Notes: generated from the sequence alone by a model not told the origin. DNA of 64,000 bases from Halarcobacter sp. (GCA_030145305.1 JAQYVX010000002.1:1-64000), one strand, 5' to 3'. Shown: positions 1 to 64,000, numbered from the stretch's first letter. A program made the numbers and translations.

Positions 1-300
1 AGATCCTGCATGAGGTTGTACATTTGCATATTTACAGTTAAAGATTTCACAAGCTCTATCTATAGCTAATTGTTCTGCTTTATCTGCAAATTCACAACCA
101 CCATAATATCTTTTATAAGGATAACCTTCTGCATATTTATTTGTAAAAACTGAACCCATTGTTTCCATTACAGCTGGAGAGGTGAAGTTTTCACTTGCTA
201 TCATCTCTAAATGATTCGTTTGTCTCTCTTTCTCTTTTTCACACAGATCAAATATCTCTTTATCTGCTTCTTCTAATCTTTGATTTGTTATATAACTCAT
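1..300 (-). CDS. glyA: Serine hydroxymethyltransferase, N-terminal 100 residues (runs off left edge)
   Basis: The reverse strand encodes a protein starting [19 protein letters not shown] and containing [17 protein letters not shown] and [18 protein letters not shown]. These are the pyridoxal-phosphate enzyme GlyA hallmarks (IASEN and the YAEGYPGxRYYGG block). GlyA interconverts serine and glycine and charges tetrahydrofolate with a one-carbon unit in the cytoplasm. The ATG at 298-300 is preceded by a clear AGGAGAG ribosome site, so the start is secure. The reading frame is still open at base 1, after QPHAGS, so about three quarters of the gene lies outside the window. The YPYKRYY variant is a minor deviation from the usual YPGKRYY. 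Confidence 0.95.
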
Positions 301-380
301 TATTCTCTCCTTGGAGTATTTTTGAAGAAGTATAACAAAAGAAAAAAGCTAAAACAATCCAGATATTGCTAATTTGGAAT

Positions 381-1424
381 TTATTCTAGTTTTTTTTCTT
401 CTTTAATTAGTTCAACAACCCCATCATACATATCTTGAACACATTGAACTTCTGTAACACCTAGTCTTCTTTTATTACTAATATCATAAACTCCACCAAT
501 ACTTTGTGAATGTTCACCATCTATTCCTCTTATTTGAAGATGATATTTTTGTGTAATTTCTTCGAATTTTTTCATATTTGCACCTAGGTTTGGCAATTTA
601 ATATGAACACTAGCTCTCATAGCCGTTCCTAGATTTGTAGGGCAACTTGTAATATATCCTAAATGATTATCATATAAAAACTCTACTTTTTCTTCTATTT
701 TAGAAATTGCTTTTGTAAGCCTAGTAAAAACTTCTTTTATATCTCCGCCACTTTGCATAGAAATAATTCTTAATTGATCTTCTTCATTTACCCAAACTAA
801 GAAAGTTTTTTCTTCATTATGATAAATTCCACGGCCACTTGGCCAGTTTCTATTTAATCCAGCAGCTTCTAAAAACCTATCTCCTGCTTTAAATAAAAAA
901 TGATCTTGAATTAATTGTTTACTAATCTCCTCACTCATTCCTTCAAGAGGATAATACTTTCCTCTTAATTTTCCGTCTAAAGAGTTTAAGGCAGAAGAAG
1001 CTTCTTTTTCTATATTCTCTCTTTGTTCTTTTGAAATAGCAGGGCCTAAAGGATATTTTGCAAAATTTCTTCCAACTCTTATTCTAGTTGAAACTATATA
1101 TTTTCCCTCTATATCTGGATTTGAGGCCTTTAAATCTTCCGCATTTAGATTACTTTTATGCTTATCATCTTTCTTAAATTGATGATAATCTTCAATAATT
1201 GGGTCAAATAAAGATGCAAATATGGTATAAGATTCTAAGTCGCCTGCATAAACTCCAATTCCACTATCAAAGTTTTGAACGCCTGAGGCAATTGCTTTTT
1301 CTAAGGTAAAGCCATTTTTAGTTTTTAATTCTTTTAATTCTTCAAAAATCTCTTTTTTTAAGTATTTTGAGACTAAAGATTTACAATCAACGGGAAAACT
1401 TGGATATATATTTTGCTCTTTCAT
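381..1424 (-). CDS. Bacterial arginine kinase / ATP:guanidino phosphotransferase
   Basis: A 347-residue phosphagen kinase, which reversibly transfers phosphate from ATP to a guanidino compound, most likely arginine, as a cytoplasmic energy buffer. The substrate loop SGIGVYAGD near residue 53 matches the SGVGIYAPD type of arginine kinases. The nucleotide arginine block STRIRVGRN, the catalytic-Glu block [12 protein letters not shown], the reactive-Cys signature [12 protein letters not shown] and the second-Glu loop DGEHSQS are all present in family order. The length equals that of animal arginine kinases, so it is a complete two-domain enzyme and not the shorter McsB protein-arginine kinase. 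It follows glyA in the same direction with an 80-base gap and is probably expressed alone. Phosphagen kinases are rare in bacteria, so horizontal origin is likely. Arginine as substrate is inferred from the loop only. Confidence 0.9.
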
Positions 1425-1517
1425 TTTCTAACCTTTTTAATTTATTATCTATTATAACAAGTTAAAATAAGTATTTAATTTAATTACAATTTTCAAAAAA
1501 AATTAGATAAAATTATT

Positions 1518-4157
1518 TTATGCTCTTTCTATAAAGTCCTTTGTAAATATTATTTCAAAACAAGCTCCATAATAATCTTTTCCATTATGTTTAGTCTTTT
1601 TATTATATACATTTATTGCATTACCATATCGTTGTCTTATTATTTTATCAACCATAGATAACCCTAATCCTGTACCTTGGAACTGATGTTTAGTTGTAAA
1701 ATATGGAATAAAAATCTTATCCATAATAGACTCTTCAATCCCTCCCCCACTATCGGAAATAGTCAATTTAATTTTATCGTCATTGATTTTTTTTGTATTA
1801 ATAAAGATTAATCTATCTTCTTCTTTTTTAACACTATTTATTAAGACATCTTTACTATTTGTTATTAAGTTAATCATTGCCTCTGAAATTTCATTTTTAT
1901 TACAAAAAATATTCATATCTTCTTCTATATCAATTACCATATTAATGAAGTTATTCTTTAATGATGAATCAACTAAAGATAATGAATTTTCAATAATTTC
2001 TCTTAAACTTACTTCAAAATTATCTCTTTCTACTTTTAAGAAATTTCTAAAATTTTCAATTGTATCAGATAAATAATTTGCCTGTTTTGTAATATCATTT
2101 GAACATATAATAATGTCTTTTTTTTCTACTTCAAAATATTCAGCTTTTAATTTCAAACCACTAATGCTAGTTGTAATAATACTTAAAGGCTGTCTCCATT
2201 GATGAGCAATATTTCCAATCATTTCACCCATTGATGCCAATTTTGTTTGTTTTTCAATCATCTTTAAAGTACTTATATCTTTTATAGTTAAAAGAAGTCT
2301 TTTTTTATCAGGGAGTAAAGAGATACTAATATTTATATCAATTCTACCTTTTTTTACAAAATAAGTTTTTTCAACATTTAGAGCATGACCTGTTTTTATT
2401 GCTCTATTTATTGCTTCATGACTTATTTCTATATCTTCTATTGCCGTTATATCATCGTAATTAGAAGCTAATAATTCTTCTTTTGTATATCCTGTAATTT
2501 TTCTAAATGCTTTATTAGTCTTTAAAAAATTTAAATCAAAATCTATAATAGCAATACCATCTTGTGAATAATCAAATATCGTTTGAAACTCAACTTTTTG
2601 TTCGACAATTTTTTGTTGTAGTTTTTTTGATCGGGTAATATCTCTAAAAGAAGCATAAATATAATTTTCCTCATCAATTTTTACTTTTACAGTGTTTAAA
2701 GATACGTCAATTAATGTGCCATCTTTCTTTTTATATATACTTTCAAAGTGCATTGGTTTATCTTGCATATTTAAAATAAAATTACTAATCTTATTTTCAT
2801 CAAGTATTGTTTCATAATCTGATACATGAATTTTAGCTATTTCATCATCGCTATAACCTAGTATATTTTTAAATTGTTTACTGTGTTCATAAATATACCC
2901 ATCCATATTTATAATAAAAATTGCATCTGATGAATTTTCCATAAAACTCTTATATTTCACCTCTTCTTTTAAAAGTTTTTTTCTATATTCTAAAAATTTA
3001 TTTGAGACTAATTGTGAAATATAAACTGAAACAAAAAGTAGTAATAATAAGACAATAAAACTAATTACTAATATTTTATTAATCATTCTACTGTGTTCAC
3101 TAACCAAACTCTCTTCTGTTTCTTTTATATGATTATTTAAATCATCTAAATAAAACCCTGCTCCAATTATTAGATCCCATTCTTGAAGATATTCAAGATA
3201 AGAAATTTTTTCTGTACTATTAATATCATCCTTTGGTTTTGTACTAGAAAAGTATGAGTAAAATCCACTTTTATTTTTCTTTGCAAAATCTATAAAGTAT
3301 TTTATAAAATATTTTCCATTTAAATCTTTAACTTTTAGTCCATTTTTACCTATATTTTCTTCATTGTAATGAGTAAGATAAGTACCTTTTGAGTCGAAAG
3401 TAAAGATATAGCCATTTCTATCAAAACGAATTTTATTTATTCTTGTTAAAAGTTCTTTTTTAATACTCTCTTCATGTTCATGAATATATTTTCCTGTACC
3501 AATAGCTGCATTTAATGGCTCAAAATATTTATAAAAACTAAGCTTTTTGTATGCCGTATCATCATCTTTTGATTTATACCAATAATATTCATCAAAAGCT
3601 TCAGTTTTATTTTTGATTGTTTTAACAATTTTTTTTACAAATTGATAACCTTTGGCATCTTCATACTCTAAAAACATTTTACCTTCAAAACTTTTATTTA
3701 AAGGTTGCAATAGTTTTATACCATTGATATCATCAATAAATATATATCCTTTTCCTTGATCATAAATCATTCCAGATAAAGCATTTTTTATAGTTTTTAT
3801 TACTTGCTCTTTTGAACGCTTATCATTTTTATTTAGATTTTTCATCTCTTCATTATAAATATTTGTAGCAATAGCATGAGCTTCATAAACCTTGTCTTTT
3901 AGAAATACTTTTAAAGTTTGATTAGATCTATCAATTTGATATTTAATATTACTTACAACTCTTTGAACTTCATTTTTCACAACTTCTTTATTATCTTGAA
4001 TAAATTTTTCTTTTAAAGCAAGAATCTCTGTTTTTAATTGCACATTTTTTTGATTTATTAATAAATATGAAATAGAAATAGAGAAAAATAATATGGGGAA
4101 AATGATTCCAAATCTAATAACATTTACTAGATTTTTTTCTGTCTTAATTGAATACAT
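1518..4157 (-). CDS. Membrane sensor histidine kinase: Cache - PAS - PAS - HisKA - HATPase
   Basis: An inner-membrane sensor kinase of about 879 residues. A first membrane segment near residues 15-35 and a second near 360-385 enclose a periplasmic double-Cache region with the recurring GYIF(I/T)(D/F) and IGAGFYLDDL signatures. Two PAS domains follow (ENSSDAIFIINMDGY and FDYSQDGIAIIDFDLNF). Then comes the phospho-acceptor box NIAHQWRQPLS, and the ATPase N box NLITNSKDVL, G1 SDSGGGI, F box PYFTTK and G2 GTGLGLSMV. The family senses small extracellular ligands and phosphorylates a response regulator. No regulator gene lies nearby, so it is an orphan. An in-frame GTG at 4166 is an alternative start; I prefer the ATG at 4157, though neither has a strong ribosome site. 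Confidence 0.9.
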   Translation of the reverse strand: MYSIKTEKNLVNVIRFGIIFPILFFSISISYLLINQKNVQLKTEILALKEKFIQDNKEVVKNEVQRVVSNIKYQIDRSNQTLKVFLKDKVYEAHAIATNIYNEEMKNLNKNDKRSKEQVIKTIKNALSGMIYDQGKGYIFIDDINGIKLLQPLNKSFEGKMFLEYEDAKGYQFVKKIVKTIKNKTEAFDEYYWYKSKDDDTAYKKLSFYKYFEPLNAAIGTGKYIHEHEESIKKELLTRINKIRFDRNGYIFTFDSKGTYLTHYNEENIGKNGLKVKDLNGKYFIKYFIDFAKKNKSGFYSYFSSTKPKDDINSTEKISYLEYLQEWDLIIGAGFYLDDLNNHIKETEESLVSEHSRMINKILVISFIVLLLLLFVSVYISQLVSNKFLEYRKKLLKEEVKYKSFMENSSDAIFIINMDGYIYEHSKQFKNILGYSDDEIAKIHVSDYETILDENKISNFILNMQDKPMHFESIYKKKDGTLIDVSLNTVKVKIDEENYIYASFRDITRSKKLQQKIVEQKVEFQTIFDYSQDGIAIIDFDLNFLKTNKAFRKITGYTKEELLASNYDDITAIEDIEISHEAINRAIKTGHALNVEKTYFVKKGRIDINISISLLPDKKRLLLTIKDISTLKMIEKQTKLASMGEMIGNIAHQWRQPLSIITTSISGLKLKAEYFEVEKKDIIICSNDITKQANYLSDTIENFRNFLKVERDNFEVSLREIIENSLSLVDSSLKNNFINMVIDIEEDMNIFCNKNEISEAMINLITNSKDVLINSVKKEEDRLIFINTKKINDDKIKLTISDSGGGIEESIMDKIFIPYFTTKHQFQGTGLGLSMVDKIIRQRYGNAINVYNKKTKHNGKDYYGACFEIIFTKDFIERA

Positions 4158-4260
4158 AATTAGCACTTAATAATAGTTTTTGATATTGTATAATGGAAAG
4201 GAGCCCATAAAATAACAAGTTATTATAACCATAATAACTAAAAAAATAATTAAAATAGTC

Positions 4261-6459
4261 TTAAAAATCTTTTATATTAAATTTTATTTCACTATATTTA
4301 TCAAAATCTTGTATGCAAGTAAACTTATAATTTCCTTCTTCTACTTGAAGATAAGAATTGTTTTTTATAATTTTACCATTTAGATATAGAGTTAAGATAT
4401 CTTTTTTATTATATCCTTGGCATTCAAATTTTAAAACTCTTAGTTTTTTAGGTATTAATTTACTAAAAACATACTCTTTATTAGCAATTGGTTCTACAAT
4501 AATTGGATTTTGATTAATCAACTTTTTATAACAGCTATTTTGAGCAATTGTACTTATATTTGTACTTGCATTTTTAATAAGATATTGGAGTTTTTGTGTA
4601 TTTAAGCTCATACATTTTTGTTCTTTTTTAAATACAAAATCTACTACTTTATTTTTACAAGTTTTAGAAATATCGGCAAAATTGTCATTATTGAAATAAT
4701 CAGCACAAATATTCTTTATTTTTATACTTGAAGGTTTTTTAAACCAATCATTGTTTTTTTCAATTCTTTCAAATATTTGAATTAAGGAATCCGATACAGT
4801 ATTTAAACCTGTAAGTTCTCCTTTAGTCTTTTTTCCATCAAAATTTCCAAACCATAACCCTATCGTATGATTAGGGGTGTAACCAATTGTATATAAATGT
4901 TTGGCATCACTTGAAGTTCCTGTTTTAAAAGCTACCCTCTTTGAATTTAAAGAAGATTCCCAATATCCATTAAACTTACTTCTATATCCATTTGATAGTA
5001 TTTCAGAAATTAAATAAGAAGATTCTTCTGATAATATTTTTTGATTATTATATTTATACTCTCCTTTATTTGCTAAAATAGTAAAAAGTTTTGTTAATTC
5101 AAGTAATGATAAATCAATACCACCTACAGCTAAAGCTAAACCGTATGTATTTTTCAATTCTTTAATTCCAATTCCAGTTTTTTCTAATAACTCATATAAA
5201 GAGTTTTCTCCTAATTGATTTTGTAAATCAATAACTGGAATATTTAATGATAATTTTAAAGCCTCTTCCATACTAATTTGACCATGAAATTTTCCATTAT
5301 AATTCTTTGGAGTGTATCCTTTAAAGTTTAAAGGAATATCCAAAAGCATCCTTTTTGGTGTAATTAATCCTTCATCAAGAGCTAAGGCATAAACAAAGGG
5401 TTTTAATGTTGATCCTGGTGATTTCTTCATAAAAACCCCATCATTTTCTCCAGCATTTTTTTTATCATAAAAATCATTTGAACCAATATAAGCTTTTATT
5501 TCTAAACTTTTATTATCAATTACTATTGCAGCTGAGTTATACAAATCATAGTTTTTATATTTTTTTGTTTCTTTTTTTAAATAATTTTGTATAAAAGTTT
5601 GAAGTTCATAATCAATAGTAGTTTTTATATCTGTTTTATTTAGATTATGTTGAGTAGTAAGTGTATTTGTATACTGAATCACATCAAATAAAAAATCATG
5701 CTTTTGAGAGCTTATATTTTCATCTTTTGCTCTATTATATTGGCTCTTATCTATTAAATTATTTTTAATAAGTTTATTTAAAACCTTATCTCTTTTTTTA
5801 TCTAAATTCTTTTGTCTATCTGGTCTATTTATATTTGGATTTTTTGGAATTGTAGTTAATATTGCCATTTCAGAAGTGGTGAGTTCATTTAAGTCTTTTC
5901 CAAAATAAAAATATGTAGCAGCTCTTAATCCTTCAATATTACCTCCATAAGGAGCTTTATTAAAATAGATGTTCAGTATTTCTTCTTTTGAGTAATTAAG
6001 TTCTAATTGAAAAGTTCTAAATATCTCAATAATCTTATTTAAATAAGTTCTTTGCTTTGGTTCTACTATTTTTACAACTTGCATTGAAATTGTTGAAGCC
6101 CCTATCCTTGTCTTATTTACTAAGTTATTAAATAAAGCTCTCCCAATAGAAAAAATATTCACTCCAAAATGCTTATAGAAATATTTATCTTCAAAAACTA
6201 AAATACTATTTTTTAATAATTTAGGTACCTTTTCATTATCAGTGTAAAATCTCCAAAAGCCGTCATCGCTTATTTTCATTCTCATTGCTTTCATATCTTT
6301 AGAGTAAAATATTTTTGAATATTTAAAATCGTATAATTTTTTATCTAAAGGAAAAAGAATATTTAAGCATATTCCTAAAAATACACTTAAAAGAAAAATC
6401 CCTAACATTGCTTTAAAAAATAGTCTTAATTTTTTGCTGTTAGAGATTTTATTAAACAT
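4261..6459 (-). CDS. pbpC: Penicillin-binding protein 1C (peptidoglycan glycosyltransferase/transpeptidase)
   Basis: A 732-residue class A penicillin-binding protein. There is one N-terminal membrane anchor (residues about 12-33). A GT51 glycosyltransferase domain follows, with EDKYFYKHFGVN and ASTISMQVVK. The transpeptidase domain carries the three active-site motifs in order: STLK, SLN and KTGTSS. A C-terminal BiPBP_C-like domain (about 640-732) identifies the PBP1C branch. It polymerises and probably cross-links murein on the periplasmic face. Its ATG overlaps the stop codon of the upstream alpha-2-macroglobulin gene (TAATG), so the two are translationally coupled. This pbpC/YfhM pairing is well known in Proteobacteria and is thought to link wall repair to protease trapping. 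Confidence 0.93.
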   Translation of the reverse strand: MFNKISNSKKLRLFFKAMLGIFLLSVFLGICLNILFPLDKKLYDFKYSKIFYSKDMKAMRMKISDDGFWRFYTDNEKVPKLLKNSILVFEDKYFYKHFGVNIFSIGRALFNNLVNKTRIGASTISMQVVKIVEPKQRTYLNKIIEIFRTFQLELNYSKEEILNIYFNKAPYGGNIEGLRAATYFYFGKDLNELTTSEMAILTTIPKNPNINRPDRQKNLDKKRDKVLNKLIKNNLIDKSQYNRAKDENISSQKHDFLFDVIQYTNTLTTQHNLNKTDIKTTIDYELQTFIQNYLKKETKKYKNYDLYNSAAIVIDNKSLEIKAYIGSNDFYDKKNAGENDGVFMKKSPGSTLKPFVYALALDEGLITPKRMLLDIPLNFKGYTPKNYNGKFHGQISMEEALKLSLNIPVIDLQNQLGENSLYELLEKTGIGIKELKNTYGLALAVGGIDLSLLELTKLFTILANKGEYKYNNQKILSEESSYLISEILSNGYRSKFNGYWESSLNSKRVAFKTGTSSDAKHLYTIGYTPNHTIGLWFGNFDGKKTKGELTGLNTVSDSLIQIFERIEKNNDWFKKPSSIKIKNICADYFNNDNFADISKTCKNKVVDFVFKKEQKCMSLNTQKLQYLIKNASTNISTIAQNSCYKKLINQNPIIVEPIANKEYVFSKLIPKKLRVLKFECQGYNKKDILTLYLNGKIIKNNSYLQVEEGNYKFTCIQDFDKYSEIKFNIKDF

Positions 6460-9400
6460 TACTTGATTATGATTTTTTTACTTGGTTTATAGTAGGAATT
6501 TATTCTACTATCATACATAACTTCTATATAAGAAGCCGGATAAGTGAAGATTCCTCTTGTTGTAGCAATCAAAGGAATATAAAATATCTTTTTCTTTTTT
6601 GTTGTTGTTAAATAACTCAATACTCTATCGTCTCTATAATCTTCATAATCAGGAGAATAATCAATATTTTTAAATTTTTGACTATTTGATTTATAAAGCC
6701 TTGGATTTATGATTTCTAACCCTGCTGGTATTTGAATATTCACAGCAACATTTTCTATTTTTTTATTTGATTTTATAGTAACTTTCATAAACAATTTATT
6801 ACCTAATTTTAAATTATTATAATCAATAACTTTTCCATTATCATTTATAATATCTGCTTTCATATATATAGGATCCAACTCACTAATTTTTTTAGAATTT
6901 ACTTCCAAATCAAGAGGTTTATTAATATCTAGAATATAATTTAAAACTCCTCCTTGATTGTTAATTGAGAGAGAATCTTTATTTTTTACTAGAATTTTTT
7001 TATAACTCTTAGCTTCTATATTTTCTAATTCATTTTCATATTTTACTATTGCATTTATCTTAGTATTAGAAGTATCAAGGTTTTTATAATAAGAAGTTAA
7101 AGCCAACATAACAAAGGCTTTATCCTGTGTTGAATAAAGCTTATCGTCATTTATATATTGATTTAAAGTTCTTAATAAGTCCTTACTAAAATCATCTTCT
7201 AAATCACTGTTAATATATTTTGAATACAAATACAAAGAACTAGCAATATCTTTTATAGGCGAATAAAAAGATTGTGAATATTCCCTTTGTCTATCCATAT
7301 CATAGTTTTTAAAATACTTTTTAGCTTTTTCTATAAGAGTTTTATATTCAAAATCATTTTTGTATCTTTTCATTGACACAGCTAAGGCAATATATGAAGT
7401 CAAAGTATCTCCATACATATTATTATCATATATCATATTCGTATCTCTTTTACTAGCATTCATGCTAAAAAAATCTAAGTCTTTGTATTCTTTTTTAAAT
7501 ATATCCCAATGTGCTTCAAAAGCTTTTTTTAGAGCATTCTTTGGAACATTAAATCCATTTTCACTTAATATCTTTAAAACATATGTTGTATAAAAAGAGG
7601 CATAATTATTTACATAATAACCGCCACTCCAATATGTAAACATTCCTTTGCTATTTTGCATTGAAAGTAATTTATGAATTCCTTCTTTTATAAAAACTTC
7701 TCTTTCAAATAAAAGTTTTTTATCTTTTTTATCTATAAATTTTTTAGACATTAGCATAGCTAGAACTTGTGAAGATGTTTGTTCAGCACAACCATGAGGA
7801 TAAGAAATCAGATATTTAGTTGATTTACTTAGTTTTGTAAAAGGTGAGTTATCAATCCCTAAATAAGCTTTTACTTCTGTATTTAATTTTTTTGCATCTT
7901 CATCTATAATTTTGATTTCTTTTATTTCTTGTTTATTTATTATTCCACTCTTACTTATTAATTTATAATCAAATTTATCTTTTACATAAATAGAAGTTTC
8001 ATTTATAAAACTTTCACTTAAATTATCTTTATCTTTTGATATTTTAAAAATTAGTTTGGATAAACCCTCTTCTAAAGCATTTATTTTTACTTCAAGGACT
8101 TTACTTTGTTTAGGATTTAATACTAATTCTTCTGTATTTTTTCCTATACTTAAATTTGAACTTGATTGTATAAATAGTTTTATCTTTTGAACTTGATTTG
8201 TTGTATTTAATAACCTTAAAGGAACTCTAGCTTCATCATTTTTAATAAAAAATCTTGGCAATGTTGGTTTTATTACAATATCATCTTTAATAGTAACTTT
8301 TTTATTTGATGAACCTATTTTTAAATCATTTATTATTAAGGCTTGGATTAAAACTTGTCCATTAAAATTTGTCAATTTAAATTTTGCTATTCCTGTTCCA
8401 TCTTTATCTAGCTTTATAATTTTTGACCAAAAAGACAAGGGTTCTACTCTTTGATTTATAGCATCAGGCGAAATATGTTTTTCTCTCATACTTTTAATTC
8501 CATCACCTGAAGAAGGTTCAGATTTAAGAATATTAATTTTTTGTAAGTTGCTATATAAATCATATAAAGAGATATTGTCTTTATTTTTTTTATCATAATA
8601 CTCAAAAGCATTTATAGGTTTTTCATTTATGATATTTAAAATTCCCATATCAACCATCGAAACAACTGCATAAGAGTTTGTATTGTTAGGATTTGTACTT
8701 ACTTTTATTTCAACTTCTTGCCCAGATTTATATAGGTTTTTTGAATTTATTTCAACATTTAACTTCTTATCTGAATTATCTTTTTTAATATAAGTAGAAC
8801 CAATTACCCTAAAAGGAAAAATATCATCAGAAGTTTCAGTACTTCTAATAATTTGTGCTTTTATATACGCACCTTTTTTAATCTTATTATTCATTGGAAT
8901 ATTTAAAACAGCTGTATTTGAAGTTAATTCGATAACTTTATAATCAAGAATTTCATCTTCTTCAAAAGTTAATAATAACTTCCCACTTATAGGTGATTTT
9001 AAATCAATACTTATATTATCACCTTGCTTATAAAGTTCTTTATTTGTTTTTATTGAAATCTTATAAGAAGATTTATCTTTAATATTTACAGGGTCGTATG
9101 TCCAACCACTTGCATAGAATGTTTCCGAAGAGATTTGGCCTTTATTAGTTTCAACTAAAACATAATACTCCCCACCCTCTTTAGGTCTTACTTTTATCTT
9201 TTCATTACTATTAATTGAAAAATTTTCAACTTCTCTTATTTCTTCACCCGCATAATAATGATAATATTTTTTAAATACTCTTACTTTTAATCTTTGAGAA
9301 GTTGCGATTTTTGTCTTAGACATGGGATTTAATAAAATTGTATTAAAAGAAACTTCTTCATCTGTTTTAACAGTTCCTTCAAACTCTTTTGTAATTCCTA

Positions 9401-11429
9401 CAATAGTATCAAAAGGATAAACATCCACATCTTTAAACTTTCGCACAGCTCTTCCATCATCAAAAACAGTAGCAATTAGACTTGTTTTTATTAACGAATT
9501 AGAAGTTTTATTTAGTTTTAGATTTATTGAAAAATTCTTATAACCATTTTCATCTAATTTACCACTTTCATTTATATTTGAAAAGGCTAAAGTTTTATCT
9601 TTTTCTAAAAAATTCTCAAAAGAATAATCTTTGAAATCTTTTGAAACATAAGTAGCAGCATTTGATATAACTTCAATATCATAAGCTAATGCACTTGCAG
9701 GAGTTCCAAATAAATACTTACTTTTTATATCAAAATTGATTTTTTCATTTGCAAAGTATTTATCTTTTGATGACTTAACTTTCACTTCTATTTTCTCAGG
9801 AATAAAAGCTTCAACATAGAACTCTTTATATGCAATTTGTTCTTTTCCTAATAAAACATTTATTCTGTATTTTCCTGTTTTATAATTGTTAAAAGATGTG
9901 AATTTATACTCTGCAATTCCTGCTTCGTTTAATATAAGTTTTTGGGTAAATAATTCTTTTTGCCTAGGGTCAATAAATTGTAAATATATTATTTGATTTT
10001 TCAAACTTTTAAAATCTTTATTTTTTACAGTAATTAACATATTTACACTATCATTAGGTCTTAATAATGTTCTTTCCATAAATATTAAAGAGTCATATTC
10101 AGTTTGATTTTTAATATTGTCATTTAAAATATCATATGAGGAAATTGAATCTGACAAGTTTAAAAAATTTATTTGTTCATCTTTTTTTACAATCACGAGC
10201 TTTGGATAACTCTTAACAATATTTTGATAAGCTTTTTTATAAATACCATCACTATTAGTTTTGCCTTTAAATAATAACTTATTATTTTTGCTATATACCC
10301 AAATATCAGCATTTGCAATTGATTTATTTGAAGCTAAAGATCTAATAGAAAAGAACATTTGATTGTTTGCTACTTTTGTAGAAATACCCAAATCACTTTT
10401 AAAAATAAGTTTTGAGTCTACCTTATATTTGTTTTTGTTATCTTTTATCAAGATAAGATAAATCCCATCCTCTTCATGAAGAAGTTTATCATTAAAACTT
10501 AACTGTGAAGTTATTGTCTTATTTTGCTCATAAGGTATTGCTTTTTTATATTTTTGAATCGTTTCACCAATAGATTTAAAATTGTATTCATCTTGGTAGT
10601 ATTTATTATCAAAATAACTCTTTTTAAAAAGATTTAAATAATTTAAATTTTCTTTATTAACTTTTATAATCTCCACATTTATTGCTTCAATATTTGTTGT
10701 TTGTATATCCACTGCTTCTGAATATGAAGAAACATATGATTTATAAGATGTGAATTTTAGATTTCTACTTATATCTCCAAAAGAAGCTTTTAATTTAATA
10801 TCATCTTTTGCAATAGCAGAACCTGCTTCAAATCCTTTTTTTAAAGTATATAAATACTCTTTATTTGGTTTAAAATCCCCATAAATGTAGAGTCTATCTC
10901 TTTTTACAAGGTATGAATAATCTATCTTATCAATAAATTCTATGTAGTTTCTAATATCTTTTGTAAGAATATCCCCACTATTAAAAGTAAGTATAAAATG
11001 AGCAGATTTTAAATCATTGAAGATTATATCTCTATAAATATTTTTTGGTTTTAATTCTTCTGATTTAAAAATAAAGTTCTTAGCATAATCATATTTAACT
11101 TGTATATTAGGATTAGGATTTATAATTCCTTTTATTTTTATCTTATAATTTATATCTTTTTTTAAATCTCCATTTATTATAAGCCAAGAACCTTGACGAT
11201 AAATATTTATATCTTGGGCTTTGTTATTTAAATCAAAAACTTTTATCATCTTATTTAAAGCAAGGCCTTCTTCAAAATAGGGAAAAGCTAGTTCAACTTT
11301 TTGGTTGTTGTTATTTAAATATAATCTTGTATCAGGATTTTTAATAATTTGTTTGTTATTTGCAAATAAATTCTCTCCAGCTGTCAAAAAAAGCAATATT
11401 ATGCTTAGGGTTAAAATTAAATTTTTCAT
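6459..11429 (-). CDS. Bacterial alpha-2-macroglobulin (periplasmic protease-trapping protein, YfhM type)
   Basis: A 1656-residue large alpha-2-macroglobulin. The N-terminus is a signal peptide (residues about 1-23) with no lipobox cysteine, unlike the E. coli lipoprotein. A run of MG-type beta domains follows. The thioester motif GCAEQ (in YPHGCAEQTSSQ, near residue 1210) is intact, so covalent capture of attacking proteases is expected. After it come the alpha-helical thioester domain (WSGGYYVNNYASFYTTYV) and a receptor-binding-like C-terminus. It sits upstream of, and overlaps, pbpC. Family knowledge says such proteins trap proteases that breach the outer membrane while PBP1C repairs murein. 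The intergenic gap upstream (11430-11495) shows no clear promoter motif. Confidence 0.92.
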   Translation of the reverse strand: MKNLILTLSIILLFLTAGENLFANNKQIIKNPDTRLYLNNNNQKVELAFPYFEEGLALNKMIKVFDLNNKAQDINIYRQGSWLIINGDLKKDINYKIKIKGIINPNPNIQVKYDYAKNFIFKSEELKPKNIYRDIIFNDLKSAHFILTFNSGDILTKDIRNYIEFIDKIDYSYLVKRDRLYIYGDFKPNKEYLYTLKKGFEAGSAIAKDDIKLKASFGDISRNLKFTSYKSYVSSYSEAVDIQTTNIEAINVEIIKVNKENLNYLNLFKKSYFDNKYYQDEYNFKSIGETIQKYKKAIPYEQNKTITSQLSFNDKLLHEEDGIYLILIKDNKNKYKVDSKLIFKSDLGISTKVANNQMFFSIRSLASNKSIANADIWVYSKNNKLLFKGKTNSDGIYKKAYQNIVKSYPKLVIVKKDEQINFLNLSDSISSYDILNDNIKNQTEYDSLIFMERTLLRPNDSVNMLITVKNKDFKSLKNQIIYLQFIDPRQKELFTQKLILNEAGIAEYKFTSFNNYKTGKYRINVLLGKEQIAYKEFYVEAFIPEKIEVKVKSSKDKYFANEKINFDIKSKYLFGTPASALAYDIEVISNAATYVSKDFKDYSFENFLEKDKTLAFSNINESGKLDENGYKNFSINLKLNKTSNSLIKTSLIATVFDDGRAVRKFKDVDVYPFDTIVGITKEFEGTVKTDEEVSFNTILLNPMSKTKIATSQRLKVRVFKKYYHYYAGEEIREVENFSINSNEKIKVRPKEGGEYYVLVETNKGQISSETFYASGWTYDPVNIKDKSSYKISIKTNKELYKQGDNISIDLKSPISGKLLLTFEEDEILDYKVIELTSNTAVLNIPMNNKIKKGAYIKAQIIRSTETSDDIFPFRVIGSTYIKKDNSDKKLNVEINSKNLYKSGQEVEIKVSTNPNNTNSYAVVSMVDMGILNIINEKPINAFEYYDKKNKDNISLYDLYSNLQKINILKSEPSSGDGIKSMREKHISPDAINQRVEPLSFWSKIIKLDKDGTGIAKFKLTNFNGQVLIQALIINDLKIGSSNKKVTIKDDIVIKPTLPRFFIKNDEARVPLRLLNTTNQVQKIKLFIQSSSNLSIGKNTEELVLNPKQSKVLEVKINALEEGLSKLIFKISKDKDNLSESFINETSIYVKDKFDYKLISKSGIINKQEIKEIKIIDEDAKKLNTEVKAYLGIDNSPFTKLSKSTKYLISYPHGCAEQTSSQVLAMLMSKKFIDKKDKKLLFEREVFIKEGIHKLLSMQNSKGMFTYWSGGYYVNNYASFYTTYVLKILSENGFNVPKNALKKAFEAHWDIFKKEYKDLDFFSMNASKRDTNMIYDNNMYGDTLTSYIALAVSMKRYKNDFEYKTLIEKAKKYFKNYDMDRQREYSQSFYSPIKDIASSLYLYSKYINSDLEDDFSKDLLRTLNQYINDDKLYSTQDKAFVMLALTSYYKNLDTSNTKINAIVKYENELENIEAKSYKKILVKNKDSLSINNQGGVLNYILDINKPLDLEVNSKKISELDPIYMKADIINDNGKVIDYNNLKLGNKLFMKVTIKSNKKIENVAVNIQIPAGLEIINPRLYKSNSQKFKNIDYSPDYEDYRDDRVLSYLTTTKKKKIFYIPLIATTRGIFTYPASYIEVMYDSRINSYYKPSKKIIIK

Positions 11430-11495
11430 TGGTAAACCTTTTTGGATAGTAGTAATTAATATTCTATATTTTTGCCTATTATACTAAAATTAGAT

Positions 11496-11591
11496 ATGGC
11501 TACGATTAGAAATGCTTTAAAAATGGGTGTTTCTTTGAACTTTTATATTAAAAGTCTTATAGAGAAAGATGTGAAACTATCTTTAAGTTAA
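11496..11591 (+). pseudogene. 31-codon ribbon-helix-helix-like remnant
   Basis: An ATG-started 31-codon frame whose product reads MATIRNALKMGVSLNFYIK followed by SLIEKDVKLSLS. The stretch MGVSLNFYIKSLIEKD resembles the helix pair of CopG/RHH antitoxins (LGISLNEYIxxLIxKD). There is no ribosome site and no partner toxin, and it is shorter than a working RHH antitoxin. It may be a decayed antitoxin at the edge of the accessory island, or chance. Low confidence. Confidence 0.22.
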
Positions 11592-11599
11592 GATAGTTT
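11574..11599. terminator. Perfect 10-bp hairpin at the island edge
   Basis: AAACTATCTT and AAGATAGTTT form a perfect 10-bp stem around a 6-base loop. The stem is AT-rich and no T-run follows, so intrinsic termination would be weak. It could equally be an operator or a repeat-end scar. It overlaps the end of the small RHH-like remnant. Confidence 0.3.
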
Positions 11600-11653
11600 G
11601 ATAATTATATATACTATCCTTGAAAAATTTTAAAATAATAATAAAGAGCATAA

Positions 11654-12182
11654 ATGAATTTAGATAAATTAAAAAATTTAGAATCAGAGTTTTTATGTAG
11701 GTATCCAAAAGGTTTTGAAGACGAGGATTTTTTCCCAACAATAAAAAAGTTTAATCCTGAAAAATTAGAAAAATTTGCAAAAGATGTATTAAAAAAAGAG
11801 AACTTTTCAAATCCAAATTTACTTATAGAAGGATTTTTTAAAACAGTGCAAAAATCAGTTATGGTGTCACTATTTGATAAGTTAAAATTAAAAGATGCTA
11901 TTTCTAGTTTAAACTCATATGAGAAAGATATGTTAAGTATAGAAATATATGAACTTTTATATGGCAATAAAAAAAATGGTTTTGAAGATTTAGTAGAATT
12001 TCTAGCCCAATATAACTTAGCAAAATGGACTATTATAAGTGTAACTCCATATTGTCTAAATAGACATAGTGATTACTAAAGCTTTAGATGAAATGAAATC
12101 AAATCTACATGATTCACTTACATTTGACAATGTAGCCTTTACTAGCTTTTTAAAAGTAGCTATAGAGTCTGACGAGGATTGA
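11654..12182 (+). pseudogene. Frameshifted conserved hypothetical gene
   Basis: The first frame (11654-12079, 141 residues, starting MNLDKLKNLESEFLCRYPKGF) looks like real protein: charged, helical, ending KWTIISVTPYCLNRHSDY. Right after that stop, the +1 frame (12069-12182) runs 37 further codons (VITKALDEMKSNLHDSLTF, then a segment ending AIESDED) that also look coding. The likeliest reading is one gene of about 175-180 codons broken by a frameshift near 12060, or a truncated gene with a replaced tail. I do not recognise a function. It stands immediately left of a copy of the GTAAACTGTCACCGGAACTT-type repeat, in keeping with rearrangement here. A sequencing error is possible. Confidence 0.45.
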
Positions 12183-12205
12183 TAGATATTAAGTAATAAA
12201 ATATT

Positions 12206-12228
12206 GAGTAAACTATCACCGGAACTTT
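12206..12228. repeat. Copy 1 of the GTAAACTGTCACCGGAACTT-type repeat (isolated 23-bp core)
   Basis: This 23-base stretch matches the core of the two elements at 18007-18029 and 18915-18937 at 21 of 23 positions and has the same orientation. The neighbouring bases do not match the 96-bp element, so only the core is present. It lies between the frameshifted gene and arfB, marking the left edge of the rearranged region. The resemblance to sequences next to REP-associated (RAYT/IS200-like) transposases is from memory and unverified. Confidence 0.6.
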
Positions 12229-12260
12229 TCAACTTTTCAAGAGACATCGTAAATCTAATA

Positions 12261-12686
12261 TTAATGTTCCCTCTCTACTCTTCCACGCAACTTCTTTTGG
12301 GAACTTAGTTTCTTTTTAGAGTTTAATCGTCTGTTTACAGACCCTTTTGTTGGTTTGGTAGCTACTCTTCTTTTTTCTACTACATTCACACTTTTTATTA
12401 GCTCTACCAAACGTTCAAATACTTCGTCTCTGTTTTGTTCTTGGCTTCTGTACTGTTGTGACTTTATAACTATAATACCCTCTTTAGTAATACGTTTATC
12501 TTTGAGTTCTAATAACTTATTTTTATAGAACTCTGACAAGGAGGAAGCCTCTATATCAAAACGCAAATGAATAGCAGCAGAAACCTTATTGACCTTCTGC
12601 CCACCAGAACCTTGTCCTCTAATAGCAGATATTTCTACTTCGTTTTCATCTAGTGTTATGCTGTTTGATATTTTTAATTCTGACAT
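12261..12686 (-). CDS. arfB: Alternative ribosome-rescue factor ArfB (YaeJ)
   Basis: A 141-residue codon-independent peptidyl-tRNA hydrolase that frees ribosomes stalled on mRNA lacking a stop codon. The catalytic GGQ motif lies in AIRGQGSGGQKVNK near residue 29. The protein ends in the lysine/arginine-rich tail (NRRLNSKKKLSSQKKLRGR) that enters the empty mRNA channel. Its length is the usual 135-145. The tail and the absence of a codon-recognition domain separate it from RF1/RF2. It is a housekeeping gene at the left border of the accessory island, transcribed toward the repeat copy at 12.2 kb. Confidence 0.93.
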   Translation of the reverse strand: MSELKISNSITLDENEVEISAIRGQGSGGQKVNKVSAAIHLRFDIEASSLSEFYKNKLLELKDKRITKEGIIVIKSQQYRSQEQNRDEVFERLVELIKSVNVVEKRRVATKPTKGSVNRRLNSKKKLSSQKKLRGRVEREH

Positions 12687-12766
12687 CTTATTTTTATATC
12701 CTAGTATTTAGAATTTTTTAATTTATGAAATATATTATAATTAGTAGTTGATCTTTGAATCAATAC

Positions 12767-13132
12767 CTAAGAGTATGATACTTTTCCAAAAAGGCTTTCA
12801 AAAGGTATTTTTAATTGTTCATGTAAATTTTTAATCATTGCCGTTGTAAGTTTTCGTTGACCATTTAAAACTTTTGATACTATAGATTTATCTCCTAAAA
12901 TAGGTACTAAATCTTTTTGTTTTAAGCCTTCTTGTTCCATTCTAAATAATATGGCACTAATTGGATCAGGGGCTTCTATCTTGTAGTGTTTTTCTTCATA
13001 AGATTCTACAAGTGTAGTTAATATATCTAACTCATCAAATTCAGGAGTATTTGGAAGTGATTCTATTAATTCATATATTCTTACTAGTGTATTTTCATAA
13101 TCTTGTTCTGTTCGAATTGGTTTTATACTCAT
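12767..13132 (-). CDS. higA: HigA-type antitoxin (helix-turn-helix)
   Basis: About 121 residues with a C-terminal helix-turn-helix: EGLKQKDLVPILGDKSIVSK followed by VLNGQRKLTTAMIKNL. This is the HigA/XRE pattern that neutralises HigB and represses the operon. I chose the ATG at 13130-13132: it has an AAGAGG ribosome site 6 bases upstream and begins one base after the toxin stop codon. An upstream in-frame start at 13162 would place the first ten codons inside the toxin gene and lacks support. The toxin-first, antitoxin-second order is typical of higBA. Confidence 0.88.
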   Translation of the reverse strand: MSIKPIRTEQDYENTLVRIYELIESLPNTPEFDELDILTTLVESYEEKHYKIEAPDPISAILFRMEQEGLKQKDLVPILGDKSIVSKVLNGQRKLTTAMIKNLHEQLKIPFESLFGKVSYS

Positions 13133-13133
13133 C

Positions 13134-13433
13134 TTATACCTCTTTTGCATCAATATCATCATATTGTTTATGTGTTCCTACAAATCTTATAAAAACTATT
13201 TGAGCAGGATAGTTGATTGCTATTATTAATCTGTATTTATTTCCATGTATATTAAATACAACTCTATTATTTCCAACAATACTTGCACTTTTATATTGTT
13301 CTTTTATCTCATTTGGATTTTTCCAATTAGTTTTTAGAACCTCTTTATGCCAAGATTCTAAAGAATTCTTACTATCAAAATATAAAGGATTCTCATAAAA
13401 TTCTTTTAAGTGCTTCTTTGAAATTATTCTCAT
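13134..13433 (-). CDS. higB: HigB-family mRNA interferase toxin
   Basis: A 99-residue toxin. It begins MRIISKKHLKEFYENP and contains the conserved NKYRLIIAINYPAQIVFIRF, then VGTHKQYDDIDA, matching the HigB_toxin family that cleaves mRNA at the ribosome. It is directly upstream of higA with a one-base gap. A consensus promoter lies so close that the ATG is 5 bases after the -10 box, implying a leaderless or nearly leaderless message. The protein appears complete. Confidence 0.9.
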   Translation of the reverse strand: MRIISKKHLKEFYENPLYFDSKNSLESWHKEVLKTNWKNPNEIKEQYKSASIVGNNRVVFNIHGNKYRLIIAINYPAQIVFIRFVGTHKQYDDIDAKEV

Positions 13434-13438
13434 AGGTA

Positions 13439-13470
13439 ATTATATCTATTTGTTGCCATTTTGTCAACAA
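13439..13470 (-). promoter_or_regulatory. higBA promoter with overlapping dyad operator
   Basis: On the reverse strand TTGACA (13462-13467) and TATAAT (13439-13444) are separated by exactly 17 bases, a consensus sigma-70 promoter. An inverted repeat TTGTTG...CAACAA (13450-13470) covers the -35 box and is a good candidate for the HigA/HigBA autorepression operator. The higB ATG begins 5 bases after the -10 box. Confidence 0.75.
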
Positions 13471-13499
13471 ATTTAGAATTTTATTTATTTGTTAAATTT

Positions 13500-13847
13500 T
13501 TAATTTCCACAGCTTTTACAAAAAACCTCTTTTTGATTAACTGTATTTAAACCTTTTCTTTGTGTAGTATCGCACTTTATACAAATAAAACTAAGCATTT
13601 CATGCCCCATATATTTTTTTGAATTTTGAATATTCTTAAATTTTTTTAAATTTTTTTCATTTACTTTTAAAGTAGAATTTACTTCTATTTTTTCATTAGA
13701 AATATTTTCATCTTTAACAACTTTTTCTTTTATTCTATATTTTTTATCATAATCTATTAAAACTGGTTTATGTTCACTTAATAAAATATTACCAATATTC
13801 TCTAGTTTTTTAGTACTTGGTATTTTATTAGTTACCATTTTTGCCAC
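13500..13847 (-). CDS. Hypothetical protein with C-terminal zinc ribbon; probably 5'-truncated
   Basis: I do not recognise a function. The 115-residue frame has a lysine-rich middle and ends with two CxxC knuckles (CIKCDTTQRKG ... FCKSCGN), a zinc-ribbon of the kind found in DNA- or RNA-binding proteins. The first possible start (GTG at 13845-13847) and the next ATG (13838) both lack a ribosome site. The same frame stays open and protein-like for 34 more codons to 13949 (including KKFCRADTFTEYILNDF) before a TAG, with no ATG, GTG or TTG. The gene has therefore probably lost its true 5' end. It stands alone between higB and the ORF6N gene, in an island with other truncated genes. Confidence 0.55.
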   Translation of the reverse strand: MAKMVTNKIPSTKKLENIGNILLSEHKPVLIDYDKKYRIKEKVVKDENISNEKIEVNSTLKVNEKNLKKFKNIQNSKKYMGHEMLSFICIKCDTTQRKGLNTVNQKEVFCKSCGN

Positions 13848-13980
13848 AGTAGATAAGATTTTTAAGGGACTATGTTTAAAGTCATTTAAAATATATTCAG
13901 TAAAAGTATCCGCACGACAGAACTTTTTTGGAAGAATTTTATTTTTAATCTATTTATATCATATTTTATCCTAATCCAAA

Positions 13981-14805
13981 TTATTCATCTAATCTACTCA
14001 ATATATCAAAAGCTTCAATATCTAATCTTGAAAAAGCAAACCATTTTTTACCTAAATCTTTTAAACTAGCTCCAATATGATAAACATCATTGTCATCAAT
14101 AATAAGAAATCTATCATGAGAACTATTAAATAGTTTTATTTCTATACTAGGATATTGGGAATTATGTTTTTCTAAATCTAAAAGTAATTGTTTTGATATG
14201 TTTTTTGTATATATCGAACATTTTATATCTATATCTCTTTTAGATAATAAAGTTAGTACACTATCATCACAATAGTTATCAATAAGTACAATTGAGTGTT
14301 TTGCGCTTCTAATTAAATCAGATACAAATACATAAGCATCATACATTTGACCATCATAAAATATACCCTGCTTTGGTTTTAGTGATTTATCTTCAAGAGC
14401 ATTAAAAATCTTATCAAACTTTTCATCTATTTCGATTTTATCTTTAATTCTTAGAGTTTCAATATTTCCTAGTCTTTGAAAAATGTATGAATTTTGGGAG
14501 ATGATTTTTCTCATATTTACAAAACTTCTTATAATTTTAAGACTTATCTCAATTGCTATATCACTTCTGAGTATAGCACTTAACATTGATACTCCTTGTT
14601 CTGTAAAAGCATAAGGATTCGAAGTGGAATGTTTCAAACTATTGAAGCGGTCACAATTTGTGACCAGTTCATTTTTTTCTATAGTTGTTAATTGAAATCG
14701 AAAATCTATAGGAAATCTATTTTCATTTCTTTTAACTGCTTGATTAAATACTTTAGTTTCAACCTCATACAATTCTGCAAGATCTTTATCAATCATGACT
14801 TGCAA
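13981..14805 (-). CDS. ORF6N-domain protein with PLD-like C-terminal region; start codon doubtful
   Basis: An N-terminal ORF6N domain (MIDKDLAELYEVETKVFNQ, then NPYAFTEQGVSMLSAIL) of the phage/mobile-element DNA-binding class is followed by a linker and a C-terminal segment with SSHDRFLIIDDNDVYHIGAS. That segment resembles the HxK-type active-site strand of phospholipase-D-like nucleases, though the lysine is an arginine. The listed start is a TTG at 14803-14805. The same frame continues upstream through KKIFTIRGL, the usual conserved beginning of ORF6N proteins, and then into the palindrome at 14847-14866, with no ATG anywhere. The original 5' end seems to have been replaced. If translated at all, it uses TTG or the ATG at 14796. 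It lies downstream of a toxin-antitoxin pair. Confidence 0.7.
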   Translation of the reverse strand: MQVMIDKDLAELYEVETKVFNQAVKRNENRFPIDFRFQLTTIEKNELVTNCDRFNSLKHSTSNPYAFTEQGVSMLSAILRSDIAIEISLKIIRSFVNMRKIISQNSYIFQRLGNIETLRIKDKIEIDEKFDKIFNALEDKSLKPKQGIFYDGQMYDAYVFVSDLIRSAKHSIVLIDNYCDDSVLTLLSKRDIDIKCSIYTKNISKQLLLDLEKHNSQYPSIEIKLFNSSHDRFLIIDDNDVYHIGASLKDLGKKWFAFSRLDIEAFDILSRLDE

Positions 14806-14846
14806 ACCTCTTATTGTAAAGATTTTTTTATGCTTAATTTTTATCG

Positions 14847-14866
14847 TTTTCCCGACGTCGGGAAAA
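14847..14866. repeat. Perfect 20-bp palindrome TTTTCCCGACGTCGGGAAAA
   Basis: A perfect palindrome in the gap between the HI1420-type antitoxin gene and the ORF6N gene. The same core, with longer arms, sits inside dinD at 17704-17731, and a decayed form is at 18780-18807. Read as codons it gives FPDVGK on either strand, matching HFADVGKMV in DinD. It may be an operator, a mobile palindromic element, or a scrap of a dinD-like gene. Confidence 0.75.
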
Positions 14867-14894
14867 TGGTCTAGTTTATTATTCTTACTATAGA

Positions 14895-15182
14895 TTAATT
14901 TATACTACTAGCTTTTAAGTTTATATCCAATGCCTTTAAAACTCTAAGAACCGTATCAAATCTTGGTTTTGAACCTTTTCTAAATGTTTTATATAAACTT
15001 TCTCTTCCCAAACCTGTATCATTTGAAATTTTACTTATTCCTTTTGCCTTTGCAATATTTCCAATAGCTACAAAAAACTCATCCATGTCTCCATCTTCTA
15101 AAACTTGACTAAGGTATTCTGTTATGATTTCGTTATTGTCTAAGTATTGAGAGATATCAAAATCACTTAATTCATTCTTCAT
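14895..15182 (-). CDS. Antitoxin of HI1420 type (addiction-module antidote, helix-turn-helix)
   Basis: A 95-residue antidote protein beginning MKNELSDFDISQYLDNNEII, with the family signature GISKISNDTGLGRESLYKTF, then RKGSKPRFDTVLRVLKAL. This is a helix-turn-helix characteristic of the HI1420/HigA-2 antitoxin family. The gene overlaps its toxin by 11 bases, giving tight coupling. It should neutralise the toxin and bind the dyad at 15479-15496. Confidence 0.9.
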   Translation of the reverse strand: MKNELSDFDISQYLDNNEIITEYLSQVLEDGDMDEFFVAIGNIAKAKGISKISNDTGLGRESLYKTFRKGSKPRFDTVLRVLKALDINLKASSIN

Positions 15183-15474
15183 CTTTATATTCCTTTGCCA
15201 ATATTTTTGCTTTTTTTATATCTATATTTTGAGATGATTTATCACCTCCGATTAAAAGTATCACGATTTTATCAGCATCTTTTATATAATAAACTCTATA
15301 TCCAGGTCCACTTGAAATTCTTAGTTCATAGATATTTTCTGAGATATATTTATAATCTCCAAAATTTCCATTTTTAAGTCTATCTACTCTACGTAAAATA
15401 GAAATTTTTCCTTTTATATCTTTTAATTTTGTCATCCAAGTAGAAAAAAGTTTAGTTTGTTTTATTTTATACAT
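15172..15474 (-). CDS. RelE/ParE-superfamily toxin of HI1419 type
   Basis: A 100-residue toxin (MYKIKQTKLFSTWMTKL; RRVDRLKNGNFGDYKYI; ELRISSGPGYRVYYI; LLIGGDKSSQNIDIKKA). The LRIxxGPGYRVYY and LLxGGDKSSQ blocks are diagnostic of the HI1419 killer proteins that always precede an HI1420 antidote. It probably acts as a ribosome-dependent or free RNase. The ATG follows the candidate -10 box at almost no distance, as in higB. Confidence 0.9.
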   Translation of the reverse strand: MYKIKQTKLFSTWMTKLKDIKGKISILRRVDRLKNGNFGDYKYISENIYELRISSGPGYRVYYIKDADKIVILLIGGDKSSQNIDIKKAKILAKEYKDEE

Positions 15475-15476
15475 TA

Positions 15477-15506
15477 ATTGTATCCTATTAGATACATAGT
15501 TGTCAA
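15477..15506 (-). promoter_or_regulatory. Candidate promoter and TGTATC-6-GATACA operator of the second toxin-antitoxin operon
   Basis: A dyad TGTATC, six bases, GATACA lies at 15479-15496. On the reverse strand TTGACA (15501-15506) is followed after 18 bases by TACAAT (15477-15482), only two bases before the toxin ATG. The dyad fills the spacer, as expected for autorepression. The very short distance to the ATG makes the exact -10 uncertain. Confidence 0.5.
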
Positions 15507-15575
15507 ACTATATTATCTATAACTTTTAATTTGATATATAAGTATATAAAAAATCTATAGAAACAATTAAAAGTA

Positions 15576-17060
15576 TTACAATTTGTTATTTTTAATGTTT
15601 TCCAATATCTTCACCATCGCCAAAGTATCCAACTTACAATACTCAAGAAGTGAATTTCTCATTTTCAGTTTCTCAGTCTCATCCATCTTGCTCATATTTG
15701 CAAAAGTATTCATAGCTTGGCTTCCATTTTGTACTCCGTCTAATTCTTTGTATGCAAGTTCTAACTCTGGTACTAGTGCTGGTAATACATACTTGATAGA
15801 ATAACTTCCATTCATTGATGGTGTTACGTAGTATTTCTTTTGAAATGGTATCATTAGGTCTTTCATGTTTTTATTTATACTTAGAAGATGTGTACTTAGC
15901 TCAGGGAAAGATTCTGCTAGTTTTTTTATAACACCTTTTTCAAAACTCATGTTATAAGCTAATACAGTCACATCACTTGGTATATCTGCTACCAATCTTT
16001 TAGATATCTGTTCTCTTGGATCAATACTATCAAGTGCTAAATACTCTTTATGCTCACAACTTCCATTTTCTTGCTCAATATGAAGTGAATATTGAAATGG
16101 TATTTGTTGGTATGGGCTAATACCTTTCCATTGTGGTATTGCTTGTTGGAATGTTTCAAAATCTAAGTGATAGATAGGATAAGTTAAAGTATCTACGAAC
16201 TCTTTTATTTTTTCTTTATTGATAAAAGTTTCTTTCGAATTGAAAGTTTTTACTGCTTGTGCTTGATTTGCAGTCATTGCAAAATCATTTGGGATATCTT
16301 CAAGTTTTACAATACCTTGTGAGTATAACTCTATTTGTTTTTTACTTCCTAGATTGAAGATATTAAAAATAGAATATTCAGGTATTTGTCTTTGAACTTT
16401 CCAACAATAATCTTTGGCATCACATTCATAAGGCTTTTTACAATGACTTCCTATATCAATATTTGGTTCATTACTCACATCTTCTAATACTGTTTCAAAC
16501 TCTTTTAAAATAGTAGGAATATTTATCTGTAAATCTACAACTTCATCTGTCACATCTGCAATAGTAAAAAGCTCATCTAATTCTAAAGTATCACCTCTTA
16601 CATAAGAGCTATTGATATGTACTACATTTGCCGACATAAGCGAAAAACCTAATTGTTTTAATACATAGTATTGAATAGAAGTATCATGTACATATATATC
16701 TTTTACTGATGATGAACTTTTTACTTCATAAATAGAAACTTCACCATCTTCATGTATTTCTAAGACATCAACTAAAACTAAAATACCATTGAAAGAAAAA
16801 GTAGCTTCATAGATATACTTGATACCATCATCTATATATTTTTTAGTTTGAGCTATCATCTCATCGAAGTTTTTAGTATATGCTATTTCAACACCGTTTG
16901 GGAAAAGCTTACAAGCTAAATCCCCTACTTCATTTCCAGTTTCAAATCTAGCTAATGCTGAATCATCAGGTAAAGAAAGCACTTCTTTATTGTACTTTTT
17001 TAACCAAAGTGCTTTTTGGCATTGGATGCCTTTTGTGTATAGGGATTTAGATAGGTTCAT
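15576..17060 (-). CDS. DUF2779 protein: Fe-S Cas4/RecB-like nuclease fused to a DEDD-type exonuclease domain
   Basis: A 494-residue protein of the DUF2779 group, the complete copy of three in this island. The N-terminal half looks like a Cas4/RecB-type PD-(D/E)xK nuclease. It has an early cysteine (IQCQKALWLKKY, Cys14), the EVKSS catalytic strand near residue 113, a QYYVLK helix, and a late cysteine group CKKPYECDAKDYCW near 205-220 that could hold an iron-sulphur cluster with Cys14. The C-terminal half carries HLDFETF near residue 300, a later AYNMSFEKGV and CKLDTLAM, the acidic positions of a DEDD 3'-5' exonuclease/RNase H fold. It follows dinD by 6 bases in the same direction. The biological role is unknown; the nuclease reading is inference from motifs. 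Confidence 0.82.
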   Translation of the reverse strand: MNLSKSLYTKGIQCQKALWLKKYNKEVLSLPDDSALARFETGNEVGDLACKLFPNGVEIAYTKNFDEMIAQTKKYIDDGIKYIYEATFSFNGILVLVDVLEIHEDGEVSIYEVKSSSSVKDIYVHDTSIQYYVLKQLGFSLMSANVVHINSSYVRGDTLELDELFTIADVTDEVVDLQINIPTILKEFETVLEDVSNEPNIDIGSHCKKPYECDAKDYCWKVQRQIPEYSIFNIFNLGSKKQIELYSQGIVKLEDIPNDFAMTANQAQAVKTFNSKETFINKEKIKEFVDTLTYPIYHLDFETFQQAIPQWKGISPYQQIPFQYSLHIEQENGSCEHKEYLALDSIDPREQISKRLVADIPSDVTVLAYNMSFEKGVIKKLAESFPELSTHLLSINKNMKDLMIPFQKKYYVTPSMNGSYSIKYVLPALVPELELAYKELDGVQNGSQAMNTFANMSKMDETEKLKMRNSLLEYCKLDTLAMVKILENIKNNKL

Positions 17061-17066
17061 TTTTGA

Positions 17067-17921
17067 TTACTCATTTTCAGTAGTTTTAAGTTTATCTTTA
17101 CTTTTTAAAATCTTCTTAGTTTCACTATTAAGTTTTCGTTCAATTTTTTGTATATCTTCTTGTGGTTTTACGTTTTCAGGGATTATATCTCTTGATAATA
17201 ATGTATTACGAACTGCTTTATTATTTGTAATATGCTCATCTGATATTTTACTTTCACAATCCATTTCTTTTTCTTTTGCATTATAAATAGTTATTTCTGT
17301 AGCAAAATCCTTTGCTTTTAAAAGAATTGTAGGCATAAAATCAGCTAAAGGTTTTGACTTATTTACTCCCCATTTATCTTTCATATCTTGAGTTGTATGA
17401 TTGAATAATGCTTTATCACCTTTACTTCTAATAAGAGCAAAGTTGTCATTTTTTCCTGTTTGTTCAAAAATCACTTTTGATAACTCTTTTTCTGTTTGAG
17501 ATAGTTTTCTTCTTGAGTGAACTCTTTCTTGTTCTAATATTCTTTGTTCTATTAATTCAGCTTTTCTAGTCTGTATTGCAAAATAGGTTTGAGCAAAAGC
17601 TATGGCTTCTTTTCTACTATCACCATTTTGAGCTATGAGATAACAAGCATAACGGGTAAGCATAATATCATCTATTTCTTTTGATGTACCAGAACCAATC
17701 TGAACCATTTTCCCGACGTCGGCAAAATGGTCTGAAACCTCTTGCTCTGATACTTCACATGCAGTTTTTGCTTTAAAGATAACATTTTTAAAGTTATCCC
17801 ATTTTGTATATCCTAAAAGTTGTTGTAAGTCCCTTGCAAACCAAAATTCTGTATTGTCTTCGGTTTTGTTTGAGAAAGATTCAAAACTATTAGTCAAGCT
17901 ATTTATTTGTTCTAATTCCAT
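17067..17921 (-). CDS. dinD: DNA damage-inducible protein D
   Basis: A 284-residue DinD homologue. It has a Bro-N-like N-terminus (FWFARDLQQLLGYTKWDNF), the conserved VSDHFADVGKMVQIGSGTS, and RYACYLIAQNGDSRKEAIAF. The C-terminus contains NHTTQDMKDKWGVNKSKPLADF. In E. coli DinD belongs to the SOS regulon and modulates RecA filaments. Here it sits 6 bases upstream of the full DUF2779 gene, suggesting a two-gene unit. Its ATG has an AGGAG site, and its promoter region is the 96-bp element at 17934-18029. The codons for HFADVGKM overlap the 28-bp palindrome. Confidence 0.9.
   Translation of the reverse strand: MELEQINSLTNSFESFSNKTEDNTEFWFARDLQQLLGYTKWDNFKNVIFKAKTACEVSEQEVSDHFADVGKMVQIGSGTSKEIDDIMLTRYACYLIAQNGDSRKEAIAFAQTYFAIQTRKAELIEQRILEQERVHSRRKLSQTEKELSKVIFEQTGKNDNFALIRSKGDKALFNHTTQDMKDKWGVNKSKPLADFMPTILLKAKDFATEITIYNAKEKEMDCESKISDEHITNNKAVRNTLLSRDIIPENVKPQEDIQKIERKLNSETKKILKSKDKLKTTENE
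17704..17731. repeat. 28-bp palindrome inside dinD (expanded TTTTCCCGACGTCGG type)
   Basis: Outer arms ACCATTTT and AAAATGGT flank the perfect inner palindrome CCGACGTCGG; the only asymmetry is one C:C pair on each side. It encodes HFADVGKMV in dinD. The same core occurs perfectly at 14847-14866 and in decayed form at 18780-18807. Confidence 0.75.
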
Positions 17922-17933
17922 GGATTACTCCTA

Positions 17934-18029
17934 TTGTTTTTTATATAATAACATCATTTTTTATTTCACTTTTAATATATGTCATTTTGTAATGTATTAT
18001 ATAATTAAGTAAACTGTCACCGGAACTTT
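17934..18029. repeat. 96-bp island element, copy 2 (promoter region of dinD)
   Basis: Together with 18842-18937 this is one of two equal-length (96 bp) elements. They share an identical 20-base left end (TTGTTTTTTATATAATAACA), a diverged AT-rich middle, and a nearly identical right 45 bases ending in GTAAACTGTCACCGGAACTT plus one T. On the reverse strand the left end reads TGTTATTATATAA, a plausible -10 region, and runs straight into the dinD ribosome site. The right end abuts the DUF2779 fragment at 18030. Confidence 0.75.
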
Positions 18030-18105
18030 CTTTATTGTACTTTTTTAACCAAAGTGCTTTTTGGCATTGGATGCCTTTTGTGTAGAGGGATTTAGATAGG
18101 TTCAT
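18030..18105 (-). pseudogene. DUF2779 5' fragment (first 25 codons)
   Basis: These 76 bases match 16985-17060, the first 25 codons of the full DUF2779 gene (MNLSKSLYTKGIQCQKALWL and on), with one visible difference and no indel. Homology starts exactly at the start codon and stops at the end of the 96-bp element. The upstream Abi gene reads into the first bases of the fragment. Confidence 0.85.
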
Positions 18106-18682
18106 TTAGAAGTTCCTTTGCAAAGACACAGATTTCATCATCAAAATATGTTAACAAAGAATAAATATCTTCTTTCATATTAAGATTATCATTTTTATTT
18201 ATAATTTTTTCATAATGGAAAACTCTATTTCTAAACTTTCTTATTTTATTTAACTCTTTATCTAATACATATCTTGTGATCAATTTCTCACTTTTCTTTG
18301 GGATATTGGGAAATATATATTTTATGTCTTTTATTCTAAATAGATTTGAATATGACTTTCTAAATAACGATGTCCAAAAGCCAAATGATAATTCTGCGAT
18401 AATCTTATCGTGACTTATTTTTTCTTTTCTTTGAGAGATTTTATTTTTTGATTCAATAATTCTTTGTTTTGTATCTTGATGAAGTATTCGTGAGTTTAAC
18501 CAATCTTTAGAAATCTTTTCTCTAAAATAATTATCTATGGAATTTCTTAAACTAATTTCAAATATTGATAATAAAATATAATATTCTTCTGAATCTTTAA
18601 TATTTTGTTTATACTCATCAAAATCTTTATAAGGACTAAGTCGAATATCACTTATAAATTTTGATTTAATATCATCTCTCAC
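18092..18682 (-). CDS. Abi-family protein (Abi_2-like, HEPN RNase motif)
   Basis: A 196-residue protein resembling the Abi_2 (AbiD/AbiF) abortive-infection family. It has an early EISLRNSIDNYFREK, the block ELSFGFWTSLFRKSYSNLF, and a C-terminal RNRVFHYEKI that fits the RxxxxH active site of HEPN ribonucleases. Such proteins are thought to halt growth of phage-infected cells by cutting RNA. The last codons (LNEPI and stop) lie inside the captured 5' end of a DUF2779 copy, read in another frame, so the natural C-terminus may have been slightly altered. A hairpin and a decayed palindrome lie upstream. Confidence 0.8.
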   Translation of the reverse strand: MRDDIKSKFISDIRLSPYKDFDEYKQNIKDSEEYYILLSIFEISLRNSIDNYFREKISKDWLNSRILHQDTKQRIIESKNKISQRKEKISHDKIIAELSFGFWTSLFRKSYSNLFRIKDIKYIFPNIPKKSEKLITRYVLDKELNKIRKFRNRVFHYEKIINKNDNLNMKEDIYSLLTYFDDEICVFAKELLNEPI

Positions 18683-18723
18683 TTGACATTCCTTAACTAT
18701 TTTTATATACTCTCAATACGACA

Positions 18724-18767
18724 CCCAGTAAGTCTTAAGCCTTTGAGTTTAAGCCTGGGTTTTTTTA
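18724..18767 (+). terminator. Rho-independent terminator-like hairpin with T-run
   Basis: CCCAG ... CTGGG forms the outer stem and CTTAA ... TTAAG an inner one, followed by seven T on the plus strand. No plus-strand gene precedes it, so it is an orphan terminator, either a relic of lost DNA or insulation upstream of the Abi gene. Confidence 0.55.
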
Positions 18768-18779
18768 TGCCTAGTTTTA

Positions 18780-18807
18780 ACCATTTTCTCGATGTTGGTA
18801 AAATAAT
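18780..18807. repeat. Decayed copy of the island palindrome
   Basis: Aligned with 17704-17731 it keeps ACCATTTTC and the AAAAT arm. The differences I see are all C-to-T or G-to-A transitions, which break the symmetry. Read on the reverse strand it gives NYFTNIEKMV, comparable to DHFADVGKMV of DinD, so it may be a dinD scrap. It lies 35 bases from the 96-bp element copy 3. Confidence 0.5.
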
Positions 18808-18841
18808 TTACAACTTTTCCAAACGAAAAATCAATAATATT

Positions 18842-18937
18842 TTGTTTTTTATATAATAACACTAAAAAATATATTTATATAAAAAAATTGCATTTTGCAA
18901 TATCTTTTATAATTAAGTAAACTGTCACCGGAACTTT
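18842..18937. repeat. 96-bp island element, copy 3
   Basis: It has the same length and the same two ends as 17934-18029, with a diverged AT-rich middle. The right end joins the interior of a DUF2779 copy: its bases supply the last codons (LKFR) and the TGA that closes the truncated reading frame. On its left lies the short remnant region with the decayed palindrome and hairpin rather than an intact gene start. Confidence 0.75.
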
Positions 18938-19326
18938 AGAATAGAAGTATCATGTACATATATATCTTTTACTGATGATGAACTTTTTACTTCATAAATA
19001 GAAACTTCACCATCTTCATGTATTTCTAAGACATCAACTAAAACTAAAATACCATTGAAAGAAAAAGTAGCTTCGTAGATATACTTGATACCATCATTTA
19101 TAAGTTTTTTAGTTTGAGCTATCATCTCATCGAAGTTTTTGGTATATGTTACTTCAACACCGTTGGGGAAAAGCTTACAAGCTAAGTCCCCTACTTCATT
19201 TCCAGTTTCAAATCTGGTTAATGCTGAATCATCAGGTAAAGAAAGTACTTCTTTATTGTACTTTTTTAACCAAAGTGCTTTTTGGCATTGGATGCCTTTT
19301 GTGTAGAGGGATTTAGATAGGTTCAT
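18925..19326 (-). pseudogene. DUF2779 5' fragment (first 129 codons, 3'-deleted)
   Basis: Bases 18939-19326 (388 bp) match 16673-17060 of the full gene without gaps and with only a handful of differences, for example VTY for IAY and KLI for KYI. The copy keeps Cys14 and the EVKSSSSVKDIYVHDTSI strand but stops just before QYYVLK. The frame is closed by codons of the repeat element. The Fe-S cysteines and the whole exonuclease half are missing, so it cannot be a working nuclease. It begins 9 bases after the KTSC-like gene. Confidence 0.88.
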
Positions 19327-19335
19327 TATAGACTA

Positions 19336-19554
19336 TTATTTAACATATTTATATTTAACATGTAAGTTAATAAAACTATTTAAACCATCTCCTAATTGAG
19401 CTAATTTTTTCATTTTCTCAATATTATCACTACCTGCACTTTGATAAGAATACACATACACAGAACTACCTTTGAATTTAACACTTATTCTATCAGAACT
19501 TATTTCATAAGATTCAATACCAGAATCTTTATTTAAATCTAAATACTTTTTCAT
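19336..19554 (-). CDS. Small KTSC-like protein
   Basis: A 72-residue protein. The segment YEISSDRISVKFKGSSVYVYSY followed by an alpha-helical tail resembles the KTSC fold (short beta sheet read as xIxVxFxxGxxYxY) often found beside lysyl-tRNA-synthetase-like or phage genes. The exact K-T-S-C signature is absent. It lies 14 bases after TrlF in the same direction and 9 bases before a DUF2779 fragment, occupying the position held by dinD and the Abi gene in the other two copies. Function unknown. Confidence 0.55.
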   Translation of the reverse strand: MKKYLDLNKDSGIESYEISSDRISVKFKGSSVYVYSYQSAGSDNIEKMKKLAQLGDGLNSFINLHVKYKYVK

Positions 19555-19568
19555 TTTATTTCCTTAAT

Positions 19569-22403
19569 TTATATATTATATTTTTCTTCTCTTTTTTTGA
19601 ATGCCTCAACACCACCTTCTAAAATTTCACAAACATGTTCCCTAATACCTTGTTCTAATAAGATATTAGGTTCTGCACAATTTTTTTTCTTCGTCTCTTC
19701 TAATGCTCCATTAATATAGTCAAATCTTGCAAAAGGACTATTTTGTCCATTTTGATTTGCAACTATTATATTTTCAGAATCTGTAGATACAACTAAATTA
19801 GAATTATGAGATACCATTATAATTTGTCTATCAACTTTTTTACTTTTTATAAATTCATTTAACGTTTTATAAACTGTTCTATTATCTAAATTATCTTCTG
19901 GCTGATCAATTAATATTGGTACTTTTGATGAACTAACTTCCAAAAATAATTGAAATAGAACAATCCCTTTTTTCCCAGGAGACATATGGCTCAAAGAATC
20001 ATTACCTTGTTTTAAATCATATGCTATATCAAAATAGTCATCAAGTAAGGCTTTTGTCATTTCTTTTGATGTCTTAGACTGATTAAATTTCATATTTTCA
20101 AGAAATATTTTATTTAAAACTTTTTCAATATTCTCAATATGATTTTCTTTTTTATATAAATATTCACTATTTTCAGTAAAAATTGTTTCATTAAAAAGAT
20201 TATTCATAGATTGATTCTTTGTTACAAAATATGAAAAGTTATCATAAAACTTTTTTATATTAAAATCAATATATGTAATTAGTTCTAATTCATCTCCAAT
20301 TGTTTTATATGGTTCATTTAAACTACTGATTGAAATATAAATTTCAAATAATTCTTTATATAAATCAATAAACTTTTTTATATCAAGTTTTAACTTTTGA
20401 TCACTGATTTCTTTTTCTTTTGACTCAATATCATCTAGTTTTAACTGCTCATTTTTTAATTCTTGTTCTACAGATACAAATTGTTTTTGATCAGAAATCT
20501 TGTCATTATAAGGTATTAAGCTTTTTCCTAAATCTTCTATTTCTTCTTCTATAGACTTTATACTTTCTAATAAAGTATCATTTTTTAAAGGATTATCCTC
20601 TTTAAACTTATCTATAGATTGAATAATATTTTTAGATAATTTCTCATGATAGTCTTTTAATATTACTTTATGTTCATCTATCACATCTATTACATTAAAT
20701 TCATCTGCAATAAATTGTTCAATTTTTAAGCCTATTTCATTGGTTACTTTATTTATACTACTATTTAAACCTATTTCTTTTTTAAGTAATAGGTTTTCTT
20801 GTAATTTATTGACAATTGAAGCATTTATATTTTTCATTTTCTGTTCATCATCTTCTGTTAATGAAGATTTAGATTTTAACTCTTGAAGTTTTTCAATTAA
20901 ATCATCAATTAATACACTAATAGCGTTTTTATCCCCTAAAGTTGTTAATTCTGTTTCTAATCTGATAAGCTCAGTCTTATTTGTAAAATATTTTTCTATT
21001 TCACTATTTAAACTTATTTTTTTTTCATCAATACTTTTATGTATTGAATCTAATGCTTCTTTATACCCATCTTTTCTATATAGTAAATCATTGATCGTTT
21101 GATTAAATAATTCATTTTTCTTATCTTCAGCAATATTATTTAAAAAAAGTTGAGGAATATATTCTATATGTCTTCTATTTTCGAAAGATGATAATTTACT
21201 AACTACTCCATCTTCCCATAAAACTTCACAATCGATATCCTTAGGTAATTCATCATAGTCTACAAAATTTTTATATTTACTAATTACATCAAATTTTTCC
21301 TGTGATAATACAGTTTTTGCTACTAAATAAAGAAGTAAAGACTTACCTGATGACTTACCACCAATTATAGAATTTAAATTTGAATTAAAATTTATTTCAT
21401 TTTGAGTAAAAGTGTTATTAGTATTTAATATTTTTATACTTCTTATTACTTCATATCCTATTTTTTTCTCTGGTTCCTCATCCTGTATTACAACTCTTGT
21501 AGGCTCATATATTACTTGTTTTAAGCCTTCGAAATTTAGAGTTCCTTTAATCCAACAATACCTATCTAAATCAGGCATAAATAATTTGTCTTCACTATGT
21601 GCATCAGAACCATGTATACAAGGTTTTAATGAACCACACTTTTGAATAACTTGTTCTTTTAAATCACCTTTTCTACCAAGAAAGTAATCAATATCACCTT
21701 TTCTTGCAGAAAAAATCATATTTGATAAGTTATAAATTTTTTTTCTTACTCCATCTAGAGAGCTTGCATAATCATTTTCAAATAACTCAAAATGTTTTCT
21801 TAGCCCTGAAGCCCCATCAGTACTGTTATTACTAACTACAGTAATTGTATTTTGTCTTAAAGTATCATTTTCATTAAATATGGATTCTAACTTATCGGGA
21901 GTAATTACAAAATTATTTATTCCGACTTCATATGCTGCTGTATCATTAGGAACATCAGGTTTCATATCTCTACCAAGTCTAGTTATACCAGTTCTCGTCA
22001 TTTTAAAATTATTAAACTCTAATGTAGTAAAAAAATCATCTTTTAAATTATCTACATAATCCGGATTAAATAGACAATGAATATTAATAAGTTTTCCACT
22101 ATCAGTTGAAGGCAACATTCTTAATTCAATATTTGGTATCAAATAAATATTTTCAACTTCATTTTTAATCTCATTTAAAGCATCAATATCATTAATTCTT
22201 GTTAGAAATTCTTTTATTTTCAAATAATTCTCGATACTAAAATAATCTGTAACGCCTATTACTTTAATTTGTTTTTCAACAGCTTTTTTAAAAAAAGATA
22301 TACAAAAATCATCAAAATTATCACTTGAAAACTGATCATTTTTATTTGTATTTTTTGTATGTACATGTAAATCCCATCTATTCCATCCAGAACCTCTATT
22401 CAT
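19569..22403 (-). CDS. TrlF-family protein: PHP hydrolase domain fused to SMC-like AAA ATPase
   Basis: About 944 residues. The N-terminal PHP metal-dependent phosphoesterase domain shows WDLHVHTKNT, later IGVTDYFS and CIHGSDAHSED. Next comes an SMC/RecF-like ATPase: Walker A GGKSSGKS, a long coiled-coil insertion, ABC signature-like MSPGKKGIVLFQ, Walker B PILIDQPEDNLD and a switch histidine in IMVSHNSN. This order is that of the TrlF-type ATPases found in defence islands; nucleic-acid processing is presumed, not shown. I moved the start to the ATG at 22401-22403 because GGAGG lies 6 bases upstream; the ORF-maximal ATG at 22415 contains that ribosome site itself. It sits between sbcCD and the toxin-antitoxin island. 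Confidence 0.85.
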   Translation of the reverse strand: MNRGSGWNRWDLHVHTKNTNKNDQFSSDNFDDFCISFFKKAVEKQIKVIGVTDYFSIENYLKIKEFLTRINDIDALNEIKNEVENIYLIPNIELRMLPSTDSGKLINIHCLFNPDYVDNLKDDFFTTLEFNNFKMTRTGITRLGRDMKPDVPNDTAAYEVGINNFVITPDKLESIFNENDTLRQNTITVVSNNSTDGASGLRKHFELFENDYASSLDGVRKKIYNLSNMIFSARKGDIDYFLGRKGDLKEQVIQKCGSLKPCIHGSDAHSEDKLFMPDLDRYCWIKGTLNFEGLKQVIYEPTRVVIQDEEPEKKIGYEVIRSIKILNTNNTFTQNEINFNSNLNSIIGGKSSGKSLLLYLVAKTVLSQEKFDVISKYKNFVDYDELPKDIDCEVLWEDGVVSKLSSFENRRHIEYIPQLFLNNIAEDKKNELFNQTINDLLYRKDGYKEALDSIHKSIDEKKISLNSEIEKYFTNKTELIRLETELTTLGDKNAISVLIDDLIEKLQELKSKSSLTEDDEQKMKNINASIVNKLQENLLLKKEIGLNSSINKVTNEIGLKIEQFIADEFNVIDVIDEHKVILKDYHEKLSKNIIQSIDKFKEDNPLKNDTLLESIKSIEEEIEDLGKSLIPYNDKISDQKQFVSVEQELKNEQLKLDDIESKEKEISDQKLKLDIKKFIDLYKELFEIYISISSLNEPYKTIGDELELITYIDFNIKKFYDNFSYFVTKNQSMNNLFNETIFTENSEYLYKKENHIENIEKVLNKIFLENMKFNQSKTSKEMTKALLDDYFDIAYDLKQGNDSLSHMSPGKKGIVLFQLFLEVSSSKVPILIDQPEDNLDNRTVYKTLNEFIKSKKVDRQIIMVSHNSNLVVSTDSENIIVANQNGQNSPFARFDYINGALEETKKKNCAEPNILLEQGIREHVCEILEGGVEAFKKREEKYNI

Positions 22404-22469
22404 TATTTCCTCCATTATTTTTTTTCAATAAAAATTTCATTTTCTAACTTTCTTATCTAATATTATTTT

Positions 22470-25400
22470 TTACCCAACTTCAATAAAACTCGTCCCATCA
22501 CCTTTAGGAACAACTTTTATCTGTAAGGGTATTCTTTCTTTCAATGCTTCCACATGAGAAATCACACCGACCATTTTTCCGCTATTTTGGAGTAAATTTA
22601 GTGCATTTAGTGCTGTTTCTAAACTATCTTCATCTAGTGTTCCAAATCCTTCATCTAAGAAGAGTGAATCTATGGCTATCTTTTGACTTGCCAACTCTGA
22701 AAGTCCAAGTGCTAGGGCTAGACTTACGATGAAGCTTTCACCTCCGGATAGAGTACTAACTGGTCTGATTACATTTCCTTGGAAGCTATCACATACTTCT
22801 ATTTCTAGGAGTTGTTTTTGCTCAGTGCTTCTTTGTAGTTCATATCTACTTGATAACAGACTCAAGTGATTGTTTGCTAGGCTTATTAGTTGGTCTAGTG
22901 TGATGCCTTGGGCAAATTTGGCAAATTTATTTCCATCTGCTGAACCTATCATTTCATTTAGTTTTACCCATACTTTGAAGGCTTCTTTTTTAAGCTCAAG
23001 TTTTTGTATTTTTTCTTTGTGGTTTTGGCTATCTTCTTCGTTTCTTTTTAGTGTTTGAGTTAAAGCTCCAATAATCAGTTGTAGTTCATCTATTTTTGAT
23101 TGTATTTCTTGAAGTTCTTGGATTACCTCATCGATTGGCTTGGATTTTGTATTTTCCTGCTCTTCGTTATTATGTTCTTTTTTATGCTCTATTAATTTTT
23201 GTAGAGTATCTTCTCTTAGAGTTTTATAGTTATTATACTTTTCATCTATGTTCTTACAAAACAAAGATAATTCTTCTCTTTGCTCTTTTGGTAAAATTGC
23301 CTTTTTAAAGCCTGCAATGTCTTCAAAGTTATTTGTTGTAAGTTCTGCATCAAGTTTTTGTTTTTTTTGCTCATAGATGTTTTTGTTTGCTTGTATACGC
23401 TCTTTTACTTGGCTTTCTTGTTTTTGAAGTTCTTCTTCTGTTGTTTTTAGTTTTGTTAACTCTTGATTTAATATCTTTTCTTTATTTTGTATCGTTTCAT
23501 ATGTAGAGTTTACTTCTATTTCGTATAGGTCTATATTTGATATATTTAAGATATTTGTACTTTTTTCTTTTTGTTCTTTGATGAACTCTTCATACTTTGT
23601 CTTTGTATTAGTTTCTGTTTGTAGTATCGTTTTTATATTTGCTAGTTTTGTTTCTAATTCGTTTATTTCTAAAGCTTTTTGATTTTTTTGTGTTTCTAAA
23701 TCTTTTATATGCTTTTGTTTTAGTATATATGTTTCTTTTTTATTGTTTAGAACTTCATAGTTATTTTTATAGCTTACCTCATCAAATTCTATGCTGTATT
23801 CTTTGTATTGTTCTACTAGTTCTTTCTTTAAAGAGTTTAAGTTGTTTATATATTTTTCGTAATCTTTTTCTAACTGCTTTTTATCGCTTAAGACTTGCGT
23901 TAGCTCTTTTTCTTTTTCTATAAACCTTGCGTATGAAATAGCATAGTTATTGTTTGCCTCATCTCTTTGTTTTAAAAGAAGTTCTTTATCTTCTCTTCTT
24001 TGTTTGATACTATTTAGCTTTGTGTTTAATAAGTCTAGTTCTTCTTGTATATTTAGCTTTACGTCATTTATCTCTTTTTGAAGTAGTTCATGTAGTTCTT
24101 CATGCAGTTCTTCGTAGAGTGGTTTTTGATACTCTTCTATTTTCTTCAGTTCTAGGCTTATACTCTCTATCTTTGAATCAAGAACTACAAGGTTTTTATT
24201 TTCTGTATTTAGTTCAGATTCTTCTTTTGTTAATACTTGTTCTTTTTCTTTTATAAGCTTAATAGTTTTATCTGTGTCCACTATAGTATGATTGTCTATA
24301 TAAGGATGATTTGTAGAACCACAAAGATAACACTCCTCACCCTCTTTTAAAGCTTCTCTATCCTCTTCATACTTTTTGATTAGTAGTTCTGCATCTTTCT
24401 TTTCTCGCAGTGTATTAATATGTACTTTTAACTCATGTACTAAAGATTGTTTTGTTTGTATACTTTGTTTTAAAGATGCTTGTTCTTGTATATGCTTTGT
24501 TTTTAACTCTTCTTCATTTGCTATTCTATTTTTATACTCTACATACTGCATATATGACTTTTGTAAAGATTCTTGCTTTTTTACTTTTACTCTTAGCTTC
24601 TCTTCTTCTTGGCTATCATCTTTTGAATTTGCTTCTATTTGTACATACTCTTTGTTTATATTCTCATATATAGCTTTTAACTCTTTTGTTTGCTTATCTA
24701 AAAGTTCAACACTAGACTTTTGCAGACTCTCATCTTTGAGAGCTTGTTCCTTTTGTGTATGTATATCTTTTACTGTTGTAGTATATGAACTGTACTCTTC
24801 TATGTTCTTTTTTAACAAAGGCAATAACTCTATTAGTTTTTCATCTTTACTATTTCTTTGTAAAAACTGCTTTTCTATTGTTAGTTTATCTTCTATACTT
24901 GTATATTCACTTCTTTTTGATTCTAAGTCTTTTATAAAAGTGTTGTATTCTTTTTCTTTTGTTTGTATATAGGCAATTAAGACATCTAAGCTTTTTTGTT
25001 TTTCATTTATCTGTGTTTGGAGTGTTCTTACTTCTTTTATCTTTTTTGTTTGAATGTCGAAGTTTTCTTTTGATTTTATTGCTTCTTTTTGACTTTCTTC
25101 ATATTGTAATTGTTTTAAAGATAATTTCTCTTTTAATTCTTTTAATTCATCACCCAATTTAATATAAGTTTCTTCATCTCTTTTTATATCACTCTCTAAA
25201 CTATTTTGTTGTGTATATAAAGACTCTATATTTAAAGCTTTGTTTGCAAGTACAAGGGCTTTAAATTTATCTTTTTTATCTTCTTTTTCTTTTGATATAG
25301 AAGAAAATAGTTCGTTATATTTGATATTGTCTGATTCTAACTTAGCTAGTGTTTCTATCCATGTTTTTATTTTTATTAATTCTTTTTCTTTTTTATCTAA

Positions 25401-26090
25401 CTCTAGTTTTTGTTTTCTATTTTCATCTAAGGCTTTTGATTTTTCTTCTACTTCAGTAATTTCTAAAAGTTGCGTGGAGTCTAATATTTTTTTATCTGTA
25501 TTTATTTCAGATTCAAAAAACTTATGTGTATCATATATCTCTTTTGATATTTTTGCATAGATTTGAGTACCAGTCATTTTTTCTAAAAGAGTTGACCTCT
25601 CTTTTTCATCTGCTTTTAAAAAGGCATCAAATCCACCTTGGGCTAAAACCATTGATTGTTTAAATCTATCAAAATCTAAGCCTGATAATTCTTCTACATA
25701 TTTAGGTACATCTCGTAAGCTTGATTTTATTACCTTAGATGTTAATACATCAGATATTTCCATTTTCGCACTTTGAAACTTTCCCTGCGCATTTTTTCTA
25801 GCTCTTTTTTGGCTCCAAGAAGAACGATAGATTTTTCCTTTTATTTCAAACTCAACTTCACACAAACATTCTCCTGTATGTCTTGACATTAGTTCATTTG
25901 GTGGAGTTTTAAGTCTAGGAGTTCTTCCATATAAAGCACAAGTGATAATATCTAGGATTGTACTCTTCCCTGAACCTGTTGGCCCAGTGATTGCAAAAAG
26001 AGCATTGTCATTTAGAAAAGTTGTGAAATCTATTTCGAATTCACCTTTAAGTGAGTTAATATTTAGTGATTTGACTTTTAATATTTTCAT
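22470..26090 (-). CDS. sbcC: Exonuclease SbcC subunit (SMC-like ATPase with zinc hook)
   Basis: A 1206-residue Rad50-type ATPase. Walker A is ITGPTGSGKST (residues about 34-44). The Q-loop region LAQGGFDAFL is followed by a very long coiled coil broken by the zinc-hook ECYLCGSTNHPY. The C-terminal lobe has LSGGESFIVSLALAL and Walker B LFLDEGFGTLDED. With SbcD it opens DNA hairpins and trims double-strand ends, an activity known to act on long palindromes. Its ATG overlaps the sbcD stop codon by one base. The AT-rich coiled-coil region gives several spurious plus-strand frames. Confidence 0.95.
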   Translation of the reverse strand: MKILKVKSLNINSLKGEFEIDFTTFLNDNALFAITGPTGSGKSTILDIITCALYGRTPRLKTPPNELMSRHTGECLCEVEFEIKGKIYRSSWSQKRARKNAQGKFQSAKMEISDVLTSKVIKSSLRDVPKYVEELSGLDFDRFKQSMVLAQGGFDAFLKADEKERSTLLEKMTGTQIYAKISKEIYDTHKFFESEINTDKKILDSTQLLEITEVEEKSKALDENRKQKLELDKKEKELIKIKTWIETLAKLESDNIKYNELFSSISKEKEDKKDKFKALVLANKALNIESLYTQQNSLESDIKRDEETYIKLGDELKELKEKLSLKQLQYEESQKEAIKSKENFDIQTKKIKEVRTLQTQINEKQKSLDVLIAYIQTKEKEYNTFIKDLESKRSEYTSIEDKLTIEKQFLQRNSKDEKLIELLPLLKKNIEEYSSYTTTVKDIHTQKEQALKDESLQKSSVELLDKQTKELKAIYENINKEYVQIEANSKDDSQEEEKLRVKVKKQESLQKSYMQYVEYKNRIANEEELKTKHIQEQASLKQSIQTKQSLVHELKVHINTLREKKDAELLIKKYEEDREALKEGEECYLCGSTNHPYIDNHTIVDTDKTIKLIKEKEQVLTKEESELNTENKNLVVLDSKIESISLELKKIEEYQKPLYEELHEELHELLQKEINDVKLNIQEELDLLNTKLNSIKQRREDKELLLKQRDEANNNYAISYARFIEKEKELTQVLSDKKQLEKDYEKYINNLNSLKKELVEQYKEYSIEFDEVSYKNNYEVLNNKKETYILKQKHIKDLETQKNQKALEINELETKLANIKTILQTETNTKTKYEEFIKEQKEKSTNILNISNIDLYEIEVNSTYETIQNKEKILNQELTKLKTTEEELQKQESQVKERIQANKNIYEQKKQKLDAELTTNNFEDIAGFKKAILPKEQREELSLFCKNIDEKYNNYKTLREDTLQKLIEHKKEHNNEEQENTKSKPIDEVIQELQEIQSKIDELQLIIGALTQTLKRNEEDSQNHKEKIQKLELKKEAFKVWVKLNEMIGSADGNKFAKFAQGITLDQLISLANNHLSLLSSRYELQRSTEQKQLLEIEVCDSFQGNVIRPVSTLSGGESFIVSLALALGLSELASQKIAIDSLFLDEGFGTLDEDSLETALNALNLLQNSGKMVGVISHVEALKERIPLQIKVVPKGDGTSFIEVG

Positions 26091-27286
26091 TAAATTGTTA
26101 CCTTCTCTACAATTTTTCTGAAATTTAAGTTTATCTCTTCAACAAACTCTTTATCTTCTATTTTTTCTAATTCTAGTCTTCTTGTAAATACATCATTAGG
26201 AGTAAGTTCATCTAAGCTTGTTACTTTTAACTCTTTTGCTTCTAATTTCTTTTGTGTTCTATCTATTTTAATTGCTAAGATGATTAAGTTAAGTTCATCT
26301 GCAAATTCTCTTATAGCTTGATTTGCAAACATTGGGTTTTCATCATTTAGATGTATTTCTATCCATGTCGTTTTATCATCACAGCATTTAAGGTCACTTT
26401 TGATTGATTCAAGATTACCTTTTATAACTTGTAGTTTTCTTTTGATGGGTATTTCTATTTCTTCTACTTCTACTTTGTTATCTTTGAATTCAATTATATT
26501 TATTTTCTTTTTTTGATTTGCTTCTGAAAAACTTAAAGGAATAGGAGAACCAGAATATCTAACATGATTACATCCAACTGTTTGATTTATATGTAAATGT
26601 CCTAAAGCTACATAATCAAAATACTTACCTAAAAAATCGCCACCAATATCAAGTGTCCCACCTATATAAATATCTCTTTCACTTTCACTTGTACGAGATC
26701 CCACAGTTGTAAGATGTCCAGTAGCTATGATAGGAAGATTATCTTCTTTTGTTAGCTTAGTTATTAAAGAGTTAGCTTCTTCATATACATTTGTATAGTG
26801 TTGTTTTATTCCATTATTTAGTGAAGATTCTTTTTGAGAAGTTGTTTGACCACTTACAGCCTTTCGTACAATACTATCTCTCAAAAAGGGAACTGCACAA
26901 ACTACACCTTGAAGTTTTTCTTCTTTATAAATAGGTATTAATTCATTTTCATCTTCATCTCCTGAAGTGATAACATATACATTCATAAATTCTAGTAATT
27001 GTTTAGGGGCTTTAAGAGTAGAAATAGAATCATGGTTTCCAGCAGTGATAATTACATATAGGTTTTTTATTGAGAATAATTGTTTTAAAAAATTATAATA
27101 AAGTTCTAATGCATAATTAGGAGGATTACCAGTATCGAAAATATCACCTGCAACTATAAGTACATCAATATCTTCTTTTTTTATTATTTTATGAAGCCAT
27201 GATAAAAAAGCTTTGTGTTCTTCTTCTCTACTTTTCCCCATAAACTTTTGGCCAATGTGCCAATCTGACGTATGTAAAACTTTCAT
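26090..27286 (-). CDS. sbcD: Exonuclease SbcD subunit (Mre11-type nuclease)
   Basis: A 398-residue metallophosphoesterase with the five Mre11 motifs: HTSDWHIGQ, AGDIFDTGNPP, TAGNHDS, IATGHLTT and ALGHLHINQ. It forms the nuclease core of the SbcCD complex that processes hairpins and protein-blocked DNA ends. It is upstream of and overlaps sbcC. The 217-base gap to the divergent TetR gene holds AT-rich DNA without a motif I can name with confidence. Confidence 0.95.
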   Translation of the reverse strand: MKVLHTSDWHIGQKFMGKSREEEHKAFLSWLHKIIKKEDIDVLIVAGDIFDTGNPPNYALELYYNFLKQLFSIKNLYVIITAGNHDSISTLKAPKQLLEFMNVYVITSGDEDENELIPIYKEEKLQGVVCAVPFLRDSIVRKAVSGQTTSQKESSLNNGIKQHYTNVYEEANSLITKLTKEDNLPIIATGHLTTVGSRTSESERDIYIGGTLDIGGDFLGKYFDYVALGHLHINQTVGCNHVRYSGSPIPLSFSEANQKKKINIIEFKDNKVEVEEIEIPIKRKLQVIKGNLESIKSDLKCCDDKTTWIEIHLNDENPMFANQAIREFADELNLIILAIKIDRTQKKLEAKELKVTSLDELTPNDVFTRRLELEKIEDKEFVEEINLNFRKIVEKVTI

Positions 27287-27503
27287 TGATGTCCTAAAAC
27301 AAGTTTATGTGATTATTAATTATGTTCATTTTATAAACATTATAAATTATAACTGTTATTGAAATAATACAATTATTATGGTTAAAAAATAATAATATTT
27401 TGATTGAATAAATTATTTTTAGGACTTTAGAATATACTTTTTATTTTAATTTAAAGTATCATGCGTTAATATCAAAATATTATCATAAAGGATAAAAAAT
27501 ACA

Positions 27504-28103
27504 TTGATAGAAGAAAATAAACGTTCAAGAGGACGACCAAAAACTTTAAATATAGAACATATTTTAGATGTAAGTATGAAAGCTTATTGGGAAGAAGGTA
27601 TTGAAACTATTTCACTTAATGAAATTTGTAAAAGAGCCCATGTCTCAAAACCTGGAATTTATCGTGAATTTAAAAATGATGACGGTTTAATAAAAGCTGT
27701 TTTACTTCACTATCAAAAGCAAGTATTACAACAAATCCACCAAATATTTAGATCTAATAAACCATTTGAAGAAGTATTAAATAAATATATTTTGATATTA
27801 ACAATTGAAAGTCCAAATTTAAATGGATGCTTATTTTTAAGATCACGTGATTCTAACTATCCATTAGGAGAAGAGAGTAAAAAACAAATAGACCTTATTC
27901 AAAAAGAGTTTGTTAGTTCATTTACACAATGGATTGAAGAAGCAAAACAAAAAAATGAATTTCCTCAAAATATCTCCACAGAACTTGCTGTTAATTATAT
28001 TGATGCACAAGTGAGTATTGCAATGACAAAAATCTTTAATGGTACAAAAGTATCAGATGTAAAAGATATGCTCACACTTGCTTTTTCTGTATTTAAAAAA
28101 TAA
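27504..28103 (+). CDS. TetR-family transcriptional regulator
   Basis: A 199-residue regulator. The N-terminal helix-turn-helix is typical: RSRGRPKTLNIEHIL, TISLNEICKRAHVSKPGIY, REFKNDDGLIKAVL. The start is a TTG at 27504; no in-frame ATG lies before the HTH, and AAGGA occurs 11 bases upstream. The C-terminal ligand domain has a lone cysteine (NLNGCLFLRSRDSNYP). It is followed after 102 bases, in the same direction, by the dehalogenase-like gene, which is its likely target. A GGTATT-AA-AATACC dyad lies between them. Confidence 0.88.
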   Translation: MIEENKRSRGRPKTLNIEHILDVSMKAYWEEGIETISLNEICKRAHVSKPGIYREFKNDDGLIKAVLLHYQKQVLQQIHQIFRSNKPFEEVLNKYILILTIESPNLNGCLFLRSRDSNYPLGEESKKQIDLIQKEFVSSFTQWIEEAKQKNEFPQNISTELAVNYIDAQVSIAMTKIFNGTKVSDVKDMLTLAFSVFKK

Positions 28104-28151
28104 AATTCAAACTTTCTATAAATAAATACCACACAGTAATTTAATTAAGTA

Positions 28152-28165
28152 GGTATTAAAATACC
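28152..28165. promoter_or_regulatory. Dyad GGTATTAAAATACC, possible TetR operator
   Basis: Six-base arms GGTATT and AATACC around two bases, 40 bases before the dehalogenase-like ATG and after the TetR gene. Its position suits regulation of the downstream gene. No experimental link is known. Confidence 0.4.
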
Positions 28166-28205
28166 AAATGGTACTATTTGTTAATTTAAATTTAAGGAAA
28201 GTATT

Positions 28206-29231
28206 ATGAAAAAAAGAAATTTTAAAAGAAATTTTATTGGATGCTTGATTCTTGGTACATTATTGATACCTACTCTAGTCACAAATGCACTTGCCGAAGC
28301 AATTATTTATGAACAGAATCCAGACCCTGTTATTTTTAATAAAGATATAACAAATAAAAAACAAAGACCTTTTATTGTTGATAAAAAAGAATATCCTTTT
28401 AAGAGTAATTGGTTCAAAAAAGATGGTGTTTCTATGCATTATATTGATGAAGGGAAAGGTATTCCAATTGTATTAACTCATGGAAATCCTGATTGGTCTT
28501 TTTTAAATAGAAATATCATAAAAGAACTTTCAAATGAAGCAAGGCTTATTGCTTTTGACTTACCAGGATTTGGGTTTTCTGATACTCCAAAAAACTATAA
28601 CTTCACACCACAAGAACATGTAGAATGGGTAAAAGCATTAATACATAATCATTTAAAATTAGATAAGTTTATTCTTGTTGTTCAAGATTGGGGTGGACCT
28701 ATTGGATTAACAGTTGCTACTGATAATCCTGAGAATATTTTAGGTTTGGTTATTTCAAATACTTGGGCATGGGAAGCAAATAAATCATTAAAAGAGTTTT
28801 CTCAATTAATGAAAACACCAAAAATGAAAAAATTAGTTATTGAAAATAATCAATTCGCTGATGCACTAATGAGTAGTATTTTAAATGAAAAGTCAAAAAA
28901 CAATAAAGTAATAACTGATGCATACAAAATGCCTTTCCCAACACCTAAATCAAGAAAAGGTACTTTGGTTTTTCCTCATCAAATAACTGATGCTAAACTT
29001 TGGTTAGATAAATTAGAAACAAAATTACCTCTACTTGCAGATAAACCAGTTGAATTTATTTTTGGAGAAAAAGATCCATGGCTAAGTGATCCTGCGACAA
29101 TTGCAAAATGGCGTTCTTTTTATCCTAATGGAAATGTTCAAATATTAGCTAATGTAAATCATTACACACAAGAAGATAGTCCTGAGAGTTTTGTATTTTC
29201 ATTAAGACGTATAATTAAAGAGATAAAATAA
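28206..29231 (+). CDS. Exported haloalkane-dehalogenase-like alpha/beta hydrolase
   Basis: 341 residues: a signal peptide (about 1-31, ending TNALAEA), then an alpha/beta-hydrolase fold. The oxyanion/halide loop is THGNPDWSF. The nucleophile elbow is VVQDWGGPIG, with aspartate instead of serine followed by the halide-binding tryptophan. The catalytic histidine lies in ANVNHYTQED. Asp nucleophile, Trp after it and Asn in HGNP are the residue set of haloalkane dehalogenases, which hydrolyse carbon-halogen bonds. Epoxide hydrolase or another halide-binding role is possible. A periplasmic location is inferred from the signal. An AAGGAAAG ribosome site precedes the ATG. Confidence 0.85.
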   Translation: MKKRNFKRNFIGCLILGTLLIPTLVTNALAEAIIYEQNPDPVIFNKDITNKKQRPFIVDKKEYPFKSNWFKKDGVSMHYIDEGKGIPIVLTHGNPDWSFLNRNIIKELSNEARLIAFDLPGFGFSDTPKNYNFTPQEHVEWVKALIHNHLKLDKFILVVQDWGGPIGLTVATDNPENILGLVISNTWAWEANKSLKEFSQLMKTPKMKKLVIENNQFADALMSSILNEKSKNNKVITDAYKMPFPTPKSRKGTLVFPHQITDAKLWLDKLETKLPLLADKPVEFIFGEKDPWLSDPATIAKWRSFYPNGNVQILANVNHYTQEDSPESFVFSLRRIIKEIK

Positions 29232-29371
29232 TTATGATATATTAGTCTCTACTATTACTTTTTGGCATACTTTGGGCATAAAAATTTATTAATTAGGTAC
29301 TTTATTAAAAAATAATAATTCAACAGATACAATAGATGCAAATATATAAAATTAATATCGAAGGTTTTATC

Positions 29372-31645
29372 ATGTCTCTTCAAGCTAAGAATTTTTATAA
29401 AATTTGGCCAAGTATTACACTTATAATTGGGCTTTTATTGAGTGCTCTTAGTGGGTGGTTCACCTATCAGCATTATGTGGAAAAAGAAAACTTACGCTTT
29501 AATTTGAAAAGTGAAGAAATAGCTCTCCTCGTGCGTGCTCGGATGACAGCATATGAGCAAGTTCTAAAAAGTGGAGTTGCTCTCTTTAAAGCTTCGGATA
29601 ATGTTTATCGTAATGAATGGGCAATATTTGTTAAAGAACATAAACTAAATGAAAATTTCAAAGGAATTCAAGGATTTGGCTACTCCGAAGTTGTTTACCC
29701 ACAAAATAGACAAGAACATGAAGAGCGTATAAGAAAAGAGGGATTTACTGATTTTAAAATACATCCAAAGGGAGAGAGGAAGTTATACACCTCTATAATA
29801 TACTTAGAGCCATTTGACAAGCGTAATATTAAGGCATTTGGTTATGATATGTTCTCTGAGCAAGTTAGAAGAGTAGCTATGACAAAAGCAATGCAAACGG
29901 GAGAAGCAACACTATCAGGCAAAATTACACTTGTTCAAGAATCTAACACAGATATTCAAGCTGGCTTTTTAATGTATTTGCCAGTTTATAAAAAAGGTTT
30001 CAAACTAGATACTCCCAAAAATAGAGCTTTAGCAATTCAAGGCTTTGTATATGCACCATTTCGTGCAAACGACCTAATGAACGGTATTCTAGGAACAATG
30101 TTTACTAACATAGATTTTGAAATTTACGATGAAAATTCTATTAGTAAAAAAAACATCCTCTATACATCTAGAATTAATGATAATAATAAACCAATATTGT
30201 ATAAAAAAATGAATGTTACGATGAATGGGCGTACTTGGCCCCTTATATTTAAGACACATAATATATCAGAAAGTGAAAATATTTACATAATGTTTCTTAT
30301 TCCAGGCCTTTTCCTAGTATTGACTTTCTTACTATATTTCTTACTAATTTCATTGATTAAGACAGAAGAGAATGCAGTACTTATTGCAAAAAAAGCTACT
30401 AAAGAGTTAAAAAACTCAGAAGAAAGACTTAGATATGCACTTGATGGTGCTGGAGATGGATTATGGGACTGGAATCTTGTGACAAATGAAGTCTTTTTTT
30501 CAAAACGATGGAAAGAGATGTTAGGATTTGCAGAAAATGAGCTAGATTCAACGTTAGATGAGTGGAACAATAGAATTCATCCTGAAGATTTAGAACAGGT
30601 TTATGCAGATAGAAAAGCACATATTGAAGGTAAAAGTGATACATACATAAATGAGCATAGAGTCAAATGTAAAGATGGTTCTTACGAATGGATGCTTGAT
30701 AGAGGTATTATAGTGAGTCGGAATGCTGAGGGTAGACCATTAAGAATGGTTGGTTCCCATAGTGATATTTCTAAGCGTAAACAGTCTGAATTGAAAATAG
30801 CAGAGTACTTGCAAATAATAGATAAAAATGTAATATCTGCAACAACTGATTTGAGTGGAAAGATACTGCAAGTATCACAAGCATTCTGTAATATTTCAGG
30901 ATATAGTAAAAATGAACTTCTTGGTAAAAATCATAATATTGTAAGGCATAAGGATATGCCAGATGCTATTTTTAAAGAGCTTTGGGAAACTATACAAAAT
31001 GATAATGTATGGGAAGGTGAAATTAAAAATAGACATAAAGATGGTTCAGCTTACTGGGTAGATGCTACTATATCTCCTGTTAAGAATGAAAAGGGTGAAA
31101 CTATTAGTTATGCAGCAATACGCCATGATATTACAGATAAAAAGCGTATTGAGGAACTATCTGTCACAGACAGACTGACACAGCTTTATAATCGCGTAAA
31201 ATTAGATGACCTTTTTACTATGCAACTTGCTTCAGCAGGAAGATACAAGACAAATTTTTCTGTAATTATAATAGATATAGACCACTTCAAAAGTATAAAT
31301 GACACTTGGGGACATCAAGCAGGTGACGATGTTTTAAAAGAGTTTGCGACAATTATAAAAAATAATATTCGAGAAACAGATTTCGCCGGTAGGTGGGGAG
31401 GTGAAGAATTTTTAATTTTAGCATCAGAAACTGACCTTAAAGGTGCAATTAAATTATCTGAAAAATTAAGAAATGTAATATCTTTATTTAAATTCTCATT
31501 TGCAGGAGACAAAACTGCAAGTTTTGGAGTGAGCTCATATCATGCAGGTGATGATGAAAAAACTATGATAAAACGAGCCGATGATGCCTTATATCGTGCA
31601 AAAGAAAATGGAAGAAACAGAGTAGAAGCAGAAGAATATAACTAA
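29372..31645 (+). CDS. Membrane diguanylate cyclase: CHASE - PAS - PAS - GGDEF
   Basis: About 757 residues. A membrane helix (about 10-30), a periplasmic CHASE domain (residues about 55-245, with FKGIQGFGYSEVV), and a second helix (about 298-325) lead to two PAS domains (DGAGDGLWDWNLVTNEVFF; TDLSGKILQVSQAFCNISGY) and a GGDEF domain. The active site is GGEEF and an RETD inhibitory site lies five residues upstream, so it should make c-di-GMP and show product inhibition. I chose the ATG at 29372 because GAAGG lies 7 bases before it. It could feed the LapD-type c-di-GMP receptor of the adhesin locus, but this is inference. Confidence 0.92.
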   Translation: MSLQAKNFYKIWPSITLIIGLLLSALSGWFTYQHYVEKENLRFNLKSEEIALLVRARMTAYEQVLKSGVALFKASDNVYRNEWAIFVKEHKLNENFKGIQGFGYSEVVYPQNRQEHEERIRKEGFTDFKIHPKGERKLYTSIIYLEPFDKRNIKAFGYDMFSEQVRRVAMTKAMQTGEATLSGKITLVQESNTDIQAGFLMYLPVYKKGFKLDTPKNRALAIQGFVYAPFRANDLMNGILGTMFTNIDFEIYDENSISKKNILYTSRINDNNKPILYKKMNVTMNGRTWPLIFKTHNISESENIYIMFLIPGLFLVLTFLLYFLLISLIKTEENAVLIAKKATKELKNSEERLRYALDGAGDGLWDWNLVTNEVFFSKRWKEMLGFAENELDSTLDEWNNRIHPEDLEQVYADRKAHIEGKSDTYINEHRVKCKDGSYEWMLDRGIIVSRNAEGRPLRMVGSHSDISKRKQSELKIAEYLQIIDKNVISATTDLSGKILQVSQAFCNISGYSKNELLGKNHNIVRHKDMPDAIFKELWETIQNDNVWEGEIKNRHKDGSAYWVDATISPVKNEKGETISYAAIRHDITDKKRIEELSVTDRLTQLYNRVKLDDLFTMQLASAGRYKTNFSVIIIDIDHFKSINDTWGHQAGDDVLKEFATIIKNNIRETDFAGRWGGEEFLILASETDLKGAIKLSEKLRNVISLFKFSFAGDKTASFGVSSYHAGDDEKTMIKRADDALYRAKENGRNRVEAEEYN

Positions 31646-31650
31646 AAAAG

Positions 31651-31683
31651 GCTAAGAATAAAAATCACTTCTTCCTATTCTTG
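31651..31683. terminator. Hairpin after the diguanylate cyclase gene
   Basis: GGCTAAGAATA and TATTCTTGGC pair over about 10 positions with one G:U. On the minus strand the hairpin is followed by six T, so it would terminate best in that direction. On the plus strand it closes the cyclase gene with a weaker tail. Confidence 0.5.
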
Positions 31684-31702
31684 GCTTACTTCAAATTATT
31701 AA

Positions 31703-32179
31703 AACATAAATATATTTTTAGTAGATAGAACATTACACCCAGTTTCAGGAATAAATAGAGATTTAAATATAGAAAAATATAATACTAAATATATTTATAA
31801 ACTAAATTAAAAGTTAAATTTAAAAGCAACTTTAATTGCTAAAAAAATAGATATTAATGGAGAAAAATATGGTGCTTATAGTTTTGAAGATAAAAACTAT
31901 TTTGCCACTGGTTTAAAACTTGCTGCAAACTATAATGGTTTTGTTGGTGGAATTGGTGCATTTTTCGGGAAAAGAGCTTTTACAGTTCTTGATGGTGGTA
32001 CAAAAGTTCAACATCACGCAATGGAACAAGATGAAACATATATGATAAGTCTAGGGAAAAAGTTTAAAGACTTTGATATTATGACAAAATACTCTTACCA
32101 AAATGGAAAAGAGCTACCTGAAAATACAGATGATGTAGATACAAAAGTTATATCTCTAATTTTAACTTATAAATTCTAA
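31703..32179 (+). pseudogene. Remnant of an outer-membrane porin (Opr-type), truncated and with internal stop
   Basis: One frame gives FLVDRTLHPVSGINRDLN ... YIYKLN, then TAA at 31808-31810, and continues in the same frame for 122 codons: KLNLKATLIAKKIDINGEKY, YSFEDKNYFATGLKLAANY, FVGGIGAFFGKRAF, and the end SLILTYKF. Amphipathic strands and the terminal phenylalanine are those of an outer-membrane beta barrel, most like the C-terminal half of Campylobacterota Opr porins. There is no start codon or signal peptide. The 5' half is lost, so the gene is dead. Confidence 0.75.
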
Positions 32180-32253
32180 AGATAAAAAAGGGACAAAATA
32201 AAGTCCCCTTTTAATGAAGTTTGATTCTCTTTTAGCATATTTACTCCTTGATA

Positions 32254-33153
32254 TTAAAGTAAATGTCCCATTTGCTCTTTTTTTATTTTTAAATAGTTTT
32301 CATTGTATTGATTAGTTTTTGTAATTGAGGGGGTTCTTTTTTTGATTTTAATGCCACAACTTTCAACAAATTGAATTTTCTTTGGGTTGTTTGTTATTAG
32401 TTTTAGTTCATCCAAGCCTAGATCTTCAAAAATATATTTTACTACTCTATAATCTCTTTCATCTGCTTTAAATCCAAGCTCAATATTTGCTTCTACTGTA
32501 TTAAAACCTTGATCTTGAAGATTGTAAGCATTGATTTTATTTACAAGTCCTATATTTCTACCTTCTTGCCTATGATAAATAACTAATCCACCCTCTTTTG
32601 CAATTAGTTCTAAAGCTAATACTAGTTGTTGATTACAGTCACATTTTAAACTACCTACGGAATCACCTGTTAAGCACTCAGAATGTATTCTTACATTTGG
32701 AATTTCTAATTCTTTAAAGTCTTTACTCATAATTGCAAGATGTTCTTGACAACCATCTTTATATGCCTTTATATCAAAATCTCCATATTTTGTAGGCAAA
32801 TTTGCTATTTTTGACTCTATTATATTAAGTTGATTATTTCCTAAGTATGATTTAAAAAAACAAGATTTTGCACCTGTATGACAAGCAGAGTTTCCTACTT
32901 GTTCTACAATAGCTAAAATTGTGTCATTATCACAATCAACTTTCAAATCAATTAGTTTTTGAATATGCCCACTGCTTTCACCTTTTTTCCAAATTCTATT
33001 TTTACTTCTTGAAAAGTAATGTACTATATTTGTTTCAACTGTAAGGTTTAATGCTTCTTGATTCATATAACCAAGCATTAAAACTTCGTTTGTCCCAAAT
33101 TCTTGTGTAACAACTGGAACTAATCCATTAGATTTTTTAAAATCAATATCCAT
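32254..33153 (-). CDS. Fusion: phosphoribosyl-AMP cyclohydrolase (HisI) + GTP cyclohydrolase II (RibA)
   Basis: A 299-residue protein. Residues about 1-108 are HisI: LMLGYMNQEAL, HYFSRSKNRIWKKGESSGH, DCDNDTILAIVEQ, and ACHTGAKSCFF with the zinc cysteines and Mg-binding aspartates. Residues about 115-299 are RibA: RIHSECLTGDSVGSLKCDCN with the three zinc cysteines, YHRQEGRNIGL, NTVEANIELGFKADERDY and LITNNPKK. HisI opens the adenine ring in histidine synthesis. RibA opens GTP in riboflavin synthesis. All main catalytic residues seem present. The combination is uncommon; RibA is usually alone or fused to RibB, HisI to HisE. A pair of dyads lies upstream and metal-homeostasis genes lie divergently, hinting at a metal-regulated paralogue. 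Confidence 0.88.
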   Translation of the reverse strand: MDIDFKKSNGLVPVVTQEFGTNEVLMLGYMNQEALNLTVETNIVHYFSRSKNRIWKKGESSGHIQKLIDLKVDCDNDTILAIVEQVGNSACHTGAKSCFFKSYLGNNQLNIIESKIANLPTKYGDFDIKAYKDGCQEHLAIMSKDFKELEIPNVRIHSECLTGDSVGSLKCDCNQQLVLALELIAKEGGLVIYHRQEGRNIGLVNKINAYNLQDQGFNTVEANIELGFKADERDYRVVKYIFEDLGLDELKLITNNPKKIQFVESCGIKIKKRTPSITKTNQYNENYLKIKKEQMGHLL

Positions 33154-33190
33154 TTTTTCTTCTTTTAAATTTATTTTATATTTTCAAGGT

Positions 33191-33255
33191 ATACGCAACT
33201 AAGTTCTAAATATGGATTTTAACAAATTAATATAAAATGCAACTTAGTCGCATAT
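33191..33255. promoter_or_regulatory. Two GCAACT-N-AGTYGC dyads arranged as an inverted repeat upstream of hisI-ribA
   Basis: Bases 33191-33205 and the reverse complement of 33241-33255 match at 13 of 15 positions. The second arm is itself a near-palindrome (GCAACTTAGTCGC). Two operator-like dyads about 45 bases apart in the hisI-ribA upstream region suggest control by a dimeric repressor. I cannot name the regulator. No FMN-riboswitch motifs were seen. Confidence 0.5.
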
Positions 33256-33379
33256 TTAAACGTTTTATAACTCAAAAAGCAGACATAGTTATTTAGGTTT
33301 AACATGATTATATAAATTAATTCCAATTATTAGTGACTTCAATAAATTATTTTTATATTAATAGTAAATTAATTTTTAT

Positions 33380-33405
33380 TATAATACTATACCCCCTTAT
33401 AGTAT
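33380..33405 (+). promoter_or_regulatory. CsoR/RcnR-type operator overlapping the -10 box of the repressor-exporter operon
   Basis: Arms ATACTATA and TATAGTAT (33384-33405) enclose CCCCCT, the C-tract dyad characteristic of CsoR/RcnR-family operators. A TATAAT box (33380-33385) overlaps its left end. It ends 14 bases before the repressor ATG, so binding would block transcription of both genes. Confidence 0.78.
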
Positions 33406-33419
33406 ATTAGGATTAAAAT

Positions 33420-33719
33420 ATGGCATATTGTTGTGATGTAGAAAGAAAAAAATTAACAAATAGAGTCGCTCGAATATCAGGGCAAATTAAATCAATAGAA
33501 AAGAAATTAAAAGATGAAGAGTATCATTTAGAAGAAGATCCATATGAAATGGTTAGGCAACTTACTGCTGTAAAAGGTGCCGTTAATGGAATGATTACTT
33601 CTTATATAGAGCACTTTGCAAAAGGACATTTTATAAATAAGATTCAAGAAGGTGATTCTGTACAAGCACAAGCAGAAGTTGATAACTTTTTAGAAATAAT
33701 TAAAGTATTTGGAAAGTAA
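33420..33719 (+). CDS. Metal-sensing repressor of the CsoR/RcnR/FrmR (DUF156) family
   Basis: A 99-residue all-helical repressor (VARISGQIKSIEKKL; YEMVRQLTAVKGAVNGMITS; then IEHFAKGHF). The R-x-x-G-Q-x-x-x-I-E start of helix 1 and the helix-2 block ending in the KGA(V/L)N motif are family hallmarks. An MAYCCDVERKK start adds a Cys-Cys that could join metal binding. Beside a CDF exporter with a C-tract operator, nickel, cobalt or zinc sensing is the best guess; the metal cannot be fixed from sequence. It is co-transcribed with the exporter gene, which begins one base after its stop. Confidence 0.9.
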   Translation: MAYCCDVERKKLTNRVARISGQIKSIEKKLKDEEYHLEEDPYEMVRQLTAVKGAVNGMITSYIEHFAKGHFINKIQEGDSVQAQAEVDNFLEIIKVFGK

Positions 33720-33720
33720 T

Positions 33721-34677
33721 ATGTATAGTTGTAAAATTGGATTAAATTCACATAAACCAAAAATAAAAGAACATTCCCACAAACATCATGATGAAGATAA
33801 TCACGACCACCATCACCATGACCATAGAACACAAGATAAGAAAGTTCTAAAAATCGCATTAGTAATCACTTTTATAACTATGATTGCTGAGTTTATTTTT
33901 GGTTTCTTATCAAATTCTCTTGCTCTTATATCTGATGCAATTCATATGTTTACACACTCCTTTGCACTTATTATTTCATTAATTGCTATAATTATTGCAA
34001 GTAAAAAAGCTCCAGCAGATAAAACTTTTGGATATTACAGAATTGAAGTATTAGCAGCATTTGTAAATGGTATCACCATCATTCTTTCTATATTTTGGAT
34101 TCTTTATGAAGCAGTTGAAAGATATTTTAATCCTTCAGAAATAGATTTAATGACAGCAGGAACCGTGGCCGTTATTGGATTAATAGTAAATATTATTACA
34201 GGTGTAATATTAATGCAAGGAGATAAAGAAAATATAAATCTAAAATCTGCATTCATACATATGTTAAGTGATGCTTTATCTTCAGTTGCAATTATTCTTG
34301 GATATATTCTAATCTATTATACTTCTTGGTATTTTATCGATATATTATTAGCTGTTTTGGTCTCTTTTGTTATAGGGAAATGGGCATATACAGTTTTAAA
34401 ACAATCAATAAATACTTTAATGGAAAGTTCTCCTATATCAATAGAAGAAGTAAAAAACTATATAGAAAAAAATCACTCTGAGATATTAGATATTCATGAT
34501 ATTCATATATGGGAGATTACTCAGGATATGTATAATATGACAGCACATATTTTAATTAACGAAAAAGATATTACAAACTATGCACAAATTTTACATGATG
34601 TAAACCATAGTTTAGAAGATAATTACTCTATAGTTCATACTACTTTGCAAATAGAAATAAATAATGATTTACATTGA
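33721..34677 (+). CDS. CDF-family metal cation exporter
   Basis: About 318 residues and six membrane helices. A cytoplasmic N-terminal histidine-rich stretch (EHSHKHHDEDNHDHHHHDH) precedes the first helix. Metal sites of the CDF family appear as SDAIHMFTHSFAL in helix 2 and HMLSDALSS in helix 5, and a C-terminal cytoplasmic domain (IHDIHIWEITQDMYNMTAHI) ends the protein. The second site's H-x-x-x-D is normal; in helix 2 the D-x-x-x-x-x-T/H variation affects metal choice. It should export divalent metal in exchange for protons. I chose the ATG at 33721; an in-frame TTG 12 bases earlier overlaps the repressor gene. Confidence 0.92.
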   Translation: MYSCKIGLNSHKPKIKEHSHKHHDEDNHDHHHHDHRTQDKKVLKIALVITFITMIAEFIFGFLSNSLALISDAIHMFTHSFALIISLIAIIIASKKAPADKTFGYYRIEVLAAFVNGITIILSIFWILYEAVERYFNPSEIDLMTAGTVAVIGLIVNIITGVILMQGDKENINLKSAFIHMLSDALSSVAIILGYILIYYTSWYFIDILLAVLVSFVIGKWAYTVLKQSINTLMESSPISIEEVKNYIEKNHSEILDIHDIHIWEITQDMYNMTAHILINEKDITNYAQILHDVNHSLEDNYSIVHTTLQIEINNDLH

Positions 34678-34764
34678 TGATTTAGCTATTTTAAGGAAGG
34701 ACATTTTTTTAAAATAATATTAGAATTTAAGATTTTATTAGAAGTTTTAATATAATAAAATAGT

Positions 34765-34840
34765 TGGCGACCCCAGAATGATTCGAACATTCGTCTTCAG
34801 GAGGAAATCCTGACGTCCTTGGCCACTAGACGACGGGGTC
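34765..34840 (-). tRNA. tRNA-Glu (UUC anticodon)
   Basis: 76 bases on the reverse strand. The acceptor stem GACCCCG pairs with TGGGGTC, followed by G and an encoded CCA. The anticodon stem TCAGG/CCTGA holds the loop ATTTCCT with anticodon TTC, and the T arm contains GTTCGAATC. All arms fold normally. No integrase or repeat abuts its 3' end, so I see no sign that it serves as an attachment site. Confidence 0.96.
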
Positions 34841-34895
34841 AAATTAAGAATAAGAGTATATATAAAAGTAGTTTGATTTTATCTTAAGAATTAAT

Positions 34896-35840
34896 TTATC
34901 TTAAATTATTTAACTCTAAAAAATTTGAAGAACGCTTATGTCCTAAAGATTCTGCTTTTTTCATCCACTCTATAGCTTTTACTTCGCTTTTAGCTACCCC
35001 TAAGCCCTTGAAATAAAAAAAACCAAGATAGTACATTGCTTTTGTATTATTTGTCTTAGAAGCTTCCATATACAAATCAAAGGCTTTTTTATAGTCAACA
35101 TTTACTACATTTCCTTCTCTGTAAATATCTGCTAGTTTTATTTGGGCTAGGACATTTTTGGCATTTGAAGATTTTTCAAATAGTGCTATTGCAGTTTCAT
35201 AGTTAATTTTTACGCCATCTCCTGATAAATATATAAGCCCAAGATTGTATTGAGCGATAGGATTATTGGCATTGGCTGATTTTTTATACCAATAAAGTGC
35301 TTTTTTTAAATCTTTTTTTATTCCTTTTCCAAAGTAGTACATTGAGCCTAGATTATTTTGAGCCATAATCACGCCTTGTTCAGCAGCTTTTTTGTACCAA
35401 GAAAAAGATTTTAGCAAATTTTCTCTATTTGTACTTTTTTCATATATCATTGCAATATTCAATTGAGCTAAGGCATAACCTTGTTTTGCTGATTCTTCAT
35501 AATAATATTTTGCTTTTTCTAAATCTTTTTTGACTGTTTCACCCATATAATACATATATGCTAAGTTATTCAAAGCTTGCATATTTCTACTATTTGCAGC
35601 TTGTTCATACCAAAAAAAAGCAAGCTTTTTATTAACTTGTGTTCCTAAGCCTTTGTAATTCATAAGTCCTAAGTTATATTGAGCACTTACATTATCATCT
35701 AGTGCTAATAATGTAAATTGCTCTAAAGCAGTACTATAATTTTTATTTTTTAGATTTAAACTTGCCTCTTCTAGGCTTGAAGCATTTACGTTAGATATAT
35801 AAATAGTAGTAAAAAAAAGTAGGTATATAAATTTTTTCAT
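34896..35840 (-). CDS. Periplasmic Sel1-repeat protein
   Basis: 314 residues: a signal peptide (about 1-20, ending SNVNA) and then about seven Sel1-like repeats of 36 residues (A-x-x-x-L-x-x-x-Y-x-x-G-x-G-V-x-x-D-x-x-K-A-x-x-x-Y-x-K-A-A). Examples are AQYNLGLMNYKGLGTQVNKK and AQNNLGSMYYFGKGIKKDLK. Such solenoids scaffold protein-protein contacts and are common in Campylobacterota as exported proteins. It is the last gene of the adhesin run, 8 bases after the lipoprotein gene, and probably shares its operon. Partner unknown. Confidence 0.88.
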   Translation of the reverse strand: MKKFIYLLFFTTIYISNVNASSLEEASLNLKNKNYSTALEQFTLLALDDNVSAQYNLGLMNYKGLGTQVNKKLAFFWYEQAANSRNMQALNNLAYMYYMGETVKKDLEKAKYYYEESAKQGYALAQLNIAMIYEKSTNRENLLKSFSWYKKAAEQGVIMAQNNLGSMYYFGKGIKKDLKKALYWYKKSANANNPIAQYNLGLIYLSGDGVKINYETAIALFEKSSNAKNVLAQIKLADIYREGNVVNVDYKKAFDLYMEASKTNNTKAMYYLGFFYFKGLGVAKSEVKAIEWMKKAESLGHKRSSNFLELNNLR

Positions 35841-35848
35841 GTTTACTC

Positions 35849-36667
35849 CTATTCTTTCTCTTTATTTAATTGCTCATCTTTTATATCATTTTTTATTTCA
35901 ATTAATGTTCTATCAATATTCGAATTTACTTTACTATTAAGTTCTTGAATTTCTTTATCTAAAGCCTCATCAGATATTTTTTCTTCACTTGTTTGATTAT
36001 CAATTAAATCTTCTTTTCCTAAAATATCATTTGTTGTTTCATCTAATGCAAAATCTATATCTTCATTTAAAATATCATCACTAATTTCATTTAAGTCTTG
36101 GCTTTCTCTTCTATTTTTAATTAATATATTTTTTACTATATCATCTTTTGTAGCAGCAGAATTATTATACATATCCAAGCCATCACAAAGAGTACCTCTT
36201 ATATTTCTTATAGTATCACAAGAAATCCATTTATCATTTATTCCTAATAGATAATCAAGTCTTCTCCAAAAAAGTTCATGGCTATATTTACTTAAATATT
36301 CCTTGTCTTCTTCATCAAAATCTGTGATTCTTACTAATTCTAGTTTTGCAAAAGAAGTATTGTCTTTTTCATTAATGCTTAAATTCCATCTATCTTCATG
36401 AGTTACAGGATATAAGAAGAAGTGGGACATTTTTGTTTTTGAAACTTCAAGATGGTCTCTATATGAATCAATTCTAAACTTTCTTTTATCGGCTAATAAA
36501 AAGACTTTTTTTGCTGCTTCAAAGATAGCATCTTTTGAGATTTCTTTATATTCTCTTGTTGTAAAATATTCATTTTTTTTACTCTGTTCATTTACTTTTG
36601 TATCAAGATTCTTAACTGAACAACCTGCAAAAAGTATTATAAAAACTAAATAAATAAATTTGTACAT
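35849..36667 (-). CDS. Lipoprotein of unknown function in the adhesin locus
   Basis: About 272 residues. MYKFIYLVFIILFAGCSVKN is a lipoprotein signal with lipobox FAGC. The ATG at 36667 has AGGA 6 bases upstream and starts 7 bases after the LapD-like gene; a longer frame to 36700 would overlap that gene and hide the lipobox, so I reject it. The folded part (about 30-160) has DHLEVSKTKMSHFFLYPVTH and CDTIRNIRGTLCD with two cysteines that could pair. The tail is acidic and probably disordered. I recognise no family. Its position suggests a role in the LapD/TolC assembly. Confidence 0.75.
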   Translation of the reverse strand: MYKFIYLVFIILFAGCSVKNLDTKVNEQSKKNEYFTTREYKEISKDAIFEAAKKVFLLADKRKFRIDSYRDHLEVSKTKMSHFFLYPVTHEDRWNLSINEKDNTSFAKLELVRITDFDEEDKEYLSKYSHELFWRRLDYLLGINDKWISCDTIRNIRGTLCDGLDMYNNSAATKDDIVKNILIKNRRESQDLNEISDDILNEDIDFALDETTNDILGKEDLIDNQTSEEKISDEALDKEIQELNSKVNSNIDRTLIEIKNDIKDEQLNKEKE

Positions 36668-36674
36668 TTCTATC

Positions 36675-38855
36675 CTATCGACTTGTGGCATAAGTGCCAA
36701 GTCTTTCTAAAAAATCATAATCAGTTTGAAGGTTTACACTATCTGTGATAATATTTATATTATTTAATTCTCCAAAAATGATTATATTTTTAACTTTATG
36801 TTTTTTCACAATATCATTTGTAAAGTTATTTGTATAATCTTTATTAATTCTAATATAATCTAAATTTAAATCTTCTAATTGATTTAATGGATACTCATCA
36901 GTTTTATATCTCTTAAGAAGAATTTTTGCACCTATTTTATGAACTTCTTTTATAAATTCTACAAAAATCTCTTTATGTAAATAAGCACTATATGAAGTTA
37001 TACTAAATACTATATTTTTAGTTATTTTTTCATTTTCACTAAATGTATTTTCTAACCAAGTTATAAACTCTTCATTTTCAAGAGAATTTATAGAAAGATT
37101 TATAGCTATTTCATGCGTAATTTCTTTTTCTTTTATATAATTTATTGCTTTTAGAATTACTTCTTTATCAAATTGATCCGCAATTTTTAATTTTTGTGCA
37201 ACTGAAACAAAAGAACCAATTGAAAGTTTTTTACCTTCATGGTCATACAATTGAGGTGAAAGTTCATTCATAGCTAAAACTTCAGGATCGTCAAATAAGA
37301 AAGAATCTAATACAAAGTCGATTTCAAAATTAGCATTGTTTATAACTTCAATTACATTATTATCAATTAAAGAATAGTTCTTTTCAATATCTTTTTCACC
37401 AATAATATAATAAGTATTTATTCCTTTTTCTTTAGATACTTCGTAAGCATTAGTTAAAGAGTCTAAAACCGTATCTAAACTACCATATAAATCAAAAACT
37501 GTTCCACCAATATGAATTAGATCATCAGGAACATCATAAATAAATGGCATTCTATCACTTATTTCTTCAATAATTTCTTCACACATTTGCTGTGCTTGTT
37601 CAAGATTAATATTTCTTGCAATTATTGCAAACTCTGAACCATAAAATCTATACATTTTCATATCAGTTTTACTAATTTTAAATATCACATTTTTTATAAT
37701 ATTAGAGTAAGATTCTATAAAACTATTTATATATTCTGAATCATGATTTTCAGTTATTTGAGATAGTTTATCAATTTTAATAGTAAAAACATAAGCATTT
37801 ATGGAAGAAATAAACATACTTTTAATATCAAAATCAAAGATACTTCTATTTGGAAGTCCTGTTAAACTATCAGTATAATTTTTTTCCTCTATAGACTCTT
37901 TATTTGCATTAATTTCATTTCGTAAAGCTGCCATTTTTGAAGATACTTTTGAAACTTTTTTTGTAAGTTCTTTAATCTCTTTTGTTCCCTCAAATTGTCC
38001 TTTATCTAAGACTGTAAATTTATCTTCAAGAATATCATCTAAATATTTATTTATATACGTAACAGGATTTGTAACATATTTTTTAAATATAAATTTATGA
38101 TAAAAGCCTAAAATAAATAATAAGGGTAAATAAATGACTAAATCAAAGATAATAATATTTACAAGAAAAGATTGTAACTCACTTTTTATTTTATTACTAT
38201 TTAATTTATAAGAGATAACAGCTACATTGACATTATCAATCTTTACCTCGTGTAGTTTATTCGAGGTATCAATTGTAATCAAAGAGCTAAACCACGAAGA
38301 GAATTCATTTTTATCATCTCTTTTTAGATTTATATTTGAGAAGTCTAGTTTTGTAATAAAGTTTGTAATTTCATTTTTTTTATAAACTTGGTATCTGATA
38401 TTTATAGGTTGTTCTTTATTATAACTTCGTGTTGCTACAAATTGATATAAAGAACTTTTCTCTAATCTTTTAATAAATCCATATCTTGCATCAACAACTA
38501 TTTCAGCTATATCCCAAGACTTATCATCAAAGTTAGGAGTTGCATTTATTAAGCTCTCTTTGTTAAATATAAATTTACTATATTCAATTTTAATTTCATC
38601 AAATAGTGTTGTTTCTAATACTTTTTTAATTTCTTTTTTAATTATTGTTTTATTAAAATCTAGAATGTTATTATTAACTTTTGAATTTAGATAATTTATA
38701 TTTAATTCATAATTGTTTTTAGCTTGAATTAATACTTTTTCTTTATAACTTGTAAAATAAAAATAACTTGTAAATAGCAATGTTATAAAAAGAAAAACCA
38801 ATAATATTGTATTGTTTTTAGAGCTGCTATCTGTAAATCTATTTAATCTTTTCAT
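36675..38855 (-). CDS. LapD-like c-di-GMP receptor: periplasmic domain - HAMP - degenerate GGDEF - degenerate EAL
   Basis: 726 residues. A membrane helix (about 17-35), a periplasmic domain (about 40-220) of the LapD_MoxY_N kind, a second helix (about 228-250), then a HAMP-like stretch. The GGDEF domain keeps LTGLPNRSIFD but its active site is YGSEF, and the EAL motif is replaced near NELSPQLYDHEG, so neither synthesis nor hydrolysis of c-di-GMP is expected. This is the LapD design: binding c-di-GMP in the EAL domain makes the periplasmic part hold the LapG protease and so keep an adhesin on the cell. Its ATG overlaps the TolC-like gene stop (ATGA). No LapG gene is in the window. Confidence 0.85.
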   Translation of the reverse strand: MKRLNRFTDSSSKNNTILLVFLFITLLFTSYFYFTSYKEKVLIQAKNNYELNINYLNSKVNNNILDFNKTIIKKEIKKVLETTLFDEIKIEYSKFIFNKESLINATPNFDDKSWDIAEIVVDARYGFIKRLEKSSLYQFVATRSYNKEQPINIRYQVYKKNEITNFITKLDFSNINLKRDDKNEFSSWFSSLITIDTSNKLHEVKIDNVNVAVISYKLNSNKIKSELQSFLVNIIIFDLVIYLPLLFILGFYHKFIFKKYVTNPVTYINKYLDDILEDKFTVLDKGQFEGTKEIKELTKKVSKVSSKMAALRNEINANKESIEEKNYTDSLTGLPNRSIFDFDIKSMFISSINAYVFTIKIDKLSQITENHDSEYINSFIESYSNIIKNVIFKISKTDMKMYRFYGSEFAIIARNINLEQAQQMCEEIIEEISDRMPFIYDVPDDLIHIGGTVFDLYGSLDTVLDSLTNAYEVSKEKGINTYYIIGEKDIEKNYSLIDNNVIEVINNANFEIDFVLDSFLFDDPEVLAMNELSPQLYDHEGKKLSIGSFVSVAQKLKIADQFDKEVILKAINYIKEKEITHEIAINLSINSLENEEFITWLENTFSENEKITKNIVFSITSYSAYLHKEIFVEFIKEVHKIGAKILLKRYKTDEYPLNQLEDLNLDYIRINKDYTNNFTNDIVKKHKVKNIIIFGELNNINIITDSVNLQTDYDFLERLGTYATSR

Positions 38856-41800
38856 CTAACACTTCCAATTTTTTCAACAAGAGGTTTTGATTCATATATC
38901 AAAGGATGGAGTGTCTCTGTTTTAGCCCTAGCTTCTGCTTTAGTATTAAAGATTCCATAATAAATTGTACTTTTATTAGCATTTTTTTCTATTAAAACAT
39001 AATTTGGATCTAATCCAAATCTGTGAGTGTACCATTTGACTTTATTACTATCTATTGTAATTAGTTTTAAAGTATAGTTATTTTTTGAAGTTGTATCAAA
39101 TTTCTTTTTAAAGTTTTTTAATCTTGTTGCGTAAGGAATTTCCACTTTTTTAGGAGTATCTTTTAATCCATTAGCAAAATCAATTTCTTCTATTTCTTTA
39201 TTAGAAAAAGTCATTTTTGTAGGGTTTTTTTCTATTTTTAATTCTGTAAGTCTTTTTTCTTCTGCTAGTCTTTTCTCTTCTACTATTTTTGCAAGTCTTA
39301 AATCTTCTTGTTTTTTTAATTCTGTTAATCTTTTTTCTTCTGATAATCTAACTTTTTCTAGTCTTTTCTCTTCTACTAGTTTTGCAAGTCTTAGCTCTTC
39401 TTGTTTTTTTAATTCAGCTAATTTTTTCTCTTCTGATAATTTTAATTCTGATTTCTTTTGAGCCTCTAATCTAACTTTTTCTAGTCTTTTCTCTTCTGCT
39501 AGTTTTGCAAGTCTTAGCTCTTCTTGTTTTTTTAATTCAGCTAATTTTTTCTCTTCTGCTAGTTTTGCTTCTACTTTTGCTTTCTCTTCTTTTATAAGTC
39601 TTAGCTCTTCTTCTCTTTTTAATTCAGCTAATTTTTTCTCTTCTGATAATTTTAATTCTTTTTTCTTTTGAGCCTCTAATCTAGCTTTCTCTTCTTTTAT
39701 AAGTCTAGCTTTTTCTAGTCTTTTATCTTCTGCAATTTTTGCAAGTTTTAGCTCTTCTTCTCTTTTTAATTCAGCTAATTTTTTCTCTTCTGATAATTTT
39801 AATTCTTTTTTCTTTTGAGCCTCTAATCTAACTTTTTCTAGTCTTTTTTCTTCTGCAATTTTTGCAAGTTTTAGCTCTTCTTGTTTTTTTAATTCAGTTA
39901 ATCTTTTTTCTTCTGATAATCTAACTTTTTCTAGTCTTTTCTCTTCTGCTACTTCTTCTTTTATTTTATCTATGTTCTTATTTTTAGGTAAAATACTTTC
40001 TAATTCATTTTTTATCTCTTTTAATACTTTTTTCTTATCTTTGTCTATATCATCTAAACTTGGTCTTTTTGTTATTGTCAGAATTTCTTCATTTTCTATA
40101 TTTTTTAATTTTAATTTTTCTTCTTTGATTTTTTCACTTTTGATTTTTTGATTTTTAATCTTTTCATTTTTTGTTGGTATTTTTATCAAATCTTTTTTTG
40201 ATACATTTATATATTCATACTCAACTGGCACGACTTTTTTTGTGTTTAAATCAAGATTATTATTAAATTGTCTTTTAATAGATGATATTTTTTCAACAAT
40301 AGGAAAGATATTAGCATTTTCAATAATAAAACTATTTACTTTTTCTTCTAAATCTTTATTATAATCCTTATAAATTCCAAAAACTAGTTTTATAAGCTGA
40401 CCATTATCTCCATATTTAAAGAAAAAAGACTCTTCATAAATATCATTTTTTATAATAAAAGCTTCTACACTATCAATATTTGTGAAAGAAGATATATTAA
40501 TAGTATATGCACTATCTTTTGAATTTAAAAACTTGTTTTTAAACTCTAAATTTGTTTCAAACTCTTCTTTTTTTATTGCTTGTCTAATTTTTTCTACTAT
40601 TTTAATTTTTGGTTTAGTTTTTTTAACTTCTATTTTTAAACCATCAAGATATTTATTATATAAAACTTTTATATCTTTTACTTTTCTAATTTCATATTTT
40701 TTATTTAGCTTTTTTGCCTCTAAAGCTTCTAAATAAGCTTTAGCTTCTAAAATAGTTTTAAAGTTATTATGTGCAATTCTTGTTTCAATATTATATAGTT
40801 TTACAACATCATATGAAAATGAATTTGTATCAAAATTATTCTCTTTTATAAAGTCAAATGAATCATAAATATTTCCAAAAGAAGAAATTTCAATCATATA
40901 GCTATCATCATCAAAATTTAAAAAGTCTTCTTGAAATTTTTTAATATTATCATTAATTGAAGGTTCAGGAAGAGGAATATCTTTTATTATTTTTTCTTTT
41001 TCTTCCAATAAGTTTTTTTCAACTTCTTCTTTTTTGATTTTTTTGCCTGTATTTAAATCTAAATCAATACTATCGCCATCTTTTGGCAAGATTACTCTTT
41101 TGTAATCACTACTGCTAAAATCAATAAATCTTGAATTTTCTGGGTCTACATCAAAAAATGATGATAAATCTCCTGTTAACTCTAAGATATTAAAAAAGTC
41201 TGTTATATTACTTTTCTCATAATTTACAAGCTCTGTTTCTGCTGCATTTAATTGTCTTTGCCCTTGTAACAAAGTATTTAAATCCTGTTCTCCAAGCTTA
41301 AATGTATCCCAATAAGAACTAACCATTTTTCTAGATGCTTTTATTTCTGCAATTGTACTATCTAATGCTTGAGAAACTGAGCTTATTGAAGTATAAATCT
41401 TCGATAAATTCCATTTTAACTTTCTTTTTTCTTCAGATAATTTATAGTTTAAATCCCGTATTTTACTATTTGATTCAAGAACTTTATTTTTATCTCTTCC
41501 ACCATTGAATATATTATATGAGAGTTTTATTTTTCCATTTAAATCAGATTCTTCTTCATCTAAATCTTCTGCTGCAGTACTTTTTTTATATGAAAGTTCA
41601 AAATCAACTTTTGGCCTAAATTTTGCCTTTGCTCTTTTTTGAATAAATTTTTCATCTTCTATTGATTTGTAATAATTTATTAAATCTTTGTTATTTTCCA
41701 AAGCTCTTTTATAGAGTTCATCAAAATTGCTTACATCTACATCAAAATTTCTTTCATAGGGTAATGTTTTTTCAAAATTTACTCCAACTATATATTCATA

Positions 41801-42601
41801 ATATCTTAATGATTCAATAAATTTTGAATTAACTTTTACTAACTTTGTCATAGCATTTGCCACATTTGCTTTTATTGAAGTTAAATCGCCAATTGAAGCT
41901 GCTCCATTCTCATATTTAATTGTAACAATTTCCAAAATCTTTTTTAATTTTTTCATATTTCGTTCATTTACCATCACTGAACGATTTGCAAAAACTACTC
42001 CAAAATAAGCTTTTATAGCTTTTTTTATTTCTTTGTCTAAAACATTTTTATATTGATTTTTTGCAACTTCTAACTTTTTTTCAATACTTTTTACATTGTT
42101 TAAGGTTGCTCCACCTGCATAGATATTTTGTCTTAATACTACCCTATAATTATTATCTTTGTAAAATTTAAATCTATTACCCTCTTCTCCACTAGGAGTA
42201 GATCTAGTTTTACCATAATTATATTCAGCATCAATAGTAGGATAATAATCAGCAACTGCATTTTTTAGTTTTAGTTCATATTGAATCACTCTTTCTCTAG
42301 CTGATTTTAATAAATCAGTACGAGATAAAGTTTCAAGAACTGTATCAATTAGTTTTACTTGTTTGTAATCTGAAAGATCAATCTTCCCTTTTTCTATATT
42401 TCCTTTGGAAACTTTAGGAGATGAATAATCACCTATGATTTCTTTCTTATTTATAACTTTTAAAGGCTCTTTTTTTCCTTTTATTTTATTTAATTTTTTT
42501 GGTGCGATTAAATTTAAATCTTTATTTTCATCATCAAGGGCAAAGGAATATGTAGTTATGAATATTAGTATTAATATATATTTAAATAAATTAATTTTCA
42601 T
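38852..42601 (-). CDS. Giant TolC-family outer-membrane protein with SPOR-like domains and charged repeat linker
   Basis: 1249 residues, against about 450 for ordinary TolC. A signal peptide (about 1-21) and a short spacer lead to the TolC channel (about 80-485): ADYYPTIDAEYNYG, RQNIYAGG, IKYENGAASIGDLTSIKA, YNIFNGGRDKN, and GEQDLNTLLQGQRQLNAAE. A long extension follows. Two SPOR-like segments (DSYMIEISSFGNIYDSFDFI near 565, DSAYTINISSFTNIDSVEAF near 700), a lysine/glutamate-rich repeated linker (about 870-1155), and a third SPOR-like end (NNYTLKLITIDSNKVKWYTH and IYYGIFNTKAEARA, about 1165-1249). SPOR domains bind denuded peptidoglycan, so the extension may span the periplasm and clamp the channel to the wall. 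It overlaps both neighbours (stator gene TAATG, LapD gene ATGA). Confidence 0.85.
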   Translation of the reverse strand: MKINLFKYILILIFITTYSFALDDENKDLNLIAPKKLNKIKGKKEPLKVINKKEIIGDYSSPKVSKGNIEKGKIDLSDYKQVKLIDTVLETLSRTDLLKSARERVIQYELKLKNAVADYYPTIDAEYNYGKTRSTPSGEEGNRFKFYKDNNYRVVLRQNIYAGGATLNNVKSIEKKLEVAKNQYKNVLDKEIKKAIKAYFGVVFANRSVMVNERNMKKLKKILEIVTIKYENGAASIGDLTSIKANVANAMTKLVKVNSKFIESLRYYEYIVGVNFEKTLPYERNFDVDVSNFDELYKRALENNKDLINYYKSIEDEKFIQKRAKAKFRPKVDFELSYKKSTAAEDLDEEESDLNGKIKLSYNIFNGGRDKNKVLESNSKIRDLNYKLSEEKRKLKWNLSKIYTSISSVSQALDSTIAEIKASRKMVSSYWDTFKLGEQDLNTLLQGQRQLNAAETELVNYEKSNITDFFNILELTGDLSSFFDVDPENSRFIDFSSSDYKRVILPKDGDSIDLDLNTGKKIKKEEVEKNLLEEKEKIIKDIPLPEPSINDNIKKFQEDFLNFDDDSYMIEISSFGNIYDSFDFIKENNFDTNSFSYDVVKLYNIETRIAHNNFKTILEAKAYLEALEAKKLNKKYEIRKVKDIKVLYNKYLDGLKIEVKKTKPKIKIVEKIRQAIKKEEFETNLEFKNKFLNSKDSAYTINISSFTNIDSVEAFIIKNDIYEESFFFKYGDNGQLIKLVFGIYKDYNKDLEEKVNSFIIENANIFPIVEKISSIKRQFNNNLDLNTKKVVPVEYEYINVSKKDLIKIPTKNEKIKNQKIKSEKIKEEKLKLKNIENEEILTITKRPSLDDIDKDKKKVLKEIKNELESILPKNKNIDKIKEEVAEEKRLEKVRLSEEKRLTELKKQEELKLAKIAEEKRLEKVRLEAQKKKELKLSEEKKLAELKREEELKLAKIAEDKRLEKARLIKEEKARLEAQKKKELKLSEEKKLAELKREEELRLIKEEKAKVEAKLAEEKKLAELKKQEELRLAKLAEEKRLEKVRLEAQKKSELKLSEEKKLAELKKQEELRLAKLVEEKRLEKVRLSEEKRLTELKKQEDLRLAKIVEEKRLAEEKRLTELKIEKNPTKMTFSNKEIEEIDFANGLKDTPKKVEIPYATRLKNFKKKFDTTSKNNYTLKLITIDSNKVKWYTHRFGLDPNYVLIEKNANKSTIYYGIFNTKAEARAKTETLHPLIYESKPLVEKIGSVR
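39235..39955 (-). repeat. Repeat array coding the K/E/L-rich linker of the TolC-like protein
   Basis: Imperfect tandem units coding variants of EEKRLEKVRL, SEEKKLAELK and QEELRLAKLAEEKR follow one another for about 240 residues. At DNA level, blocks such as TCTAGTCTTTTCTCTTCTGC recur many times. The units predict a long single alpha-helix or coiled coil and are prone to length change by slippage. Confidence 0.85.
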
Positions 42602-43368
42602 TATCTTTTTATCCTAATTACTAAATAACCATTTTGTTCATTTACTTGTTCTTTTATTTGAGTGCTTGCTAATAAATCAACTCTTACATCTTTTTTATCA
42701 TAGTCAAGCTTTCTTATTAAATTTCTAACCCCAATTGTTCTAGCTAATGAAATTTGTTTAGCTATAGTTGCACTAGCTTGTCCTTTTGGATCAGCAGCTG
42801 TAATCATAATTTTATGATTTTTATATTTTTCTTGTGTGTCTTTTATAAATACTTTTAATTTTTTTGTAATTGCATTATCAATGAAAATTTCATTTCCTTT
42901 AAATGAAATTATAAAATAATCTTTTGTAGAAATTGTTGCTTGTTTTGATTTATTATCATCATCTTTTCTATCTTTAACATCAATTCCTCCTGATTCAATT
43001 TCAGACTCTTTTTTCTCTTTTGCTTTTACAGTTTTTTCTTCAATAATCTTTTTTAATCTTATTATTTCACTTTGCATTTTTTGTACAGAAAGAGTAGGAC
43101 TTGGTTCTTTTTGTGTAATAGATTCAATATCTGATTCACTTTGTTTAATTTTTTCTTCTTGGATTTTTATTTCTTTTGGATTATCATTTAAAATCAAGTC
43201 ATCTGTAGTTATAGAACCAGTATATGAAACTTTATATTTAAATTGCGCGTAATAACCAAGATTTACTAAAACTACTAGTAAAAATAGCAGCATTACTAAA
43301 ATAACTGATGAAAATATATCAACAAATGATGGCCAGGGGTTAAATTCTTCATCACATCTTTTTGCCAT
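42601..43368 (-). CDS. MotB/OmpA-like stator subunit
   Basis: 255 residues. One membrane helix near the N-terminus (FVDIFSSVILVMLLFLLVV, about 16-38) carries an aspartate (Asp17) at the position of the proton-binding Asp of MotB and ExbD. A periplasmic linker with a coiled-coil stretch leads to an OmpA-like peptidoglycan-binding domain (about 155-255; IMITAADPKGQ and ISLARTIGVRNLI hold the usual D and R). The gene follows the MotA-like gene by 11 bases and overlaps the TolC-like gene. With its partner it should form a proton-driven stator anchored to the wall. It is not the flagellar pair, judging by context and by the MotA-like tail. Confidence 0.85.
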   Translation of the reverse strand: MAKRCDEEFNPWPSFVDIFSSVILVMLLFLLVVLVNLGYYAQFKYKVSYTGSITTDDLILNDNPKEIKIQEEKIKQSESDIESITQKEPSPTLSVQKMQSEIIRLKKIIEEKTVKAKEKKESEIESGGIDVKDRKDDDNKSKQATISTKDYFIISFKGNEIFIDNAITKKLKVFIKDTQEKYKNHKIMITAADPKGQASATIAKQISLARTIGVRNLIRKLDYDKKDVRVDLLASTQIKEQVNEQNGYLVIRIKR

Positions 43369-43379
43369 ATACTAAAAAC

Positions 43380-44516
43380 CTATTTACTTTCTATCTTATC
43401 AATTCGATTATTTAAAGAATTAACTAATTCTATAAGTAATTTATTATTCTCTTCTTGAAGGGCAAGGCTTTTTTTAACAGTTCTATGTTCTGCTAAAATA
43501 ACATTTGATATTTCTTGTAAAGACTCTTCCATCATTGAAGCATTTGAAAATTGATTAACATTTAGTTCTCTTAAATTATTTACAACATTTTCAAGTAAAA
43601 CTGATTCTTTTTCTGTACTTCTATTTGAATTAACTAAATTTTCTGTAATAAGATTATAAATATCTTCTGATGATTTATTTGATTTATCAAGTTTGTCAGT
43701 AAAGTCTCCCATCGTATCAACGAAGACATCTAAGAATCCACCTTTCATATTCATACCATCAGCTGTTGCAGGAATCATTCCCCTTATACCTTCAGCATCT
43801 TCCATAGATTCTGAAGTTTGAGAATCTATTATTTTCCCTTTCATCCAATCTTCAATATCATTCATAAAAGCAGCTTGATTTCGTGAAAGTATATATTGCA
43901 TTACATTTAATATAATTGCAGAGGCAACTCCAAATAGTGAAGAAGCAAACCCAATTGACATACCACTTAAAGGGCCTGCAAAGTTAGTCATTACTTCACC
44001 GATATCAATATCATCACCACCAAAAGATAAAATAATTGCACCCATTTCATCAATAGCAACTAGAAGTCCTGTAAACGTTCCAAAAAGTCCTAGCATAAGT
44101 GAAGTTCCAACGAAAAAGCTTGTATAACTTTTTTGATTAAAGAATTGATCCATTAGCCATTCTGTTACATCTTTTGCTTCACCTTCTGTAAAATAAAGAA
44201 CACCTTTTTTAGCTCTTTTATTAAACATATGTGCAATAGTTGCAGGAAAGATACCCGTAATTCCTTCTAAGTAAAACTCTAAAGCTTGACCTTTTTTATA
44301 AGCTAGAATACCAAAAGTACCAGAAAGCATGGTAAGTTTTATTGCTGCTTGATAAAGTATTAAAAGTCCAATTGAAAATATTGTTAAAATTGCAATATTA
44401 AAAGTTATCGTTGCAATAAAAAATGATTTAATTAATTCAAGATTTGAAAAAATTAAAAAAACCAAGAAAAGAATAAATATAAAATAAATCTTTAATATTT
44501 TTATACGTCTCATCAA
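43380..44516 (-). CDS. MotA/TolQ/ExbB-like proton-channel subunit
   Basis: 378 residues. Four membrane helices (about 8-26, 33-55, 132-155, 186-208). The two conserved channel helices read GLFGTFTGLLVAIDEMG and GPLSGMSIGFASSLFG, then VASAIIL, the MotA/ExbB proton-channel pattern. A C-terminal cytoplasmic tail (about 225-378) is predicted helical and coiled coil, longer than in ExbB. It lies 7 bases after the Cache gene and 11 bases before the MotB-like gene. It should form a pentameric channel around a dimer of the next gene product and turn proton flow into mechanical work on the secretion channel or adhesin; that target is inference. Confidence 0.87.
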   Translation of the reverse strand: MMRRIKILKIYFIFILFLVFLIFSNLELIKSFFIATITFNIAILTIFSIGLLILYQAAIKLTMLSGTFGILAYKKGQALEFYLEGITGIFPATIAHMFNKRAKKGVLYFTEGEAKDVTEWLMDQFFNQKSYTSFFVGTSLMLGLFGTFTGLLVAIDEMGAIILSFGGDDIDIGEVMTNFAGPLSGMSIGFASSLFGVASAIILNVMQYILSRNQAAFMNDIEDWMKGKIIDSQTSESMEDAEGIRGMIPATADGMNMKGGFLDVFVDTMGDFTDKLDKSNKSSEDIYNLITENLVNSNRSTEKESVLLENVVNNLRELNVNQFSNASMMEESLQEISNVILAEHRTVKKSLALQEENNKLLIELVNSLNNRIDKIESK

Positions 44517-44523
44517 AGTCCTT

Positions 44524-45477
44524 CTAGAACATAAATAGTAATATTGAGATTACTAAACCTAAAGCAACTGTAGTAACAGTTTTTGTCATGTTGTGAACAA
44601 TATTAACAAAAGCACGACTTCCATCAACTGTTTCACCAAATACAATAAGCCCAATAACATTACCATTTATGTCAGAAACTTTATAAGAAGCTCTAAAGTA
44701 TGTTTCATCAACAGAATAACCAACTTCAAGCATCTCTTTTAATCCATCTTTACCTAAGTCAATAATCTTTGAAAAAAATTGTCCATCATATTTTAATTCT
44801 TCAACATGTAAAGTGTCAACCACTTCCCTATATTTTCCATTTCTTGTTTTTATTGATAATTGATTTAACATTCTTTCTTCAAGTAAGAAAAGAAAAACAA
44901 CATCATCTCTTAAATACTCTTTCTTTTGATTATGAAGTTCATCTTTTAACTCTAAAATACCAACTAAAACACCATCTTTCATAATTGGTTCAAGATAAAC
45001 ATAAAATATACCATCTTGTAATACTTCTATTCCAAATATTTTTGATTTTGTAGTTATTACTGAGTTTACACTATTTCTATATTGATTAACTTGATTTAAA
45101 ACTGGATAAAACTTTAAATGAACAGTTTCAAAACCAGTTTTTTTAAATTTTTCATTAAAATCATTTATTTTTTCTTCCACTAATGCAATTTCATTATTGT
45201 CTATATTATTAATAAATGTTTTGTTTGATTCAAGAGCAATAATAATTTTTTTATAAGATTCTTCTTTTTTGAAAACTCTATTTTTATAGTTTTTAACATA
45301 ATTATTTGCAATGTTATTATAAACATCTCTTGAAACGTTATCTGTTAGACTTGTAAGAATATACAAAGATAAAAAGATACCTGAGATTGAAAGAACAGCA
45401 AGAATTGTAAACCACAATCCTTTCTTTTTTTTCAAATCTTTTAGAAAATTTTGAAGAAACTTAAAAAAACTAAACAT
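44524..45477 (-). CDS. Membrane-anchored Cache-domain protein without output domain
   Basis: 317 residues. A short basic N-terminus, a membrane helix (about 21-43), a large periplasmic region (about 45-290) with Cache features (FYVYLEPIMKDGVLVGILEL; YFRASYKVSDINGNVIGLIVF), and a closing membrane helix (about 296-317) that ends the protein. No kinase, methyl-accepting, GGDEF or EAL domain follows, so it cannot signal alone and presumably acts through a partner helix, perhaps the MotA-like channel encoded 7 bases downstream. A 107-base gap separates it from the HlyD gene, the longest gap inside the locus. Confidence 0.8.
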   Translation of the reverse strand: MFSFFKFLQNFLKDLKKKKGLWFTILAVLSISGIFLSLYILTSLTDNVSRDVYNNIANNYVKNYKNRVFKKEESYKKIIIALESNKTFINNIDNNEIALVEEKINDFNEKFKKTGFETVHLKFYPVLNQVNQYRNSVNSVITTKSKIFGIEVLQDGIFYVYLEPIMKDGVLVGILELKDELHNQKKEYLRDDVVFLFLLEERMLNQLSIKTRNGKYREVVDTLHVEELKYDGQFFSKIIDLGKDGLKEMLEVGYSVDETYFRASYKVSDINGNVIGLIVFGETVDGSRAFVNIVHNMTKTVTTVALGLVISILLFMF

Positions 45478-45507
45478 ATGAACCCCGAAATATAACTTTA
45501 AAGTTAA

Positions 45508-45552
45508 TTATGCTACCCAAAAGCTACTTAAATTTTGACTTAATTAGCATAA
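45508..45552. promoter_or_regulatory. Inverted repeat in the gap before the Cache/MotA/MotB/TolC group
   Basis: TTATGCTA (45508-45515) and TAGCATAA (45545-45552) form 8-bp arms around 29 bases, in the 107-base gap between HlyD and the Cache gene. This is the only gap in the locus long enough for an internal promoter. No convincing -35/-10 pair is visible, so regulatory meaning is tentative. Confidence 0.3.
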
Positions 45553-45584
45553 AAATAATAAAAGAATAACAAAATAATGACAAT

Positions 45585-46859
45585 CTATTGCTCAACTAAT
45601 GCATTTTTTCCAATGTTCTTTAAAGGTTTAATAATATATTTAAGAATTGTCTTCTTTCCAGTTAAAATATTTATATTTGCAACCATTCCAGGAAGGATTG
45701 GCAAATCAGGTGCAAATTGATTTACATCAGCTTTTACTTTTACTAAATAAAATACACTTCCACTTCTATCTTCAAAAGAATCGGCTGAAATAGAGATTAT
45801 TTCAGCATTTAATAAGCCATATTTAGAAAAATCATAAGCAGTAATTTCAACAGAAACATTTTGCCCACTCCAAATCAAGGCTCTATCTGAGGTATTTATT
45901 CTAGCTTCAATAGTTAAAGAATCTTCAATTGGAGTAATCTCAGCCATTTTATCTCCAGCTTTTACTATTCCTCCAACTGTATAAAAATATAATTTATTAA
46001 TAATTCCATTTACAGGAGAGACTACTTCTTTTCTAAGTTCTCTATCTGTATTAGCTTTCTTTTTTTCAATTAATTTATTAATCTCTGCTTTTATGCTTGA
46101 ATATTTTTGTAAATGTTTTGATCTTATTTCTGATTTTACAGTTTTGATTTTTCCTCTTGCCTCTTGAATTTCTTCTTTTATAATGGGAATAGAGTTTCTT
46201 GTTTCTGATAATTTAGTAACAATACTTTGCTTTTTTGAAAGTTCACTTATATATTCTTTTTTTGAAACAGCATTTTTCCTATACAAAGATTCAAGTATTT
46301 TCATATTTGCTTGAGCAAGATTTAATTCTAAATTGAGGTTTTCATATTTAGTTTCTGCTTCTTTTAGCTTGTATTTTTTTTGTTTTAATTGATCTTCTGC
46401 AATACTAATTTTAGTTTCTCTATTTTTTAAATCTTCGTTAAAAATTCGTTTTTCATTTTCTACAATATCAGGAATTTTTTCAAGTGATTCTTTTGGAAAA
46501 ATAATTTCTTTTCTTTCATCAATTGAGGCTTTTAATCTTATTAAATTTGCTTCAAAAGCTAATAAATCTATCTCTTTTGCTTTTAAATCTGCTTTAAAAA
46601 ATTCATTTGAAAGAGTATAAATAACATCGCCTTTTGAGACTTTATCTCCCTCTTTTACAGCTATATTAGAGATAATACCACCTTCAAAGTTTTGTAATAT
46701 TTTTGTTTGGCCAGATGGTACTACTTTTCCACTTCCTCTTACTACTTCATCAATCTCACTTAAAGAAGCCCAAGCTAGAAATGCAATAAAAAATAACATA
46801 ATAGGAACAACTGAAACATAATAATTCCATTTTGTTTCTTCAAATAATCTAGCACTCAT
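45585..46859 (-). CDS. HlyD-family periplasmic adaptor of the type I secretion system
   Basis: 424 residues. A membrane helix (about 16-32), a biotinyl-lipoyl-like half (EGGIISNIAVKEGDKVSKGD), a long alpha-helical hairpin (about 90-270), the second half VVSPVNGIINKLYFYTVGGIV, and a C-terminal beta-barrel ending near LPILPGMVANINILTGKKT, which is the HlyD/LapC signature. It bridges the ABC transporter and the outer-membrane TolC. Its ATG touches the stop of the ABC gene. This matches LapC of the Lap systems. Confidence 0.93.
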   Translation of the reverse strand: MSARLFEETKWNYYVSVVPIMLFFIAFLAWASLSEIDEVVRGSGKVVPSGQTKILQNFEGGIISNIAVKEGDKVSKGDVIYTLSNEFFKADLKAKEIDLLAFEANLIRLKASIDERKEIIFPKESLEKIPDIVENEKRIFNEDLKNRETKISIAEDQLKQKKYKLKEAETKYENLNLELNLAQANMKILESLYRKNAVSKKEYISELSKKQSIVTKLSETRNSIPIIKEEIQEARGKIKTVKSEIRSKHLQKYSSIKAEINKLIEKKKANTDRELRKEVVSPVNGIINKLYFYTVGGIVKAGDKMAEITPIEDSLTIEARINTSDRALIWSGQNVSVEITAYDFSKYGLLNAEIISISADSFEDRSGSVFYLVKVKADVNQFAPDLPILPGMVANINILTGKKTILKYIIKPLKNIGKNALVEQ

Positions 46860-48989
46860 TTATACTTGCCTTTTTTGTTGTAATGAAGCTAAGACTTTAT
46901 CTTTTGGTCCATCCGCTACTATTTTACCATTGTTTAATACAATCACTCTATCTACAAGCTCTAAAGCTGCAAATCTGTGAGTAATTACAATTAATGTTTT
47001 ATCTGATAATATTTCTTTTACATGTTTTATCAAAGTTTTTTCTAATCCAACATCTAAGCCTGTTGTTGGTTCATCTAAAACCATAATTGGAGGGTCATTT
47101 AAAATTGCCCTTGCTAATGCTACTAAATGTCTTTGTCCCACAGAAAGATTCGAACCACGTTCCCCTACTTGCAAACCATCACCTTGACCTGATTTTTTAA
47201 TTAACTCATCTAATCCTGTCAATTTGATTAAAGCCATCATTCTTTCTTTACTAATAGGCTTTGATATTTCAATATTCTCTTTTAGTGAACCTGAAAATAA
47301 AAATGGCTCTTGAGGCATAACTCCAACATTTTGCCTAACTTCAACAGGATGAAGTGTCGAAATTTCATGTCCATCTAAATAAATACTTCCATTTGTAGCT
47401 GTATCTAGTCCTGTTAAAAGCCTTAAAAAAGTTGTTTTCCCAGCTCCTGTTTGTCCAATAATTCCAACTTTCTCGCCTGCTTTTATTTTTATATTACAAT
47501 CCATTATTGAGGCATATTTACTATTTTTATAGAAAAAACTAACATCAGAAAACTCTATATCACCTTTTAATTTTCCAATACCTACTTCCACATCTTTTTC
47601 ATTTTCTAAAGGCAAATGCCAAAACTCATTTATATTATTTAAAGATTCTTTTATTTCTTTGAGTCTAATAACCATCATAGAAGTTTGAATAACAGGAACC
47701 ATAGCCCTACTTGAAAGAATAGTTACAGCAATTAATCCCCCAACCGTTAGGTTTTTATTTGCAATTTCAAAAACTCCCACAACAATAACAGCCATAGTAA
47801 CAAATTGTACTACTGTTTGTGATAGATTCATTGAAAATACATTTAATGATTGGATTTTGTGCCCAATATTATCTGTAACAGCAACTAAGCTTCTCCAATT
47901 AAATAGCTTTGTAGAACTTGCATTTGAAAGTTTTATTATCTCACTTCCTTGTAAGGTTTCAACTAAATAGGAGTTTTTTGATTGTATATTTTCAATATTT
48001 TTTTTACTTAAGTTTGCAATTGGTATTTGCATAATTACATTAAAAATAATAATAATAATTGCAACTATAAGAGGAACTGCTGCAACAGCAGGAGAGATAA
48101 TAAATATTACAATAACAGCCATAAAGAAAAAAGGTAAATCGATAATTTGAAGTATAGATTTTGTAGCAAAGAAGTCTTTTATTTGACTTAGTTCTCTAAA
48201 AAGATTTGCTTTTGAACCAATTAACATATTGTCATACTCTGATTTTAGGTTAAGCATTCTTTTCATTAGCTCTTCTTCTAAATAAACCCCTAGTTTTTTT
48301 CCTACTTTTTCAATAATATGATTTCTTACACTTTTAAAATATATATCAAAAAGTAAAATAATAACAACACCAAAAGCTAAAACAAAAAGTGTTTCCACTG
48401 CATTATTTGGAACAACTCTATCATAAACACTCATTGTAAATAAAGGCACAGCAAGGGCAAAGATATTTATAAAAAAAGTAAGAAAACCTATTTCTATATA
48501 TGAACGCCAAAAAGTCTTAACAGGATTCCAAAACCAAGATTTACTCCTAGTTTCATTTAACATTTTCTCTTTTTTTGCATCTCTAAATATTAAAATTGCT
48601 TTTTTAAAATGTTTTAAAAAACTAGGATTTTCTTTTATTTGCTCTTTTGTTTTTGGATTATAAAGATATACGTCTCTATCTTTTTTAATATATACAAAAG
48701 GATTATCGTTTTTATCTAGAATAATACAAGGAAAAAAATGAGAAGGAATTTCTGAGGCTAAAATATCTTTTTCAATAGCACTTAAACCTACTTCATTTGC
48801 AACATCAATCGCTATTTCAGGAGTAAATCCTAAAGTAGATTTTGCAGAGAAATTTTGTATGGTTTCTAAGGAAATATCTCCAAAATAAAAATCTAATATA
48901 TATTTTAGCGAATATAATAAAGGAAAATCTTCTCTTTGTTTTTGTTCTTCTATTTCATTATTAATTTCACTATTTAAATTTTGTTCCAC
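46860..48989 (-). CDS. Type I secretion ABC transporter with degenerate C39 domain (LapB type)
   Basis: About 709 residues. The N-terminal 130 residues are a C39-like domain lacking the catalytic cysteine, as in RTX exporters that keep it only to hold substrate. A six-helix membrane domain (about 165-440) follows. The ATPase has Walker A GQTGAGKTT, signature LSVGQRHLVALARA, Walker B IMVLDEPTTGLD and a switch histidine in VITHRFA. It exports the adhesin directly out of the cell with HlyD and TolC. I chose the GTG at 48987-48989 because AGGA lies 5 bases upstream; a TTG at 49004 would be the longest alternative. Confidence 0.93.
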   Translation of the reverse strand: MEQNLNSEINNEIEEQKQREDFPLLYSLKYILDFYFGDISLETIQNFSAKSTLGFTPEIAIDVANEVGLSAIEKDILASEIPSHFFPCIILDKNDNPFVYIKKDRDVYLYNPKTKEQIKENPSFLKHFKKAILIFRDAKKEKMLNETRSKSWFWNPVKTFWRSYIEIGFLTFFINIFALAVPLFTMSVYDRVVPNNAVETLFVLAFGVVIILLFDIYFKSVRNHIIEKVGKKLGVYLEEELMKRMLNLKSEYDNMLIGSKANLFRELSQIKDFFATKSILQIIDLPFFFMAVIVIFIISPAVAAVPLIVAIIIIIFNVIMQIPIANLSKKNIENIQSKNSYLVETLQGSEIIKLSNASSTKLFNWRSLVAVTDNIGHKIQSLNVFSMNLSQTVVQFVTMAVIVVGVFEIANKNLTVGGLIAVTILSSRAMVPVIQTSMMVIRLKEIKESLNNINEFWHLPLENEKDVEVGIGKLKGDIEFSDVSFFYKNSKYASIMDCNIKIKAGEKVGIIGQTGAGKTTFLRLLTGLDTATNGSIYLDGHEISTLHPVEVRQNVGVMPQEPFLFSGSLKENIEISKPISKERMMALIKLTGLDELIKKSGQGDGLQVGERGSNLSVGQRHLVALARAILNDPPIMVLDEPTTGLDVGLEKTLIKHVKEILSDKTLIVITHRFAALELVDRVIVLNNGKIVADGPKDKVLASLQQKRQV

Positions 48990-49016
48990 TATTTTCCTAT
49001 ACAATTTTAATATTTT

Positions 49017-50810
49017 TTATTTTACTTTTATTCTAAAATTACTAAAAATCTTAGCATAAATAGACTGAAATACGCTTTCCCAAACGCCAAGGCTTTTTTG
49101 TCTAAAAATTGTAACACTTTTATACCAAGAAGAATTAGCTCCTTTTATTTGCCATCTCCAATCAGGAACTTTTGGAACTAAAACCCAAGTAGGGATATTT
49201 AAAGCGCCACAAAGATGTACTACTGAAGTATCTGAAGAGATTACTAAATCAAGTTCTTTTATTAAAGAAGCTGTTTTGGAAAAATCACTCAAGTTGTTTG
49301 TATAATCAATTATTTTATCTTCTAAACCTAAGTCTTGAATCTCTTTTTTATCTTCTCCAATTTGTAGATTATAGACATTTATTTTATCATTATTTATAAG
49401 AGGTAAAAAGCTTTTTAGTTGTAATACTCTTTCTTCATAACTTTCTGATGTCGTTGAAGCTGACCAACATATTCCTATATTTAACTTTCCTTTTTCTTCT
49501 TTAACTTCTAATTCTTTATCTTTTGAAGCATATAAATATGGAGTTTTCACTATTAGTTCTTTTACAGAAGAAAGTCCTAAAATATAAGGCATACTCATTA
49601 TTGAAAGATGATAATCAAAGTTTGGTGTAGCTTCACTTCTATTTGTTAGAATATCAATCTCATCAATACACTTAAAAAGTTCTTTTAGTTCATCTCTACA
49701 TTTAACTACAATTTTACATTTAAATTTCTCTTTTAATAAAGGAAGAAATCTAATTAATTGAATTGAGTCCCCAAAGCCTTGTTCACTGTGAAGTAAAATA
49801 GTTTTATTTTCGACGTTTTCAACCCCTTTAAACATAGGTTTTGAGAAAATATCTTTATTATTTAGAATATGTCCAGACATTTCTTCCTTTTTAAATCTCC
49901 ATTCATACTCTTTAAAACCTTCTTTTAAATCCCCTTTTGCTAAAAGAATAGTTGCTAAATCAAAGTGAGCATTTTCAAAATTTGGATTTAATTCAATTGC
50001 TTTTTTATATGCGTCTATAGCTTTATTTGTTTGTCCCAAATATTTATATGAAGTTCCTACATTACTATAAGCATTTGAGCCATTAGGCTCTAAATCAATA
50101 GATTTTTCATGATATTTTGCAGCCTTTTTATAATCTTTTAGCTTGTTATATACATTTCCCAAATTTGTATATGCACCTGCATTTTTAGGGTTAAACTTTA
50201 TTGCTTTTTCTAAATTTTCTATTGCTTTTTCATGCATTTTAAGTTTGTTATAACAAGCCCCTATATTAGAAAAGACTTCTGTATACGAGGGATTTATATT
50301 AAAAGCTATTTTAAAAATATCTATAGCTTGTAAATATTTTTTTTGTTTATAAAGGATTACTCCAATATTATTTACTGCTTTTTCAAACTTTGGATTTACT
50401 CTAACGGCATTTTTATAAGCACTAATTGCTTTTTCATCATCATTTAGCTTTTCAAAAACCATTCCTATGTTATTATATCCATGATAATTTTTTGGATTTG
50501 CTTTTATTCCATCTGCATATACTTTTAATGCTGCTTTATAATTTTTTGTATCTTTTAAAAGATTTCCTAAATTATTATATGTCATATAATTTTTTGGATT
50601 TAAATTAATAGCTTTTATATAACAATCATAGGCTTTTTTATTTTCCCCTTGTGCTCTATAAATAACCCCTAAATTTCCTAAAGCTTCATTGTTTTTTTCA
50701 TCTAATTTTAAAATCTCTAAATAGTTTTTTTTTGAAACTTCTAAGTCATTTTTCAAATAAGACTCATAGGCTTTTTTTAATAAATTTATAATATTTTCTT
50801 TACTGCTCAC
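49017..50810 (-). CDS. TPR protein with C-terminal glycosyltransferase-like domain
   Basis: 597 residues. Residues about 15-300 hold seven or more tetratricopeptide repeats (for example EALGNLGVIYRAQGENKKA and AYTNLGNVYNKLKDYKKAA). The C-terminal part (about 320-580) has LLHSEQGFGDSIQLIRFLP, NIGICWSASTTS and VISSDTSVVHLCGALNIPTW, matching the two-Rossmann fold of GT9/GT41-type transferases often annotated as TPR glycosyltransferases. Such genes accompany giant adhesins and could add sugar to the protein before export. The start is a GTG with GGAAAG 4 bases before. Substrate unknown. Confidence 0.85.
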   Translation of the reverse strand: MSSKENIINLLKKAYESYLKNDLEVSKKNYLEILKLDEKNNEALGNLGVIYRAQGENKKAYDCYIKAINLNPKNYMTYNNLGNLLKDTKNYKAALKVYADGIKANPKNYHGYNNIGMVFEKLNDDEKAISAYKNAVRVNPKFEKAVNNIGVILYKQKKYLQAIDIFKIAFNINPSYTEVFSNIGACYNKLKMHEKAIENLEKAIKFNPKNAGAYTNLGNVYNKLKDYKKAAKYHEKSIDLEPNGSNAYSNVGTSYKYLGQTNKAIDAYKKAIELNPNFENAHFDLATILLAKGDLKEGFKEYEWRFKKEEMSGHILNNKDIFSKPMFKGVENVENKTILLHSEQGFGDSIQLIRFLPLLKEKFKCKIVVKCRDELKELFKCIDEIDILTNRSEATPNFDYHLSIMSMPYILGLSSVKELIVKTPYLYASKDKELEVKEEKGKLNIGICWSASTTSESYEERVLQLKSFLPLINNDKINVYNLQIGEDKKEIQDLGLEDKIIDYTNNLSDFSKTASLIKELDLVISSDTSVVHLCGALNIPTWVLVPKVPDWRWQIKGANSSWYKSVTIFRQKSLGVWESVFQSIYAKIFSNFRIKVK

Positions 50811-50820
50811 TTATCTTTCC

Positions 50821-51645
50821 TTATCTTCTTTCTTCACTTATTTTTCTCATTGGATGAAAACTACTGTCTTCTATTTTTTGCATTTTATCAACTTTTATTT
50901 TCGAACTTTTAGGAATACACAACATATTAACTGAAACAATATTTCCAAAAATATTATTTTGATTATTATAAAAATTTTTTGGATTATAAAGTCTTGGAAG
51001 ATGCCAATAAAGTTCATATTCTAATTCTTTTATATAATCAATTAAAGAGTGAGATTTTTCTTGTCTATCATTTTCTAAATATAATATAGGTTTAAATTTT
51101 TCTATAAGTTTTTTAGAACCTTTTAAAACTTCTTTTTCCATGCCTTCAACATCTATTTTAATAAATTTTACTTTATTAAGTTCATCTATAAATGAATCCA
51201 ATTTTTTTTGAACTACTGGCTCTCCATTTTTAAATCCATCTACACTTACTCCTCCAAAATTGCCATTTTTTAAGTAATCAAGGGGTGGAATTAGAATTGT
51301 TTTTTCTTCATTTCCTAAGGCCATTTGATATGTATATACATTTGTCATGGAATTTATAGCAATATTTGCACAAAGTGTTTGAAATACGATTCTTTGGGGC
51401 TCAAAGGCTAGAACTTTTCCTTTTTCCCCTACTTTATTTGAAAAATACTGAGTATGTGTGCCAATATTTGCACCTACTTCAATAATAGTGTCATCTTCTT
51501 GGCAAATTTGAGAAAAAAGTTCTACTTCTAATTGTGAAAATTCTCCATAATTTTCAATAGAACGCCCCACATAAATGTCATTTTTATTATATAAACAAAA
51601 TCCCTCTTTTGCTTTTACTAATTTATTAAATTTTTGTTTATTCAT
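50821..51645 (-). CDS. FkbM-family SAM-dependent methyltransferase
   Basis: 274 residues. The FkbM core is clear: DDTIIEVGANIGTHTQYF (SAM-binding motif I), GKVLAFEPQRIVFQTLCAN, and FIKIDVEGMEKEVLKGS with ILYLENDR. FkbM enzymes methylate hydroxyls of sugars or antibiotics, so a role in modifying glycans added by the neighbouring TPR-glycosyltransferase is plausible but inferred. It follows sapC with a 3-base gap and precedes the TPR gene by 10 bases. Confidence 0.9.
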   Translation of the reverse strand: MNKQKFNKLVKAKEGFCLYNKNDIYVGRSIENYGEFSQLEVELFSQICQEDDTIIEVGANIGTHTQYFSNKVGEKGKVLAFEPQRIVFQTLCANIAINSMTNVYTYQMALGNEEKTILIPPLDYLKNGNFGGVSVDGFKNGEPVVQKKLDSFIDELNKVKFIKIDVEGMEKEVLKGSKKLIEKFKPILYLENDRQEKSHSLIDYIKELEYELYWHLPRLYNPKNFYNNQNNIFGNIVSVNMLCIPKSSKIKVDKMQKIEDSSFHPMRKISEERR

Positions 51646-51648
51646 TCA

Positions 51649-52332
51649 TTATTTTCCTGATAAGACTTTTGGGAAATTTGATAAAGATTTTATATGTGCA
51701 TCTATAATACCCATCCAACCTTTTTTTGCCCAAGAAGCAATAATAGAATCTTCAATATTAACTAATTTCTTTACATCAACTATATAAAACTCTTCTAAAA
51801 AAGTTTTTTCTATATCATTATTTTTTACTTTAAAATCTTTTTTAATTAATAAATCATTCTCTTTTAATTCTTGAACAATTTTTCTTGAAATATCTCTTTG
51901 TCTATTTAATTCTCTTATTGTTTCTACTTTTGAATTTACATTTTCACTTAATTGTTTATCTTTTGTAAAAATATTTTCTTTTTTCTTTTTACTTACATAT
52001 TTTGAGTTATTATCAATTGAGATAACACTAGAAAAAGTGCCTTCTTCATTTTTAATATCTACACTTAAAAATGGGTAAGTTCTAACAAAGGCTGGTATAT
52101 ATGCATTTTCTTTATTATAAATATTTAATTCAGTTGTAATACCTGTAAAAGCTGTAAACTCACCTCTATCAAGAGAATTAATAATAACAGGACAATCGTG
52201 TGCTGCTGTCCAAATTTCAGAAAAACCTAGAGGGATTAAACCTATATTTTTTGCTACTAAAATAGTATTCACTTCGTCAAATTTAAAACCTTTTAATTTT
52301 TCTTTATCTAAAATTTCTATATTTTTGTACAT
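51649..52332 (-). CDS. SapC-family protein
   Basis: 227 residues in the SapC family, first named from the surface-layer gene cluster of Campylobacter fetus. Seen here: EIWTAAHDCPVIINSLDRGE, AYIPAFVRTYPFLSVDIKNE and a C-terminal FYIVDVKKLVNIEDSIIASW, then AKKGWMGIIDAH. The family sits beside secreted giant surface proteins; its biochemical role is not established. No signal peptide or membrane segment is visible, so it is probably cytoplasmic. The gene begins 12 bases after the adhesin stop with an AGGAGA ribosome site. Confidence 0.88.
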   Translation of the reverse strand: MYKNIEILDKEKLKGFKFDEVNTILVAKNIGLIPLGFSEIWTAAHDCPVIINSLDRGEFTAFTGITTELNIYNKENAYIPAFVRTYPFLSVDIKNEEGTFSSVISIDNNSKYVSKKKKENIFTKDKQLSENVNSKVETIRELNRQRDISRKIVQELKENDLLIKKDFKVKNNDIEKTFLEEFYIVDVKKLVNIEDSIIASWAKKGWMGIIDAHIKSLSNFPKVLSGK

Positions 52333-52344
52333 TCTTTTCTCCTG

Positions 52345-55300
52345 TTATGGTTGTATTATAATATCTAAAGTAACTTGTGTTCCATTATCATCAAGAGTAT
52401 ATGATCCACTAGTAATTGCTGACCCTGAATCTCCATATAATGTATCATCTCCTGTTCCTGTAGTTCCATTACTATCTGTGAATTTTAATTTTGAAGCATC
52501 ATCTGAATCCAAAATTAAACTCAATTTATTGCTTCCATCTGTCCAAGCTCCAATTAACTCTCCTGTTAATTCAAATTCAGCTCCAGAAGAAGCATTTAAA
52601 TCAAAATTTGTAAAATCAAGACTCTCTATATTGTCAAATGAATTGATATGTCCAAACTCTTCATCTGCTGTAATTGCATCTGAAGTTCCAGTTAAATTAA
52701 CTTTGTCTCCTGTTGTATCATTTCCTCCATTAATTATTTTAGTATCAATATTTGTAAAATCAAGAGTAAATTCATCATTCCCATCTTCTCCATTTATATT
52801 TGCTGGTTCATCACTTGTGATATTTAATTTATCATTTCCATTTGATAAATTAAGATTTTCAAAGCCATTTACCTTACTAAAGTCTAAATCTGTTTGATTT
52901 GTAAACTCATTAGTAAAGCTAATAGTGTCATCCACCCCATCACTATCTGTTAAATTCATAGTCATATTATTAAACTGGTTTGCTGAATCGAATTCTACTT
53001 CATTTGTTCCATTTGCAAAATTAATATCTTTTATAGAAGCTGAATTATCAACATTATTGAAATCAAGTGTACCTGCATTTGAATAATCAATTGTAATATC
53101 ATCATTTATATCTGTACTTGAAAGTTCTAAATCTAAATTTGTTGCAAGATCAGATTCTGATACAGTCGCAGTTACTTTTTGATTTGTAGCATTTGCTATT
53201 GTATTTACATTTACACTTGAAGTATCATCATTTATTGTTACTTCTTCATTTCCAAGTCCTGCAAAATTATCTTTATTTGTTACATAAAGTGTTTCTAAGT
53301 CTGTGAAATCACCAGTAACTTTAGTAGCATTTACTGTTATATCATTTGCAGTTTTAGCATCTAAACTATTAAGGTCTGTAGCAGTTGCTGTTGCACCATT
53401 TACAGTTAATGATATTTCATCTATTGATTTACTTGTAAGAGTACTATTTAAAGTAGCAGCATCATTAGCCGCAGCTGTTGCTGTAATTGCACCTGAGGTA
53501 TCAGCTGAAACAATATTTATATCACTTATATCTGATGTTCCACTTAGTGTTGCTGTATAATTTGCATTTGTATTTATATCTGCTGCTGCTATTGCTGCTA
53601 ACTCTGCCCCTGTTCCTGTTATGTTTGTTATACTTGTAGCATCTACGGTTATAGATGTTTTTCCATCTAAATTTAAAAGATCACTAGCACTTGCTGTTGT
53701 ACCTGTTGTAGTTAAATTAAGTTTATCAGATGCACTTGCATTATTTAAGGCAGTATTTAAACTACTTGCTGTTCCTGCTGTTACAGTAGCTGTTACATCG
53801 CCACTTGTTTTTCCTAGGATAGTGTTTACATTTGCAGCACTTTGTGTATCACTTATAGTAACTGCTTCATTTCCAAGTCCTACTATTACAGATGAAGAAT
53901 AAAGTGCGTTTAAATCACTGTAGCTATCAGTAAGACTAGTAATAGAATTGGCATTTATTGTTTCAGATGTTTTAGAACTTAAAGCTAATAAATTATCAAC
54001 TGAAGCTAAAGTTCCATCTGTAAGGGTTAAAGTCAATTTATCAGCTGTATTTGCATTTAATAAAGCTGCATTTAAAGCTGAAGCTGTTCCTGCTGTTACT
54101 ACTGCTGTTACAACTCCTGCTGTATCATTTGCTATTGTATTTACATCTGTTGCACTAGATGTATCACTTAAAGTTGTTGCATAGTTTGTATTTGTTGTAA
54201 AACTTACATCATTTACAATAGCTAAGACATCTGCTGTTGTTCCATCAAGTGTTGTTGAAGCTTGAATATCTATATTTCCAGATGTTGCTGTATTTACTAT
54301 TTTTGCATCTGCTGCGCTTAGAGTATCTGAAATAACTACATTCCAATCTCCATCAATTCCTGCGCTTGTTTTATTTGTGATTAAAGTTTTTACATCTGAT
54401 ATTGAACTACTTGTTATATTTGCAATACTTGAAGCGTCTACATTTATTGATGTTTTTGAATCAATAATATTTAAATCTCCAGCTGTTGCACTTATATCTG
54501 CTAGAATAATTGTTAAAGCATGAACTCCTCCAGAAGAAGTTAATGTTTTAAGAGTAGTTACATCTCCTTGAGTGATTGTTGCTGTTATTGTTCCTGTAGT
54601 TTGTGAGTCAATTGCAATTTGTTCTGAAACTGTTGCTTCTCCTACAGTAACTGTAACATCAACATCCACGGCTGTATCTATCCCACTAGCTTCTACTACT
54701 GTTTTAATATCTGTTGCTGTTCCTGTAATTGTATTTACATTTGTATCTGTATCAATAGCTTTAGATGTTTTTGTATCAAGTGTTATAAGTTCTGAGGCTA
54801 CGGCACTTGTATCTGTTACTGTTATATTTAAAGAATTGTTTCCATTATCATTAGTTAAATTAGCTAAAGCACTCATAGAACCGTCACTAATGTCAGCTGT
54901 TATAATACCTGTTGTTATATTATCCATTGAAACTAGCTCTAAAGCTGTCATTGGGTCACTAACCTTTGCATTTATATCTGTTGCTGTAACAACTGTTGAG
55001 GAGTTAATTACTGTTGTTATATCTGCTTTTGTTCCTACAATTTCATTTAAGGCTACGGCTGTTTCTATATTTACAGATGTTTTTGTATCAAGAGTAATAA
55101 GCTCAGAAGCTAAAGCTGTTGAATCTGTTACTGTTATGTTTAAAGCATTATTTCCATTACTATTAGTCAAATTAGCTAAATCACTCATAGCTCCATTACT
55201 AATATTAGCTGTTATTACTCCTGTTGTTTGTGCATCTATAGCTATTTCTTGGGCTACTGTTGTTGTTCCTGAATCTATATTTATATTAACATCGCTTGCT

Positions 55301-58300
55301 GTGTTAATTCCACTAGATTCTACTACTGTTTTAACATCTGCTGCTGTTCCTGTTATCGTATCTACATTTGTATTTGCATCTACTACTACTGATGTTTTTC
55401 CATCAAGAGCTTTTAAGTCAGAAGCTACGGCACTTGCTCCTGTAACTACTAAAGTCAAGGCATCATTAGCATCACTATTTGTCAAATTGTTATTTAAGTT
55501 TGCTGCTGTATCAGATGTAACTGTTGCTGTTACTACACCACTTGTATCGCCAAGCACTTTACTTACATCTATAGCACTTGAAGTATCACTTATAGTAACT
55601 GTATAATTTGCTGCTGTAGTAAAAGTAGCATTTGTATTCTCTACTATTTCTAACATTTCAGACATAGTTGCTGTTGAAATACTTATAACATTTGATAAAT
55701 CAATTGCATTAGTTGAAGCATCATTTACTGATTTTATCTCAGTACCTGTTAATGAAGTATCATTTAATTTTAAAGTACCTGTTCCTATTCCATTTTGTCC
55801 ATCAAATTGAGAATAATTTAGAGTAAGTACATTTCCACTTTCAACATCAAAAGTATCTATAAAAGTATTAATATTTACTCCACTTATATCTTTATCAATA
55901 TTCACATCAAGAGTAACAGTTCCAGTTCCTTTACTTACATTTATATTAGTAAAGTCATGGCTACTTTCGTCAGAAACAATTATTAAATTTCCTGTTCCAT
56001 TTAATGTAATATCTATATTTTTGGCAGATAAATCTTTTGCATTTAAAGTAAGACTATCATTATTTGCAACTATAATTGTGTCAAAATTTAATAATGTAAC
56101 AGAAGATAAATCAAGTTGGTCTCCGCTTAATTGTAGTGTATTATTTCCACCACCACCATCTAGTGTATCAATATTTGTTACATCAGATACGACAAAAGTA
56201 TCGTTTCCTTCTCCACTTATAATATTTTCTACTTCTTCTAAAGTATCTGTATTTCCGCCACTTGCAACAGTTGCACTTGTATTTCCACTATTTACAGTAA
56301 CTGTTGCAGCAGCTCCCATTCCTGTATAATCTGCTGTATCAATTCCTTGGGAACCATTAAAAGTGATATTATCAGTAGCATTAGTTTTTAAGGTATCATT
56401 TTGTGCTGAACCTAAGAATTTTTCAAAACCTACAAAAGTATCAGTTCCAAAACCTGTAGAAGTTCCATTATTATCACTTAGATTTATTGTAATATTATTA
56501 CTTGCATTTGCGAAACTTAAAGTATCAATTCCTGCTCCATCTCCACCTTTTAGGGTGTTATTGTAAATATCACCTTCAACTGTATCACTTCCTGTTCCCA
56601 TTTGTAAGTGTTCGATATTTTCAATAGTATCATTTCCTGATCCCGTTGCTGTTTTATTATGCAAACTTACTGTTATATCATTGCTTGTAGCTGTATAATC
56701 TAACCAATCTCCAGAATTATGGCTTCCTCCATCTATAGTATCATCACCAATTCCTGAATAAATTGTATCATCTCCTGCTCCACTGCTAAGAATATTATTC
56801 CCACTTACACCTTTTATAATATCAGCAAGATTTCCACCTGTAAGGATATTATTCATGTTATTACCAGTCAAATCATTTGAAGCAGTTAAAGAACCTATTA
56901 TTCCTTCAACATTTGTAAGGTTATCAGTAAATAAGCCATTAATATTATGATCTACGTTTGTACTATTGCCATCATTTGCTAAAGTTACAGTAATACCTAT
57001 AGAACTAGAACGATAATCAACTGTATCAATATTTATTCCTCCATCTATAATATCCCCTCCTGAACTTGCTTTAAAAAGGTCATTTCCAGAATCACCAAAT
57101 AAATTATCTATTCCAATTCCACCATCAAGATAATCATTTCCAGCTCCACCATGTAAAGAATCATTTCCAGCTAATCCATATATAGAATCATTTCCACCTT
57201 GTCCATAGATAATATTTCCTACACTTGCATCATTATCTCCTGTTAAATTATCTTCAGAAGAACTTCCTACAATATTTTCAAAACCTGAAATAGTGTCATT
57301 TCCTATATCAGTACCTGTTGAAATTGAATTTTCAAGATTTACTGTAACTCCTGATAAAGAGTTAGTATAAACTAAAGTATCAATTCCAGTTCCACCTTCT
57401 AATATATCATTTCCAGTTCCACCTTCAACAATATCATCTCCAGCTCCAGCATCAATATTATCATCTCCACCTAAGGCTTGAATATAATCATTTCCAGCTT
57501 TTCCTGTTATTGTATTATCTTTCCCATCTGCTCTAATATAATCATCTTCATCACTTCCATCAATATGCTCAATACCATAGAACTTTGTTGAGTTTCCATT
57601 AAATTCAATATTATTATCAGTTGTCATATCAACTGTTATTTCATAAGAAGAAGATTCTTCATCAGGATTTACTAAAATATTAGTATTTGTATCATTTACT
57701 GTTCCAGTTTCTGTGTTTACTAAAATTATTTTATCATCATTACTATTATCAGTGCTCTCATCTCCACCATAAATATAATCAGATTTTCCAGCTTCATTTG
57801 TAGAGATTGTAAAAGTATCTGCACAATCTTTTCCATATAAAATATTTGTAATACCATTTTGTCCAATGATAGTATCATCATTTTTTGTAGCAACAACATT
57901 TTCTATAGTTGTAATAGTTTGAGTATTATTAAAAGCATCTGTACTTGTAGAATTTTCAAGATCTACAATTATACCTTGAGTTCCATCTTTGAAAACAACT
58001 GTATCTTCAGCCGCACCACCTGAAATAGTATCAGTTCCTTCTTCATCATAAATAGTGTCATCTCCACCATCTCCTGATAAGTTGTCATCTCCAATTCCAC
58101 CTCTAATAGTATCTTTATTCTCTCCACCTCTAATAGTATCATTTCCAGCATCACCATAAAGAGTATCATCACCAGCATCACCATCTATAGTATCATTATC
58201 ATCTCCACCATAAATTATGTCAAGTCCACTTCCACCATCTATATCATCAGCTCCTGCTTGTCCATAAATAGTATCGTTTCCATCTCTTCCTGAGATATAA

Positions 58301-61300
58301 TTGTCATTTGCATCTGCACTTATAATATCTGCATAATCTGTGAGAATAAATCTTTCAATATCTGCTACTGTGCCATCTTTGTAAATATAATCAGTAAACC
58401 CTCTTCCATCAGTAACTTCATAGAAATCATAATTTCCATCAGCTAAAGTTTTAGCTCCATTTACAGCTTTTGAAACAATTGAATTACTTTCATTTGCATC
58501 ACTTGTATCTCCATCACCATTTAAATCTACATCTGTAAGAATAATTCTAGAGCCTTGATTTTCCCCAAAATGATCATCATAATTTAAGGTATCTATTCCT
58601 GATCCTCCAATAATAATATCATTTCCATAATTGGCACTAGCTTGATCATTTCCTGCCCCTAAATCATATAAGTCATCGCCTTGTCTTCCTAAAACATGGT
58701 CATTTCCATCATACATAACAAAAATATTTTGAGTATTACTTCCCCACACTGTTCTACTTGAGCCTATTTCTTTATCAATAATATTTTCTATATTATTAAT
58801 ACCATTTGAAGTAGAATTAAGGTCAATATTTACAGTATAATACTCTAAACTCAACCAATCTCCACCACCTGTATTAGTATCAGTATTAGAGCCACCATCA
58901 AGATAATCTTGCCCTGCTGAAGCAAAAATAGTATCATCTCCATCTCCTGCAAGAATAGAGTTTTTATTGCTATTTCCACCTAAAATATCATCTTGATTAC
59001 TTCCTTTAATATTTTCTATTTGAGAAATATAATCAAATTCACTATTATCATTTATATTTATAACTTTTGAATAAGTTCCATCTAAAGTATCATTTGCACT
59101 ATCATATGCTTCTGTTTGATTTAAATCTATAATTATTCCATCGCTTGAATCACTATAATCTATCCAATCTTCTTCAATATTTGAACCTGATATTGTATCT
59201 CCATATAAGATATCGCCATCAAGACCACCTGTTAAAGTATCAATTCCTTCTCCACCAAAAGCAACATCTTCTAAACCAGCTCCTGTTACAAGAGTATCAG
59301 AACCTGTTCCACCTATAAGTGTATCAACTCCACCTTCTCCGTATAGTTTATCAGCTCCACCATATCCATAGATTTTATTGGCATTATCATCACCTTTTAA
59401 AGTATCTGCATGATTTAGTGTTCCACCTATATTTTCTATATCTATAATTGCCCCAGTTTCAGTATTTCCATAACCATCATTAATTACAGTAGAAGTAGAT
59501 AAATCTACATTAACAGCAGCGCCTGTATAATAAAAGTCTATTATATCTTCGTCTTCTCCACCATCATAAGTATCTGTTCCAGCTCCACCTCTAAGAGTAT
59601 CATTTCCTTTATTTCCTAAAAGATAATCATTTCCTGCATTTCCATAAAGATTATCTGCCCCATCATTTCCAGCTATTGAGTTATTATTTTCATCTCCATA
59701 AAGTACATCATTATAAATTGTACCTTTTAAGTTTTCAATATTTGTAATTGTTGTTGTTCCTAAGCCACCTGTAACTGAACCATCATTTAATTTAGCATCA
59801 ACAGCTTGGCCTAAAGCTTCAAAACTAAGCCAATCACCTCCACCTTCTCCTAAATTATGTCCGCCACCATCAATAGTATCTCCACCATCAGTTGCAATAA
59901 TTGTATCATCACCTAAGCCTGCACTAATTTCATTAGTACCTACAGTACCTTTTATAATGTCATCATGAGTAGAACCTATTACTCTTTCTATTGAGACAAC
60001 CTCATCTTTTCCATCAAAACCATCTTGCATAACTTGATGTGTAACAGCATCATTATTTTCATCTGTTTTATCTAAGTAAACTATTACACCTTTATTAGCA
60101 TCTGCAAAATCAATGGTATCTGTAGCACTTCCACCATCAATATAATCATCTCCTGCTTGTCCTCTTATGGTATCATCTGCACTTCCACCATATAAAGAGT
60201 CATTTCCAATTCCTCCATAAATAGTATCATTTCCACCTTCTCCATACAAGGTATCATTATAATCATTTGCACCTACAGCAGTTCCATTAAATCCATAAAT
60301 TTCATCTTCTTTAGCCGAGCCTTTGATTATTTCAAAATGATCTTTAAGAGTATCTTGACTTGTAGCAATATCTATCGTACCAAAATCACCACTTGCTCCA
60401 CTTCCTAAGTTTGCAACTATTCCTGAAGAAGTTATTTGTTCATAAGTTAAAGTATCTGTATCTTCTCCACCTGTAATAATATTACTTCCATTTCCTGAAT
60501 AAACAATATCATTTCCAGCTCCAGCATCAATTGAGTCATTTCCTGCACCTTGCAGTTTATTTATTTCATCATCTCCAGCTCCACCTAAGATAGTGTCATT
60601 TCCTTCTCCACCTTGTAAGATGTCATTTCCTTCTCCACCTTCAATAGTATCAATACCAACTCCACCATAAATCTTATCATCGTCCCCTTGACCTTGGAGT
60701 AAGTTAGTACCATCTACCCCATAAATAGTATCATTTCCGTCTCCACCTTGAATGGTGTTTGCTAAACTACTTCCTCTTACTTGGTCATTTCCATTTGTTC
60801 CTATAACAATTTCAATGCCTTCTATTTTATCTACAACAGCTGTTCCTGCATTTTCATATCCATCATTATTTGCTTGTTCTAAACCTAAATCTATGATAAT
60901 TGCATTTCCATCATCATCAGTTGTAACTGTGCTATTGTTTGTATCAATGTTACTAAAATCTATAGTATCAATACCTTCTCCACCTATAAAAGTATCTTGA
61001 CCTTTTGAAGCATAGAAAGTATCATTTCCTTTGTACCCATCAAGAATATTTATTTCATTAAAGTCATCACTACCTTTAATAATATCATTGTTTTTCGTAC
61101 CAATAATATTTTCAATATGTGTTAAAGTATCTGTATTTGTTGGTGTTCCAATTTGTTTTATTTGATTAGTTCCTAATGATAAATCAGCATTTATTGCTCT
61201 TGTATCTCCAATATAACTATAATCTACTGTATCATTTCCATTATTTGTAGCAAGAGTTCCATCAAAGGTTCCTCCATAAATAATATCCCCATCAAGTCCA

Positions 61301-64000
61301 CCTAAGATAGTATCGTTATCTCCTTGTCCTTGTAAAATATCAGCTCCAGCTCCACCTATAAGTAAATCATTTCCATTTCCACCTAAAAGTGAGTTTACTT
61401 CGTCATTTCCTATTAAAGTATCATTTCTACTTGAGCCTATAACATCTTGAATATCATAAAGTCTATCAGTACCCTCACCTACGGCTGTTTGTGTTCCAAG
61501 AGTAGTTGAAGTCTCTTTTGATAATTTTATATTTGAAATTGTAGAAGATAAATTTACAATAATATCATTTGAAGCATTTGTATAATCAACTACATCTCTA
61601 CTACTATCTGTACTTGTTGAACTCTCTTCATTTCCATAAATAAAATCATCTCCTGAACCACCAGAAAGAGTATCAGCACCTGTTCCACCTATTAAAGTAT
61701 CTGTTCCTGCATTTCCTGATAAAATATCTGAATCTTGTCCACCTTCAAATCTATTATCTTTAGAATCTCCAATAATAGTATCAGCTAGATTAGTACCAAT
61801 AATATTTTCAATATTCTCAATAAACTCTTTATTTCCAAAACCATCATCTTGAACTTTATAAGTAGTATCATCAGCAATATTTTGAGTTCTTGTTAAATCA
61901 ATATTTATTCCTGCTGTAATGTTTGCATCTGCAAAATCAATAGTATCACTACCTTCTCCACCATTTATATAATCTTGTCCTTCTAAGCCTCTTAAAGTAT
62001 CATTATCAGCTCCAGCATAAAGGCTATTTGCTTTTTCATCTCCGGTGATATTATCAGCTCTATCTGTACCTATTACATTTTCTATATTTCTTAAAGTATC
62101 AGTTTTGCTATTTGAAATAGCCGTTCCTTCTGCATCATTACTAGCATTATTATCTGTATCTAAATCAACAGTAACCCCATAAGCTAAATCAGAGAAATCA
62201 GCGGTATCATTATCAGCTCCACCATCAATAATATCTGCATTTTCTCCTCCTCTTATAGTGTCGTTTCCAGCTCCTGTACTTATTTCATTTGCTTGACTAT
62301 CTCCATAAATAGTGTCATTTCCAGCTCCTGTGATAATATTTTCAATACCATCTATGAACTCCTCATTTCCATGACCATCATTAATAACACGATAACTATC
62401 TTTACTTCCACTTATTTGAGATTTTGTCATATCAATGATTACATCATTTGAAGCTGTTCTACTTGTGAAATCAGCTGTATCTGTTCCACTTCCACCTATA
62501 AGTCTATCTTCTCCTTCAGCACCTTCTAAATAATCATCTCCTGATTTACCATCTAAAGTATTAGATTGATTATTACCTTTAATATAATCATTTATATCAG
62601 ACCCTACTATATTTTCAATATTTGTAATTGTGTCTGTTCCATATTGATTATGTATATATTGCCCTGATGTATTTGCTAAATCAACCGAAATACCCGTAAC
62701 TGTTTGTGAATTGTAAGTTCTAGTATCATCTGTAATTGATAAAGCACTATAGTCTAAAGTATCATTTCCACTATTTGTAGTATCATCGCCATTTATTGAA
62801 TCATCACCAGTCCCTGCATAGATGTAATCATTTCCTTCTCCACCTTCTACAAAGTCATTACCAGCATTTTCATAAATAGTATCATCTCCTGCTAATCCTT
62901 TTAAAGTATTCTTTCCTGCATCACCTGTAATAATATCTCCACCTGAAGCTAAATCACTACCTATTATATTTTCAATACCACTAAAAGTATCTGTTCCTAT
63001 TGAGGCTCCTACAGCAAAGAATTTGCTTAAATCTGCACTTACAGTTGAGCTTTCTTTTGAATAATCAACAGTATCTCCTGCCCCATCTTTTACTGTAGTT
63101 GAACCTTGTGAATCATCAATTTGGGTATGATTTCCACCCACAAGATTATCATTTCCAGCTCCACCTATTAAAGTATCATCGCCATCTCCACCATCAAGTT
63201 CATCTTTTCCAGCTCCACCATCTAAAGTATCATTACCAGATTCACCATAAAGTTCATCATCATCAGCTTCACCTAAGATATAATCAACTCCACTTCCACC
63301 ATAAACAGTATCAAGACCTGCTCCACCTTTTAGTGTTTCAGTTCCTGTTGCATTTGCTCCACCATTTATATAATCATCACCAGCTCCACCATCAATATAA
63401 TCAGTTCCATCATTTCCTAGAAAGGTATTTTTACCCGTATCTCCTACTAATGTATCTGATAATGATGTTCCATAAATATTTTCTATATTAACTATTGTAT
63501 GATCATTTGATGTTCCATTTACCATTACATTTGAAACTGTTGAAGAAGCTAAAGTAACATCAATTCCTGTGCTTAAAGTTCCAACATCAAGATTACTATA
63601 ATCAACGGTATCACTTCCTCTACTTAAATCTGATTCATTTCCACCATCAATTACATCACCTGTAAACTCTGTACCTTTAAAAATATCATTTCCACTATTT
63701 CCAAAAAGGCTATCAGCTCCACTTCCACCTGTGATATCATCATTTCCTTCTCCCCCTGATATATAATCAGCCTCACCTTTTCCATCTAAAGTATCATTTC
63801 CGGCTTTTCCTAAAAGGGTATTGATTTGTCCATCACCTACTATATTATCGTGAGTTGTACTTCCTATAATATTTTCTATATTTTTGATTTGATCATAATT
63901 TGTATCACCTGTAATAGTTACAGTTGCAGCTGTAGAACCTGCTAAGGTTACATCTATTGCATTATTTCTAGAACTATAATCAACAGTGTCTCCTGTACTA
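52345..64000 (-). CDS. Giant RTX-type secreted adhesin, C-terminal part (5' end beyond right edge)
   Basis: At least 3,884 residues in the window; the frame is open without a stop up to base 63999, so an ATG at 63525 is merely internal. From the right edge to about 56.1 kb the protein is packed with RTX calcium-binding nonapeptides (GGAGDDTLY, GGDGNDTIY) and recurrent IENI(I/V)G blocks, each unit about 80-100 residues. A transition region leads to eight or so 100-residue repeats (about 55.6-53.1 kb) with SDTSSA, LDxKTS and ITGT. The last 240 residues return to short RTX-like repeats and end TLDDNGTQVTLDIIIQP, with the beta-rich C-terminus of type I secretion substrates. It is expected to fold outside the cell in calcium and mediate attachment. 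The export genes follow directly. Confidence 0.92.
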   Translation of the reverse strand, partial: STGDTVDYSSRNNAIDVTLAGSTAATVTITGDTNYDQIKNIENIIGSTTHDNIVGDGQINTLLGKAGNDTLDGKGEADYISGGEGNDDITGGSGADSLFGNSGNDIFKGTEFTGDVIDGGNESDLSRGSDTVDYSNLDVGTLSTGIDVTLASSTVSNVMVNGTSNDHTIVNIENIYGTSLSDTLVGDTGKNTFLGNDGTDYIDGGAGDDYINGGANATGTETLKGGAGLDTVYGGSGVDYILGEADDDELYGESGNDTLDGGAGKDELDGGDGDDTLIGGAGNDNLVGGNHTQIDDSQGSTTVKDGAGDTVDYSKESSTVSADLSKFFAVGASIGTDTFSGIENIIGSDLASGGDIITGDAGKNTLKGLAGDDTIYENAGNDFVEGGEGNDYIYAGTGDDSINGDDTTNSGNDTLDYSALSITDDTRTYNSQTVTGISVDLANTSGQYIHNQYGTDTITNIENIVGSDINDYIKGNNQSNTLDGKSGDDYLEGAEGEDRLIGGSGTDTADFTSRTASNDVIIDMTKSQISGSKDSYRVINDGHGNEEFIDGIENIITGAGNDTIYGDSQANEISTGAGNDTIRGGENADIIDGGADNDTADFSDLAYGVTVDLDTDNNASNDAEGTAISNSKTDTLRNIENVIGTDRADNITGDEKANSLYAGADNDTLRGLEGQDYINGGEGSDTIDFADANITAGINIDLTRTQNIADDTTYKVQDDGFGNKEFIENIENIIGTNLADTIIGDSKDNRFEGGQDSDILSGNAGTDTLIGGTGADTLSGGSGDDFIYGNEESSTSTDSSRDVVDYTNASNDIIVNLSSTISNIKLSKETSTTLGTQTAVGEGTDRLYDIQDVIGSSRNDTLIGNDEVNSLLGGNGNDLLIGGAGADILQGQGDNDTILGGLDGDIIYGGTFDGTLATNNGNDTVDYSYIGDTRAINADLSLGTNQIKQIGTPTNTDTLTHIENIIGTKNNDIIKGSDDFNEINILDGYKGNDTFYASKGQDTFIGGEGIDTIDFSNIDTNNSTVTTDDDGNAIIIDLGLEQANNDGYENAGTAVVDKIEGIEIVIGTNGNDQVRGSSLANTIQGGDGNDTIYGVDGTNLLQGQGDDDKIYGGVGIDTIEGGEGNDILQGGEGNDTILGGAGDDEINKLQGAGNDSIDAGAGNDIVYSGNGSNIITGGEDTDTLTYEQITSSGIVANLGSGASGDFGTIDIATSQDTLKDHFEIIKGSAKEDEIYGFNGTAVGANDYNDTLYGEGGNDTIYGGIGNDSLYGGSADDTIRGQAGDDYIDGGSATDTIDFADANKGVIVYLDKTDENNDAVTHQVMQDGFDGKDEVVSIERVIGSTHDDIIKGTVGTNEISAGLGDDTIIATDGGDTIDGGGHNLGEGGGDWLSFEALGQAVDAKLNDGSVTGGLGTTTITNIENLKGTIYNDVLYGDENNNSIAGNDGADNLYGNAGNDYLLGNKGNDTLRGGAGTDTYDGGEDEDIIDFYYTGAAVNVDLSTSTVINDGYGNTETGAIIDIENIGGTLNHADTLKGDDNANKIYGYGGADKLYGEGGVDTLIGGTGSDTLVTGAGLEDVAFGGEGIDTLTGGLDGDILYGDTISGSNIEEDWIDYSDSSDGIIIDLNQTEAYDSANDTLDGTYSKVININDNSEFDYISQIENIKGSNQDDILGGNSNKNSILAGDGDDTIFASAGQDYLDGGSNTDTNTGGGDWLSLEYYTVNIDLNSTSNGINNIENIIDKEIGSSRTVWGSNTQNIFVMYDGNDHVLGRQGDDLYDLGAGNDQASANYGNDIIIGGSGIDTLNYDDHFGENQGSRIILTDVDLNGDGDTSDANESNSIVSKAVNGAKTLADGNYDFYEVTDGRGFTDYIYKDGTVADIERFILTDYADIISADANDNYISGRDGNDTIYGQAGADDIDGGSGLDIIYGGDDNDTIDGDAGDDTLYGDAGNDTIRGGENKDTIRGGIGDDNLSGDGGDDTIYDEEGTDTISGGAAEDTVVFKDGTQGIIVDLENSTSTDAFNNTQTITTIENVVATKNDDTIIGQNGITNILYGKDCADTFTISTNEAGKSDYIYGGDESTDNSNDDKIILVNTETGTVNDTNTNILVNPDEESSSYEITVDMTTDNNIEFNGNSTKFYGIEHIDGSDEDDYIRADGKDNTITGKAGNDYIQALGGDDNIDAGAGDDIVEGGTGNDILEGGTGIDTLVYTNSLSGVTVNLENSISTGTDIGNDTISGFENIVGSSSEDNLTGDNDASVGNIIYGQGGNDSIYGLAGNDSLHGGAGNDYLDGGIGIDNLFGDSGNDLFKASSGGDIIDGGINIDTVDYRSSSIGITVTLANDGNSTNVDHNINGLFTDNLTNVEGIIGSLTASNDLTGNNMNNILTGGNLADIIKGVSGNNILSSGAGDDTIYSGIGDDTIDGGSHNSGDWLDYTATSNDITVSLHNKTATGSGNDTIENIEHLQMGTGSDTVEGDIYNNTLKGGDGAGIDTLSFANASNNITINLSDNNGTSTGFGTDTFVGFEKFLGSAQNDTLKTNATDNITFNGSQGIDTADYTGMGAAATVTVNSGNTSATVASGGNTDTLEEVENIISGEGNDTFVVSDVTNIDTLDGGGGNNTLQLSGDQLDLSSVTLLNFDTIIVANNDSLTLNAKDLSAKNIDITLNGTGNLIIVSDESSHDFTNINVSKGTGTVTLDVNIDKDISGVNINTFIDTFDVESGNVLTLNYSQFDGQNGIGTGTLKLNDTSLTGTEIKSVNDASTNAIDLSNVISISTATMSEMLEIVENTNATFTTAANYTVTISDTSSAIDVSKVLGDTSGVVTATVTSDTAANLNNNLTNSDANDALTLVVTGASAVASDLKALDGKTSVVVDANTNVDTITGTAADVKTVVESSGINTASDVNINIDSGTTTVAQEIAIDAQTTGVITANISNGAMSDLANLTNSNGNNALNITVTDSTALASELITLDTKTSVNIETAVALNEIVGTKADITTVINSSTVVTATDINAKVSDPMTALELVSMDNITTGIITADISDGSMSALANLTNDNGNNSLNITVTDTSAVASELITLDTKTSKAIDTDTNVNTITGTATDIKTVVEASGIDTAVDVDVTVTVGEATVSEQIAIDSQTTGTITATITQGDVTTLKTLTSSGGVHALTIILADISATAGDLNIIDSKTSINVDASSIANITSSSISDVKTLITNKTSAGIDGDWNVVISDTLSAADAKIVNTATSGNIDIQASTTLDGTTADVLAIVNDVSFTTNTNYATTLSDTSSATDVNTIANDTAGVVTAVVTAGTASALNAALLNANTADKLTLTLTDGTLASVDNLLALSSKTSETINANSITSLTDSYSDLNALYSSSVIVGLGNEAVTISDTQSAANVNTILGKTSGDVTATVTAGTASSLNTALNNASASDKLNLTTTGTTASASDLLNLDGKTSITVDATSITNITGTGAELAAIAAADINTNANYTATLSGTSDISDINIVSADTSGAITATAAANDAATLNSTLTSKSIDEISLTVNGATATATDLNSLDAKTANDITVNATKVTGDFTDLETLYVTNKDNFAGLGNEEVTINDDTSSVNVNTIANATNQKVTATVSESDLATNLDLELSSTDINDDITIDYSNAGTLDFNNVDNSASIKDINFANGTNEVEFDSANQFNNMTMNLTDSDGVDDTISFTNEFTNQTDLDFSKVNGFENLNLSNGNDKLNITSDEPANINGEDGNDEFTLDFTNIDTKIINGGNDTTGDKVNLTGTSDAITADEEFGHINSFDNIESLDFTNFDLNASSGAEFELTGELIGAWTDGSNKLSLILDSDDASKLKFTDSNGTTGTGDDTLYGDSGSAITSGSYTLDDNGTQVTLDIIIQP
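53090..55640 (-). repeat. About eight 100-residue (300-bp) repeats in the adhesin
   Basis: Units run ...(Y/E)TVTISDTSSA - NT-(S/T)G-VTATVT - L-L-A-LDxKTS - ITGT - DV/L... and differ by substitutions and small indels. Three central units (about 54.6-55.4 kb) are most alike (for example VASELITLDTKTS twice). They lack the GGxGxD signature, so they form a separate structural module from the RTX part. Confidence 0.8.

Follow-up and report, generated by a model that had tools for sequence, protein, structure and literature searches.

The T1SS encoded by Salmonella SPI4 (SiiABCDEF) exports a giant BIg-type surface protein through a C39-like-domain ABC transporter, an HlyD adaptor and a TolC-type channel, and it includes an auxiliary MotAB-type inner-membrane pair. 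To our knowledge, the SiiC channel has no SPOR tail and there is no SPOR-bearing TolC in SPI4. SiiA and SiiB together form a proton channel that influences how SiiE is retained, and SiiA has peptidoglycan-binding activity (PMC6272769, PMC12607715). The Lap/Bpf systems (LapA–LapBCE, LapD/LapG) consist of an LssB-type ABC transporter, an HlyD adaptor, TolC and a degenerate GGDEF/EAL protein, with a giant adhesin encoded nearby. TolC is a trimer, the C-termini of which leave from the equatorial zone in the periplasm, and its position is normally credited to the barrel and the inner-membrane partners. OMFs extend to the wall layer, and the TolC of E. coli has 471 residues (PMC8277102). SPOR domains have been described in other settings, such as the inner-membrane division protein DamX of E. 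coli and the outer-membrane lipoprotein enzyme RlpA of P. aeruginosa. Known SPOR domains bind peptide-stripped glycan strands; main-chain contacts and a basic patch contribute to this, as does one conserved Gln (PMC6895207), which is Q270 in RlpA and Q351 in DamX and is not a fold-defining feature.

The operon described here lies within a stretch of 64 000 nucleotides from Halarcobacter sp. (GCA_030145305.1 JAQYVX010000002.1:1-64000), referred to as the window, and shares the components listed above for both systems. The genes are as follows.

34896..35840, minus strand: Sel1-repeat protein, the final gene of the conserved block (PF08238, 6.5e-62; synteny)
35849..36700, minus strand: conserved unnamed operon protein (synteny)
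36675..38855, minus strand: degenerate GGDEF/EAL protein with a LapD-like arrangement (partial EAL match; GSEF; phmmer match to 3pjw)
38852..42601, minus strand: TolC-SPOR protein, 1249 aa (open reading frame; PF02321, 5.5e-34; syntenic orthologues at 7/7 loci)
42601..43368, minus strand: MotB/OmpA-like subunit (alignment of eight orthologues; weak PRK09039-type peptidoglycan-binding match)
43380..44516, minus strand: MotA/ExbB/ZorA-like subunit (PF01618, E = 0.017, below the cut-off; ZorA model, E = 0.011; conserved pore region)
44524..45477, minus strand: dCache-like periplasmic sensor protein (PF14827, 7.1e-4, below the cut-off; operon conservation)
45585..46859, minus strand: HlyD-family periplasmic adaptor (TIGR01843, 8.2e-101)
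46860..49004, minus strand: LssB-type T1SS ABC transporter with a C39-like domain (TIGR03375, 2.1e-220, over the cut-off; PF03412)
52345..63999, minus strand: C-terminal part of a giant RTX protein, the likely substrate (the frame runs on to about C6:80184)

The ABC transporter and HlyD genes, both of which score above their model cut-offs, adjoin the TolC-SPOR gene as T1SS partners, and synteny agrees: all seven loci from relatives share the order TPR, LssB-type ABC transporter, HlyD, dCache-like sensor, MotA-like, OmpA-like and TolC-SPOR, followed, where the contig continues, by the degenerate GGDEF/EAL protein, the conserved unnamed protein and the Sel1 protein. The T1SS operon is conserved across the Arcobacteraceae, and in wider loci most of the block can be seen in two additional families of the order. 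It is also carried by an Arcobacter plasmid, in which the channel is annotated merely as 'TolC family protein'. The RTX frame beside the operon comprises about 9280 codons. Its product, the likely substrate, is of RTX type and not a BIg protein as in SPI4; the degenerate GGDEF/EAL protein and the dCache-like sensor are further differences from that system. In the GGDEF/EAL protein the EAL match starts at profile position 39 and the signature motif is missing, while GGDEF reads GSEF; phmmer matched the c-di-GMP-binding GGDEF-EAL structure 3pjw, which we take to be LapD, at 2.5e-10. Unlike in Lap/Bpf, there is no LapG gene beside this LapD-like receptor in the operon (the genome has three LapG-family genes at other places, C77, C65 and C6:191106), and the MotA/OmpA-like pair and the SPOR tail are additional.

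Across the eight orthologues, Asp17 in the single TM helix of the OmpA-like subunit is invariant, as are D193 and R210 in its C-terminal OmpA-like region. The Pfam and ZorA scores of its MotA-like partner are below cut-off; the assignment of the pair rests also on the conserved TM Asp and on operon position. An OmpA-like stator beside TolC had been anticipated from the window sequence, and the pair does adjoin the TolC-SPOR gene. Its likeness to SiiA/SiiB is one of operon position, without a sequence match; neither protein gave a PDB profile match to solved SiiA, ZorB or MotB/MotAB structures, which counts against the explanation that we favour.

The TolC-SPOR gene is a single open frame with a signal-peptide-like N-terminus, and the start of the protein has no lipobox. 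PF02321 matches in two stretches, as expected for an OEP repeat pair over about 400 residues, and TIGR01844 (type_I_sec_TolC) matches residues 81–480 at 4e-49 with a score below the 225-bit cut-off of the model. Since the profile matches stop there, the channel is placed as ending near residue 480–490, in agreement with the position of about 485 given by an earlier sequence-only reading, and is followed by about 760 residues of tail. That reading had also described a TolC of almost three times the usual size, which fits the comparison with E. coli TolC. The parts of the protein are as follows.

41162..42361, minus strand: TolC (OEP) channel domain, residues 81–480 (TIGR01844; PF02321 in two stretches)
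40643..40948, minus strand: SPOR domain 1, residues 552–653 (repeat profile, 2.1e-30; pLDDT about 90; VIA Z 7.0 to the DamX SPOR)
40253..40549, minus strand: SPOR domain 2, residues 685–783 (repeat profile; AlphaFold2 pLDDT 96.9; Foldseek; VIA Z 7.4 to RlpA and 7.1 to DamX)
39233..39970, minus strand: K/E/L-rich predicted helix, residues 878–1123 (AlphaFold2; composition; no Pro or Gly in 873–1126; DNA repeats)
38858..39121, minus strand: SPOR domain 3, residues 1161–1248 (repeat profile, 2.5e-23; pLDDT about 90; VIA Z 4.9 to the DedD SPOR)

The three tail segments are copies of one domain: a profile built from any one of them finds the other two (E ≤ 5e-23), and the same single-copy-seeded profiles find two to five copies in relatives. 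When 24 repeats taken from relatives are combined in a profile, its top match among solved structures is the E. coli DamX SPOR domain (2lfv; E = 1.3e-12), and 17 of these 24 repeats match PF05036 (best 5e-8). One homologue (L079) exceeds both Pfam cut-offs within a single protein (OEP 134 bits; SPOR 24.7 bits, where the cut-off is 21). In the same genome, a stand-alone protein with four repeats reaches 52.7 bits for PF05036 against the same cut-off. A Pfam scan with the full-length window protein found PF02321 but no PF05036, even at E ≤ 1, so that of the two profiles proposed in the sequence-only reading only the TolC one was detected directly. The plain Pfam search alone would have misled, giving a false refutation, because the SPOR domains come to light only through the relatives and the structure.

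The predicted models have the β-α-β-β-α-β RNP-like fold expected of SPOR domains, and all three are confident in an AlphaFold2 model of residues 501–1249, in which SPOR1 matches DamX and SPOR3 matches DedD. For the SPOR2 model (mean pLDDT 96.9), the top two Foldseek matches are the SPOR domains of DamX (E = 7.9e-3, probability 1.00) and RlpA (E = 0.039, probability 0.99), and VIA-align superposes it on RlpA at 2.3 Å over 73 aligned residues. The identification relies chiefly on the sequence profile, because taken alone the VIA-align Z values are middling, with other RNP-like folds close behind. The profile, the PF05036 matches in relatives and the predicted fold identify the tail domains as genuine SPOR domains. 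The three SPOR-like segments and three C-terminal folds that had been suggested for this TolC are thus substantiated.

The tail domains resemble the DamX and RlpA SPOR domains in fold, length and sequence pattern but stand in tandem on an outer-membrane secretion channel and differ in the residues that contact glycan. The glycan-contacting Gln is kept in none of 54 repeats; every second SPOR has Asn at this position and most first SPORs have Glu or Lys. The equivalent of DamX W416 is likewise not kept in the repeats. Both observations count against a tether. Because the key Gln is absent from all repeats, glycan binding is the leading interpretation rather than a result, and the ligand is unproven. 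A multivalent peptidoglycan tether is still the most likely role of the tail, and we consider it rather probable that the protein as a whole is the outer-membrane channel of a T1SS exporting a giant RTX surface protein, with a periplasmic multivalent SPOR tail that probably acts as this tether.

Tails of this kind are not restricted to the window. SPOR1 and SPOR2 are recognisable in every complete orthologue, including those from other families, with identities to the window copies of 33–79% (45–85% for the TolC part), while the linkers vary. SPOR2 is the most uniform copy, with the motif YTIN, FTIN or FSIN in 17 of 17 second repeats. SPOR3 stops one residue short of the C-terminus in the window protein and in most orthologues. 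The tail SPOR type was found in 22 of 41 genomes of near relatives and in nine of 249 genomes of the phylum sample, in which 16 proteins have it, 12 of them TolCs. Outside Campylobacterota, a tblastn search of plasmids, which is a weak test, yielded no TolC-SPOR among 25 of the 64 matched records, the SPOR region being reached only in an Arcobacter plasmid. Other TolCs carry a different wall-binding C-terminal tail, namely OmpA (PF00691) rather than SPOR, which is preceded by TSP3 repeats in two proteins from Arcobacteraceae (L020 and L021) and occurs as a TolC-OmpA protein in a relative (L024).

In an unrooted tree of 41 TolC proteins, by which the direction of change is unproven, SPOR-tailed TolCs occupy three separated parts: the MotA/OmpA-linked clade; the lineage to which the genome's second T1SS belongs (L063, with one SPOR domain); and a group with up to three SPOR domains (L029/L098, L073, L083 and L102). 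One protein, L030, is a 1360-residue frame with SPOR and is so labelled in the tree. A single clade for all SPOR-tailed TolCs was rejected (p-AU 5e-45). The distribution requires at least four changes, whether gains or losses, and long branches part the lineages. Two outlying families of the MotA/OmpA-linked clade (G030 and G040) have the MotA/OmpA pair and a TolC without SPOR. The machine can therefore do without the SPOR tail, which counts against the explanation that we favour, and a MotA/OmpA-linked machine that already existed may later have gained it.

The long helix invites the idea, raised in the sequence-only reading, that the protein measures the width of the periplasm. Residues 873–1126 contain no Pro and no Gly (64 Glu, 61 Lys and 47 Leu among the 255 residues counted), and this long charged stretch sits between two putative wall-binding regions. 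AlphaFold2 predicts helices at 878–982 and 998–1123 (pLDDT about 60–76); the break at 983–997 is low-confidence sequence that also lacks Pro and Gly and may be an artefact of the model. The K/E/L helix of that reading is therefore real, although its 280 residues were a slight overestimate of the roughly 245 that are predicted to be helical. These would extend to roughly 37 nm if straight, which exceeds the usual periplasm. Taken over its full length, the stretch lacks a 3.5 or 3.67 period in its hydrophobic pattern, and a continuous coiled-coil register was rejected (local registers are possible). The encoding DNA (39260–39920) consists of imperfect tandem repeats with periods of 93, 123 and 210 bp. 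Among orthologues of the same operon, the stretch preceding the last SPOR can be as short as 86 or as long as 488 residues, the longest Pro/Gly-free run ranges from 76 to 437 residues and some proteins have no long helix. Such variability argues for a tolerant, extendable spacer and not a ruler; a width-gauging function is unsupported and, with the repeat origin and excess length, we regard it as extremely improbable. The same variation in linker length, together with the two to five SPOR domains per orthologue, might suggest a largely neutral tail that arose as repeats expanded and domains were duplicated at a C-terminus tolerant of such change, and that has little function. This is very improbable given the retention of SPOR1 and SPOR2 across families, the position of SPOR3 in most orthologues and the repeated independent gain.

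Two readings that assign the tail a function deserve more weight. SPOR domains of known function go to septal denuded glycan (PMC6895207). The tail could be a localisation signal, and not a mechanical anchor, drawing the secretion system to division sites or young poles, where denuded glycan is left by amidases, and so placing the giant adhesin at one site on the cell. Multiple copies per protein would increase avidity, and the gain of the tail on several T1SS channels is in keeping with such a signal, while the missing Gln and W416 equivalents speak against it as they do against the tether. We see this as a real, if minor, possibility, and it is compatible with anchoring. The divergent binding residues could instead mean that the SPOR folds have ceased to bind glycan and now dock a partner from the operon, for example the HlyD adaptor, the OmpA-like subunit or the unnamed conserved protein encoded nearby. 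The identities at the Gln position are specific to the position of the copy (second SPORs invariably have Asn, whereas Glu or Lys prevails in the first), and in G021 the orthologue of the conserved unnamed protein bears its own SPOR domain of the tail type. The same SPOR type is, however, found on TolCs of unrelated T1SSs without a MotA/OmpA pair and on the stand-alone four-SPOR protein, and docking is unlikely.

A peptidoglycan tether could work as follows. As TolC is trimeric and each chain has three SPOR domains, there would be nine SPOR domains per channel, hanging from its equatorial zone and close to the wall. In each chain, two would lie near the channel and one would sit on the long, length-tolerant helix, reaching along or across the mesh. 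The domains would bind peptidoglycan glycan, probably peptide-poor strands, and so anchor or concentrate the channel at wall sites; anchoring would help the machine to withstand pull on a surface protein of about 9000 residues. The adjacent MotA/OmpA-like pair, probably also wall-anchored, would use the ion gradient to influence retention versus release of the giant adhesin, a role modelled on the proposal for Salmonella SiiAB. The stronger version, in which the ion-driven pair at the inner membrane and the SPOR-tailed TolC at the outer membrane both grip peptidoglycan as a shared fixed scaffold, against which the gradient mechanically alters the channel (its gating, its positioning or the retention of the adhesin), seems to us quite unlikely as it stands.

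The observation of SPOR domains on TolC is correct and broader than first stated. We found no description of a TolC-SPOR fusion in the open-licence literature covered, namely papers that mention SPOR together with TolC and papers on PF05036 architectures, and no paper there combined SPOR with Arcobacter; within these limits, the earlier remark that no TolC of such a layout had been described holds. A multivalent SPOR tail on a TolC of a T1SS, in an operon of SPI4-like logic, is apparently undescribed. Because at least three TolC lines bear SPOR tails, we suggest that such tails hold the machinery that exports giant surface proteins to the wall. The repeated grafting of SPOR, and independently of OmpA, onto TolC in this lineage points to selection for channels that are fixed to the wall, apparently in systems that secrete giant surface proteins. 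If this is true, SPOR domains would be used beyond division and morphogenesis, and the role of SiiAB-like motors in type I secretion would become approachable in a wall-anchored version.

The SPOR type found in the tail of the 1249-residue TolC protein recurs in other proteins, and the features considered here are as follows.

Window 52345-63999, onward to about position 80184 of contig C6 of the window genome (G000): frame of a giant RTX-repeat protein, ~9,280 codons
Window 49017-52332: three genes separating the T1SS genes from the RTX gene, for a TPR protein, an FkbM-type methyltransferase and a protein of 227 residues
L063:8316-15113 (G000, contig C70): second T1SS of the window genome
L064:4066-6003 (G000, contig C72): stand-alone four-SPOR protein, 645 residues, adjoining fusA/rpsG/rpsL
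L100:15650-17284 (genome G021): 545-residue orthologue of the operon's unnamed protein at window 35849-36700

No Pfam family matched residues 1-448 of the giant RTX protein. Of the three genes in window 49017-52332, the TPR gene belongs to the conserved operon block. This operon, from the ABC gene through Sel1, is also carried by a 121-kb plasmid of Arcobacter sp. AZ-2023 (L092, CP146529.1). There the ABC and GGDEF/EAL genes are each broken up into a pair of CDS, and the block is followed by transposase genes of the IS3 family.

The second T1SS encodes a 589-residue TolC with a single SPOR domain, an LssB-like ABC protein, HlyD and then an ankyrin-Big-OmpA lipoprotein-like protein. Frames of 574-657 residues in other genomes have multiple matches to the SPOR type of the four-SPOR protein. 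At its C-terminus the G021 orthologue carries a SPOR domain of the type seen in the TolC tail, as if the domain had been transferred between adjacent genes.

OmpA C-terminal domains occur on the TolC proteins L020 (G010), L021 (G016) and L024 (G034); in all three the TolC and OmpA parts each exceed the Pfam cut-off, and TSP3 repeats are additionally present in L020 and L021. L022 and L023 appear to have the same layout on inspection by eye. The OmpA tail is a second kind of peptidoglycan-binding tail on TolC.
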